Shown here: in pieces, positions 1 to 43,382 of the stretch | How positions within the stretch are numbered: the stretch's first letter is position 1 | Layout: each line of letters starts with the position of its first letter | DNA from: Candidatus Woesearchaeota archaeon CG10_big_fil_rev_8_21_14_0_10_37_12 | GTDB taxonomy: Archaea; Nanobdellota; Nanobdellia; Woesearchaeales; ARS49 | Assembly (NCBI GenBank): GCA_002762795.1 | Contig: PCYA01000012.1 | Span: 121,934 to 165,315, forward strand | Reading direction: 5' to 3' | Length of the DNA stretch: 43,382 nucleotides | Notes under the pieces: generated by a model | Databases searched by the model: none | What the model was told of the DNA's origin: nothing | What the model saw: the letters and a program-made list of their open reading frames with translations, nothing else | Position numbers and translations under genes: made by a program

Positions 1-34
1 CATTCACCAAAAAAATGGCTAATTCAAAGTTGCC
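1..34 (+). ncRNA. 3' part of a repeated structured RNA element (copy 1, cut by window edge)
   Basis: The 16 bases at 19-34 (CTAATTCAAAGTTGCC) are identical to 3889-3904, and the preceding bases also resemble that copy (CACCAAAAA then an A-rich run). In the full copies ATTCAAAGTTG is the 3' arm of hairpin B. The 5' arm of this copy would lie upstream of the window, so the fold cannot be tested here. It sits about 155 nt before the AbrB-PhoU gene. Confidence 0.5.
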
Positions 35-81
35 GATAGAAGTAAAAAAGAACTTGTGGTTGCGATATTGTTTGCTTGATC

Positions 82-187
82 GTCCCCAACGTAATGGTTT
101 ATTGCACAAACCTTTTACGACGGCTTTTGCCGCCAGAGCCCGCCACCCGGGTGAAAGCAAACCAAATAGTGTTGGAGTGCAGCTTTC
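82..187 (+). promoter_or_regulatory. candidate structured leader of the first AbrB-PhoU gene
   Basis: This stretch is markedly more GC-rich than its surroundings and can form several stems: CGTAA/TTACG (90-94 with 115-119) continued by GGTTT/AAACC (96-100 with 108-112), a CGGC-TTTT-GCCG hairpin (121-132), the palindrome CACCCGGGTG (144-153), and a possible closing stem CCAAC/GTTGG (86-90 with 171-175). The closing stem ends 12 nt before the start codon. The TATA box is weak (GATATTG near 64-70), so the transcription start is uncertain. The position matches the better-supported structured leader of the paralogue at 8784-8979, but the sequences are not clearly similar apart from AGTGCAG after the last stem. 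Confidence 0.35.
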
Positions 188-1087
188 ATGAAACGTAAAA
201 TAATCAAACAAGGAATAGCAACACTCACAATATCCTTACCTGCAAAATGGACAAAACAATTCAAACTCAACGCAGGCGATGAAGTAGAACTCAGTGAGCA
301 AGGAAAAAACCTAGTTGTAAGCACAGGACAAACTGCAAGACCAGTCAGGGAAACTATTGATTTAAACCAAGCAAAAGGAATGCCAAGACTCGTTACAACC
401 ATGAAATACATCAAAGGATGTGACGAAATTAATGCAAAAATATGCAACAGAGAACAAGCACAACAAGTACAAGAAAGAGTAAGAGCATTACAAGGACTAG
501 AAATAGTAGAACAAACAAAAAATGAGTTATTGATTAAAGACATCACAGAACAAGCAAACGTTCAACTAGACCCCTTAATTAGAAGAGTCTTTCACATGCT
601 CAATACCCTCGGACAAGAATCCTTAACAGCATTCAAACACAAAGAAACAGATGTATCATATCTTGAAGACTTAGAACAAAGCATTAACAGATTTACACAC
701 TTATGTTTACGAACAATTAACAAACAAGGAATGGACAACATATCAAAAACAACAGCAACATACACCATTTGCTTCTTCCTCGAAGCAATTGCAGACGAAT
801 TTAAAGAAGTGCTGCAGTTTACCCGTATTAACAAACTGCAATTATCCAACGCATCTTTAGAAATATACAGCGACTTGCTTTATCATCTCAAACAATTCGA
901 AGAACTATTCTATGATTTTAATTTAGAGAAAGCGAATACAATGGCAAAAACATACGACAAAATATTACATAAAATAAAAACAAACCTAACCAAAAAAACA
1001 CCAAAAGACACTGTTGTATTAATGCACTTCAAAAACATTCTAGAATTCTTGATCTGGGCAATGAATCAAAAACTTGTAAGCGGCTAG
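188..1087 (+). CDS. AbrB-PhoU family regulator (copy 1)
   Basis: The first about 45 residues form an AbrB/SpoVT-type swapped-hairpin DNA-binding domain (pattern KIIKQG...TISLPAKW...LNAGDEVEL). The rest, from about residue 110, is all-helical and matches the PhoU-like domain that archaea commonly fuse to AbrB. Such proteins are annotated as phosphate-uptake or general regulators, but no phosphate transporter is nearby. It is closely paralogous to the protein at 8980-9885 along its full length (both contain IEQTKN, KDIT/KDVT and LxxILRRVF-type blocks). The ATG at 188 is where alignment with the paralogue begins. It faces the large kinase-like membrane protein at 1166-3529, the same arrangement as the second copy. 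Confidence 0.8.
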   Translation: MKRKIIKQGIATLTISLPAKWTKQFKLNAGDEVELSEQGKNLVVSTGQTARPVRETIDLNQAKGMPRLVTTMKYIKGCDEINAKICNREQAQQVQERVRALQGLEIVEQTKNELLIKDITEQANVQLDPLIRRVFHMLNTLGQESLTAFKHKETDVSYLEDLEQSINRFTHLCLRTINKQGMDNISKTTATYTICFFLEAIADEFKEVLQFTRINKLQLSNASLEIYSDLLYHLKQFEELFYDFNLEKANTMAKTYDKILHKIKTNLTKKTPKDTVVLMHFKNILEFLIWAMNQKLVSG

Positions 1088-1158
1088 TGGTAGACCGTAG
1101 TAGGTAAGAAGTCAGAGATATTAAGTAAGAAGTAAAGAGTGGAAGATTAGAGTAATAA
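1088..1158. repeat. purine-rich degenerate repeat between convergent genes
   Basis: The spacer consists of degenerate units of the type GTAAGAAGT/AAGAGT, with no ORF. It starts with TAGTGGTA at the stop codon, as does the spacer after the second AbrB-PhoU gene (9883-9935). Confidence 0.4.
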
Positions 1159-1165
1159 CGAACTT

Positions 1166-3529
1166 TTATTTAATTCCAAGATACGTTGTTTCAGGTGGAA
1201 CACTTTGTTTTTCAGGTTCTCTTGTCCATCTTGCTTCTCTCTCCACAATCACAACTTTTACTTCTTTCAAATCAGCAAAATCAATACCTCGAATAATTCC
1301 TCTTGTTTCATCACAATCATTTGTAAACTCAAAACCACGATCAGTCCAAACACGATGACAAGGTATGCCAGTCATATCATCATAATAAATACCGCGCAAC
1401 ACATCATTCGCAAAAATTTCGCCCATTGAAAACAAATCTTCGTTTGAGTCGCCTTTTCTAGCATAAAATGCAATAAGCGCATCCTTCAATGCAAGACCAT
1501 CTAAAACAGCATCAACATTTACAGCATATCTAAGTTCAGAACCTTTACCAATACGACCAGTAATTTCAGGATTTTCTGAGTAAGAATACAAATACCTTAC
1601 AAGCTCCTGAACCTCTGAAAGACGAGACTCATCAAGAACTCTATAACCGGCTCTGAACTGATCCCTAAAACTCCCAAGCAATTCAACACCTTGCTCTAAA
1701 TTCTCATGCATATCAACAGAAACAAACCTTCCAAAACGACCACCAATATCTCCCATTTCAAAATAATTCACATCTTTATACAATGGACAATTATTTTCAC
1801 TACTACTCATACCATAATTTCTATTAACCTGGAACACTCTCCTTACAAAGTTATCAGTAAATCCAAATTTCTTAGTAATTTCATCAACAAACGGATCATC
1901 AGCTGGAAGCAATCTATTCGGTCCAGTACCACCATACGCAGTATAATACACCTTCTCACTACCAAATGGTTTGCCAGCATGATAATTCTGATGCGTATTA
2001 ATCGCAGTTATAGCCATACTAAAATTCTCACCAATTCTGTTACAATAATATTCATACTCATCTGATTTTTCCTTACTCTGAATACGATCTTCTAACCTTC
2101 TTACCTTCTCTGCATCAGCACCAAACTGAACAGGAATTTTCTCAACAGCTCTTGCAAAATAATTCCTTACTCTTTGCACGTTATCAGTTGCAGCAACAGC
2201 AACAGTAGCAACTGCAACAAGACCAGCAGCAACAGCAGGCAAAATCCATCTTCTTTTGTGAGCAGTAATTTCAGCAGGTCTCAAGTGAGCTCTAAGCTTT
2301 GCAAGCTCATCATCAACAGACAATGCGGCAATTGCAGCTTCTTCCAAAGAAGGAACATCAACACTACTACTCATTTGCAAATCAACATCGTATTCTTCCC
2401 GCAGCTTATGATATGTGTTATTATCTAACTCCATCATGCCTTTGCTTGTAAAATAAGAACTGTACGCCTGAACAATATCGGCATCAATTACTCCCTGTTC
2501 GGAAACGCGCTGTAACAAACGCAATCCTTTATTGTACGAAACATTTGCCAAATGATTGCCATCTTCAGTTCCCAAATGTTTCACATGACGCGCAGCACTA
2601 AAAACTCTTTTACGAACTTCATTTAACCAGAAACGATGCCTTGCATCATTTTCTGAAACGCCATAACGTGATTGCAGCTCAACAACTTTCTGCATAACCT
2701 GTTCTTCTTCATCACGATTTAATCTTGCTTTTGAAACTAATTTTCCAACACCAAGCTCAACATATCCATTTTCAATAGTTTCCAAATCAGCAAACTCAAT
2801 TTTACCATCAGCATGAATTGCGACATTTCCAGGAAGTAAATCGCTATAGATAACCCGCTTTTGCCCACTATATAATTCATTAAAAACAGGAGCAACCGCT
2901 CCAACAAGTTCAGCTCCATTCGCATTCAACATGTTTTGCAACGCTATTACAGGATTGCATAATGCAGGAAACTCTACTTTTTTTTCTGTCAGCTTATCAG
3001 ACAAATCAAAATATGCTTCAATCACTCTATTAAGCAAGGAAATTTTTCCTTCAGAATCAAGCACAGGAATAAGCGTATCAATCCATCGTCCATTAATAAC
3101 AGGAATAATAACTGTTTGCTCACTATCACTTTTGAACTCAAGTGCAGAAACCATATGCTCAAGTGAACTGCCTCGTAATGCTTCAGCAACTCTCTCCTGA
3201 TTTTTTACTGTATTATCATATGATTTTTTATCACCAAATCTTTTCACAAAATGAGTAATTGTAGACTCTCCTTTCGTATCAAGACGAACTTCTGCGCGCG
3301 CAACATAACCGCCAGTTCTTGTATGTTTTGTTGGCTGTTCAATTGGTTCACAGTGAATTGTTAATGCATTTGTTCCCGCGCGCTCCAACGCAGCATTCAT
3401 TTGAGTTACCACAGCAGGAGCAAGCTTCCCAGTAACTGCAAGTGATTCAAGCTGAGGAAGAATAACTCTTTCTAAATATTTTGACCAATCATTGCCAAGT
3501 AAGGTTTGGAGGTTTAGATTAACACTCAT
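1166..3529 (-). CDS. membrane-anchored protein with APH/choline-kinase-like fold (copy 1)
   Basis: Residues are counted from the ATG at 3529 (787 aa), chosen because GGAGGT lies 6 nt before it. The N-terminal half resembles aminoglycoside-phosphotransferase/choline-kinase folds: a candidate ATP-binding lysine at K96 (FVKRF), the catalytic-loop motif YSDLLPGN (D230, N235) where HGDxxxxN is usual, and the metal-binding FADLE (D248). One hydrophobic helix (about 427-448, flanked by HKRR) anchors it, leaving about 340 C-terminal residues on the other side of the membrane. That C-terminal region is not recognised. The His-to-Tyr change in the catalytic loop makes activity uncertain. It is convergent with the AbrB-PhoU gene and is translationally coupled to the small AbrB-like gene just upstream. 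The protein at 9940-12021 has the same architecture. Confidence 0.6.
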   Translation of the reverse strand: MSVNLNLQTLLGNDWSKYLERVILPQLESLAVTGKLAPAVVTQMNAALERAGTNALTIHCEPIEQPTKHTRTGGYVARAEVRLDTKGESTITHFVKRFGDKKSYDNTVKNQERVAEALRGSSLEHMVSALEFKSDSEQTVIIPVINGRWIDTLIPVLDSEGKISLLNRVIEAYFDLSDKLTEKKVEFPALCNPVIALQNMLNANGAELVGAVAPVFNELYSGQKRVIYSDLLPGNVAIHADGKIEFADLETIENGYVELGVGKLVSKARLNRDEEEQVMQKVVELQSRYGVSENDARHRFWLNEVRKRVFSAARHVKHLGTEDGNHLANVSYNKGLRLLQRVSEQGVIDADIVQAYSSYFTSKGMMELDNNTYHKLREEYDVDLQMSSSVDVPSLEEAAIAALSVDDELAKLRAHLRPAEITAHKRRWILPAVAAGLVAVATVAVAATDNVQRVRNYFARAVEKIPVQFGADAEKVRRLEDRIQSKEKSDEYEYYCNRIGENFSMAITAINTHQNYHAGKPFGSEKVYYTAYGGTGPNRLLPADDPFVDEITKKFGFTDNFVRRVFQVNRNYGMSSSENNCPLYKDVNYFEMGDIGGRFGRFVSVDMHENLEQGVELLGSFRDQFRAGYRVLDESRLSEVQELVRYLYSYSENPEITGRIGKGSELRYAVNVDAVLDGLALKDALIAFYARKGDSNEDLFSMGEIFANDVLRGIYYDDMTGIPCHRVWTDRGFEFTNDCDETRGIIRGIDFADLKEVKVVIVEREARWTREPEKQSVPPETTYLGIK

Positions 3530-3671
3530 TTGGAACCTCCAAAATATCAATAGTTAATTTAACCACTGTTTTTGGCTTCAAATGTTTTTCAAGAATTCTC
3601 GGAACTACAATAATTGCCTGAGAACCATGCTTTGCTATCTTCTTTGTAATCACAAACTGCTTCACTGTCAT
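3519..3671 (-). CDS. 50-residue AbrB-like small protein, coupled to the kinase-like gene
   Basis: A complete 50-codon ORF reads MTVKQFVITKKIAKHGSQAI and continues with IPR-like and LKPKTVV segments, typical of a single AbrB/MazE swapped-hairpin DNA-binding domain. A TATA box (TATTTATA on the plus strand, 3689-3696) lies about 20-27 nt before its ATG, so the message is probably leaderless. Its last codons contain the GGAGGT ribosome-binding site of the next gene, and its stop codon lies 11 nt inside that gene, so translation of the two is probably coupled. It may act as an autoregulator. A short ORF in the same position precedes the lipoprotein at 7481-8593. Confidence 0.6.
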   Translation of the reverse strand: MTVKQFVITKKIAKHGSQAIIVVPRILEKHLKPKTVVKLTIDILEVPNEC

Positions 3672-3686
3672 CACTAACCTTTATGT

Positions 3687-3702
3687 AGTATTTATACATA
3701 AA
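3687..3702 (-). promoter_or_regulatory. TATA box of the small AbrB-like gene and kinase-like gene
   Basis: Read on the minus strand, TATAAATACT is centred about 20-25 nt before the expected leaderless start at 3671. This is the only good TATA box before the operon. Confidence 0.5.
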
Positions 3703-3715
3703 TTATTTAGAATTT

Positions 3716-3725
3716 GTTTATAAAT
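3716..3725 (+). promoter_or_regulatory. possible TATA box for the structured RNA element
   Basis: GTTTATAAAT lies where a promoter would start a transcript at about 3746, upstream of both hairpins of the repeated RNA element. No protein start with support follows at that distance. Confidence 0.4.
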
Positions 3726-3769
3726 GTTGTGATTTTTTAGCTTTGTTTTGGATTATTCAGGTTATTTCT

Positions 3770-3904
3770 TTGATTTTTTAGTTAAGGAAATTTTGAAAAA
3801 CTATAAAATTAAGTCAAAATTTCCTAAGCCAACTTTGAATATCGACGATAAAAATAATAAGGCGTTCACGCCAAGCACCAAAAACAGACTAATTCAAAGT
3901 TGCC
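3770..3904 (+). ncRNA. repeated structured RNA element (copy 2)
   Basis: This copy contains two strong hairpins. Hairpin A pairs AGGAAATTTTGA (3785-3796) with TCAAAATTTCCT (3814-3825), 12 bp. Hairpin B pairs CAACTTTGAAT (3830-3840) with ATTCAAAGTTG (3892-3902), 11 bp, and has a small GGCGT/ACGCC stem (3861-3872) in its loop. Directly after the 5' arm of B comes ATCGACGATAAAA. The copy at 28960-29094 shares AGTTxAGxAAATxTT before hairpin A, an ATAA-TTAA loop, and ACTTTGAAT plus TCGACGGTAAAA in B. Hairpin A carries a G-C pair here where the other copy has C-G. A transcript from about 3746 would be about 160 nt. It resembles no RNA family I recognise. Confidence 0.55.
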
Positions 3905-3924
3905 TTAAGGTACATTCAAACAAA

Positions 3925-3961
3925 AAATATAAATACTAGATGTGCTTAGTAATATTTACTA
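3925..3961 (+). promoter_or_regulatory. promoter and candidate operator of the first VapBC pair
   Basis: AAATATAAATAC (3926-3937) is a TATA box about 30 nt before the ATG at 3961, so the mRNA is probably leaderless. A perfect palindrome, TAGTAA-TAT-TTACTA (3947-3961), covers the presumed transcription start. Autorepression by the AbrB antitoxin is the expected mode for VapBC and fits this position. Confidence 0.55.
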
Positions 3962-4203
3962 TGGGAATATCGAAAATAACACGAAATTATCAAGTAACAT
4001 TACCAAAAGATATCAGAGAAATCAAAGACTTAAACGTAGGAGATAAAGTATTGTTCGTCTTAGAAGGAGATAAAATTGACTTAGTTAAAATGAGCAAAGA
4101 CATTATAACAAAAACAGCCGGTTTGTGGGCAGACTTAGCAGAAACTGGAGTTGAATATGAACAAAGAATGCGCAAGGGGTGGAAAAAACGCCAATTGTTA
4201 TAG
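3961..4203 (+). CDS. vapB: AbrB-type antitoxin (VapB-like)
   Basis: This 80-residue protein starts at the second ATG (MGISKITRNYQVTLPKDIRE), which suits the TATA spacing. The N-terminal domain is a classic AbrB/SpoVT swapped hairpin (NYQVTLPKDIR...LNVGDKVLF). The C-terminal tail (LWADLAETGVEYEQRMRKGW) would bind the toxin. The stop lies 25 nt inside the PIN-domain gene, so they form one coupled operon. It probably represses its own promoter through the palindrome at 3947-3961. Confidence 0.8.
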   Translation: MGISKITRNYQVTLPKDIREIKDLNVGDKVLFVLEGDKIDLVKMSKDIITKTAGLWADLAETGVEYEQRMRKGWKKRQLL

Positions 4204-4565
4204 ACACGAATATTTTCATAGATCACTTGCGAAATTACGCCCCTTCAGTACAATTCTTTAACTCTCTTGCAGAACGCGAAGACATTTATTTTTCAGCAAT
4301 TACAGAAACTGAACTTATTGCAGGAAAACACAACAATGACAAACAAAAAAGAGAACAACTCTTACATTTTCTTCACAGATGGAACAAAGTAATTCTTACA
4401 AACCAACTCGCATTACGTGCAGGAGACATCAGCAGAGAATATAACTTGGATGTTCCTGACGCAATCATTGCAGCAACAGCCACATCTCAAAATGCAACAC
4501 TACTAACAAAAAACATTAAAGATTTCAGAAAAGTTAAATCACTCACAGTGCAAGAACCTTACTAA
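4179..4565 (+). CDS. vapC: PIN-domain ribonuclease toxin (VapC-like)
   Basis: This 128-residue PIN-domain protein carries the acidic residues of the family: IDTNIF near the N-terminus (first Asp), the TETEL glutamate near residue 47, and DVPDAIIAATA with the C-terminal Asp, followed by LLTKNIKDF. VapC toxins are Mg-dependent RNases that cut tRNA or rRNA and are held inactive by the cognate VapB. The start is a GTG at 4179, preceded by AAGGGG in the overlapping antitoxin gene. Confidence 0.85.
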   Translation: MEKTPIVIDTNIFIDHLRNYAPSVQFFNSLAEREDIYFSAITETELIAGKHNNDKQKREQLLHFLHRWNKVILTNQLALRAGDISREYNLDVPDAIIAATATSQNATLLTKNIKDFRKVKSLTVQEPY

Positions 4566-4568
4566 AAC

Positions 4569-4643
4569 TCACCCATCAATAGACCAAATATCTCTACAAG
4601 AATACCTTTTCTGACTAACCTTCACTTGCATCCGCGTACCCAC
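4569..4643 (-). pseudogene. 5' fragment duplicated from the gene at 5316-6143
   Basis: The 47 bases 4611-4657 match 6111-6157 with three differences, covering the ribosome-binding segment and first 12 codons of the unrecognised gene at 5316-6143. Here the frame (GTG start at 4643, VGTRMQVKVSQ) continues for 24 codons with declining similarity and stops at 4569. It sits just downstream of the 4682-5266 gene and looks like a remnant of a third, lost paralogue or of a partial duplication. Confidence 0.6.
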
Positions 4644-4681
4644 TTTAATTCAACTCCGCAACAATTACATCGTAACGTTTT

Positions 4682-5266
4682 TTATTCATCTTCACGTACC
4701 TTTCCTGTAACACGCGCGACTAAATCATTAGACGGCAAATAACGCCACTCGCTTTTTTCTAAATCAAAGTAATGTGCAGTTCCTGGTTTTTCGAGCTGCT
4801 CATAAGAGCCTTGCCAACAATATTCTAATTCAGGCTCATTAAAACGCCGATTTTTTGTTACGAGAAAAAGATTCTGCGCAAAAACTGTAGCGTAACTCAA
4901 CGAAACAGGAGGCTCAGGAACAATAACAAGTCCTGTACGATCCCTCTTTTCAACACAACTCACAAGACCATAAAGTTGGTTAGCTTCATAACTCACAAGA
5001 CCATAACGTTGCCTAAGCATATACTCCTCGTGCAGATCTCTTCTTTTCAGAAAATCCATTAAAAGGATTTTATCATCAAGAGGTACATGATCTTTCAACT
5101 CAAATGCGTTGCTAAAACCAAGACCTGCACACGTAACCATTCCTGTGTTTTTTGTGCGCCAAGGCCTTACAATTGGAAACGACTCCCCAAGATGTTTAAG
5201 CGCATCGTCTTCTCTCTTTCTTCTCGTTCCAGTGAACCCATTCACAAGATATACATGTTCAATCAT
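4682..5266 (-). CDS. hypothetical protein, 194 aa
   Basis: I do not recognise this protein. It has no signal peptide or membrane segment and appears soluble. A short internal repeat is visible (RYGLVSYE then LYGLVSCVE about residues 87-105). The start is ATG at 5266 with GAGGAAG just upstream. An overlapping six-codon ORF (MSEEEL) starts at 5283, and its first 14 bases (ATGAGTGAGGAAGA) recur at the start of the 27-codon ORF at 6251-6334. It follows the gene at 5316-6143 on the same strand and is probably co-transcribed with it. Confidence 0.6.
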   Translation of the reverse strand: MIEHVYLVNGFTGTRRKREDDALKHLGESFPIVRPWRTKNTGMVTCAGLGFSNAFELKDHVPLDDKILLMDFLKRRDLHEEYMLRQRYGLVSYEANQLYGLVSCVEKRDRTGLVIVPEPPVSLSYATVFAQNLFLVTKNRRFNEPELEYCWQGSYEQLEKPGTAHYFDLEKSEWRYLPSNDLVARVTGKVREDE

Positions 5267-5315
5267 AATTCTTCCTCACTCATAAAAACAAAAATAAAGA
5301 AAAACACGCCCCATT

Positions 5316-6143
5316 TTAGTTTAAAACCTCAAGAACTTTTGCCTTCAGAATCGCAGCTTCAGCATGTTTCAATTCATAAATCCTATCAACCTTGAGGAAG
5401 TTATCATAATTAAATATTACAAGATCCTCGCGATGACTTTCTTGTTCTGAATAAGGATACGGAAGTTCTCTGATTTGTAAAATATTTACACGACCTATAT
5501 CTTCGTCGTAGTTGATTCCATACTTGTTTGGTTTTTTATCAAACCTCACTTGCGCTTCAATACCTGGAGCATGGTTAATACTATTTGGTTTTTTGTATAC
5601 CTTCATCCAATGAGTTGTAGGATCCCAATCAACACAAAAACCATGTTGAATAAAACGAGTCGCTTTTGCACGCTTGTACGTTTCCCACAAATTGTTAGGA
5701 TCACAATATTTTTCAGCAAGAGTTTCAAGAGGAGCACGAACTTCAACAACTGCCAAATTATCTTTAATATGTTCTTTTTCAAACGTATTCCTATAAACCT
5801 CAACATCCCATCTCGGACGATCGTCCATAGAACCACCATTAACATTAACTAAGAATAAATTGTAAACAAAATTCAGATCTGGATTAAGACCCATATCGGA
5901 CATTGGTTCAAAACCGCCAGGATCAGTTGCACAAAGAAAAGAAGCAACCTTACCAGACCTGCCCGCTTTATAATTTCCTCCAGACAAATAAAACGCTTCT
6001 GCAAGCTTAGCTAATGCTTCTTCTGGAGCACCATGATCATGATTATACAACATCACTTCATCAAGTAAATGAAAACGATTACCTTCACCATCACTACACG
6101 TCAACCCTTCCTGACTAATCTTCACTTGCATCCGCGTACCCAT
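5316..6143 (-). CDS. hypothetical protein, 275 aa
   Basis: I do not recognise this protein. It is soluble, mixed alpha/beta in appearance, and includes VDWDPTTHWMKVYKK and a C-terminal helix rich in Ala/Lys/Leu. The start at 6143 (MGTRMQVKIS) is preceded by GGAG with a 10-nt spacer. An alternative ATG four codons further in is possible. The leader segment GGAGTTGAATTAA before it occurs three times in 1.6 kb (4645-4657, 6145-6157, 6251-6263). It seems to form a minus-strand operon with small ORFs upstream and the 194-aa gene downstream. Confidence 0.6.
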   Translation of the reverse strand: MGTRMQVKISQEGLTCSDGEGNRFHLLDEVMLYNHDHGAPEEALAKLAEAFYLSGGNYKAGRSGKVASFLCATDPGGFEPMSDMGLNPDLNFVYNLFLVNVNGGSMDDRPRWDVEVYRNTFEKEHIKDNLAVVEVRAPLETLAEKYCDPNNLWETYKRAKATRFIQHGFCVDWDPTTHWMKVYKKPNSINHAPGIEAQVRFDKKPNKYGINYDEDIGRVNILQIRELPYPYSEQESHREDLVIFNYDNFLKVDRIYELKHAEAAILKAKVLEVLN

Positions 6144-6157
6144 CTTAATTCAACTCC
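6111..6157. repeat. 47-bp direct repeat (partner at 4611-4657)
   Basis: CTGACTAA(T/C)CTTCACTTG and the following bases through TTAATTCAACTCC are shared with 4611-4657, with three mismatches over 47 bp. It contains the start codon and ribosome-binding region of the 275-aa gene. Confidence 0.8.
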
Positions 6158-6248
6158 AAGATATTATGTGTTGTTTTGCTATGTGGTTTATAAAACTTTC
6201 TTCTTTTATCATCTGGCAGTAATGACTTTTTTTGTGGAATGCTATCAT
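6150..6248 (-). CDS. possible 32-residue small ORF
   Basis: This ORF starts at an ATG with AAGGAG 10-13 nt upstream and ends inside the ribosome-binding segment of the 275-aa gene, an arrangement suggesting translational coupling. The predicted peptide (MIAFHKKSHYCQMIKEE...) has no recognisable domain. It could be a degenerate gene remnant rather than a functional small protein. Confidence 0.25.
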   Translation of the reverse strand: MIAFHKKSHYCQMIKEESFINHIAKQHIISWS

Positions 6249-6250
6249 TT

Positions 6251-6334
6251 TTAATTCAACTCCTTAAGAATTGCGTTGTAGAGTACTCTAGCGTTTAGAT
6301 GTTTGTTTAGTTCATTTCTGTCTTCCTCACTCAT
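6251..6334 (-). CDS. possible 27-residue small ORF
   Basis: This short charged ORF begins MSEEDRNELNKHLN and ends ILKELN, with GGTGG 5 nt before its ATG. Its end faintly resembles the C-terminus of the 275-aa protein (KAKVLEVLN), so it may be a residue of a duplicated gene. Its last codons include the AAGGAG before the next small ORF. Confidence 0.25.
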   Translation of the reverse strand: MSEEDRNELNKHLNARVLYNAILKELN

Positions 6335-6371
6335 TTCGCCACCAAAAAAATTTGAAAATAAAAAAATAAAA

Positions 6372-7478
6372 TCACGTCAACGTTACTTGTTTTCCGTCTT
6401 TAATCGTACGAACAACTGCGCCGCTTTTGACAATACCATCAGAGCCAACAGTCAATGGACCAAGAGCTCCGGGAAAATCCTTAATTTGCTTTAACTGCGC
6501 AGCAACCTGTTCAGTTGTAGGAATTGTTTTACCATCTCCTGCATCTTCAAACGCCTGCACAAGCAAATTAAACACGTCATACGCATTACCAGATGCAAAC
6601 ATAGAATCGTCGCCAAACTTTGTCTTGTACTTACTGACAAATGTTTCAGAAGGATCAGCAGCATTCACATACCAATATCCCTCAAACTGCTCAGCCTTAT
6701 CAGACAATTCAAACGCTTCAATGCTTGTCAACTCTTCTTTAATTCCCAACTCCTTCATCTGCTTATGCAAATTATCAATCTCAGGAGAGAACGCCAACAA
6801 CATGTACATATCTGGCTTAGCCTTTTTTGCCTTGATGATTATTGTTCGGAAATCAGTCGTACCAAACTCAAACGTCTCATCAAAGACAACATCAACAGAA
6901 GTTCCCGTTGTAGCTTCTTTTACTGCATCCATAATAGCCACTTCACCTTGTTGTTGCACACCAAGAATAGCTAATTTCTTAACGCCACGCTTTTCTGCCT
7001 CATTTACCCAAGCCTTAGCTTCCTCTTCAGGAGAAGTCCAATGAATAAAACTATTCTTATTCAGAGTTGCAATATTCGCATCAGAAGCAATACCAAAATG
7101 CACAACATTATTCGCGCTCGCAATAGGCGCAGCAGCATTACCAGTACCAGAAGAAATACTTGTCACAACCTGCACACCATCAATACTAATTAATTTATTG
7201 ACAGCAGTAGTTGTTGTCTTAGGATCAAGTTTATCATCCTCAAAAATAAGCTCATAATTATACTTTGTACTCTTTGCTTTGGTTTCTTCCAGCGCCATAG
7301 ACATTCCATTTTTATTTGCAATACCAATAAATGCTGTATCTCCAGTCAATGGAATGGATGCTCCAATCTTTATCGTTTGTTTTGTCACTTCTGTAGCAAC
7401 TTTGTCAGCAGGATTCCCGCCGTTACAAGCTGCCAAAACAAACAAACTTAAGATAGCTAACACTAATATTTTTTTCAT
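6372..7478 (-). CDS. LivK-like substrate-binding lipoprotein
   Basis: This 368-residue type 1 periplasmic binding protein begins MKKILVLAILSLFVLAAC, a signal peptide with a lipobox (LAAC). It should be a membrane-anchored extracellular binding protein of the Leu/Ile/Val-amide family (IKIGASIPLTGD...; FEDDKLDPKTT; AYDVFNLLVQAF). The ligand cannot be read from the sequence. It lacks the two-cysteine pair seen in the neighbouring paralogue (EDDKC...GPLC). It is the second gene of a tandem pair: GGAGGAATAA at the end of the upstream gene supplies its ribosome-binding site. The two signal peptides differ at one position up to the lipobox cysteine, indicating local duplication. No Liv permease or ATPase is present in the window. 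Confidence 0.8.
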   Translation of the reverse strand: MKKILVLAILSLFVLAACNGGNPADKVATEVTKQTIKIGASIPLTGDTAFIGIANKNGMSMALEETKAKSTKYNYELIFEDDKLDPKTTTTAVNKLISIDGVQVVTSISSGTGNAAAPIASANNVVHFGIASDANIATLNKNSFIHWTSPEEEAKAWVNEAEKRGVKKLAILGVQQQGEVAIMDAVKEATTGTSVDVVFDETFEFGTTDFRTIIIKAKKAKPDMYMLLAFSPEIDNLHKQMKELGIKEELTSIEAFELSDKAEQFEGYWYVNAADPSETFVSKYKTKFGDDSMFASGNAYDVFNLLVQAFEDAGDGKTIPTTEQVAAQLKQIKDFPGALGPLTVGSDGIVKSGAVVRTIKDGKQVTLT

Positions 7479-7480
7479 TT

Positions 7481-8593
7481 TTATTCCTCCGCAAGAACCC
7501 AGTGACCGTCTTTTGCAACTTTCACATCATAATTTGCAGACTTCAAATCACCAATTTCATCAAACTCAATAACAGAAGATGAAACACCGGCAAATTTTGT
7601 ACGCGCAAGTGCATTTCTAACAGCTGTTTTGTCAGTACCAACATCCTTCATAACCTGCACAAACAAGTTAACAGCATCATAGCCAAGAGGAGTAAGCGTA
7701 TTAATTGTGCCATCAGGAACTTCCTGCTTTAGTTTTTGAACAAATTCTTCAGGACTGTTGAATCGCCCAGCAATGAACATCACACCTTCAGTTTCCTTTT
7801 TTCCAAAGAACTCTTCAGCTTCAAAAGCATCACCGCCAATAATTGGAAGATCAATGCCAAGCTCTCTGACCTGCTTTACAAAAACCAACCCAACAGCAGG
7901 ATACATAGGCGCAACAATAATTTCAGCACCAGAAGCCTTTAGTTTTGTCACAACAGTTCTCGCATCAGATTCTTCCTGAGCTAAACTTTCATCAAAAACA
8001 ATTGTTCCACCAAGCTCTTCAAAACGAGCTTTGAATGTATCATGGATGCCCTGACCCCAATCATTCTTCACATACACAATAGCTACTTTTTTCTTTTGCA
8101 TATTGTTTATCACATACTCTGCCAAGAACTTACCTGCAAAAGAATCAGAAGGATAAATACGGAACAAATAATCACCCAAACTTGTCAAATGAGGAGCAGA
8201 CCCGTAAAAAATTGTAGGAACACCATTCTGCTGTGCAATAGGCAAGCCCGGACCAGCAGCAGACGAACAAAGCGGACCAATCAACGCATCAACATTATCA
8301 GCAGTTACAAGTTTTGTAACAGTTGTAACACCATCTCTTGAACATTTATCATCCTCATAAATAATCTGCAATGGTCTGCCATTAATTCCACCAGCAGCAT
8401 TCACTTCCTTAACAGCCAACTTTATGCCCGAAACAACACCTGCACCAATACTTGCTGCTTCACCACTTAACGGCAAAGAAACGCCGATTTTAACTGGATT
8501 GTCTTCAGTAAGTTTTGTACTTGTCGTATCAGCCTGCCCGCAAGCAATTAATACAAACAAACTCAATATTGCTAACACTAATATTTTTTTCAT
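7481..8593 (-). CDS. LivK-like substrate-binding lipoprotein
   Basis: This 370-residue lipoprotein (signal MKKILVLAILSLFVLIAC) has a full LivK-type fold: VKIGVSLPLSGEAASIGAG, IIYEDDKCSRDGVTT, ALIGPLCSSAAG, NDWGQGIHDTF and GYDAVNLFVQ. The two cysteines after DDK and GPL are a family-typical disulphide. It is the first protein-sized gene of the tandem pair. A 29-codon ORF with a strong ribosome-binding site precedes it and overlaps its start (ATGA). A 128-nt structured leader for the AbrB-PhoU gene is transcribed away on the other strand, so the two are divergently arranged. Confidence 0.85.
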   Translation of the reverse strand: MKKILVLAILSLFVLIACGQADTTSTKLTEDNPVKIGVSLPLSGEAASIGAGVVSGIKLAVKEVNAAGGINGRPLQIIYEDDKCSRDGVTTVTKLVTADNVDALIGPLCSSAAGPGLPIAQQNGVPTIFYGSAPHLTSLGDYLFRIYPSDSFAGKFLAEYVINNMQKKKVAIVYVKNDWGQGIHDTFKARFEELGGTIVFDESLAQEESDARTVVTKLKASGAEIIVAPMYPAVGLVFVKQVRELGIDLPIIGGDAFEAEEFFGKKETEGVMFIAGRFNSPEEFVQKLKQEVPDGTINTLTPLGYDAVNLFVQVMKDVGTDKTAVRNALARTKFAGVSSSVIEFDEIGDLKSANYDVKVAKDGHWVLAEE

Positions 8594-8679
8594 TTTTCAG
8601 AACCTCCCAAATCAAGAATTACCTTGCCTTCCGGCAAATAGGTAATTGTTCTTTTTGCAATCACTAAATGTCTTAACAT
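8590..8679 (-). CDS. 29-residue leader ORF coupled to the lipoprotein gene
   Basis: The ORF starts at an ATG with GGAGGG 5 nt before it and ends in an ATGA overlap with the lipoprotein start. Its tail (GGAGGTTC) contains the ribosome-binding site of that gene. The peptide (MLRHLVIAKRTITYLPEGKV then ILDLGGSEK) weakly resembles an AbrB-like domain with the middle missing, compared with the 50-codon ORF at 3519-3671, which has the same position and the same GGAGGTTC ending. It may be a translational-coupling leader or a shrunken regulator. Confidence 0.5.
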   Translation of the reverse strand: MLRHLVIAKRTITYLPEGKVILDLGGSEK

Positions 8680-8735
8680 TGTAACCCTCCAATGGTGAAA
8701 ATTAAGAAACAACGGTACATATAACTTTCAGCAAT

Positions 8736-8782
8736 ATTTTATATGCAGTATATATTTAACCGAAAAGTTTATATATTTTAAA
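8736..8782. promoter_or_regulatory. divergent promoter region
   Basis: Several TATA-like boxes lie here. GTATATATTTAA (8748-8759) and TTTATATATTTTAAA (8768-8782) could serve the plus-strand AbrB-PhoU leader, and the minus-strand reading of 8736-8760 (TTAAATATATAC, CATATAAAATATT) could serve the lipoprotein operon. The choice between the two plus-strand boxes decides whether the first stem of the leader is transcribed. Confidence 0.45.
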
Positions 8783-8783
8783 G

Positions 8784-8911
8784 GCACTTCTTTACAGAGG
8801 GGAAGCACTCCTTGCGCTAAAGTAGTTAAGCAATACCCCTCTGTATAACTCCCCATTGACCAAAAGAGTAGAAAGCGCAAAAAAATCAGGGCTTTCCAGT
8901 TTTAGAAGTGC
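8784..8911 (+). ncRNA. multi-branched structured leader (aptamer-like)
   Basis: A closing stem GCACTTCT/AGAAGTGC (8784-8791 with 8904-8911, 8 bp) encloses a long hairpin ACAGAGGGG/CCCCTCTGT (8794-8802 with 8836-8844, 9 bp) extended by TTGC/GCAA (8812-8815 with 8830-8833), a weak ACTC/GAGT stem (8848-8851 with 8866-8869), and GAAAGC/GCTTTC (8871-8876 with 8891-8896). It thus resembles a three- or four-way junction. It is followed by a hairpin ending just before the start codon of the AbrB-PhoU gene. I recognise no known riboswitch class. A free-standing RNA is the alternative. Confidence 0.55.
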
Positions 8912-8921
8912 AGGTGAGTTT

Positions 8922-8977
8922 TAAAGAGAGTGCTGCTCTAAACCGGTCAAGCCAGATGGGTTACTCTCATCTCTTTA
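8922..8977 (+). promoter_or_regulatory. hairpin next to the start codon (possible expression platform)
   Basis: TAAAGAG (8922-8928) pairs with CTCTTTA (8971-8977), with further AGT/ACT and AACC/GGTT (8941-8944 with 8959-8962) pairs inside. The stem ends 2 nt before the ATG at 8980. Together with the junction structure upstream it has the layout of a ligand- or protein-responsive leader. Confidence 0.4.
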
Positions 8978-8979
8978 CA

Positions 8980-9885
8980 ATGAAAAGAAGAATAATCAAA
9001 CTCGGAAGCAGCACACAAGTTATCAGTTTGCCAAAAAAATGGACAAACCACTACGGGCTAAGCGCAGGCAATGAACTGGATGTAGAAGAAAAAGGCAAAC
9101 AACTAACAATAACAACAGAAAAAGATACAGACTTAGAAAAAAGAACAATAGACCTTACAAACTTACACCCATTGATAAACTTTGGGTTATTGGCTTTGTA
9201 TATTGGGGGATTAGACGAGCTGGAAATAACCTCGCAAAATCCAGAGCATATTAGTAAACTACCCAAAAAACCAATCAACCAATTTATCGGCTATGAAATA
9301 ATAGAACAAACAAAAAACAGAGCATTAGTAAAAGATGTAACAGGTATTAAAGAACTTGAACTTAACAATATTTTGCGACGAGTTTTCTTATTAGTAATAT
9401 CATCAAGCGAAGAATTAATCAAATCAATCAAAGCCAAAGAAAAAGACTATTCACATATCGCAGCAATAGATCTAAACGTAAACAGATTCGCATTCTTAAG
9501 TTTGCGGTTACTCAATAAACGCGGAGCAGACGATTATAAACACACACCAGTCATGTATCACTTAGTCAGCCAACTCGAATCAATCGGAGATGATTATGAT
9601 GACCTAACAGAATACTTGACAAATAAAAAAATTGTTCCAGACGGAATTGCTCTCGTGTTTTTAGAAAAAGTCGACCACTTATTGCGCGACTACTATTCAA
9701 TATTCTTTAAATTTGACCTAGACAAAGCAACTAAAATAGACGCAAAATACAGAAAAATGCTCAAAGACTTTGAATTTTCAATAAGCAGAGCAAAACCAAA
9801 CCAACTGCGCGTATTAGTATTTGCAGAACAAATAGCAAACAAAATAGGAGATATGCTGAGACATCAATTGGTAATTAGTTTGTAA
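8980..9885 (+). CDS. AbrB-PhoU family regulator (copy 2)
   Basis: This 301-residue protein starts at ATG 8980 (MKRRIIKLGSSTQVISLPKKW), where alignment with the paralogue at 188-1087 begins. An in-frame GTG at 8908 and ATG at 8956 would add 24 or 8 residues with no similarity. Residues 1 to about 45 are the AbrB DNA-binding domain, and the rest is helical and PhoU-like. Its unusually long structured leader suggests post-transcriptional control. Like copy 1 it is convergent with a large membrane-anchored kinase-like gene. Confidence 0.8.
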   Translation: MKRRIIKLGSSTQVISLPKKWTNHYGLSAGNELDVEEKGKQLTITTEKDTDLEKRTIDLTNLHPLINFGLLALYIGGLDELEITSQNPEHISKLPKKPINQFIGYEIIEQTKNRALVKDVTGIKELELNNILRRVFLLVISSSEELIKSIKAKEKDYSHIAAIDLNVNRFAFLSLRLLNKRGADDYKHTPVMYHLVSQLESIGDDYDDLTEYLTNKKIVPDGIALVFLEKVDHLLRDYYSIFFKFDLDKATKIDAKYRKMLKDFEFSISRAKPNQLRVLVFAEQIANKIGDMLRHQLVISL

Positions 9886-9939
9886 CTAGTGGTAAAGAGT
9901 AAAGGGTTTAGAGTATAGAGTTAAGAGTTCAGAGAAAAA

Positions 9940-12021
9940 TTAATCAGAAGGTTTTGCTGCTTTGTTTAAGTCACCAATAATCGTGCTATAACCACCAGGA
10001 GCAATTTCAGTACTAATTTGTTTTGCACGAAGTTCTGCCTCTAATTTTTCATGATGTGCGTCTTCCACAGCTCTTATTTCTGCTTTAATTCTCCTTCTTC
10101 TTGTTTCCACAAAAGCAGAGTCACGTTCTCCAAGCCAAACAAAACTATCTATGTATCCACCACTAATGGCGTCTCTAATTCTCCAATTAACATCATCTTT
10201 GATATCTTTCCAAGCAGCACTTTTTTTAGCGTAAATAACTGGATACACAGACTCATAATCTAAATATGCAGCACATGCAGTGTCTTTGTCTTCAAAATGT
10301 CTAACCAATTCCTGTAGTTCCTTAACCTCTATAGCATCAGTAGTGTTGCTTCCGTATTTATTTGACCTATACAATTCAACAATACGCAATCGGTTATTGA
10401 ACTCTTTATAATATTCAGTTTTAACTACTTCATCTTGTAAATTAGCCACTTTTTTCTGATACCACACCAAACCACCAGTAGCCCCCGCAACTAAAGTTGT
10501 TGCTAACGCACCAAGACCAACTTTCTTTGCTAAATTCCAACGAGACCTCCTTCTATAATCAGACAAGAGTTCTTTTAATTTCCCTTCAGCAAGCACAGGA
10601 AAATCAGGCTTTAAAACACTAAAACTACGACCTTCAGGATGATATGCTGCAAACGTTTCACGCATTTGATCATCATCCAATCGACCTTCAAACAAAGTAT
10701 CAAGATGACTATCCACTGCACCTGAAAGATCTTTTCCCTGACGAGCTAATTCTTTTCTAAACAAAGTATAGAAATACTTGCTCAGCAAAATAGACTCGCC
10801 TTGCTTTGTTATTGTCGGAGAACTTGCCCACGCTTTATATCTTCCAGCCCACAACAAATATTGCTCAGCTTTCAACGAGGCAAAATGATTACGCATTTCA
10901 ACTTCATTGAATTCACAATCAATACGAGACATTAAACCAGAAATATCATCTAATAATTGCGATTCAACTGAACGGCCACTGCTAAGCAGAAGAGCAGCTC
11001 CATCATGATCATACAAACCAGATTTTACCAAGCGCTGAACTGTTGTAGCCTCAGCAAAATCTGAACACGCCCACTCAAAATCAACATGAGTGTACGTATG
11101 ATTTACAGATGAACCAAGCAATCTTGCTACAGTTTCATCATAAGTTGTTTTACCAACCATCGTATTTGTCGGCAAACCATCGCCCTGACTAAAAGATTGC
11201 TCACCGTTCAAACCAAGAACATCTGCTATCTCTTTTGCAACAGAAGAACTGCCGTTTCTCGCAAACACTTTTTCTGCAAGCAACGCATCATGATCTCTAG
11301 ACAAAAAGGTTCTTCTCCACTTTCTGCCTTGTTTAGATGCTAAAAATTGCTTTGCATAAAATGCAGACGCAACATCAAATAAAGCAGTTGCACGTAAATG
11401 TTTATATTTTTCATCAACAGAAGCGTCAGCAAATACTTCATGTAAATCAATTGTATTAATAAATTGGTTTGCAATCAAGTTTTTCTTATCGTACACAGGA
11501 GTAACAGGGCGGAACTTATCAAGAATATTGATTAGTTCAGGGTCAGAAGCAGTATCGTGCATATATGCAGTTAACTCGCTCATAAACTGTTGGCCAGAAG
11601 CAGCTTTTTGACGGCGTTCATCATCTTCAAAAAACCTATAAAATGTTTTAAGTGTCTTATTACCTAATGATTTGTATGCGACAACCAAAAAACCTCTGTC
11701 CCAAATAGCAGCGCCACTTACTTTGTCAGGATTAACCTCAGAGAAAGCAGGTGCAGTGTTAAACTCTGCTAAGTCTGCTAAAGAAATTCCTGAAAGCTTG
11801 CCATCTTTAACATCTCTTCTGAGTGCTTGTAATGATGCTTCATTAATAACGCCTCTTGAACTTCCAGGCAAAACTTCCAAAACGTGCCTTGCAGATACTA
11901 TTTCTTGATCAGTAGAAAATTGTCCTTTGAGAATTGCTTGATCTTCTTCAAAGCGTTGCCTAAGTACAGCTGGATCTGCAGCCAGAATTTCGTCCAATTT
12001 AGCATCTATTGATAGCACCAT
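9940..12021 (-). CDS. membrane-anchored protein with APH/choline-kinase-like fold (copy 2)
   Basis: This is a 693-residue protein from the ATG at 12021, preferred because a TATA box (TTATATACTT, minus strand, about 12048-12058) lies about 31 nt upstream. It has FSQGDGLPTN (D281, N286) and THVDFEWA (D314) at the right order and spacing for the catalytic loop and metal-binding aspartate of APH-fold phosphotransferases, with Gln replacing the usual His. A single membrane helix (about 499-520) follows, then about 170 charged, helical residues. The C-terminal region is shorter than in copy 1 and not recognised. Overall similarity to copy 1 is low, but the architecture and convergent position are the same. 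Confidence 0.6.
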   Translation of the reverse strand: MVLSIDAKLDEILAADPAVLRQRFEEDQAILKGQFSTDQEIVSARHVLEVLPGSSRGVINEASLQALRRDVKDGKLSGISLADLAEFNTAPAFSEVNPDKVSGAAIWDRGFLVVAYKSLGNKTLKTFYRFFEDDERRQKAASGQQFMSELTAYMHDTASDPELINILDKFRPVTPVYDKKNLIANQFINTIDLHEVFADASVDEKYKHLRATALFDVASAFYAKQFLASKQGRKWRRTFLSRDHDALLAEKVFARNGSSSVAKEIADVLGLNGEQSFSQGDGLPTNTMVGKTTYDETVARLLGSSVNHTYTHVDFEWACSDFAEATTVQRLVKSGLYDHDGAALLLSSGRSVESQLLDDISGLMSRIDCEFNEVEMRNHFASLKAEQYLLWAGRYKAWASSPTITKQGESILLSKYFYTLFRKELARQGKDLSGAVDSHLDTLFEGRLDDDQMRETFAAYHPEGRSFSVLKPDFPVLAEGKLKELLSDYRRRSRWNLAKKVGLGALATTLVAGATGGLVWYQKKVANLQDEVVKTEYYKEFNNRLRIVELYRSNKYGSNTTDAIEVKELQELVRHFEDKDTACAAYLDYESVYPVIYAKKSAAWKDIKDDVNWRIRDAISGGYIDSFVWLGERDSAFVETRRRRIKAEIRAVEDAHHEKLEAELRAKQISTEIAPGGYSTIIGDLNKAAKPSD

Positions 12022-12084
12022 TTTTACTACTAGAAAATGACAATTAAAGTATATAAGGCTTTCGGTTGGCGGCAAGGAATCGAA

Positions 12085-12117
12085 AAATATTTAAACAACT
12101 GTTCATCTTATTGAACA
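12085..12117 (+). promoter_or_regulatory. promoter and operator dyad of the MNT-HEPN pair
   Basis: AAATATTTAAAC (12085-12096) is a TATA box about 28 nt before the ATG at 12119, so the mRNA is leaderless. A perfect dyad, TGTTCA-6 nt-TGAACA (12100-12117), lies between the TATA box and the start and would block initiation when bound. The first gene has an N-terminal helix-turn-helix, so autorepression is plausible. Confidence 0.55.
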
Positions 12118-12118
12118 T

Positions 12119-12646
12119 ATGTTTAAAGAATTAAACGATTTGTCTGTTTTCATCAATGAACCAGACAGAGAACTATCCATAAGAGAATATGCAAGATTGC
12201 GAAGGATATCGCCTGCAACAGCATTAATGAGACTGCACATTTTTGAAACTCAAGGATTACTGGTTTCAAAAACACTACGAAACAACAAACTTTACTCTGC
12301 AAATGAACAAAGTCAAAAGTACAAACTAACAAAAAAATACTACAGTATTCTTAGCATAATCAACACAGAACTACTCCAACATTTAATAGACTCGTTCAGA
12401 GAACCGCTTGCAATATATCTTTTTGGCTCTTATGCAAAAGCAGAAAACAGACCAAACAGCGATATAGACATATTCATATTAACAAGAACAAAAACAACTA
12501 TTGACATTTCACAATTTGAAAAAAACATCAACGCAAAAATACAACTTTTCGTGTACACAGAAGAAGAACTCAAAAAAGCTAATAAGCATTTACTTAATAA
12601 TATTATAAACGGAATAAAACTTTATGGATTCTGGGAGGCATTCTAA
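12119..12646 (+). CDS. mntA: MNT-type nucleotidyltransferase with N-terminal helix-turn-helix (antitoxin)
   Basis: Residues 1 to about 75 form a winged helix-turn-helix (IREYARLRRISPATALMRLHIFE). From about residue 95 there is a minimal nucleotidyltransferase domain with GSYAKAENRPNSDIDIFIL, containing the GSxxxGxxxxxSDxD-type signature with both catalytic aspartates. In MNT-HEPN toxin-antitoxin pairs the MNT protein AMPylates and silences the HEPN RNase. The stop codon overlaps the HEPN start (TAATG). Confidence 0.8.
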   Translation: MFKELNDLSVFINEPDRELSIREYARLRRISPATALMRLHIFETQGLLVSKTLRNNKLYSANEQSQKYKLTKKYYSILSIINTELLQHLIDSFREPLAIYLFGSYAKAENRPNSDIDIFILTRTKTTIDISQFEKNINAKIQLFVYTEEELKKANKHLLNNIINGIKLYGFWEAF

Positions 12647-13065
12647 TGTTTGAGAACTTTATCAAAACAGGGAAAGTAAGAAAATCAGAAGCTGATAAAG
12701 CTTTAGCTAAATCACTCATTGAAATGTCTCAAATTCATCTTGACTTTGCCTCATCCATACAAATAACTGAAAAAAACGCATCCCCTTTGCTAGTAAATTA
12801 TTATGAATCACTACGAGAAATCTGCGAAGCAATATGCTCCTTGCAAGGTTATAAAGTGTACTCGCATGAAGCATTTACTGCATACTTAAACGAGCAATTG
12901 AAAGAAGAACGATTAGCAGAAAAATTTGACAGATTAAGAAAATTAAGAAACGGAATAAATTACTACGGCAAACAAGTAAGCAAAGAAGAAACACAAACAT
13001 CAGCAGAAGAAATAAAACAAATAATAAAAGAACTCAAAGAAAAATATCTGAAAAATTTATTCTAG
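12646..13065 (+). CDS. HEPN-domain protein (toxin partner)
   Basis: This is a 139-residue all-helical protein downstream of MNT. The conserved HEPN C-terminal region is visible as FDRLRKLRNGINYYGKQV. The usual RNase motif is R-x4-6-H; here the Arg-Asn is present but an Asn (GIN) stands where His is expected, so RNase activity is doubtful or relies on the variant motif. Its 3' end overlaps the convergent lipoprotein gene by 9 nt. Confidence 0.7.
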   Translation: MFENFIKTGKVRKSEADKALAKSLIEMSQIHLDFASSIQITEKNASPLLVNYYESLREICEAICSLQGYKVYSHEAFTAYLNEQLKEERLAEKFDRLRKLRNGINYYGKQVSKEETQTSAEEIKQIIKELKEKYLKNLF

Positions 13066-14115
13066 AACTACAAACTCTCCATTCTTCACAGTCTTCAAAA
13101 ATAATTCCCGATCAACATCTCCATTCTCATCAAAGGAAAATGTGCCAGAAACGCCACGGTAGTCTTTTGTTTTGTAAAGCTCACTCTTTATACAGCCAGT
13201 ATCCTCGCCGCAAATACCTACCATTTTGTCTATCAACACTAATGAATCGTACGCGTTGACAATCAAAAAAGTATCAGCATCATTGCCATGCTTTTCATTA
13301 AAACGAACCTGAAATTCTTTTGCAGATTCCATTCCCTTGTCGAATGGCGATGTATAAATAATTCCTTCAGCTGCTTCACCAGCAATATCAAGAAACGTCT
13401 GATCCTCCATGCCAACAGTGCTCAATAATTGCGCTTTAACTCCTTGCTCCCTCATCAGTTTTACAATACGACCAATATCCTCTGCAAAACCAGTAATGTA
13501 CACTGCATCAGGAGCTGTAGCTTTAATTTTTGCAATATGCGTTCTTACATCCTGTTCGTCTTTCTCGTACGCTTCGTAAACAAGAATTTCTCCTTTGAAC
13601 AACTCTTTGAACACATCAGTATACGTTAAACCTGATTCCTGATTTACTGGCATTAATGCAACAGTCCAATTATTCACCTCAACAAGTTCTGCAATCTTTC
13701 TTCCATGAATTTTACCTGTCTCACGAACTCTGAAAACATAATCGCCCGCTTCAGTAACCTTTTCAGCAGAAGAAGTTGGACCAAGAATAATAACTTTCTG
13801 CTCATTTGCCAACGGAGCAACTGTTAATAGATTACTCGATAATACAGGACCTACTATGATTTTGACATCATCCAACTCTGTCAATTTTTTGAATGCAGTT
13901 AATGCTCCCTTTGGATCACTTCGCGAATCTTCAATGATTATTTCTATGTGACTGGAATCTTCCAACGCTAAGTTATATCCGTTCAACAAATTTTCCCCAG
14001 CATACGACTGCCCACCTGTTAACGGAAGAATAATACCAACTTTAACCTTCTCTGAGCTTGTCGCACAACTTGCGAGCAAGAAAGCTAACACTACTATGAA
14101 TATTATTTTTTTCAT
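13057..14115 (-). CDS. LivK-like substrate-binding lipoprotein
   Basis: From the ATG at 14115 this is a 352-residue lipoprotein (MKKIIFIVVLAFLLASC lipobox) with the type 1 binding-protein fold (VGIILPLTGGQSYAG, IIVGPVLSSN, AYDSLVLIDKM). The reading frame is open upstream to another ATG at 14286 that has GGTGG 7 nt before it, but the added 57 codons are the two palindromic repeats, so the signal-peptide start is used here. The ATG at 14115 has no ribosome-binding site of its own. It is divergent from the TrmB-family gene at 14357-15094, which may control it. Confidence 0.8.
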   Translation of the reverse strand: MKKIIFIVVLAFLLASCATSSEKVKVGIILPLTGGQSYAGENLLNGYNLALEDSSHIEIIIEDSRSDPKGALTAFKKLTELDDVKIIVGPVLSSNLLTVAPLANEQKVIILGPTSSAEKVTEAGDYVFRVRETGKIHGRKIAELVEVNNWTVALMPVNQESGLTYTDVFKELFKGEILVYEAYEKDEQDVRTHIAKIKATAPDAVYITGFAEDIGRIVKLMREQGVKAQLLSTVGMEDQTFLDIAGEAAEGIIYTSPFDKGMESAKEFQVRFNEKHGNDADTFLIVNAYDSLVLIDKMVGICGEDTGCIKSELYKTKDYRGVSGTFSFDENGDVDRELFLKTVKNGEFVVLE

Positions 14116-14119
14116 GCTA

Positions 14120-14181
14120 AAAAATTTCGCCAGGAATTTTTTAGTGGGGTTTGACACCCCACCATTCATGGCGAAATTTTT
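14120..14181. repeat. palindromic repeat I in the lipoprotein leader
   Basis: AAAAATTTCGCCA (14120-14132) pairs with TGGCGAAATTTTT (14169-14181), 13 bp, and encloses GTGGGGT-TTGAC-ACCCCAC (14144-14162). It ends 4 nt from the lipoprotein start codon. Confidence 0.7.
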
Positions 14182-14189
14182 GGCATCCT

Positions 14190-14284
14190 GAAAATTCTGC
14201 ATATGTGCGAGCCTCAAACCTCGCCCTAACAGGACGCTCGCTTTGCTCGCTTGGGGTTTGATGTGAGGCTCGCGCAGAATTTTC
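14190..14284. repeat. palindromic repeat II in the lipoprotein leader
   Basis: GAAAATTCTGC/GCAGAATTTTC (14190-14200 with 14274-14284) and GCGAGCCTCA/TGAGGCTCGC (14207-14216 with 14264-14273) form an almost continuous stem of over 20 bp. The GC-rich loop contains direct GCTCGC copies. With repeat I it resembles a REP/MITE-like composite element placed between an ATG with ribosome-binding site (14286) and the coding region. Confidence 0.7.
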
Positions 14285-14320
14285 ATGATTTTACCACCAA
14301 AAAAATAAAAGATTAGAGAA

Positions 14321-14356
14321 ATATTTAAATACTTGCCGTCAAAAATTTACGACAAG
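14321..14356. promoter_or_regulatory. shared TATA box and candidate operator of the TrmB-like gene
   Basis: ATTTAAAT (14323-14330) is a symmetrical TATA box about 30 nt before the TrmB start at 14357, and can serve the minus-strand lipoprotein as well. CTTGCCGT and ACGACAAG (14332-14339 and 14349-14356) form an inverted repeat with one mismatched pair across a 9-nt spacer, ending at the ATG. This is a reasonable site for autorepression. Confidence 0.4.
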
Positions 14357-15094
14357 ATGATAGAGGAATTGAAGACTTTCGGATTATCAGAAAAAGAAGC
14401 AAAAACATACCTTGCAGGACTCGAATTAGGAGTAGCAACTGCAAATGATATTTCTCTCAAAAGTAAACTACCAAGAACACTCGCTTACGACATTCTTGAA
14501 AGACTCATACACACAGGATTAATGTCATACTCAATTAAAGAAGGAAAAAAATATTTCACAGCAGCAGATCCAAACGAGCTCAGAAGAATCCTCAAAGAGA
14601 AAGACAATGCGATCCAGTACATTCTGCCAAAACTTCAAACACTCTACAAAATGAAAGGTCAAAAACGACCAAAAATAGACATCTTCGAAGGCAAAAAAGG
14701 ACTCAAAATGCTACTCAACGAAATACTCGAAACAAAAACAAAAACGTTGTTAGTATATGGAAGCACAAGAGCAAGCTCAAAATTACTGCCTGCATTCATG
14801 GAAGACTGGCACACAAGAAGAATACAGAAAAAAATATTCATCAAAGCTATTTACAACAATACTCCAGAGGCACGAGAACGTGTAAAAAGATTACCACAAG
14901 CATTCAAATATGGAGATTACAGATTCATGCCAATCACTGCAGAATCACCAACAGCAACAGCAATCTATGGAGATACGATATTCTTATTATCCTGGACACA
15001 AGAAGAACCATTCGCAGTTCGCATACACAGCAAAGAAATGGCAGAAAACAACAAACATTATTTTGAAGCGCTTTGGAATTTTGCAAAAAAATAA
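14357..15094 (+). CDS. TrmB-family transcriptional regulator
   Basis: This 245-residue protein starts at ATG 14357 (MIEELKTFGLSEKEAKTYLA), which suits the TATA spacing; an in-frame TTG at 14333 would add 8 residues. The N-terminal winged helix is the TrmB type (GLSEKEAKTYLAGLELG...SKLPRTLAYDILERL), followed by an effector-like domain. TrmB proteins sense sugars or other metabolites and act as repressors or activators. Adjacent divergent placement suggests it controls the LivK-like lipoprotein at 13057-14115. Confidence 0.8.
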   Translation: MIEELKTFGLSEKEAKTYLAGLELGVATANDISLKSKLPRTLAYDILERLIHTGLMSYSIKEGKKYFTAADPNELRRILKEKDNAIQYILPKLQTLYKMKGQKRPKIDIFEGKKGLKMLLNEILETKTKTLLVYGSTRASSKLLPAFMEDWHTRRIQKKIFIKAIYNNTPEARERVKRLPQAFKYGDYRFMPITAESPTATAIYGDTIFLLSWTQEEPFAVRIHSKEMAENNKHYFEALWNFAKK

Positions 15095-15140
15095 ACTCTA
15101 AAACAAGAAAATAAAATAAGAAAAAACAAAAAAATAATGC

Positions 15141-16376
15141 TTATTCAGCATCTGTTGAGGTCATAGAATCTGCACTTACTTCCATTTCTTCAACATCAGA
15201 ACCATATGCACTCCACTTTCCATCAACAATCTGGAACAAATCATAAGGCTTACTGACTTCACCATCAGTATCAAACGCATACGTACCAGAAGCACCAACA
15301 TACTCGCCCATAGTATACAAGAAATCCTTCATTGCAGTACTTGTACAATCAGTTTCAGCACACGCTTTTGCCAAAATCATAACAACATCATACGCTTCAG
15401 GAGTGTATGCAGTGTATTCTTTGTTGAACTTCGCCTGGAATGCATTTGCAAAATTTTCCAATTCTTGAGATTTTGGAACGCCAGGGATAGTTACAATCAT
15501 ATTGTACTCAGCACCCTGAACAGCAGACATAATCGAATCATCCTTTAATGCATCAGCAGCAATAATCGTCTTATCAAAACCAGCTTCTTTCAATTGTTTT
15601 AACAAAACTGCACCATCTGCGGGAAATGCTGCAAGATAAATTACATCAACTTGAGCTGCTTTTACTTTTGCAACAATTGTTCTAAAATCAGTCTCGTCAG
15701 GAGCATACGCTTCAGCAACACGCACATCTAAACCAATTTCTTTTGCTTTTGTTGTAAACACATCATGCAAGCCCTGACCCCAATCATTCTGAATATACAC
15801 AACTACAGCTTTTTCAGCACCCAAAGTATCTTTTGCTAATTCTGCACCAAGAACACCTTGTCCAGAATCAGAAGGTACAACTCTGAAAATAAAATCACCA
15901 GCATCCTTAATACTAGGAGCAGTTGCAGAATATGAAACAGTCAACACACCGTTTTCTTCAACAAGAGGAGCAGCAGCTAACATTGTAGGAGAACACATAG
16001 GACCAATAATAGCAGTCACTTTATCAACACTAACAAGCTTCTGTGCAGCAGTTGCACCATTTGCAGCCTCACATTTATCATCTTCATAAACAACTTTCAT
16101 TGTTTTGCCAGGAATCAACTGCTTATTATTAACTTCTTCAACAGCCAACTCAACAGACTCCTTGATAGGCGTTCCTAATGTAGCAATATTCCCAGTCAAA
16201 GCACCCATCCAACCAAACGTTACTTCTTCAAGTTCTGTGTCTCCTTCCATAGGAGCAGCTTCTTCAGGTGCAACATCTTCCATCTTACCTTCAGGAGCAA
16301 CAGGTGTTCCTGCTTGACCACACGCAGCAATCAAAAGCAACAAAACACCTAAAATTGCAAATAATATTTTTCTCAT
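15141..16376 (-). CDS. LivK-like substrate-binding lipoprotein
   Basis: This 411-residue lipoprotein (MRKILFAILGVLLLLIAAC) has an acidic, Pro/Glu-rich linker after the lipobox, then the type 1 binding fold (TFGWMGALTGNIA, VVYEDDKCEAANG, IIGPMCSPT, NDWGQGLHDVF, EAYDVVMILAKAC). Extra cysteine pairs (CAETDC) suggest a second disulphide. The C-terminus is acidic (MEVSADSMTSTDAE). It is the second gene of a tandem pair, its ribosome-binding site (GGAGG) lying in the last codons of the gene upstream. Confidence 0.85.
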   Translation of the reverse strand: MRKILFAILGVLLLLIAACGQAGTPVAPEGKMEDVAPEEAAPMEGDTELEEVTFGWMGALTGNIATLGTPIKESVELAVEEVNNKQLIPGKTMKVVYEDDKCEAANGATAAQKLVSVDKVTAIIGPMCSPTMLAAAPLVEENGVLTVSYSATAPSIKDAGDFIFRVVPSDSGQGVLGAELAKDTLGAEKAVVVYIQNDWGQGLHDVFTTKAKEIGLDVRVAEAYAPDETDFRTIVAKVKAAQVDVIYLAAFPADGAVLLKQLKEAGFDKTIIAADALKDDSIMSAVQGAEYNMIVTIPGVPKSQELENFANAFQAKFNKEYTAYTPEAYDVVMILAKACAETDCTSTAMKDFLYTMGEYVGASGTYAFDTDGEVSKPYDLFQIVDGKWSAYGSDVEEMEVSADSMTSTDAE

Positions 16377-16378
16377 GT

Positions 16379-17635
16379 TTATTCCTCCAAATCTTCAACT
16401 AATTCTGGTTCACCAGCTTTCAAAACATAAATAGCATGTTCAACACCAACAGCCTCACCATCTTCATCAAACTCGACATTACCTGTAATTCCGTTGTATG
16501 CGTCCATGTTGTACAACCAATCACGAATACAAATACTATCTTCACCGCACGCTTTTAACGCATTCGCAATAATCATTGTACGATCATATGCCAAAGCAAC
16601 AGCACTGTTTAATACAGGAACACTGCCGAACTTTTCTTCATATCTATCAATTAATGCTTTCCCGTTATCACTGAACTTTGGATCAAGCAAATCAGCCCAA
16701 ATAAGACCTTCAGCTTTCTCACTAAGAACTTCTGTTACAACCCTGCTACCACCAAAATAAGCAGCATACATCTGCACTTCCAGTCCAAGATCAAACGCTT
16801 GCTTCATAACCTGAGCAAGACCAGTATCTGCCTGCGTATTAACAAACAACGCATCAGGACTCACGGCCTTGATCTTTGTTAACTGAGTCCTATAATCCTT
16901 ATTATCAGGCTCAAAACTTTCACTAGCAACTATTTCTAAACCGAGCTCACCAGCTCTCTTAGTGAACTCATCACGCAAACCCTGAGCATAATCAGTATTC
17001 TCAGTAATAATAGCAACTTTCTTGCTCTTACTATTCACAGCATCAGCAAGACGCTTGCCAAGAACAGCATCACTAGGAATACTTCTAAACACAAAATCAC
17101 CAGCATCCTTAATCTTAGAATTTGATGCATAAGAAGTCAACAAAATAACTTGCGCTTCATTAGTAATAGGCGCTAAAGACAATGTTGCACCACTACAACT
17201 AGAGCCAACAACCACTTTAACTTTATCAACATTCACAAGCTTATTCGCAACTGTTGTAGCATCTTTACCATTACATTTATCATCCTCATAAATGAACTCT
17301 AACTGTTTGCCATTAATCCAACCAGCTTTTTCAATATCTTCCAAAGCCAGCAAGGTTCCCCTTTGCTCATCAATACCATAAGTAGCAGCATCACCAGTTA
17401 ACGGCGCAGAAAAACCAATGCGAATAACATCCTCAGAAGTTCCCATGTCGCTTGTTTCTTCAGCCATATCAGCTTCAGAATCAGTTGCTTCTTCAGCCAT
17501 ATTTTCTGTCGCGTCTGCTTCATCAACCATTTCTGGTTCAGCAACATCAGCAGGTTCTTCAACAACAGCTTCTGGTGCAGAACACGCAACTAACAATACA
17601 AACAAACAAAGAATGCTTATCAAAATTTTATTCAT
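16379..17635 (-). CDS. LivK-like substrate-binding lipoprotein
   Basis: The protein (418 aa) starts at ATG 17635 (MNKILISILCLFVLLVAC), with GGAGGGAGAG just before it and a TATA box (CTTTATATATACT, minus strand) about 45-50 nt upstream. After the lipobox comes a long acidic Glu/Ala/Asp linker of about 60 residues, then the LivK fold (IRIGFSAPLTGDAATYG, YEDDKCNGKDATT, VVVGSSCSGAT, LAYDRTMIIANALKAC). The linker probably holds the binding domain away from the membrane. It is the first gene of the pair with 15141-16376. Confidence 0.85.
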   Translation of the reverse strand: MNKILISILCLFVLLVACSAPEAVVEEPADVAEPEMVDEADATENMAEEATDSEADMAEETSDMGTSEDVIRIGFSAPLTGDAATYGIDEQRGTLLALEDIEKAGWINGKQLEFIYEDDKCNGKDATTVANKLVNVDKVKVVVGSSCSGATLSLAPITNEAQVILLTSYASNSKIKDAGDFVFRSIPSDAVLGKRLADAVNSKSKKVAIITENTDYAQGLRDEFTKRAGELGLEIVASESFEPDNKDYRTQLTKIKAVSPDALFVNTQADTGLAQVMKQAFDLGLEVQMYAAYFGGSRVVTEVLSEKAEGLIWADLLDPKFSDNGKALIDRYEEKFGSVPVLNSAVALAYDRTMIIANALKACGEDSICIRDWLYNMDAYNGITGNVEFDEDGEAVGVEHAIYVLKAGEPELVEDLEE

Positions 17636-17754
17636 ATCTCTCCCTCCATCCAAATTAGTACTTTCTCTATATTTAGTATATATAAAGTTTGCCCGAGGTT
17701 TATAAATGATAAACCCCACAATCTTTTTAAACACACGATTGCCAGAGCAGACCT

Positions 17755-19230
17755 ATGGCAACATATGATCAAGTAATCAACCTCGCAGTACGAAGAAGCA
17801 TCTTTTACCCTGCAGCAGAAATATACGCGAACAGCCCAGCAGGATTCTACGATTACGGGCCATACGGAGTATCAATCAGAAAAAAACTCGAACAACTCTG
17901 GAGAAAAACATTCGTACAAGCAGAAGGATTTCTTGAAATAGACGGATCAATCATCCTCACAGAACAAATATTCAAAGCAAGCGGACACTTAGAAAATTTC
18001 AATGACCCAGTCACACAATGCAAAAAAACAGGACAATTCCTACGTGCAGATAAATTATTAGAAGATTTGGGAGAACAAGTTAATGAGGGAACTCCTGTAG
18101 AAGAACTAACCAAACTCATCAGAAAACACAACCTCAAAAGTCCAGCAGGCGGAGAATTATCAGACGTAACAAAATCAAGCTTAATGGTACAATCAATTGT
18201 TGGCAGAGGAGATATGAAAACTTACATGCGACCAGAAACCTGCCAAAGCATATTTGCAGACTGGCCAAGAATAGCAAAAACCATGCGCGTAAAACTACCA
18301 TGCGGAGTAAGCCAAATAGGCAAAGCATACCGAAACGAAATATCGCCCCGACAAACACTCATGCGACAAGTCGAATTTATTCAAGCAGAAACAGAAATAT
18401 TCTTTGACCCAAAAGAAATAGATGCAATTGAGCGATGGGATGAAATAAAAAATTATGAAATCAAAGTACAATTTCAAAAAACAAACGAAATAAAATCAAT
18501 CACAGCAGGAAAACTAATAGCGGACAAAAAAATGAGCGGAAAACTAATCGCTTATTATTTAGCAAGAACACAACAACTATTTGAACGCGTGGGGATACCA
18601 AAAGAAGCGATGCGATTCAGACAAGTAGATGATGAAGAGCGAGCATTCTACGCAAAAGAAGGATGGGACTTTGAAGTCAAAACAAGCATCGGATGGATAG
18701 AACTAATCGCCAACAACTACAGAACAGACTATGACTTAAACCAACACGCAAAAATAAGCGGACAAGACATGAACTTCCTACGCGAAGACGGAAGCAAATT
18801 CATACCACACGTATGGGAATGCTCAATAGGATTCGACAGAACATTTTATTGTCTATTGGAACATGCATACAGAGAAAAAGAAAACACACCATCATTAGCA
18901 TTACCTGTGAGCTTAGTTCCTCTCCAAGCAGGAATATTTCCTTTGCTAAAAAATAAACCCGAGCTTGTTGCTAAAACAAAAAAAGTTTATGAACTGTTGA
19001 AAGATTGTTACGAAGTACAATACGATGATGCAGGATCAGTCGGTAAAAGATACGCACGAATGGACGAAATAGGAGTTCCTGTTTGCATTACAATCGATTT
19101 TGACTCATTAGAAAAAGAAGATGTTACGATTAGAAATAGAGATACAGGAGAACAGAAGCGTATTAAGATTTCCGAGTTGAAGGATGTAATGTTTAAACTG
19201 GTTACTGGGACAAATTTTAAACAGATTTAA
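17755..19230 (+). CDS. glyS: glycyl-tRNA synthetase, archaeal/eukaryotic type
   Basis: This class II synthetase attaches glycine to tRNA-Gly. It shows FYDYGPYGVSIRKKLEQLWR (motif 1 region), the motif 2 stretch GVSQIGKAYRNEISPRQTL, and WECSIGFDRTFYCLLEHAYRE with the motif 3 arginine, followed by the anticodon-binding domain (LVPLQAGIFPLL...DDAGSVGKRYARMDEIGVP). At 491 residues it is shorter than most archaeal homologues. A TATA box (CTTTTTAAAC, 17720-17729) precedes the ATG by about 30 nt. Its 3' end overlaps the convergent nitrilase gene by 14 nt. Confidence 0.95.
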   Translation: MATYDQVINLAVRRSIFYPAAEIYANSPAGFYDYGPYGVSIRKKLEQLWRKTFVQAEGFLEIDGSIILTEQIFKASGHLENFNDPVTQCKKTGQFLRADKLLEDLGEQVNEGTPVEELTKLIRKHNLKSPAGGELSDVTKSSLMVQSIVGRGDMKTYMRPETCQSIFADWPRIAKTMRVKLPCGVSQIGKAYRNEISPRQTLMRQVEFIQAETEIFFDPKEIDAIERWDEIKNYEIKVQFQKTNEIKSITAGKLIADKKMSGKLIAYYLARTQQLFERVGIPKEAMRFRQVDDEERAFYAKEGWDFEVKTSIGWIELIANNYRTDYDLNQHAKISGQDMNFLREDGSKFIPHVWECSIGFDRTFYCLLEHAYREKENTPSLALPVSLVPLQAGIFPLLKNKPELVAKTKKVYELLKDCYEVQYDDAGSVGKRYARMDEIGVPVCITIDFDSLEKEDVTIRNRDTGEQKRIKISELKDVMFKLVTGTNFKQI

Positions 19231-20044
19231 CAGTCTTTTTCAAATCACTTCTAATCTTGTATGCTTTCTCTGCATCTTTCAAAATAGTTGTATTAATGTT
19301 TGCAACAACAAGCTCTTCTTTTCTGTACTTTGCCTTCTTGACAACGCCCTTTAATGGCATAGTCATTTGTGAATGACCAATAAGCTTTTCATTTTTCTTG
19401 CCATATCTTACTCTGCCCACGCCATTACAATACGCCAAAACAACTTCGTTCTCAAACGCGCGTTCGACACACAACGCATCAACAATTTTTTCATCTGATC
19501 TTGTACCGTACTTTTTATCAAACGAATAACAATCACCATCACTCCAATAACTCGGACAAATAACAAGTTCAACACCCTTTCTTGCCATCTTTCTGAAAAT
19601 CTCAGGAAACATTAAATCCCAACAAATAATCAAACCAATTTTCCCATGTTTTGTATTAAACACAACAGACCTATGACCATCTGCCAGTGAAGCACGCTCG
19701 CTCAACCAAAGATGCACTTTTCTGTAATTTCCCACAACGTTCCCTTCAGAGTCAATATACACAGACATATTGTGCCTGCCACAATCATCCTCATGCACCA
19801 TAGAGCCAGGAACAACATCAATTTTGTATTTTTTTGCTAACTCTTGATACGCTTTAATATATTCGCTCTCGTGCGCAGCAGCAGTCTTTAGCTTTATCTT
19901 AGTACCTGTTACAAAATATTCAGGAAACACAATAATATGTGCCTTTTTCTGCGCTGCTTTTTTGATTAATTGCTCAGCCTTATTTCTATTCTTCTCAGGA
20001 GAATCAGAAACTTCACACTGCGCAAGAGCAATTCTACACTTCAT
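19217..20044 (-). CDS. carbon-nitrogen hydrolase (nitrilase superfamily)
   Basis: The start is taken at ATG 20044 (MKCRIALAQCEVSDSPEKNR), matching the family N-terminus; an upstream in-frame ATG at 20065 would add 7 residues. The Glu-Lys-Cys triad is present: E42 in FPEYF, the lysine in YRKVHLW, and the cysteine in LIICWDLMFPE. Family members hydrolyse amides such as omega-amides or N-carbamyl groups. The substrate is not evident. The protein is about 275 aa, normal for the family. Confidence 0.85.
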   Translation of the reverse strand: MKCRIALAQCEVSDSPEKNRNKAEQLIKKAAQKKAHIIVFPEYFVTGTKIKLKTAAAHESEYIKAYQELAKKYKIDVVPGSMVHEDDCGRHNMSVYIDSEGNVVGNYRKVHLWLSERASLADGHRSVVFNTKHGKIGLIICWDLMFPEIFRKMARKGVELVICPSYWSDGDCYSFDKKYGTRSDEKIVDALCVERAFENEVVLAYCNGVGRVRYGKKNEKLIGHSQMTMPLKGVVKKAKYRKEELVVANINTTILKDAEKAYKIRSDLKKTVKSV

Positions 20045-20074
20045 TTTAACTTCAAGATTATGCAAACTGACTTA

Positions 20075-20902
20075 TTAAGGTATCTTTGTTTTAATTTTTT
20101 CCTTATTTTCTTCGATTAATTTTAACAAATGCGATTTAGAACTTTCTACAACTGCTTTATTTGTTTCAAACGTAAATGTTACAGCACGTTTTGGATCGTC
20201 CTTTAACCTTTCAAAAACAAGCAAATCTTTTGGTGTTACAAAACTCTTTACTCTATTGTATGCGGCAGTTAACTCAGTGACAGCATCAAAATGGAAAAAC
20301 ACATTCATCAACGTGCCACCATATACTGCAATAATATTGGGAGTTGACCTCGGAATTCCCAAGTAAACATTCATACCTAGCGATGTTAGATACTTTGCAC
20401 AAAAGCGATTCACTACATTGTTATTCTCAATTAAAATATGACACTCATTTTCCTTTGCAAATGATTTCATAAACTCTTTCTGCTCACGATCAAGAATAAA
20501 CAACCCAACGTTCTTAAAGTGACAAATAAACCTGTTTTCCTCAGTGTTAATATTGCCAAGCTGGGCATTCATTACAAAAAATTCAAACGCCTTACTCATA
20601 CTCTCCAAATGAACACATTTCGCATTGCCGTCATAAACAGGAATGCCCCGTTTTTTATTCAGCACATCACCAACAGAAGCAAGCCAACTTTCTTCAATTG
20701 ACCAACACCCTTTTTTGTTCGCAAGAATTTTCTCATTTGCTAACTGATTTAAAATTTTATGAACTCCCTGATACGTACAACTCTTTCCCAAATCTCTTAC
20801 ACTCTTTGCTATCTGAACAACAGACTGAGCACGCTCTCGCAGAAGTACATTCATAACCAGATTTTTCAAGGACTTCTTAGGTGGAAATATATTCACAAGC
20901 AT
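20075..20902 (-). CDS. winged-helix protein, possible transcriptional regulator
   Basis: This 275-residue protein has an N-terminal helix-turn-helix-like segment (about residues 20-65: LLRERAQSVVQIAKSVRDLG...YQGVHKILNQLANEKIL), followed by about 200 residues with mixed strands and helices not assigned to a family. The ATG at 20902 is about 24 nt after a TATA box (GTTTAAAAC on the minus strand, about 20920-20930). No nearby target is obvious. Confidence 0.55.
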   Translation of the reverse strand: MLVNIFPPKKSLKNLVMNVLLRERAQSVVQIAKSVRDLGKSCTYQGVHKILNQLANEKILANKKGCWSIEESWLASVGDVLNKKRGIPVYDGNAKCVHLESMSKAFEFFVMNAQLGNINTEENRFICHFKNVGLFILDREQKEFMKSFAKENECHILIENNNVVNRFCAKYLTSLGMNVYLGIPRSTPNIIAVYGGTLMNVFFHFDAVTELTAAYNRVKSFVTPKDLLVFERLKDDPKRAVTFTFETNKAVVESSKSHLLKLIEENKEKIKTKIP

Positions 20903-20993
20903 ATACTCACAGAGAAAATGGAATGTTTTAAACGTTTTGTTTCAACAGAATACAACTCTTGCTTTTTATTTCAAATATCCTCTGCACTTGTTA

Positions 20994-21380
20994 ATGAGCC
21001 GGACACTTGACAGCAAAGTATTTTTTGCAATACCTGGAGAAGATCTTGATGAAAGAACGTACAAATTGTGGTTTGATTCAGCAATAATTTCTCCATGGTT
21101 GTTAAAGGAAGGAAACCATCCCCGACTTGTTAACTTTTTTGTTCGTGAACTTGCAAAAACGTGGAATCAGGATTACCCACTTAACGCATTATATAATGGT
21201 AAGAATGGTATTTGTAAATTCCGAAGAACTGATGATCAATGGGCAGGAGGCAGAGGCGTTATTGTTCGAGACCATTATGACGAATATGCAGTTGCACGTA
21301 TTCGCATGGTCGCAGACAGCTTGGAAGCATTTCTTCAAGAAAAACAAATTCTATATAAAAGACAGAATTTTGAGAGGTAA
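20994..21380 (+). CDS. hypothetical protein, 128 aa
   Basis: The start at ATG 20994 (MSRTLDSKVFFAIPGEDLDE) is chosen because CTTTTTATT (20962-20970) lies about 28 nt before it. I do not recognise the protein. It is soluble and rich in aromatic residues, with LWFDSAIISPWLL and the segment DQWAGGRGVIVRDHYDEYAVARIRMVADSLEAFL. It is transcribed divergently from the winged-helix gene. Confidence 0.5.
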   Translation: MSRTLDSKVFFAIPGEDLDERTYKLWFDSAIISPWLLKEGNHPRLVNFFVRELAKTWNQDYPLNALYNGKNGICKFRRTDDQWAGGRGVIVRDHYDEYAVARIRMVADSLEAFLQEKQILYKRQNFER

Positions 21381-21420
21381 TACGGCAAACTTTATAAACA
21401 ACTTTTGTTCTTGCTTCTTT

Positions 21421-21609
21421 ATGCAAATAACCTTAGAACAAGTACACAAAGACCTCGAAGGTCTGAAAAAAAAGGTAGACCATATTGTTGATTTACTTGA
21501 AGAACCCTATGAACTTGCTGACGATGTTCAAGAAGAAATAAAGCAATCAAAAAAACGCTCCAAAGAAGCATTTGTTTCACAAGAAGAAATGCGAGCTGAA
21601 TTTGGATGA
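21421..21609 (+). CDS. short antitoxin of a RelBE-like pair
   Basis: This 62-residue helical, highly charged protein (MQITLEQVHKDLEGLKKKVD...FVSQEEMRAEFG) lies immediately upstream of a RelE-fold toxin, overlapping it by ATGA. The sequence resembles short archaeal RelB-type antitoxins without a clear DNA-binding domain. A TATA box (CTTTATAAAC, 21390-21399) is 26 nt upstream, so it is leaderless. Confidence 0.65.
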   Translation: MQITLEQVHKDLEGLKKKVDHIVDLLEEPYELADDVQEEIKQSKKRSKEAFVSQEEMRAEFG

Positions 21610-21860
21610 CGAAAATAGATTGGGATCCCAAAACAAAAGAGTTCTTGCAAAAAATAGAGAAAGAAATCGCACGCCGTATATTTAGAAAAGTGGACGTTGA
21701 AATACGTGCAAATGTCATACACTATTTGGAACCATTAGTTGGCAGATCTGATAAAAAAATAAGAATCGGAGATTATAGGCTTTTCGTAACATATGAATCG
21801 AAAACCGATAATTTAATAATACACGCCATTCGCCACAGACGAGATGCATACAATAATTGA
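21606..21860 (+). CDS. relE: RelE/ParE-superfamily toxin
   Basis: This is an 84-residue small basic protein with the RelE fold: helical N-terminus (WDPKTKEFLQKIEKEIARRIFRKV), then LVGRSDKKIRIGDYRLFVTYE and a final IIHAIRHRRDAYN with the conserved basic/His C-terminus. RelE homologues cut mRNA on the ribosome. It overlaps the antitoxin gene by 4 nt. Confidence 0.8.
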   Translation: MTKIDWDPKTKEFLQKIEKEIARRIFRKVDVEIRANVIHYLEPLVGRSDKKIRIGDYRLFVTYESKTDNLIIHAIRHRRDAYNN

Positions 21861-21872
21861 GGAGGAAATAAC

Positions 21873-22163
21873 ATGCAAATATCAGACATACAATCAGGAC
21901 AAGGAAAAATAGATGTTATTGTAACGATTGAAAGCATTGAAGAACCAAAAGAATTCAACAAATTTGGCAACACAGGAAAAGTAGCCAAAGCCAAAGCAAA
22001 AGATGATTCTGGTGAGATTACTTTTACGCTCTGGAACGAACAAGTAGACCTCGTAAAAGAAGGAAACAAAGTACACATCATAAACGGTTGGTGCAGTGAA
22101 TACCAAGGAGAAAAACAACTCAGCACAGGCAAATTTGGCAGACTAGAACTTGTGAAAGAATAG
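21873..22163 (+). CDS. single OB-fold nucleic-acid-binding protein (RPA/SSB-like)
   Basis: This 96-residue OB-fold domain (IDVIVTIESIEEPKEFNKFGNTGKVAKAKAKDDSGEITFTLWNEQ, then VHIINGWCSEYQG) is of the kind found in archaeal RPA-like single-strand DNA-binding proteins and in tRNA-associated OB proteins. GAGGAGG lies 8 nt before the ATG, the strongest ribosome-binding site on this strand. Only one OB domain is present and no zinc finger. Confidence 0.7.
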   Translation: MQISDIQSGQGKIDVIVTIESIEEPKEFNKFGNTGKVAKAKAKDDSGEITFTLWNEQVDLVKEGNKVHIINGWCSEYQGEKQLSTGKFGRLELVKE

Positions 22164-22208
22164 TCATTTTAAGACAACACTTAAATAAGATATTCTATTT
22201 TTATTTTT

Positions 22209-22673
22209 ATGTCTCGAATTCAATATTACAAACAAGAAACTACTTACATGTGCGGTCCTGCAGTTCTTCGTATGATTCTCGCAGCATTTGGAATACGCAA
22301 AACAGAAAGACAGGCAGCAAAACTTCTTGGCACAAATAAAGTGAGCGGTACAAGCAATGAAAAATTTCCTTTCGTTGCAGAGAAGTACAAGCTAAGTTAT
22401 GTCGTTGGACGAAATGCCGTTCTTGGAGATGTTAGACAAACACTCGCAAAAGATTACCGTGTAATTATTTGTTATGTTCGTCTTGCTGAAGAAGAAGGAC
22501 ATTACGCAGTCGTTAACAAACTAGAAAAAGGAACGATTCATCTTTTCGACCCGTACTATGGACGCACTCACAAATATCCAATCAAACAATTCAAAAAATA
22601 CTGGCAACGAAAAACACGATACGATAAAGAACGCGGCTGGTTCTTTGCAGTTAAACAAACAAACGGAACTTGA
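22209..22673 (+). CDS. C39-like cysteine protease, stand-alone
   Basis: The 154-residue domain has the papain-like C39 signature: Q9 in YYKQETTYMCGPAVLRMIL, catalytic C15, H98 in EEGHYAVV and D114 in HLFDPYYG, in the right order. C39 domains usually cut double-glycine leader peptides and are fused to ABC exporters. Here no transporter, TM segment or signal peptide is present, so a cytosolic processing or deconjugating role is possible. The substrate is unknown. Confidence 0.75.
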   Translation: MSRIQYYKQETTYMCGPAVLRMILAAFGIRKTERQAAKLLGTNKVSGTSNEKFPFVAEKYKLSYVVGRNAVLGDVRQTLAKDYRVIICYVRLAEEEGHYAVVNKLEKGTIHLFDPYYGRTHKYPIKQFKKYWQRKTRYDKERGWFFAVKQTNGT

Positions 22674-22719
22674 TACAGAAAACCTTTTAAATGAATTCTA
22701 GTGATTATTTGCTATCCTT

Positions 22720-22793
22720 GGGCTGGTAGCTTAACCTGGGAAAGCACACGACTGAAGCTCGTGGTATTAGGGGTTCAAATCCCCTCCGGCCCA
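22720..22793 (+). tRNA. tRNA-Phe (GAA)
   Basis: A complete 74-nt cloverleaf is visible: acceptor GGGCTGG/CCGGCCC (one G-T wobble), D-arm GCTT...AAGC, anticodon stem CACGA/TCGTG with loop CTGAAGC (anticodon GAA), T-arm AGGGG/CCCCT with TTCAAAT loop, discriminator A. No intron and no encoded CCA. A TATA-like CTTTTAAA (22684-22691) lies about 33 nt upstream. Confidence 0.95.
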
Positions 22794-22804
22794 TTAAATT
22801 CAAA

Positions 22805-22864
22805 ATGAAAGACATCTTTCTTATAACAGGAAACAAGAATAAATTAAGAGAATATCTTAACTAA
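22805..22864 (+). pseudogene. truncated HAM1/RdgB (XTP/dITP pyrophosphatase) start
   Basis: The 19-codon ORF reads MKDIFLITGNKNKLREYLN and stops. FLITGNKNKLRE is the conserved N-terminal nucleotide-binding strand and loop of HAM1/RdgB house-cleaning pyrophosphatases (normally about 180 aa). The rest of the gene is missing. The stub begins 12 nt after the tRNA-Phe gene and ends 6 nt before the convergent appendage operon, so a deletion or insertion next to the tRNA probably cut it. Confidence 0.65.
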
Positions 22865-22869
22865 AAGAA

Positions 22870-24990
22870 TTAAGGACTGCCCAAAACAGCCGCAACATCA
22901 ACAATTCGTATTGCAATAAAATTAAACACTATCATCAACAAACCAGCAACCACTACGTACAACACAACGCTTGTCATCAAATTCCTGCCGAGCAAATATC
23001 TTTCTTGCAGTTTATCCATACCATTCTCAATACCATTCGACATGATAGTTAACAAATACACAATCTGAAAAACATACACTCCAACAACAACCTGAAAATA
23101 ATACGTCGGCATGCTATCACCAAAAAATTGTGCAACTTGTGTAAGCTGTCCAGCCTGATCCTGACCAATCGCAGCAATATTCTTAGACAAACTACCAAGA
23201 ATAAAAGTAATCATAGAAGTAATAGCAATCACAACACCAGCAATAACAGGCGTTAAAAACGCAATTTGCGATTTCATATCAGTAATCACATCAGACAACA
23301 AATCCTTCAACCGCTCATCAACCTTATGAATCTCCTTCATATACCGGGAAACACTCAACAACGCCTGAGCAGCAATCTTCGGACCTTTTTTAACAGACTC
23401 AATCAACACCTTCATCGAAGAACGAATAATAGAACTCGGAAAATACAATAAAGCACCAGTTTTCGGACTAAAAATAGCATCCTTAACACTCATACCAAGC
23501 TTGCCAATATTCGTAGCAACCAACTTAAAAAACCTTCCAGAAGTTGTATCCTCCAAAACACCAGCAACCTTCTCAAACGCAACCTCAGCAGGAATACCAT
23601 CGCCCAACCTGTTGCCTAATTGAAATAATGAAGACGCAAACTCATCTTCAAGCTTTTTACCTTCTTCACGAATCTTCACAACATTTTTACTTCGCAACCT
23701 AAAATAAACACCAAATGCAATAGCCAACGCAAAAGGAATAAACAAAGACAATACAGAAGACCACAAACCAAAAGGACCAATAAGACCAACACCCACTTTT
23801 GAACTCTGCTGATAACCAAGCAGATCAAACCCAAAAATAGTAAGCTCAAAATCAGGACTCATGCTATGCAAAATTAATGGAAGAAAGCCTAAAAACAAAA
23901 AGGTACAACCCAAAATGACTGAAATAAAAATTGGATGAATCTGCAACTCAAAAGAACCAATATGAATCAAAATATTCCTATACTTTCTCGTCTCACCAAA
24001 TTCACTAATATCAACCTCGCCGTATCCAGTAGGTCTTTTTGACAAAATACTCCTACCCAATAAATAAACAATAATCGGCAAAGCAATATTATACAACGCT
24101 GCAATATGATACCAACTCACACCCTCCATAAAACTCACAACTAGCGGAAGAATAACTAAACCCAAAATAGGCAGTACAACACCAAGCATATGCAACATCG
24201 TAATAGGACTTTTCAAATTCTGTGCATAATGCAACATCTTCTCATACGTGCCATCCAACATTGAATCAAGCGATTTCTCAAGCAAATTCAAACGACGCTC
24301 ATCACTTGTTTCAAATAAAGAACTCTCAATTAAATGAAATGATTCAACAAACTCCAAATTGTATTTTTTCCAACCAGCCAAATAATGTTCTAACGACTCA
24401 CGAATATTCTCAAACTTACCATTCTCAACATCCCATACGATTTTACGCAAATCCAAACCAAGCGGAGGGCCAAGATGCTCAGACGCAAACTCAATCGCAC
24501 GCTCCAAATTTGAGGTATGACGCATATACGTAACAACATAAAAGATACACAACACCATCTGATTACTACTTTTCATACGCCAAGAACTTGCCAAAAAACC
24601 AGGCAGTTTTTGCAACACAATAATTCCGGTAACACCAATCAAAAAGAAAAACAACGCAAAAAACAAACTATCAAAAATAACTAAAAAGATTAACACACTC
24701 AGCAAAATAAACAAGACAGGCAGTATGATACTCGTTGCAAGCACACCAGCAGGAGAAACCTGCAAATGCGCAGACTCAATAAGCTCCTGCGTTTTCTCTG
24801 CAGTTCCAGGCTTTACTTTTAACTTTAACAAGCGCTCACAAAAACCACACACGTTTTCATAAAAAGTCAAACTCGGAGGAAGCACATCTTTTCTAAATTG
24901 CTGATATTCACGACTAAAAATAACATTCTTATCAGTACCAAGCTCATTCTGCAATCTTTCTTTGTATTTCTCAATCAACTCTTTTTCCAT
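22870..24990 (-). CDS. type II secretion/archaellum-type membrane platform protein (T2SSF, FlaJ/TadC-like)
   Basis: This 706-residue membrane protein has about nine hydrophobic segments grouped around two cytosolic T2SSF-like domains (the first near 'IVWDVENGKFENIRESLEHYL', the second near FASSLFQLGNRLGDGIPAEVAFEKVA...SRYMKEIHKV). This is the inner-membrane rotor or platform on which the secretion ATPase acts in archaella and type IV pili. Its start overlaps the ATPase gene by 16 nt (ATPase first), the usual FlaI-FlaJ order. Confidence 0.85.
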   Translation of the reverse strand: MEKELIEKYKERLQNELGTDKNVIFSREYQQFRKDVLPPSLTFYENVCGFCERLLKLKVKPGTAEKTQELIESAHLQVSPAGVLATSIILPVLFILLSVLIFLVIFDSLFFALFFFLIGVTGIIVLQKLPGFLASSWRMKSSNQMVLCIFYVVTYMRHTSNLERAIEFASEHLGPPLGLDLRKIVWDVENGKFENIRESLEHYLAGWKKYNLEFVESFHLIESSLFETSDERRLNLLEKSLDSMLDGTYEKMLHYAQNLKSPITMLHMLGVVLPILGLVILPLVVSFMEGVSWYHIAALYNIALPIIVYLLGRSILSKRPTGYGEVDISEFGETRKYRNILIHIGSFELQIHPIFISVILGCTFLFLGFLPLILHSMSPDFELTIFGFDLLGYQQSSKVGVGLIGPFGLWSSVLSLFIPFALAIAFGVYFRLRSKNVVKIREEGKKLEDEFASSLFQLGNRLGDGIPAEVAFEKVAGVLEDTTSGRFFKLVATNIGKLGMSVKDAIFSPKTGALLYFPSSIIRSSMKVLIESVKKGPKIAAQALLSVSRYMKEIHKVDERLKDLLSDVITDMKSQIAFLTPVIAGVVIAITSMITFILGSLSKNIAAIGQDQAGQLTQVAQFFGDSMPTYYFQVVVGVYVFQIVYLLTIMSNGIENGMDKLQERYLLGRNLMTSVVLYVVVAGLLMIVFNFIAIRIVDVAAVLGSP

Positions 24991-27230
24991 TTTTTAATTT
25001 CTCTCTCAAGCCAAGCAGACCACTCAAAAAATATTTTATCACTATCAAGCTTCCCTGTTTCCTCACGAACACGCTCTGAAACTCTATGAAACTCATCATT
25101 AGCCATAACATAAAAATCAGCTTCCAACAAATCAAAATTCTTTGAATCATTTGCAACCTTAACCAAACGCTCCTTTAACTTCGCACGCAACAAAATATTA
25201 TCCCAAACAGCATCCCAATCACCCGCCCACTCCTTCACACTACCAGCAATAGCCTTCAATACCTCACTATCACCACGCAACAAACTATCAGTAGGCTGCA
25301 ACTCATCAGTTTCCGGGTCGTATTTGAACAAATCAACAAAACCATTCTCTCTTAGCGGATCATCTTCCCAGTGCTTTCTTACTTCAGTAATCTGAGTAAC
25401 ACGACGCCTCTTATGAATTCCATCAGGACTACGAACAGGATTAGCAACAACAATAACATCAGTAGCCTTAAAACTCGTTCTTGGAACTTTCAAATCATTA
25501 ACCACACGATCAAATACACCATAAGGACTATCACCGTGAATTGTACCAGCAACAACATTCGCAAGCGCACCAACACGCATAGCCTCATACAATGCCTGAG
25601 CCTCTACACTACGTACTTCTCCAACAATCAAACTCGAATCACCCAAACGCAACGTCGTCCTGATACCTTCATCAGCGCTCACTTCATTCGTACCTCTTGT
25701 CATCGCAGACGCAACCTTCATACTCTGAATATTATAATTTAGTTTACGTAATGCGTCGCAGGGGAGTTCGAGCGTATCTTCAATTGTGATAATTCTTGAA
25801 CGACGCATAATCTCAACCATTACACTTCCGAGCAAACTTGTTTTACCAGAACTTCGTGTACCTGCAACTAACAATGTTCTGCTTCCATCAACCAAAAAAC
25901 TTAACACTCCAGCAGCAAGAGAATTAATCATTTTATTGTTAATAAATAACGGCAACGTCCACGGCTTATCACGATGACGACGCAACGCAAACGCCAAACC
26001 AGAAGGATTAAGAGGAGCACTAATAGCAGCAACTCTTGCACGCACATCAGGCAAAATCAACTCTGTATCAAGAATAGGATTAGCTTCATCCAATGGACGA
26101 CCAGAAATCATTCTTAATTTGGATGCCCAACTCTCGCCCTCAGGAACAGTCGGTATGATATTCGTTCGACAATCACCAAATTCGCTATGCACTAAAAACA
26201 TTGGAGAACGACCCATTGGAGAATTGATAGTAACATCCTGCACTTTCTCATCAGCAAGCAATGTTTCAATCAACCCAAAACCAACAGTATAACGCACCAG
26301 CACATCAGCAAGCTCAGCAATCTCCTTAGAACGCAAATGCATACCCCTTTGCGCAGCAAGCTCCTCCAACAAATCACTTCCAACAGACATAAACACTTCA
26401 CGCATCCGCTGCGGATCAACAAACTCAGAACGCTTAGGCTTATGCTCAGACAAAATAGATCTGGCAGCATCAACTAACTCATACTTCTCATACGACAACT
26501 TAAACTCAACAGGAACCAAATGATACAAATATTGAACAGTACCAGGAAGCTGAAAAATTGTAACTTCAGTATTCCCAACCTGATACGCTGCAAGCTCATG
26601 ACCCTCAGCAGGAACAGCAGCCATCAACTTTGTAAACATAAAATCAGGCTTAATCAAAGGGGAGAACAACCTTCTATAAATAGAACGATCACCCAAAGAA
26701 AAACCAGCCAAAAACGGCTGCGCAAGCTGAATTAATTTTGTCTGCTCCAATGACTGAATAACCTGATTCACAAACTGCACATACTTTCGCAAACACAACA
26801 CACCCTCTTGCGAAATAACTCCAGAAGAAACCTGCATTTGTTCATCACGCGCCAAACGCTTAAGCTGCACGTACGCACTAATCGGATCTTCCTTTAAAGC
26901 ACCATACAATATGTTCTGCAATGTTGCAAGTTTTGGAGACACCCAATTTTCACAACCAGAAGAAACTAACGAAAACAAAGCACGATCTTTCACTAATGTT
27001 TTATACAAATGAGCAATCTCACTCATCAACATTGCTTGCGTTTCATCATACTCAATATCACGCTTTTGCACAAACACAATCTGCGTAATTTTCCCCACTT
27101 CAACAAGAATATCAACTAACATACTCATCAATCTTGGTTCATCCTCTAAACTCGGAAAAAACGGAAGGTCTAAACAATTAATACGCAGTATACTTTCGTC
27201 ACCTTCACGAATAATATCATACTTCAACAC
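24975..27230 (-). CDS. type II/IV secretion system ATPase (FlaI/TadA/PilT-like)
   Basis: The C-terminal half is a secretion ATPase: Walker A GTRSSGKT (457-464), Asp box TIEDTLELP (482-490), Walker B GDSSLIVGEVR (530-540) and His box AGTIHGDSPYGVFDRVV (561-577). The N-terminal 300 residues are longer than in FlaI (about 550 aa in total), giving 751 residues. This region probably contains the N-domain plus an additional helical module. It starts at GTG 27230 with GAGGT upstream; a TTG one codon later is an alternative. It powers assembly or retraction of an appendage with the T2SSF protein downstream. Confidence 0.9.
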   Translation of the reverse strand: MLKYDIIREGDESILRINCLDLPFFPSLEDEPRLMSMLVDILVEVGKITQIVFVQKRDIEYDETQAMLMSEIAHLYKTLVKDRALFSLVSSGCENWVSPKLATLQNILYGALKEDPISAYVQLKRLARDEQMQVSSGVISQEGVLCLRKYVQFVNQVIQSLEQTKLIQLAQPFLAGFSLGDRSIYRRLFSPLIKPDFMFTKLMAAVPAEGHELAAYQVGNTEVTIFQLPGTVQYLYHLVPVEFKLSYEKYELVDAARSILSEHKPKRSEFVDPQRMREVFMSVGSDLLEELAAQRGMHLRSKEIAELADVLVRYTVGFGLIETLLADEKVQDVTINSPMGRSPMFLVHSEFGDCRTNIIPTVPEGESWASKLRMISGRPLDEANPILDTELILPDVRARVAAISAPLNPSGLAFALRRHRDKPWTLPLFINNKMINSLAAGVLSFLVDGSRTLLVAGTRSSGKTSLLGSVMVEIMRRSRIITIEDTLELPCDALRKLNYNIQSMKVASAMTRGTNEVSADEGIRTTLRLGDSSLIVGEVRSVEAQALYEAMRVGALANVVAGTIHGDSPYGVFDRVVNDLKVPRTSFKATDVIVVANPVRSPDGIHKRRRVTQITEVRKHWEDDPLRENGFVDLFKYDPETDELQPTDSLLRGDSEVLKAIAGSVKEWAGDWDAVWDNILLRAKLKERLVKVANDSKNFDLLEADFYVMANDEFHRVSERVREETGKLDSDKIFFEWSAWLEREIKKWKKS

Positions 27231-27328
27231 AATACAACCTCTTTTTTGTAACTACTCAAACTAAGTTACGTAAGTTTAATATGTTTTCTTTCTTAAAAAC
27301 AGCCAAGAGAACTATATAAACGTTTACC

Positions 27329-27772
27329 ATGGCAATAGAACACGCAACAAAACCAGAACAAGGAAAACCCGCACCACCCCCACCAATAGATGATGATGAA
27401 ATACGCACACTCACAGCAAGACTGCGTATCAACGAAGAAAGAAACAGCGAACTAAGACGGAAATTACTTGTTGTAGAACAAAACATGCTCACAAACCACA
27501 AACAAGCAACAAACGAAATAAAAACCGTACAACAAGAACTCACAGAACTACGACACACCATGCACATCATAGAAGACAAAATCATGACAGTAATAAAAGA
27601 ACTACGACTAACAGCAAGAAAAGAAGACATACAACTCATAAAAAAATACCTTGAAATTTGGAAGCCAGTCAAATTTGCAACATTAGACAAAGTAGAAGAA
27701 CTCATAGACGAAAAACTACACCCGGGAAAACACAGCGATCACGCACCTCCAAATTATGACAGTCCAAGATAA
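27329..27772 (+). CDS. coiled-coil protein resembling archaellum accessory FlaC/FlaE
   Basis: This 147-residue protein has a Pro-rich N-terminus, a long coiled coil (about 25-85) and a C-terminal segment (KEDIQLIKKYLEIWKPVKFATLDKVEELIDEKL) similar to the FlaC/FlaE-type domain of archaellum ring proteins. It is transcribed divergently from the ATPase. A TATATAAA box lies too close to the ATG (about 13 nt), so the real promoter may be CTTAAAAAC at 27292-27300. Confidence 0.6.
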   Translation: MAIEHATKPEQGKPAPPPPIDDDEIRTLTARLRINEERNSELRRKLLVVEQNMLTNHKQATNEIKTVQQELTELRHTMHIIEDKIMTVIKELRLTARKEDIQLIKKYLEIWKPVKFATLDKVEELIDEKLHPGKHSDHAPPNYDSPR

Positions 27773-27835
27773 CAGGAAACATATAAGAAACTTTTTTATA
27801 TCAGCAAATAATATCAACTATAAAAGAGGTAAAAA

Positions 27836-28879
27836 ATGAAAAAACAATTCTTAATATTCTTTTTAATAACAATAATAACAATAATTTTTGCGACAATCGT
27901 AACTGCACAAATAGTACCACCAAAACTAACCAAGAAAGATACTTGTTATCATCAACACTGGTGTCACAAGGGAGTCGAACCAAACGGAATTGATTCAGCA
28001 ACTTGTTCGCAGGAGTTAATTAATCAAGCATATGATCAAATAGGAGACACAATACCTTCAGGAGCTAACCCTAGTCGCTTCCAAAACGGAAAAACAATTT
28101 CGGAAATTGATGTTAAACATACTCAATACGGAGGAGGAAATCGCTATTGGCTACACCATAATACTTGCGAAAATGCCGAAACAACCACTACGACAGATAG
28201 CGGAACAATATCACAACCAACAACACCAGAAGTCACCACGACTCCACCAGGAAATTCAGGAACAACAAGCACAGGATCAACGTGCACAGAGTGCGCTATT
28301 ATTCACCGATATGCACTTCCCTGCACAGAAGCAGAGCGATACGAACATGTAACTTGCACGGGCTTTACACCAACATTCAAAATTTCAGGTGCCAGTGGCA
28401 ACGCACGTTGTGAACGTTACCAAATTCACAAATGTCCAACACCAACACAAACGTCACCAGGAACAACTGTAACTCCGCCAGCAGATTTAGCAATCAATTG
28501 TCCAAAAGGGGTTTATACGGGGTATGAAACTTGCTTGAACAATTGTGAACCAATGCCGCCAAATACTTGCTGGCAGGTGCCTGAAATTACTCCGATAGGA
28601 GAACCAAGAATATTCAGAGGACACTGCTGGGTATGTGGCATACCGGCAAAAATACCTCCTGTTGCAACAATCGCTTATGGAGGAGAATCACAACAAGAAA
28701 GTCAACAAGATTATTCACAAGAAATTCAAAAAGGATATCAACAGCGCGTTATAGCAGGTCGAGCATTTGCACAACCATACACTGGAAACGGAAACACGTC
28801 ATGGCCCATTATTACAGGAATATTATTGATATTAGCAACAGTATTCTTTGTATATAAATACCACAAACCAAAAAAATAA
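27836..28879 (+). CDS. secreted cysteine-rich, membrane-anchored surface protein
   Basis: This 347-residue protein has an N-terminal signal peptide (about residues 1-24, ending TAQ), a cysteine-rich first domain, a Thr/Ser/Pro-rich linker (about 118-150), a second cysteine-rich part with TCTECAIIH and CWQVPE...HCWVCG, a Gln-rich stretch and a C-terminal membrane helix followed by a KYHKPKK basic tail. It is a type I surface protein of unknown function. AGAGG precedes the ATG by 5 nt. Its position between appendage genes suggests it belongs to the same surface structure. Confidence 0.6.
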   Translation: MKKQFLIFFLITIITIIFATIVTAQIVPPKLTKKDTCYHQHWCHKGVEPNGIDSATCSQELINQAYDQIGDTIPSGANPSRFQNGKTISEIDVKHTQYGGGNRYWLHHNTCENAETTTTTDSGTISQPTTPEVTTTPPGNSGTTSTGSTCTECAIIHRYALPCTEAERYEHVTCTGFTPTFKISGASGNARCERYQIHKCPTPTQTSPGTTVTPPADLAINCPKGVYTGYETCLNNCEPMPPNTCWQVPEITPIGEPRIFRGHCWVCGIPAKIPPVATIAYGGESQQESQQDYSQEIQKGYQQRVIAGRAFAQPYTGNGNTSWPIITGILLILATVFFVYKYHKPKK

Positions 28880-28884
28880 AGTTG

Positions 28885-28923
28885 AGAAGTTTGACTTGAA
28901 TTTTATATTTTTTTTAAACTTCT
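28885..28923 (+). terminator. possible hairpin after the secreted-protein gene
   Basis: AGAAGTTT (28885-28892) pairs with AAACTTCT (28916-28923) around a T-rich loop, 5 nt after the stop codon of the surface-protein gene. It may end that transcript, though T tracts alone usually suffice in archaea. The loop also holds a TATA-like stretch. Confidence 0.35.
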
Positions 28924-28928
28924 ATAAT

Positions 28929-29094
28929 AGTAAATCGCAAAAATACTGGCTTTCTACTTGCAATTTACTAGTTTAGCAAATCTTACAAATGTTCAATAAT
29001 TAATGAGATTTGCCATAAGAAGCACTTTGAATTCGACGGTAAAAAACAACCATGAATAGAATTTGATGCAAAACTATGAATCATTCAAAGTTCT
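28929..29094 (+). ncRNA. repeated structured RNA element (copy 3)
   Basis: Three consecutive stems are visible: TAGTAAAT-C-GCAA with TTGC-A-ATTTACTA (28928-28940 with 28958-28970), GCAAATCT with AGATTTGC (hairpin A, 28976-28983 with 29006-29013), and ACTTTGAAT with ATTCAAAGT (hairpin B, 29024-29032 with 29083-29091). TCGACGGTAAAA follows the 5' arm of B. From about 28963 on, it is similar to the copy at 3770-3904. A TATA-like TTTTATATTTT (28901-28911) would start transcription near 28930, giving an RNA of about 165 nt. No ORF is present. Confidence 0.55.
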
Positions 29095-29160
29095 CTTTTC
29101 AAAAAAAGACCAAACGTTTAAAAATAACAACACTATTTAACCTTAAAAAGAGCTGATACT

Positions 29161-29853
29161 GTGGCAATCCTAGACTTATTCAAAAAGAAAGACCCATTTG
29201 CAGACTTAAAAAACCAACCAGAACCAAAAATGCAACACACAATCATGAAACCACGAGCACCATCACCAGGAGAAATACCAATCACACAAGTGTCTCAGTT
29301 ACAATCACAAGGACTAACAAACAATCAAATCGTACAAACACTACAAAGACAAGGATATCAACCAACACAAATATATGATGCATTAGCACAAAGCGAAGCA
29401 AAACAAAACATCGAACCATACAGTCCAGAACCACAACAAAAACAACCACCAGAAAACTACGAAAATTATTTGCAGCCGCCAGAACAACCACCAAGCATCT
29501 TACCACCTAAACGAACACAAATGCAACACCCAGACTCAGAAGCATTAGTAGAACAAATCGTCGAAGAAAAATGGTCATTAATACAAAAAGAACTATCAAA
29601 AATTACAGAATGGAAAAACGAAATAAACAGCAAAACAGACAAACTCGAGCAAAACATCACAGACATACGATCAGACCTCGAAGGATTACACAAAGCAATA
29701 TTATCAAGAGTAAACGACTACGACAAAACCCTCATGGACGTAGGAACAGAAATCAAAGCAATGGAAAAAGTATTCCAAGATGTACTGCCAGAATTGACCA
29801 GCAATGTACAAGAATTGTCCAGAGTTACAAAAGGGATAAAAAGTAAACAGTAA
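29161..29853 (+). CDS. Pro/Gln-rich coiled-coil protein, 230 aa
   Basis: Starts at GTG 29161, with a TATA box (CTATTTAAC, 29133-29141) about 24 nt upstream, so it is leaderless. Three parts are visible: a basic N-terminus, a small helical UBA/CUE-like segment (LQSQGLTNNQIVQTLQRQGY...IYDALAQ, about 47-80), a disordered Pro/Gln-rich region, and a C-terminal coiled coil (about 140-225). The function is unknown. Its place between appendage ATPase and membrane-protein operons suggests a structural or adaptor role. Confidence 0.55.
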   Translation: MAILDLFKKKDPFADLKNQPEPKMQHTIMKPRAPSPGEIPITQVSQLQSQGLTNNQIVQTLQRQGYQPTQIYDALAQSEAKQNIEPYSPEPQQKQPPENYENYLQPPEQPPSILPPKRTQMQHPDSEALVEQIVEEKWSLIQKELSKITEWKNEINSKTDKLEQNITDIRSDLEGLHKAILSRVNDYDKTLMDVGTEIKAMEKVFQDVLPELTSNVQELSRVTKGIKSKQ

Positions 29854-29989
29854 TCAGTATGCTGTAGGTGGTTCGTGGTTTCTAGTTGATGGTTAAAATT
29901 GAGAGACGGATTAAATTCAGAACTAAAATCAGGAGACGAAAACTCAATTCCTAATTTTGATAAGATTTGGAAACAAAAGCATCAATTTT

Positions 29990-30625
29990 TTACTTAACTT
30001 GCTCACCCAAAAATTTCACAGTAAACATTGCAATAAGTAAAACCAACACTAAACCCAGAACTTTAGGATGAAACAACGTCTGAAAAAAATCATACTCTTT
30101 CTCAACAACACTAACACGTCTACCCTGAGAATCATACCTGTAAGAAACATCTCGTGCACCACCTGAAGTATACTCTTTATGGTCAGTCGTACCATAAGCA
30201 CTCACATTCCCATCTGCCAACTGCTCCAAACCACCAGTCTCCTCATTCAACACCGAAAAAAACGAACCAAGACCAATAATCAACATAATAGCCATAACCC
30301 AAGTACCAACACCAAACTTATCATCACTAACAAACGCAGTAACTGCTTTCTGATCAATACCCAAAGCCATATACGCCAAAATCATCAATGTAGCAAAAAT
30401 AATAAACAAAACAAACCAAGGAGCCATCAAACTAATAGTCTTCATAGCAATCTTAGAAAACAAAGTCATAATTGCACACAAAGTAGCAATCATCGCAGCC
30501 CAACCCTGCTTATCCTTAAAAAAATCAGTACGAGCAAGAATAGCATATACGAGCACAAGAACTAACAAAAACGGGAAAATCCCACTAAATTGCTCCAGTG
30601 CTCCAAGATCCAATAACGTAGCCAT
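29990..30625 (-). CDS. small multi-pass membrane protein (paralogue A)
   Basis: This is a 211-residue protein with about five hydrophobic helices, including a C-terminal one (VLGLVLVLLIAMFTVKFL). The N-terminus (GIFPFLLVLVLVYAILARTDFFKD) has the same pattern as the proteins at 31462-32022 (LLPFLLVFTVMFAILERTKLFG) and 30846-31448 (LLPFVLISLIIFAALQKIKLFK), pointing to a paralogous family. Last gene of a four-gene minus-strand operon; its start follows the 72-aa gene by 2 nt. Confidence 0.65.
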   Translation of the reverse strand: MATLLDLGALEQFSGIFPFLLVLVLVYAILARTDFFKDKQGWAAMIATLCAIMTLFSKIAMKTISLMAPWFVLFIIFATLMILAYMALGIDQKAVTAFVSDDKFGVGTWVMAIMLIIGLGSFFSVLNEETGGLEQLADGNVSAYGTTDHKEYTSGGARDVSYRYDSQGRRVSVVEKEYDFFQTLFHPKVLGLVLVLLIAMFTVKFLGEQVK

Positions 30626-30627
30626 TT

Positions 30628-30846
30628 TTATTCAGGACGTAAAATCACATAGCCAACCAAACCAAGTACTAATACAACGATCAAAAAGATTTGTGCAAGC
30701 GGATCATTCAATATGCCGCCGCCAGGGATACCGCCAGCAATAGCAATTAATGCTATCGCTAACAAAAAACCAAGCACAATAAAAACAAACAAATGCCTCA
30801 AACGAGGCGGTAAACTTGCTTCCTGCATCATATGTTTTTGTGCCAC
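30628..30846 (-). CDS. small two-helix membrane protein, 72 aa
   Basis: Starts at GTG 30846, overlapping the stop of the upstream gene by 1 nt (TAGTG). It has a basic N-terminus and two hydrophobic helices (HLFVFIVLGFLLAIALIAIA and IFLIVVLVLGLVGYVIL) joined by a Gly/Pro-rich turn. No known family is recognised. It is part of the four-gene membrane operon. Confidence 0.6.
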   Translation of the reverse strand: MAQKHMMQEASLPPRLRHLFVFIVLGFLLAIALIAIAGGIPGGGILNDPLAQIFLIVVLVLGLVGYVILRPE

Positions 30847-31448
30847 TAGTTACCACCTTTGAACAATTTTATTAGCTTATCAAGTGCAGAATCTTCACCC
30901 TCACCAGCTCCAAACAAAAATGCAATTAACACAATAATTACAAGAGCTATCAGAATCGCACTCAATACATACGGATCAGTCAACCAATCAAAATCAAACG
31001 GACCAATATCAGGCAAAGCTGAACCAAGCGCAGGCAAAATAACATAAATCAAAAACACACCAATTGCAACAATCATAAAAGGAATAGTAAACCATTTCGA
31101 CGCACTGCCAAACGGCAAACCAATCAACACTAACACAGCAAAAATAATAGTCAATAAAACAGCAGTACTAGGCAAAAACTGATACATCATCAGAATAGGA
31201 TTCGCATTTTGTGGATACAAATTTGCAAGATGAGGCACAACAATCATCGCAGAAACAACCAAAGCAAGCAAACCATTAATTTTTTTGTCAGGCTTGTCTT
31301 CTCCTTTTTTGAATAACTTAATCTTCTGCAACGCAGCAAAAATAATTAATGAAATTAGAACAAACGGCAACAAACCATCAGTCACCCGTAACTCAATAAG
31401 AGCACGCGCAAAATCACTCTGTCCTGACGCAAAAAACTGAAATATCAT
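30846..31448 (-). CDS. small multi-pass membrane protein (paralogue B)
   Basis: This 200-residue protein has about five hydrophobic helices and shares the N-terminal pattern of the operon family (DGLLPFVLISLIIFAALQKI...INGLLALVVSAMIVV). Ends with a basic segment (LDKLIKLFKGGN). GGAGG lies 5 nt before its ATG. Second gene of the operon. Confidence 0.65.
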   Translation of the reverse strand: MIFQFFASGQSDFARALIELRVTDGLLPFVLISLIIFAALQKIKLFKKGEDKPDKKINGLLALVVSAMIVVPHLANLYPQNANPILMMYQFLPSTAVLLTIIFAVLVLIGLPFGSASKWFTIPFMIVAIGVFLIYVILPALGSALPDIGPFDFDWLTDPYVLSAILIALVIIVLIAFLFGAGEGEDSALDKLIKLFKGGN

Positions 31449-31461
31449 GTTAACCTCCTTT

Positions 31462-32022
31462 TTACTCCTTGAATTGCATCATCCACACCATATATAAAAT
31501 AACACCGATTATTAAAAGTATCGCTGCAACAGACGTATTTGTATAAAATCCAGACAACCAATTCCAAAATACTTCCAACCAGGTAACTCCTGAATCAGTC
31601 TCAATAGCATCCAAAAAAATGAAAATTAAAGTAATAGCGATAACAACCATAAACCCATGCTTCCAAATACCAGTAAGCGTAATACCCTCCTTATCAATAT
31701 CTGCTGATGAATAAAACGTACCAACCATCATCAAAAAGAACACAATAAGCATCAACAGCACGACAATTTCACTGCTCACTTTCGTAATAGTCTCAACCAA
31801 CTTTGAACTTGCAATAACAAGAAAAGCTACAACAAAACTTACCATCGCATTCAAATTCTTTTTAGTATATTTTTTGTTATCAGAGCCACCTTCAGTGCCA
31901 AAAAGCTTGGTGCGTTCAAGAATAGCAAACATAACTGTAAAAACAAGCAAGAATGGCAGAAGTACATCATAAACTCCAAGTTGTTTAAAAAATATCAACA
32001 CATTGCCTAATACAGTAGCCAT
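31462..32022 (-). CDS. small multi-pass membrane protein (paralogue C)
   Basis: This 186-residue protein has about five hydrophobic segments, beginning with YDVLLPFLLVFTVMFAILER, then KKNLNAMVSFVVAFLVIASS as in paralogue B. First gene of the four-gene membrane operon. A palindromic TATA box (TTTATATAAA, about 32058-32067) is upstream, with GAGG before the ATG. The operon sits next to the pilus-type ATPase and coiled-coil genes and may form a membrane channel or platform for that system. Confidence 0.65.
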   Translation of the reverse strand: MATVLGNVLIFFKQLGVYDVLLPFLLVFTVMFAILERTKLFGTEGGSDNKKYTKKNLNAMVSFVVAFLVIASSKLVETITKVSSEIVVLLMLIVFFLMMVGTFYSSADIDKEGITLTGIWKHGFMVVIAITLIFIFLDAIETDSGVTWLEVFWNWLSGFYTNTSVAAILLIIGVILYMVWMMQFKE

Positions 32023-32117
32023 TCAATAACCTCTTTTTCTTTAAAAACATCAATAGAAGTGTTTATATAAATGTTTTGGTCATAACATTTAAAAACACAT
32101 CCACGATAAACAAAACC

Positions 32118-32693
32118 ATGACAGACAAAAAAATATTCCAAGACATGCGCAAAGAACTCGAAACATTTGACCAACTAAGAGAACAACTAATCACAGAAAG
32201 CAGAGAAGTAATCAAACAAAGCAAAAAAGCAATATACGCAGCACAACGAAACAGCTTCAAAGACGCAGCAAAAAACCTACTTGAAGCCAAAAAACAACTA
32301 TCAAAACTACACATCATTGCAGCAAAAAACGCAAAACTCGCAACTTTCAGCATGTACCAAGCAGCAGTAGAAGAATACACAGAAGCAGCACTCTTTATTC
32401 ATTATCTGGAACACAAAACAGTACCATCGCACACAAAACTAGGAGTCGGAGCAGAAGAATACATCTGCGCACTCTCTGATATGATTGGAGAACTTGTTCG
32501 AAAAGCAGTCAACAGTGTCATTACAGGCAAAACAGAACTCGCAATAGAAATAAAAGATTTTGTACAAGACGTTTACGCAGAACTAATGCTATTTGACTGG
32601 CGAAACAGCCCAACAAGAAAAAAATTTGACGTCATCAAATATCATCTTGAAAAACTGGAAAACTTGGTTTTACAGATTAAGATGAAAGAATAA
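32118..32693 (+). CDS. translin-family RNA/DNA-binding protein
   Basis: Start ATG 32118 (MTDKKIFQDMRKELETFDQL), about 26 nt after a TATA box (CATTTAAAAAC, about 32087-32097). This all-helical, 191-residue protein matches archaeal translin homologues (EVIKQSKKAIYAAQRNSFKDA, then YQAAVEEYTEAALFIHYLEH and DMIGELVRKAVNSV). Translin and TRAX assemble into octameric barrels that bind and, with TRAX, cut short RNAs. The catalytic acidic residues of TRAX are not clear here, so a binding role is more likely. Ends overlapping the convergent nicotianamine-synthase-like gene by 17 nt. Confidence 0.75.
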   Translation: MTDKKIFQDMRKELETFDQLREQLITESREVIKQSKKAIYAAQRNSFKDAAKNLLEAKKQLSKLHIIAAKNAKLATFSMYQAAVEEYTEAALFIHYLEHKTVPSHTKLGVGAEEYICALSDMIGELVRKAVNSVITGKTELAIEIKDFVQDVYAELMLFDWRNSPTRKKFDVIKYHLEKLENLVLQIKMKE

Positions 32694-33429
32694 TTGACAA
32701 AAAGGTTGAATTCTTCAATGGTTTCAAAATATCTACTACTTTAAAGCCCTTAACTAACTGACTATCAAACGAGCGATACACAACACCAGAAGAATTTGCT
32801 CCAACACGCATGATAATTACTGTGTTTTTGTTCACATTTTTTCTAATATGTTTGAGAATCTTCTCTTTTGGCTGTGCAAGCGCGGCGACGATTATATGGG
32901 TGAACTCTTTGAAATAAATAGAATCACCTTGCCCGTATTGAATCTTAATTTTATTTGACAAATTTTTCTCATGAATTAACTTGCGCGCAAACGCAACAGC
33001 TAAAGGATGATTATCGAGACCAACAGCAGAACAACCCGACTGATCAAAATACCCAAACAAAGACTCTGGAAAAGCACCACAACCGATGAATAACACTTTA
33101 GAACTTTTGCTCATTCTTGTTTTTTTAGCCTCAATTTTTGCCTGCACATACGTTCTTTTCAACGAACAAAACGAACAAAAAGACTTTTTGCACAAAACAC
33201 TCTCATAACCCAAAGATTCAAGAAAAACCTCATATGCTTCGTATAACTGTCGAGCTTTATTAACAAACGCATCAGTAATGTCTATATTTTCTTTCAAATT
33301 TTCTATTTTTTTAATAATCTGAGAAGCACTTTGTAGGTTCCTCATTAACGGGTCCTGTAAATACTTCTCTAACTTTTTCAACAAATCATCAAATCTCATA
33401 TTTGATTTCTTATGCAAAAGCTGGTTCAT
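32677..33429 (-). CDS. nicotianamine-synthase-like enzyme (metallophore synthesis)
   Basis: This 250-residue protein has a helical N-terminal part and a SAM-binding Rossmann domain (KVLFIGCGAFPESLFGYF...AVGLDNHPLAVAFARKLI), ending in RVGANSSGVVYRSFDSQLVKGF, the layout of the nicotianamine synthase family. These join aminobutyrate units from SAM into a metal-chelating molecule. Several extra cysteines (CKKSFCSFCS) are unusual. It is divergent from a Fur-family gene, which supports a metal-homeostasis role. The partner dehydrogenase seen in bacterial opine-metallophore pathways is absent from the window. Leaderless ATG at 33429. Confidence 0.65.
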   Translation of the reverse strand: MNQLLHKKSNMRFDDLLKKLEKYLQDPLMRNLQSASQIIKKIENLKENIDITDAFVNKARQLYEAYEVFLESLGYESVLCKKSFCSFCSLKRTYVQAKIEAKKTRMSKSSKVLFIGCGAFPESLFGYFDQSGCSAVGLDNHPLAVAFARKLIHEKNLSNKIKIQYGQGDSIYFKEFTHIIVAALAQPKEKILKHIRKNVNKNTVIIMRVGANSSGVVYRSFDSQLVKGFKVVDILKPLKNSTFLSIILSS

Positions 33430-33448
33430 GAAATTAGCATAAAAAACA

Positions 33449-33487
33449 ACATTTAAATACGTTAATGAATCTCATTATCAATAATGA
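33449..33487. promoter_or_regulatory. shared TATA box and overlapping Fur-type operators
   Basis: A symmetrical TATA box ATTTAAAT (33451-33458) is centred 25 nt from the nicotianamine-synthase start and 30 nt from the Fur start, so it can drive both. Overlapping dyads TAATGA-ATC-TCATTA (33463-33477) and TCATTAT-CA-ATAATGA (33472-33487) follow. Their hexamers resemble Fur/Zur boxes, and the second covers the Fur start codon. Confidence 0.65.
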
Positions 33488-33855
33488 TATCGAGACAAAC
33501 AAAACAAAAACAAATTATTTCTGAAGAACTGCATAAATTTCAAGACTTTTTCACAGCAGAAGAACTTTATCTATCCATTAGAAAAAAACAACCAACAATA
33601 GGAATTGCAACAATATATCGATTTCTGAAAGGGCTTGTTAAACAAAAACAATTACACACATACACTTGTGAACGACGAACAATATACTCGAAACAACATA
33701 CAGAGCACAGTCATTTTATTTGTCAACGGTGTCAAGGCGTGCAACATTTTACAGTAAAAGACATCAGCTTCCTCAAACCAAACCAATACGGCAAACTCTG
33801 CCACTTCCAAATAGAACTGCACGGAATTTGTAAAGAATGTGCTAAGAAAGACTGA
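33484..33855 (+). CDS. Fur-family metal-sensing regulator
   Basis: This 123-residue protein has an N-terminal winged helix (FFTAEELYLSIRKKQPTIGIATIYRFL) and a metal-binding C-terminal part with HSHFICQRCQG and HGICKECAKK (two CxxC pairs and His residues, a structural zinc site). Fur/Zur/Mur proteins repress metal-uptake genes when metal-loaded. The metal cannot be read from the sequence. It probably regulates itself and the divergent nicotianamine-synthase-like gene through the operators at 33463-33487. Confidence 0.85.
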   Translation: MISRQTKQKQIISEELHKFQDFFTAEELYLSIRKKQPTIGIATIYRFLKGLVKQKQLHTYTCERRTIYSKQHTEHSHFICQRCQGVQHFTVKDISFLKPNQYGKLCHFQIELHGICKECAKKD

Positions 33856-33859
33856 AGCA

Positions 33860-34558
33860 TTACAACTTATTCCACAACAAATCAAAATTCTTTTTGTACC
33901 CCTCATATATCTCCGTATTCTCAATACGCACCAAAAAAGGCCTATCCTTTAACACTAACAAAATAACCTTTCCGTCAAAAATAAATGTTGTGGCTTGATT
34001 CTCTGCACTTTTAGGCAAAAACTTTGTTTTTATCTTCTTAAATTGTGTAATAGGAGTTTTCTTTGCAAACTGCGTAGCAATAAAACGCGCATTATGCTTC
34101 TGTTCTTCCTTTAATAAGTGAGGCGCAACATACGGAAGATAATCAAAAATAAGTCCAGTAACATTAAGAACACGCAAATCTTTCACACCATGAATCTCCT
34201 GCATAATTGTCTTAAGACCACCAATGCCCTCATAAACTTCAGCATTACAAACTTCTGCACACTTCGGCTTAATAGACTCAATCTTCTTGACAAGCAATTC
34301 TGCAATCTTTCTCTTCTCATTAATATTATTCAATAACGCCTGCGGATGAGCAACCATATACTCTCTCCTCTTATTTTTGACAACAAAATTTATAACTCCC
34401 TTCTCAAGCAACTGCTGCAAAACATTATACACAACTGTTCTCTGAGAACTTGTTTTCTTTGCAAGCACATTTGCCGTAGCACTTCCAAGTCGGACAAGCG
34501 TTTCATATACAGTTGCTTCCTTTGGAGAAAGACCTATTTTTTGTAGCTCTTCAATCAT
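33860..34558 (-). CDS. TrmB-family transcriptional regulator
   Basis: The start at ATG 34558 (MIEELQKIGLSPKEATVYET) is preferred because TTTATTAA (34581-34588, minus strand) lies about 27 nt before it and because TrmB proteins begin this way; an in-frame start at 34609 would add 17 residues. It has the TrmB winged helix (GLSPKEATVYETLVRLG...SQRTVVYNVLQQLLE) and an effector-like C-terminal region. It is divergent from the LivK-like lipoprotein at 34647-35756, with a dyad operator between them. Confidence 0.8.
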   Translation of the reverse strand: MIEELQKIGLSPKEATVYETLVRLGSATANVLAKKTSSQRTVVYNVLQQLLEKGVINFVVKNKRREYMVAHPQALLNNINEKRKIAELLVKKIESIKPKCAEVCNAEVYEGIGGLKTIMQEIHGVKDLRVLNVTGLIFDYLPYVAPHLLKEEQKHNARFIATQFAKKTPITQFKKIKTKFLPKSAENQATTFIFDGKVILLVLKDRPFLVRIENTEIYEGYKKNFDLLWNKL

Positions 34559-34589
34559 ACCATGATTATTAATTGCAACATTAATAAAT

Positions 34590-34610
34590 GTTGTCATATT
34601 ATGTGACAAC
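34590..34610. promoter_or_regulatory. TrmB-type operator between regulator and lipoprotein
   Basis: GTTGTCA and TGACAAC arms are separated by TATTATG, a 21-bp near-perfect dyad (9 of 10 pairs match). It is directly upstream of the lipoprotein TATA box (TAAAATTTAT, 34611-34620) and next to the TrmB TATA box (34581-34588), the right place to regulate both. Confidence 0.6.
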
Positions 34611-34646
34611 TAAAATTTATCAGGACTGTTTTTTTCATATAATCGC

Positions 34647-35756
34647 ATGGTGGCGCACAACAAATATAGCACAGTGTTATTGTTACTCTTGTTATTCTTC
34701 TCACTACTTGTTTTAACCTCCTGCCAACCTCAACAAGAAACCATCAAAATAGGAGCAGTTATTGATCTTTCAGGCGCAATTCAATACTTTGGACAAGAAG
34801 CAAATCAAGGATTACACATGGCTCTTGAGGACATAAATAAAGGGTCAAAAATACCGTTTGAACTTATTATTGAAGACAGCAAAGCACAACCAGAACAAGC
34901 CTTAACAGCAGCACAAAAACTCATTAACGTTGATGATGTTCATTACTTAGTCACGTTTTCAGGAGCATCAGCAGCACTTGCAATCTTACCATTAGCAAAC
35001 GAACAAGAAATCATACAAATGGAACTCATATGTTACGTTCCAGGATGCCACACAAAAGATGATTATTTATTCTGCGTTTCAGGAGCAGCACATAATGCTC
35101 CAGACTACATGGCAGAAGACATCTTATCTCTTGGTTATGAAACCATTGCTTTGATTTACGTTCAAAACGACCTTGGAGAATCAATGAGACAACGATTCAC
35201 AGAACAATTTACAAAACTTGGCGGTAATGTGTTATTTGAAGAAGCATTTGAACAAGAACAAACAGACTTTCGCACACAACTCCTCAAAATACCAGAAATA
35301 GATGCAATCGTTACATTTACCTTTGAAGAAATAGGACACTTATTACAGGACAAAAACGAACTTGGCATAGAAACACCCGTTTATGCATTCTTCACCGTTA
35401 CCAACCCTCAAGCAAAAGACATTGCAGGAACAGGATTGGAAGGTGTTTATACTGCATATCCTGGACATATAAAAACAAATGCACACAAAACCTTTGCAGA
35501 AAATTATGCAGTTCAACATGGACGTAATCCATCAATACATGCACTCAAAGCATACGATGCACTCACGCTACTTTACAAAGCGATAGAAACATGTGATTAT
35601 GCAGAAGATACCACTTGCGTTAAAGAACAATTAGAACAAACACAAAACTATGAAGGGGTTTCAACAATCATCACATTTGATGAATGCGGAGATTTAATAG
35701 AAGAAACATTCCACAGAGAACAATTTGTTAACGGGAGTTGGAGAATATTATCTTAA
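34647..35756 (+). CDS. LivK-like substrate-binding lipoprotein
   Basis: This 369-residue lipoprotein (signal ...LLLLLLFFSLLVLTSC, lipobox LTSC) has a type 1 binding fold (IKIGAVIDLSGAIQYFG, ALTAAQKLINVDDV, KAYDALTLLYKAIETC) and a paired CYVPGC/YLFC set of extra cysteines. It is the only one of the six lipoproteins on the plus strand. A TATA box 32 nt before the ATG makes it leaderless. Paired with a divergent TrmB gene, as for the lipoprotein at 13057-14115. Confidence 0.85.
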   Translation: MVAHNKYSTVLLLLLLFFSLLVLTSCQPQQETIKIGAVIDLSGAIQYFGQEANQGLHMALEDINKGSKIPFELIIEDSKAQPEQALTAAQKLINVDDVHYLVTFSGASAALAILPLANEQEIIQMELICYVPGCHTKDDYLFCVSGAAHNAPDYMAEDILSLGYETIALIYVQNDLGESMRQRFTEQFTKLGGNVLFEEAFEQEQTDFRTQLLKIPEIDAIVTFTFEEIGHLLQDKNELGIETPVYAFFTVTNPQAKDIAGTGLEGVYTAYPGHIKTNAHKTFAENYAVQHGRNPSIHALKAYDALTLLYKAIETCDYAEDTTCVKEQLEQTQNYEGVSTIITFDECGDLIEETFHREQFVNGSWRILS

Positions 35757-35757
35757 A

Positions 35758-36159
35758 CTATAATCCTTCTACTTTTATCTCTTTAATATTAGAAAAATCC
35801 TTGTCTTCTGTTACAATACTCGATGCACCTGATACTATTGCAGATGCAATATGTATGGCATCTCTTGGGTCAAGCTTATGCTCTTGCAAATAATAAAACG
35901 CCTTCCAAATAACATTTTTATTCACATCAAGAAACTCTAAATGAGGCATCTCAAGAAAATTTTTAACATACACATATGCTTTTTCTTTATTTGTTACTTT
36001 TCTCAACGCCCAAGCAACTTCATCAAACGTTAAAAATGAAGTCACGCTTTGAACCTCTCCCTTCACAACATCATCCAATAAAGCTCTCGCAGCCCTACCT
36101 AACGCATCATCATTTACAATTGCCAGAATAAACACGTTTGCATCAAGGTATTTTTTCAC
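35758..36159 (-). CDS. vapC: PIN-domain ribonuclease toxin (VapC-like)
   Basis: This 133-residue PIN protein shows MKKYLDANVF (first Asp), the TFDEVAWAL acid, LDPRDAIHIASAI (catalytic Asp) and VTEDKDF. Its start overlaps the antitoxin stop by 4 nt. Its stop lies 2 nt from the convergent lipoprotein stop. Confidence 0.85.
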   Translation of the reverse strand: MKKYLDANVFILAIVNDDALGRAARALLDDVVKGEVQSVTSFLTFDEVAWALRKVTNKEKAYVYVKNFLEMPHLEFLDVNKNVIWKAFYYLQEHKLDPRDAIHIASAIVSGASSIVTEDKDFSNIKEIKVEGL

Positions 36160-36428
36160 AAGTCAATACCTGCTCGCTTAAGGCGTGTTCTTAGCTGTTC
36201 GTCATACAATTTTTTCATATCGATTCGTCCTTTATGTTTGATTTCTTTCGCGGCAACCCGCGCTAGCTCAACAAAATTTGTAACAGGTTTTTCAATCAAA
36301 ATACCCTTTTCTGTCTCCTCCAAAAAAACTGCATCCCCTGCATTAATTTTGAAATGATCCCTTAATAACTTAGGAATAACTACTTGCCCCTTTGGACCAA
36401 CTTTCATCTTCTCTTTAAGTATTACCAT
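36156..36428 (-). CDS. vapB: AbrB-type antitoxin (VapB-like)
   Basis: This 90-residue antitoxin has an AbrB domain (MKVGPKGQVVIPKLLRDHFKINAGDAVFLEE) and a C-terminal helical tail with KHKGRIDMKKLYDEQLRTRLKR for toxin binding. The TATA box (minus strand, TATAAATA, about 36450-36458) is about 27 nt upstream, so the start is leaderless. Confidence 0.8.
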   Translation of the reverse strand: MVILKEKMKVGPKGQVVIPKLLRDHFKINAGDAVFLEETEKGILIEKPVTNFVELARVAAKEIKHKGRIDMKKLYDEQLRTRLKRAGIDL

Positions 36429-36460
36429 TAGTTATACCAAAGTATTACTGCTATTTATAC
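36417..36460 (-). promoter_or_regulatory. promoter and direct-repeat candidate operator of the second VapBC
   Basis: AAGTATTAC (plus-strand reading) occurs at 36417-36425 and 36440-36448, 23 bp apart, about two helix turns, one copy inside the first codons and one just upstream. TATA box at about 36450-36458. Repeats at this spacing suit two AbrB dimers. Confidence 0.4.
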
Positions 36461-36514
36461 TTTTCTTTTCAAACTCTCCAAACGTTTATAAACCTCTTCT
36501 TTTCGCTGGTAGTT

Positions 36515-38275
36515 ATGAAACGAACACACACTTGCGGTGAACTCACAAAAACAGACATACAACAAGAAGTAACACTCTGCGGTTGGGTACAAACAAGAAG
36601 AGACCACGGAGGAGTTGTATTTGTAGATTTACGAGACAGATACGGCATAACACAAGTAGTCTTTGACCCATCACACAATAAAAATGTACACTCAAAAGCA
36701 GACAAACTCGGAAGAGAATGGGTACTACAAATAACAGGAAAAGTAAGCTTACGACCAAAAGGAATGGAAAATAGCAAACTCAAAACAGGCGAAATAGAAA
36801 TCATGACAGACCATTTAGAAATTCTCAACATTGCAGAAACACCACCAATAGAAATAGAAGATAACCTCGAAGCAGGAGAAGACACCAGACTGAAATACAG
36901 ATACCTCGACTTAAGACGACCTTCAATGCAAAAAAAACTCATGTTCAGACACGAAATCATGCACGCAACAAGAGAATACTTCAAACAAAACCAATTCGTA
37001 GAAATAGAAACACCAATCCTTGTCAAAACTACACCAGGAGGAGCAAGAGTATTCAAAACGCCAAGCAGAGTGCACCCCGGCAAATTTTACGCACTACCAG
37101 AATCACCACAAATCTACAAACAATTACTTATGGTCGCAGGACTTGATAGGTATTTCCAAATACCAAAATGCTTACGCGATGAAGACTTGCGCGCAGACAG
37201 ACAACCAGAATTCACACAAATAGACGTAGAAATGAGCTTTGTAGAAGAAAAAGACATACAAGACATGATAGAGGGCTTGTTCAAATACCTCTTCAAAACA
37301 GTATTAAATAAAGAATTACCAACACCATTCTCACGATTAACATTCTACGACGCAATGAGTAAATACGGAAGCGATAAACCAGACTTACGATTTGGACTGG
37401 AATTTGAGGACGTCACAGAAATAATCAAACACTCAGATTTTGGAGTTTTCAAATCCGCAGCAGACAAAAACGGACACGTATTTTGTTTAAACGCAAAAGG
37501 AGCTGGCGGTTTTAGCAGAACGGAACTCGAAGAAATAATAGACATCGGAAAACGACACGGACTAGGCGGAGTAGCATGGATGAAAGTCAACGGAACCGTT
37601 TTGGAAAGCAACATAGTCAAATACTTTAGTGCAGAAGTTCAGAAACAGTTAATTGAAAAAATAAAAGCGCAAGACGGAGACTTACTATTATTTGCAGCAG
37701 ACGAATTTGAAAAAGCAGCAAACGGACTTGGACAAGTACGATTACACATAGGCAAAAAATTAAACCTGATTAAAGACGAATGGAAATTCCTGTGGGTAGT
37801 AGACTTCCCATTATACGAACAAGTAGAAGACAAATGGACAGCACGACACCACATATTCACACACCCAAAAGATGAAGATCTTGATAAATTAGAAACAGAT
37901 CCTGGAACAGTCCGCGGAAAAATGTACGATGTAGTATTAAATGGTTGGGAACTCGGCGGCGGAAGCATCAGAATACATCGCAAGGATGTACAAGCAAGAG
38001 TTTGTCAAGTATTAGGCATGACATACGAAGAAGCAGAAAAAACATTTGACTTTCTTTTGAACGCATTCAAATACGGAGCACCACCACACGGAGGAATTGC
38101 ACTAGGATTAGACAGAACAACAGCATTACTATCAGGAATAGCAGACATCAGAGAAGTCATAGCATTCCCACGCAACAAAGCAGCAGAAAACCCAATGGAC
38201 GGAAGCCCACAAGAATGGAACAAAGAATTCTTAGATGATTTGCACATGAAATTGGATGTTGTGAAGAAACAATAA
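36515..38275 (+). CDS. aspS: aspartyl-tRNA synthetase, bacterial-type, probably non-discriminating
   Basis: At 586 residues it has the bacterial AspRS layout: anticodon-binding OB domain (residues 1-110), class II core with RYLDLRRP and YALPESPQIYKQLLMVAG, the GAD insertion region after KYGSDKPDLRFG, and GIALGLDRT motif 3. Archaeal AspRS is usually about 430-440 aa and lacks the GAD domain, so this gene is bacterial in origin. His31 (RRDHGG) is present in the anticodon-binding domain; in known bacterial enzymes His here goes with charging tRNA-Asn as well, while Leu marks discriminating ones. The GatCAB operon immediately downstream fits this. Confidence 0.9.
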   Translation: MKRTHTCGELTKTDIQQEVTLCGWVQTRRDHGGVVFVDLRDRYGITQVVFDPSHNKNVHSKADKLGREWVLQITGKVSLRPKGMENSKLKTGEIEIMTDHLEILNIAETPPIEIEDNLEAGEDTRLKYRYLDLRRPSMQKKLMFRHEIMHATREYFKQNQFVEIETPILVKTTPGGARVFKTPSRVHPGKFYALPESPQIYKQLLMVAGLDRYFQIPKCLRDEDLRADRQPEFTQIDVEMSFVEEKDIQDMIEGLFKYLFKTVLNKELPTPFSRLTFYDAMSKYGSDKPDLRFGLEFEDVTEIIKHSDFGVFKSAADKNGHVFCLNAKGAGGFSRTELEEIIDIGKRHGLGGVAWMKVNGTVLESNIVKYFSAEVQKQLIEKIKAQDGDLLLFAADEFEKAANGLGQVRLHIGKKLNLIKDEWKFLWVVDFPLYEQVEDKWTARHHIFTHPKDEDLDKLETDPGTVRGKMYDVVLNGWELGGGSIRIHRKDVQARVCQVLGMTYEEAEKTFDFLLNAFKYGAPPHGGIALGLDRTTALLSGIADIREVIAFPRNKAAENPMDGSPQEWNKEFLDDLHMKLDVVKKQ

Positions 38276-38324
38276 AGACTGTTGTTTAGCAAACCTTTTA
38301 TAGTTCTCAAAAACAAAACCAATC

Positions 38325-38609
38325 ATGGAAATCACACCAGAACTTGTTAAACATGTTGCACAAACAGCACGGCTAAACCTTAAAGAAGAAGAACTCAAAA
38401 AATACGCGGCAGAAATGCAAGAAATTCTCAACACATTTGAAAAACTATCAGAAGTAGATACTACTGGAGTGGAGCCGAGCTTTCACCCCATACCAATCAA
38501 AAACATAACCAGAAAAGACGAACCAAACGATTGTTTGCCACGAGAAAAAATATTAGAATTAACAAAACACAAAACCAACGAACACTTCAAAGGACCAAAA
38601 GTACTATGA
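38325..38609 (+). CDS. gatC: GatC subunit of aminoacyl-tRNA amidotransferase
   Basis: This 94-residue protein (ELVKHVAQTARLNLKEEELKKYAAEMQEILNTFEKL, VEPSFHPIP) matches GatC, which stabilises GatA and wraps GatA-GatB. A TATA-like CTTTTATAG lies about 30 nt before the ATG. Stop and GatA start overlap (ATGA). Confidence 0.9.
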   Translation: MEITPELVKHVAQTARLNLKEEELKKYAAEMQEILNTFEKLSEVDTTGVEPSFHPIPIKNITRKDEPNDCLPREKILELTKHKTNEHFKGPKVL

Positions 38610-40024
38610 GAATATCTGAATTTGTAGAAGCAGCAAAAAAAGGAAACATCAACATAATTGAACATACAAAAAAAGCACTCAAAGAAGCAGAAAAAATCAA
38701 CGAAGAATACCATTACATCACTGCATGGGCAGACGTAGAACAACAAGCAGAACAATTACAAAAAAGACAAGAAGAAGGCAACGCAACAGGAAAATTATTC
38801 GGCGTACTCATTTCAGTCAAAGACGACATGTGCGTTAAAGGAATAGAAAGTTGTGCAAGCAGTGCAATTCTAAAAGGATACAAACCACTGTTTAATGCAA
38901 CTGCAGTAGAACGATGCATTCGAGAAGGAGCAATCATCCTCGGCAAAACAGTCCAAGACGAATTTGGATTTGGAACATTCGGAGACAAAGCAGGCATTGG
39001 TTACAAGAAACCAAAAAATCCAGTTAACAAAAAACACTTCCCTGGAGGAAGCTCAAGCGGAGCAGGAGGACTAACAAAACTAGCAGACTTCCCACACCTC
39101 TCACTCGCAGAAAGCACAGGAGGAAGCACAGCAGCACCAGCAAGCTTTTGCGGCGTTATAGGAATCACACCCACATACGGAAGAGTCAGCAGATATGGTC
39201 TTATTGATTACGCAAACAGCATGGACAAAATCTGCACCATGGCACGCACGGTAGAAGACGCAGCATTATTATTAGAAATTATTTCAGGACAAGACGAACA
39301 CGACAGCACCAGCGCACCAGAAAAAGTTCCTCAGCTCACAGACATTCCAGCAAACGTCAACGGAATCAAAATAGGCATAATCAAAGAAGCATTCGAAGGA
39401 GCAGACAACCACGTCAGAAAACAAGTCCTCGATGCAGTATACCAATTAGAACAAAAAGGCGCACGAAAAATAGAAATCAGCTTACCAATCACTATGAAAT
39501 ACGGCCTTGCAGCGTACTACGTCTTAGCAATGTGCGAAGCAAGCACCAACCTCGCAAAATACTGCGGCATGCGATACGGACAACACGAAAAATTATCTGG
39601 AAATTATAATGAGTATTTCAGCAGAGTACGCACCCAATACTTTGGAGAAGAAGTAAAACGCAGAATACTCCTTGGCACATTCGCACGCATGGCAGGATAC
39701 AGAGACGCATTCTACACCAAAGCAGCACAAGTACGCACAAAAATCATCGAAGAATACAACAACGTATTTTCACAAGTTGATGTAATCATCACACCAACAA
39801 TGCCAATCACTGCACCAACAGCAGAAGAAGTCAAAAAATTAACACCATTACAACATTACCTCATGGACGTCATCACGGCACCAATAAATTTAGCAGGACT
39901 GCCACATATTAACGTACCCTGCGGACAACACAATGAAATGCCAATAGGCATGCTAATCACAGGAAAACACTTTGCAGAAGCGAAGATAATACAAGTTGCG
40001 AAGGCGGTGGAAAACAATGAATAA
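38606..40024 (+). CDS. gatA: GatA amidase subunit
   Basis: This 472-residue amidase-signature enzyme releases ammonia from glutamine or asparagine. The start overlaps gatC at 38606. The catalytic Lys72 (SVKDDM), cis-Ser (about 150, GGSSSGAGG) and nucleophile Ser174 (TGGSTAAPAS) are present. Overlaps gatB by 8 nt. Confidence 0.95.
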   Translation: MRISEFVEAAKKGNINIIEHTKKALKEAEKINEEYHYITAWADVEQQAEQLQKRQEEGNATGKLFGVLISVKDDMCVKGIESCASSAILKGYKPLFNATAVERCIREGAIILGKTVQDEFGFGTFGDKAGIGYKKPKNPVNKKHFPGGSSSGAGGLTKLADFPHLSLAESTGGSTAAPASFCGVIGITPTYGRVSRYGLIDYANSMDKICTMARTVEDAALLLEIISGQDEHDSTSAPEKVPQLTDIPANVNGIKIGIIKEAFEGADNHVRKQVLDAVYQLEQKGARKIEISLPITMKYGLAAYYVLAMCEASTNLAKYCGMRYGQHEKLSGNYNEYFSRVRTQYFGEEVKRRILLGTFARMAGYRDAFYTKAAQVRTKIIEEYNNVFSQVDVIITPTMPITAPTAEEVKKLTPLQHYLMDVITAPINLAGLPHINVPCGQHNEMPIGMLITGKHFAEAKIIQVAKAVENNE

Positions 40025-41399
40025 CTTCACAACAGACGTTGTTATAGGACTCGAGATTCATGTACAACTTAACACAACCACTGGATTATTTTGCGGATGC
40101 CCAATTAAACCTGCAGAACCAAACACTGCAACCTGCCCTATTTGCTTAGGACATCCCGGAGCAAAACCATTAGTAAACGAAAAAGCATTAGAATACGGAG
40201 CAAAAGTAGCCTTAGCATTAGGATGCAAAATAGCACCAACAATAACCTTCTCACGAAAAACATACTTTTACCCAGACCTTGCAAAAAACTTCCAAATAAC
40301 ACAATTTGAATTGCCTCTCGGAAACAACGGACACCTCGTTCTGGATGATGGAACTATCGTACGAATTGAACGCGCACACTTAGAAGAAGATCCAGGCAGC
40401 ATTATCAGAGAAACAGAGTCAGTCTTAGTGGATTACAACAGAAGCGGAGTGCCACTGTGCGAAATCGTAACAGGACCAGACATGCACAGCCCAGAACAAG
40501 CAAGAGAATTCATGAAAAAATTATTGAACATTCTAGGATATTTAGGAGTTTATGATCCAAACACAGGAATCGTCAAAGCAGACGCAAACGTAAGCATAAA
40601 AGAAAAAAATTACACGCGAGTCGAAGTGAAAAACATCACAGGATTCAAAGAAATAGAACGTGCATTACAGTACGAAATACAACGACAAAAAAGCCAAGAC
40701 GTAAAATTAGAAACAAGAGGATGGGATTCGGAAAAAGGAATCACACACTTTATGCGAAACAAAGAAACAGAAGCAGACTACGGATACATAGTCGAACCAG
40801 ACCTACCAATATTTGAAATATCACAAGACTGGATACGATCAATACAAGCAAGCATCCCAGAATTAGGAGAACAAAGAGCAGCAAGATGGGTAAAAGACTG
40901 GAAAATAGATGAAACAGACGCAAAAATAATTGCGAACAATCTGGATGTTGCAGATTTGTTTGAGAAAGTTGCAAAAAAAAGCAAGCCTATTATTGTCTCT
41001 CGTTGGTTTAGAAGAGATATTCTGAGACAATTGAACGAGTCAAAATTAGAATTAAATGATACAAAATTCAATGAAAATAATTTAGCAGAAACAATTAACT
41101 TAGTTGATACTGGTGGAGCAACTCAGCAAGTAGGATCTAATATTATACAACTTCTTACTCTTCAAGATATTTCTCCAGGAGATTATGTGATAGAAACCGG
41201 TCTTCAACAAATATCTGACTCTAATGAGTTAAAAAAATTGTGCGTTGAAACAATAACAGAACACCCAAAAGCAGTAGAAGATTACAAAAAAGGAGAAGAA
41301 AATTCTTTGCAATTCTTAGTCGGACAAATAATGCGAAAAACAAAAGGAACAGCAAACGCGCAGAAAGTCAAGGAATTGTTTGAAGGATTGCTTAAATGA
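40017..41399 (+). CDS. gatB: GatB subunit, kinase and tRNA-binding
   Basis: This 460-residue GatB (start 40017, MNNFTTDVVIGLEIHVQL) has the GatB cysteines (CGCP and CPICLGHPG) at a zinc-like site, the kinase core (FYPDLAKNFQITQ, LEEDPGS) and the C-terminal helical YqeY-like tail (VGQIMRKTKGTANAQKVKELF). It activates Asp- or Glu-tRNA and transfers ammonia. It is shorter than the archaeal-specific GatE. Confidence 0.95.
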   Translation: MNNFTTDVVIGLEIHVQLNTTTGLFCGCPIKPAEPNTATCPICLGHPGAKPLVNEKALEYGAKVALALGCKIAPTITFSRKTYFYPDLAKNFQITQFELPLGNNGHLVLDDGTIVRIERAHLEEDPGSIIRETESVLVDYNRSGVPLCEIVTGPDMHSPEQAREFMKKLLNILGYLGVYDPNTGIVKADANVSIKEKNYTRVEVKNITGFKEIERALQYEIQRQKSQDVKLETRGWDSEKGITHFMRNKETEADYGYIVEPDLPIFEISQDWIRSIQASIPELGEQRAARWVKDWKIDETDAKIIANNLDVADLFEKVAKKSKPIIVSRWFRRDILRQLNESKLELNDTKFNENNLAETINLVDTGGATQQVGSNIIQLLTLQDISPGDYVIETGLQQISDSNELKKLCVETITEHPKAVEDYKKGEENSLQFLVGQIMRKTKGTANAQKVKELFEGLLK

Positions 41400-41596
41400 T
41401 CAACGAAAACAAAAAAGTACAAATAACCTACACAAATTACAAAGGAGAAACTTCTCAACGAAACATTATTCCACTGCGCTTAATCTTTTCTTCAAATGAA
41501 TGGCACAAAGAAGAACAATGGCTGCTTGAAGCATACGACTTAGTTAAACAAGCAAACAGAACATTTTCATGCAAGGATATTAGAGAATGGGACTGA
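41396..41596 (+). CDS. small WYL-like domain protein, 66 aa
   Basis: The pattern QITYTNYKGETSQRNIIPLRL then QWLLEAYDLVKQANRTFSCKDI resembles the core of WYL domains (Y-x-G...R-x-I-x-P-L, W-x-L-x-A-Y-D, R-x-F-x-x-x-x-I), which bind ligands or nucleic acids. No DNA-binding domain is attached. It overlaps the end of gatB by 4 nt (ATGA), so it is translationally coupled to gatCAB. Confidence 0.5.
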   Translation: MINENKKVQITYTNYKGETSQRNIIPLRLIFSSNEWHKEEQWLLEAYDLVKQANRTFSCKDIREWD

Positions 41597-41606
41597 AATT
41601 ATTTCT

Positions 41607-42329
41607 TTATTTTTCTCCGATTTTCCATAAATGATCAAAAAAATTAATGTATGCTCTTGCTATGCTTTCCGAAACAATAATAACTCCCGTAGGATCATTT
41701 CCTGACCAAGAAATGATTACTGTTTTATTGTTGACCATCATCATATTTGGTGGAAGCGGATAGTCAACATATCTTTTTTTAACTATTGAATCTTTTGATG
41801 GAGCATATCTTGTCTTTTCGTGAAATAAACCTCTAATCTGAATTTTTTTTTCTTTGAATAATTTTTTTGTTAAACTAAAAACATGTTTTCTTGCAAGGTT
41901 ATATTCTTTAGGATCCTGTACAGCAAATGTACGACACACATCACCTTTTTTTGTATCTCTTAAAAGCTCAGAGGTGATATTTTTTATCCCCTTGTATGTT
42001 TTATATAATTCAACAGACTCTTCTTCTTTTTTTTGTTGTCTTATTTTAAGCTCAGGCAACAACCTGATATACTCTGCCTTTTTCAAGTCAATATAATCAA
42101 GAATGACCTCAGGATTTGCAGCTTTGTAATACTTAATGTTTCCCTTTCGAATATGGGATATTAAACCTTTGTTGATTAACGAATTTATTGCGTTATAAAC
42201 TGATGAACTTTGAAGTCCTGTCAGTTCAATTATCTTGCCAGCTTTTGTTTCTCCAAGCTCTAATGTACGGATGAACACTTTGATCTCTATAAACGACAAA
42301 CCAATACTTTCCAGAACTGATAAATCCAT
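41607..42329 (-). CDS. TrmB-family transcriptional regulator
   Basis: The start at ATG 42329 (MDLSVLESIGLSFIEIKVFI) is about 26 nt after a TATA box (TTTTATATATTG, 42349-42360 on the minus strand). The upstream ATG at 42341 would be only 14 nt from it. A TrmB winged helix (GLSFIEIKVFIRTLELG...SVYNAINSLINKGLISH) and an effector-like domain follow. No binding protein is adjacent, so its target is unknown. Confidence 0.75.
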   Translation of the reverse strand: MDLSVLESIGLSFIEIKVFIRTLELGETKAGKIIELTGLQSSSVYNAINSLINKGLISHIRKGNIKYYKAANPEVILDYIDLKKAEYIRLLPELKIRQQKKEEESVELYKTYKGIKNITSELLRDTKKGDVCRTFAVQDPKEYNLARKHVFSLTKKLFKEKKIQIRGLFHEKTRYAPSKDSIVKKRYVDYPLPPNMMMVNNKTVIISWSGNDPTGVIIVSESIARAYINFFDHLWKIGEK

Positions 42330-42418
42330 AGTAAAAAACATTGTTTATCAATATATAAAAGTTACTCTCCATTTCTGGTGAGCATTTTTTTAAGTATTCT
42401 TCTGTGAATAGAAAGCGT

Positions 42419-42934
42419 ATGACAAATTTACTTGAAAACGCAAAAAAATTTGCAGGAAAATTTCATAAGGGACAGTACAGAAAGGATGGAGTAACACCAT
42501 ACATTACGCACCCTGCAGCTGTTGCCCACATACTTGAACAAACAGGGGTTACAGATCAAGAGATTCTTGCTGCAGCATGGCTGCACGATGTTGTAGAAGA
42601 TACTTCTGCAACCCTTGAAGATATTCTTAACTCATTCACGCAACGAGTAGCAGGGATAGTAGAAGTCCTCACAAGAAACTGCGACAGAGAAACGTATAAA
42701 ACAAGAATTCTCAATGCAGGATATGATGCGCAATTAGTGAAAATTGCAGACATGGTACACAACTGTTCAGACATCGCAAAAGACTATTCTCAACTTCCTA
42801 GAACAATGGTCGAGACAAAAATCAAAGACTGCGAAGCAATTTACTTAATACTCGCGGAACGAGTCAGCAAACATCTCTATCACCAGTTACGCACAAGCTA
42901 CGAAAGAGTGAAAGATCGGGTGATGGAGGAATAA
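42419..42934 (+). CDS. HD-domain protein, MESH1/SpoT-hydrolase-like
   Basis: This 171-residue domain from ATG 42419 (TATA about 28 nt upstream) contains the hydrolase motifs of the RelA/SpoT family: FHKGQYRKDGVTPYITHP (His31), AAWLHDVVEDT (His56, Asp57) and VKIADMVHN. Such small HD enzymes hydrolyse (p)ppGpp or NADPH. No synthetase domain is present. A GTG 15 nt further upstream is a less likely start. Confidence 0.75.
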   Translation: MTNLLENAKKFAGKFHKGQYRKDGVTPYITHPAAVAHILEQTGVTDQEILAAAWLHDVVEDTSATLEDILNSFTQRVAGIVEVLTRNCDRETYKTRILNAGYDAQLVKIADMVHNCSDIAKDYSQLPRTMVETKIKDCEAIYLILAERVSKHLYHQLRTSYERVKDRVMEE

Positions 42935-42977
42935 CATGGAAACGGATACAAAAAAGGAAACAAAAAAAGTTTGATAT

Positions 42978-43304
42978 ATGAGTTGGGAAGAATCTGAGGA
43001 GGACTGGGGAGTACGTCCAGATGGCTCTTCATTACATTTGTCTCAAAATGATTATCATAGATATATCAAAGAATACTGGCGTAAAATGCCAGATGATGTA
43101 CCTTGCGAATACTCAAGACCTGCAGGAAGCTTGTGTGAAGCACAAGTAACTGATTCACTTTATCAAAGAATCCTCGATAAAAGCAGAGAATACCCGTATG
43201 GACTAAGAGTTTTTGATGAGAGACAACTTGAAGGACAAATAATGCTTGGTAAACAACGATCGGGATGGATGAAATTGGGTGGAGATTTAAGTGGAAGACT
43301 TTAA
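42978..43304 (+). CDS. hypothetical protein, 108 aa
   Basis: An acidic, Trp-rich protein (MSWEESEEDWGVRPDGS), soluble, with no family recognised. It follows the HD-domain gene on the same strand. A 12-codon ORF with GGAGG (METDTKKETKKV, about 42936-42974) lies just before it. Codon use looks like the neighbours. Confidence 0.5.
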   Translation: MSWEESEEDWGVRPDGSSLHLSQNDYHRYIKEYWRKMPDDVPCEYSRPAGSLCEAQVTDSLYQRILDKSREYPYGLRVFDERQLEGQIMLGKQRSGWMKLGGDLSGRL

Positions 43305-43329
43305 ACGCTAAAAATTCCACCATTCCGAT

Positions 43330-43378
43330 GAAAATCAAAGATTTTCAGCGTGCAGCGAAAAATACATTTTTCGCGCAC
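43330..43378. repeat. two consecutive hairpins at window end
   Basis: GAAAATC-AAA-GATTTTC (43330-43346) is followed by GTGC-A-GCGAAAAAT/ATTTTTCGC-GCAC (43350-43378), a 13-bp stem with one bulged A. Their paired layout recalls the double palindrome at 14120-14284. It may be a terminator or a REP-like repeat cut by the window edge. Confidence 0.5.
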
Positions 43379-43382
43379 AGAA

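Follow-up and report, generated by a model that had tools for sequence, protein, structure and literature searches.

In Escherichia coli, PhoU and the transporter PstSCAB together signal the state of the transporter to the membrane kinase PhoR (PMC4423584), so that there is functional precedent for a PhoU-containing regulator located next to both a transporter and a membrane kinase. In archaea, a SpoVT/AbrB domain is combined with PhoU in TK2245 from Thermococcus kodakarensis, a protein named in a table of chromosome-associated proteins (PMC7325993). Small DNA-binding proteins and kinases are also joined in toxin-antitoxin modules such as HipBA; type II antitoxins have been described as two-domain proteins (PMC2701414).

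The window analysed here, the whole stretch of 43,382 nucleotides from an archaeal genome of 1.35 Mb (99% complete), carries two tail-to-tail pairs of genes for an AbrB-PhoU regulator and a large kinase-like protein, and all four open reading frames were confirmed. Similar to the Pst-PhoU-PhoR system, the locus combines a PhoU domain, an ABC transporter with binding protein and a membrane kinase, and by analogy it could work alike. In contrast to that system, the putative kinase is APH-like instead of a histidine kinase, PhoU occurs as a fusion with AbrB and the transporter is of the Liv type. The regulators have the same domain architecture as the archaeal SpoVT/AbrB-PhoU regulators of the TK2245 type. 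A small DNA-binding ORF overlapping the kinase gene is shared with HipBA and other kinase toxin-antitoxin modules; unlike in these, the small proteins are single-domain AbrB- or RHH-type proteins, the kinase is large and predicted to be membrane-anchored, and a third gene lies convergently. The literature searched, with subscription journals and preprints mostly outside its coverage, contained no description of the kinase/AbrB-PhoU combination and no paper naming both Woesearchaeota and AbrB.

Organization of the two gene pairs

In the first pair, the genes for the regulator P0001 (299 aa; 188-1087, forward strand) and the kinase-fold membrane protein P0002 (787 aa; 1166-3529, reverse strand) converge on a purine-rich spacer (1088-1165). 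The second pair consists of the regulator P0003 (301 aa; 8980-9885, forward strand) and the kinase-fold membrane protein P0004 (693 aa; 9940-12021, reverse strand), again separated by a purine-rich spacer (9886-9939). The duplicated convergent pair in the same orientation that had been described from the sequence alone (hereafter the sequence-only reading) was thus located in both copies. Two copies is correct for the window, but the AbrB-PhoU paralogues in the genome number six.

Both spacers had been said to begin with TAGTGGTA. The motif is real in both, but in the first pair it overlaps the stop codon of the regulator gene. The 9-mer CTAGTGGTA was observed twice against 0.16 occurrences expected, at 9886-9894, where it begins the second spacer, and at 1084-1092, where it overlaps the P0001 stop codon. 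An operator function of TAGTGGTA was considered and rejected: in the intergenic DNA of the module, AGTGGT occurs 12 times against 2.9 expected, a weak and post hoc enrichment, and relatives lack the 9-mer at the corresponding place. Rfam searches near the module returned a single match at chance level (E = 0.96).

The AbrB-PhoU regulators

With 31% identity (E = 2e-51), P0001 and P0003 are homologues. Each has an N-terminal AbrB/MazE domain of the swapped-hairpin type, with Pfam PF04014 above the cutoff for both. The C-terminal domain is PhoU-like, since the profile of the regulator family matches the PhoU structures 4q25 (1.9e-8) and 2i0m (3.5e-5) of the PDB. The ExxxD motif of the second PhoU repeat is conserved, with E or D at position 199 and D at position 203, each in 81 of 87 aligned sequences; the first repeat mostly reads E/DxxxN in the aligned regulators. 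The earlier assignment of these proteins as AbrB-PhoU regulators is confirmed by the Pfam and structure matches, and DNA binding by P0001 and P0003 is predicted. Genes for such proteins are widespread: 55 of the 61 genomes sampled from the order carry them, with 1-11 per genome.

The kinase-like proteins

For P0002 and P0004, Pfam (histidine-kinase domains included) and NCBIfam returned no match, and a direct BLASTP comparison detected no similarity between the two. Clustering by phmmer with proteins that face AbrB-PhoU genes elsewhere joined both in a family of ten, in which intermediates such as L049 and L040 bridge P0002 to P0004. Nearly the sole invariant positions in the ten-member alignments are a Gly, the Asp and Asn of the catalytic loop, the metal-binding Asp, a Glu and an Ala. 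The catalytic Asp, the loop Asn and the metal-binding Asp, which the sequence-only reading had recognized in both copies, are invariant in all 18 family members. In P0002, whose kinase-like domain spans residues ~60-320, the catalytic loop (YSDLLPGN) runs from Asp230 to Asn235 (codons at 2825-2842, reverse strand) and the metal-binding residue is Asp248 (2786-2788, reverse strand). In P0004 (kinase domain at residues ~90-460), the family alignment places the loop (SQGDGLPTN) at Asp281 to Asn286 (11164-11181, reverse strand). The replacement of the catalytic-loop His, also pointed out earlier, is true of both window copies, which have Tyr and Gln, but it is not a family trait because 12 of the 18 members have His at this position. 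In an alignment of about 20% identity, the beta-3 Lys position is occupied by Lys in P0002 and nine other members and by Arg, Ser or Asn in P0004 and seven others. P0004 thus appears to lack the beta-3 Lys retained in the P0002 subfamily, and therefore the two copies may differ biochemically; judged from this residue, the kinase activity of P0004 and of its nearest relatives could be weak or absent.

The AlphaFold model of P0004, with pLDDT values mostly of 80-94 in the kinase core, shows an APH/choline-kinase fold of the N-terminal domain: Foldseek matched it to 3csv (E = 4.2e-5, probability 1.00), followed by choline, ethanolamine and methylthioribose (MTR) kinases. Modelling thereby supports the previously proposed APH fold for P0004, but the model of P0002 was poor (pLDDT 45) and unusable, so that its fold assignment rests on family membership and the conserved residues. 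The fold of the P0004 model, the DxxxxN loop and the metal-binding Asp are shared with the APH and choline-ethanolamine-methylthioribose kinases (PF01636 and relatives). P0002 and P0004 differ from this superfamily in lacking Pfam matches and in having a predicted membrane helix, a long C-terminal region and a conserved pairing with a regulator, and the P0004 subfamily differs further in the apparent loss of the beta-3 Lys. Assignment of the family to CK2 was rejected, because the kinase profile, run against PDB sequences, found only weak CK2 matches (E ~0.01) around the catalytic loop.

In nearly all core members, the strongest hydrophobic stretch follows directly after the kinase domain. The predicted helix comprises residues ~429-447 in P0002 (2189-2245, reverse strand; hydropathy 2.36) and ~501-519 in P0004 (10465-10521, reverse strand; hydropathy 1.63), in agreement with the single membrane helix described earlier for each protein. 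It is followed by a C-terminal region of ~340 aa in P0002 and ~170 aa in P0004; for most members, the length of this region is about 150-480 aa. Lys and Arg are commoner on the N side than on the C side of the helix in the core members that have it after the kinase domain (4 vs 3 in P0002, 6 vs 3 in P0004), and the kinase domain is for this reason predicted to lie inside and the C-terminal region outside. A clear post-kinase helix is absent, or the sequence is cut, in L042, L038 and L086, and the helix is weak in L129.

Conservation of the convergent pairing

An AbrB-PhoU gene faces each of the first relatives of P0004, which are encoded in genomes G029, G037 and G038 (two copies in the last), and a contig scan yielded no more than three loci, in two named genomes, a Woesearchaeota MAG and a Nanoarchaeota MAG. 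A broader kinase profile was searched through the order and then through the phylum, the new loci being selected by the kinase alone. All seven new relatives selected in this way (L123, L124, L125, L126, L127, L138 and L139) are convergent with an AbrB-PhoU gene, and the regulator lies within two genes of the kinase, i.e. with at most one gene between them. These seven loci span different genera and two orders, L138 and L139 belonging to another order of the same class. Among further matches to the kinase profile, L042, L134 and L136 have the regulator in tandem and not convergent, the weak matches L129 and L133 are convergent with a regulator, and no regulator lies near the weak matches L128, L130, L131, L132, L135 and L137. 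A contig end truncates L038, and L041 is fragmentary. Kinase relatives are rare: at a cutoff of E ≤ 1e-4 they occur in 25 of 353 genomes from the order, and about a quarter are only weak matches without an adjoining regulator. The sequence-only reading had called for a search for the paired genes in other archaeal genomes: the convergent pairing is kept elsewhere, with two loci from another order, and is thus not unique to this genome, while the fold of P0004 is APH-like and hence of a phosphotransferase type.

Viewed from the regulator, the downstream neighbour is tail-to-tail at 55 of 75 loci compared with 215 of 610 background genes (Fisher's test, 4e-10). The 75 loci comprise 60 AbrB-PhoU loci sampled from the order and the earlier ones, and as this set contains the discovery loci, the kinase-selected loci provide the cleaner test. 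Facing partners of the regulators are large, with a median of 546 aa against a baseline of 230 aa. A pooled Pfam scan assigned APH to 8 of 63 neighbours of regulators, 30 of the 63 partners having been scanned individually and the remainder judged from the pooled scan alone. For 63 size-matched controls, the list of families having at least two members did not contain APH, so that at most one control carries it. Profile comparison found APH similarity in only about eight partners outside the family vs one control. Some facing neighbours are guanylate-kinase-like or TPR-APH proteins, and many other neighbours of AbrB-PhoU genes are unrelated or dark. The distances among regulators and among kinases correlate (Mantel r = 0.45, p = 2e-4, 19 pairs), a statistic that ignores species history and that may also reflect shared descent.

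Genes associated with the pairs

Substrate-binding proteins are encoded next to part of the family. In the window, two genes for Peripla_BP_6 substrate-binding lipoproteins (6372-8593, reverse strand) are divergent from P0003, and they may be a regulatory target or a ligand-side partner. The same divergent arrangement is found at L016, L017, L049, L123, L138 and L139, among which L016 and L017 are P0004-type loci; others of this type have no binding-protein gene within reach. The first pair and its closest relatives (L049, L123, L138 and L139) have one or more Peripla_BP lipoprotein genes divergent from the AbrB-PhoU gene and the kinase convergent with it, and LivMH permeases are encoded at four of these five loci. 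In the genome studied, LivFGMH and binding proteins are encoded just left of the window, beyond a run of 28 N. The adjoining transporter genes, where there are any, are Peripla_BP_6 and LivFGMH-like; the phosphate transporter PstSCAB is not the neighbour. Binding-protein genes lie near 7 of 19 kinase-type regulators vs 5 of 66 others (L138 and L139 not counted), and the link to transporters is thus confined to part of the family. An AT-rich upstream sequence common to L049, L123, L138 and L139 looks like archaeal BRE/TATA promoter elements.

The third component is a small ORF of 43-65 aa, of the AbrB or RHH type, which lies upstream of the kinase start and overlaps it in about ten loci and is absent from about half of the loci. 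In the window, an AbrB-type ORF of 50 aa (3519-3671, reverse strand) shares 11 bp with the beginning of P0002 and closely resembles the kinase-coupled ORFs of L040, L123 and L126. The AbrB type is also present at L015, and the RHH type at L039, L041, L049, L127, L129 and L138. Pfam recognized RHH in the ORFs of L049, L129 and L138 and, weakly, AbrB/MazE in that of L015; the window ORF and the remaining ones have no AbrB or RHH match in Pfam, their type being assigned by mutual similarity and inspection. Nine of eleven clear matches to the small-ORF profile in the scanned loci lie upstream of kinase-family genes, if L127, a locus that the kinase profile had detected as well, is counted, and the small ORFs consist of essentially one AbrB- or RHH-type domain. 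The two-gene module of the sequence-only reading hence persists as a pair but is larger than proposed, including the small coupled ORF and often lipoprotein or transporter genes.

Possible function of the module

The likeliest explanation, to which we give an even chance, is that these genes form a conserved nutrient-sensing module of a membrane kinase and an AbrB-PhoU regulator. The membrane protein, with its APH/choline-kinase-like domain in the cytoplasm and, beyond a single helix, a variable C-terminal domain predicted to lie outside, would sense a nutrient directly or via the neighbouring substrate-binding lipoprotein. The kinase, presumably using ATP, would then signal to the tail-to-tail AbrB-PhoU regulator and alter its activity by phosphorylation or by a phosphorylated product; here we infer the substrate, the signal and the direction of regulation. 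AbrB-PhoU would in turn control the divergent binding-protein and transporter genes, and the small AbrB/RHH protein, encoded in the same operon as the kinase, would probably autoregulate this operon. Only tentatively do we extend this to a signalling chain without histidine kinases, made up of a lipoprotein with a Liv-type transporter, a single-helix APH receptor kinase and an AbrB-PhoU transcription factor.

Enzymes of the APH/choline-kinase fold mostly phosphorylate small molecules, which counts against a kinase that senses. The main alternative, rather doubtful in our view, is a membrane-tethered APH-fold enzyme that phosphorylates an imported small molecule by a LicA-like logic, in which no protein is phosphorylated and the transcription factor AbrB-PhoU responds to the product or to phosphate. 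Such an enzyme would agree with the best structural matches, which are choline, ethanolamine, methylthioribose and aminoglycoside kinases, with the LivFGMH and Peripla_BP genes that neighbour members of the P0002 group and with a PhoU domain whose ExxxD is conserved. However, the helix and the long C-terminal region that follows it in most members are hard to explain in this way, and many P0004-type members are devoid of transporter context.

Less likely than this metabolite kinase, and on the whole improbable, is a toxin-antitoxin-like system in which the small AbrB/RHH protein is the antitoxin, the kinase a HipA-like toxin and AbrB-PhoU an extra regulator. The overlap of the small ORF with the kinase start resembles that between antitoxins and toxins, the L129 ORF matches RHH_1 and VapB_antitoxin in Pfam, and HipA is a toxin-antitoxin kinase (PMC2701414). 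Nevertheless, proteins of this small size leave hardly any space, if any, for a toxin-neutralising domain, the kinase is a large protein with a predicted membrane anchor, about half of the loci do without the small ORF, part of the family adjoins transporter genes, and PADLOC gave no convincing match, with two borderline E-values of 0.003 and 0.009. Lastly, two functionally unrelated genes, held in place by chance or by antisense or shared-terminator effects, would suit the abundance of AbrB-PhoU genes and the fact that some of them face unrelated genes, e.g. PEP synthase, but this is very unlikely in view of the pair kept in every new strong kinase-selected relative across genera and two orders, the orientation bias and the excess of APH domains over size-matched controls.

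Judged by its gene content and order, the recurrent woesearchaeal kinase/AbrB-PhoU module looks like an undescribed sensing system. To our knowledge, nutrient sensing in the small-genome DPANN archaea is largely open, and the woesearchaea are poorly known. If the nutrient-sensing module is real, it would extend the enzymes of the APH superfamily into transcriptional signalling and would provide a function for the AbrB-PhoU proteins present in most sampled genomes of the order. The signalling chain, if true, would be functionally like Pst-PhoU-PhoR while being built from another kinase and other DNA-binding parts.

Genomic surroundings of the two modules

Six genes for Peripla_BP_6 substrate-binding proteins lie within the 43 kb (6372-8593, 13057-17734 and 34647-35756), and further substrate-binding genes together with the Liv-type transporter genes LivFGMH are located immediately left of the window. 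For a genome of 1.35 Mb, this constitutes a strong expansion. A short leader-like ORF on the minus strand (about 8589-8680, MLRHLVIAKRTITYLPEGKVILDLGGSEK) overlaps the beginning of the binding-protein gene that starts at 8593; it may be the vestige of a small AbrB-type ORF. Between this binding-protein gene and P0003, the AbrB-PhoU regulator of the second pair, a hairpin-forming stretch (CAGAGGGG ... CCCCTCTG, about 8795-8860) had no match in Rfam.

Two other gene pairs, both on the plus strand, lie near the modules. The AbrB antitoxin-like gene and the following PIN-domain gene between the two modules (3940-4565) are an ordinary VapBC-type pair. Divergent from the kinase-fold gene P0004, a Polbeta nucleotidyltransferase gene overlaps a gene with weak HEPN/HepT similarity (12119-13065), resembling an MNT-HEPN pair.

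AbrB-PhoU partners at other loci

Beside Liv and binding-protein genes in genome G074, an RHH-type ORF and a 172-aa N-terminal kinase fragment (locus L041, 6269-7366) have no regulator nearby and look like a decayed module. Elsewhere in the window's own genome (locus L020, 7227-10188), another AbrB-PhoU gene is faced by a HAD-like gene and by a dark protein of 759 aa, in which a possible kinase-like motif was judged by eye.

Large AbrB-PhoU neighbours at five loci (L047, L048, L057, L059 and L079) form a second family, in which some members carry TPR and APH domains. Those at L063, L088 and L091 make up a third cluster, with guanylate-kinase-like proteins among its members. Because of this second family and third cluster, AbrB-PhoU proteins may pair with several kinase types.
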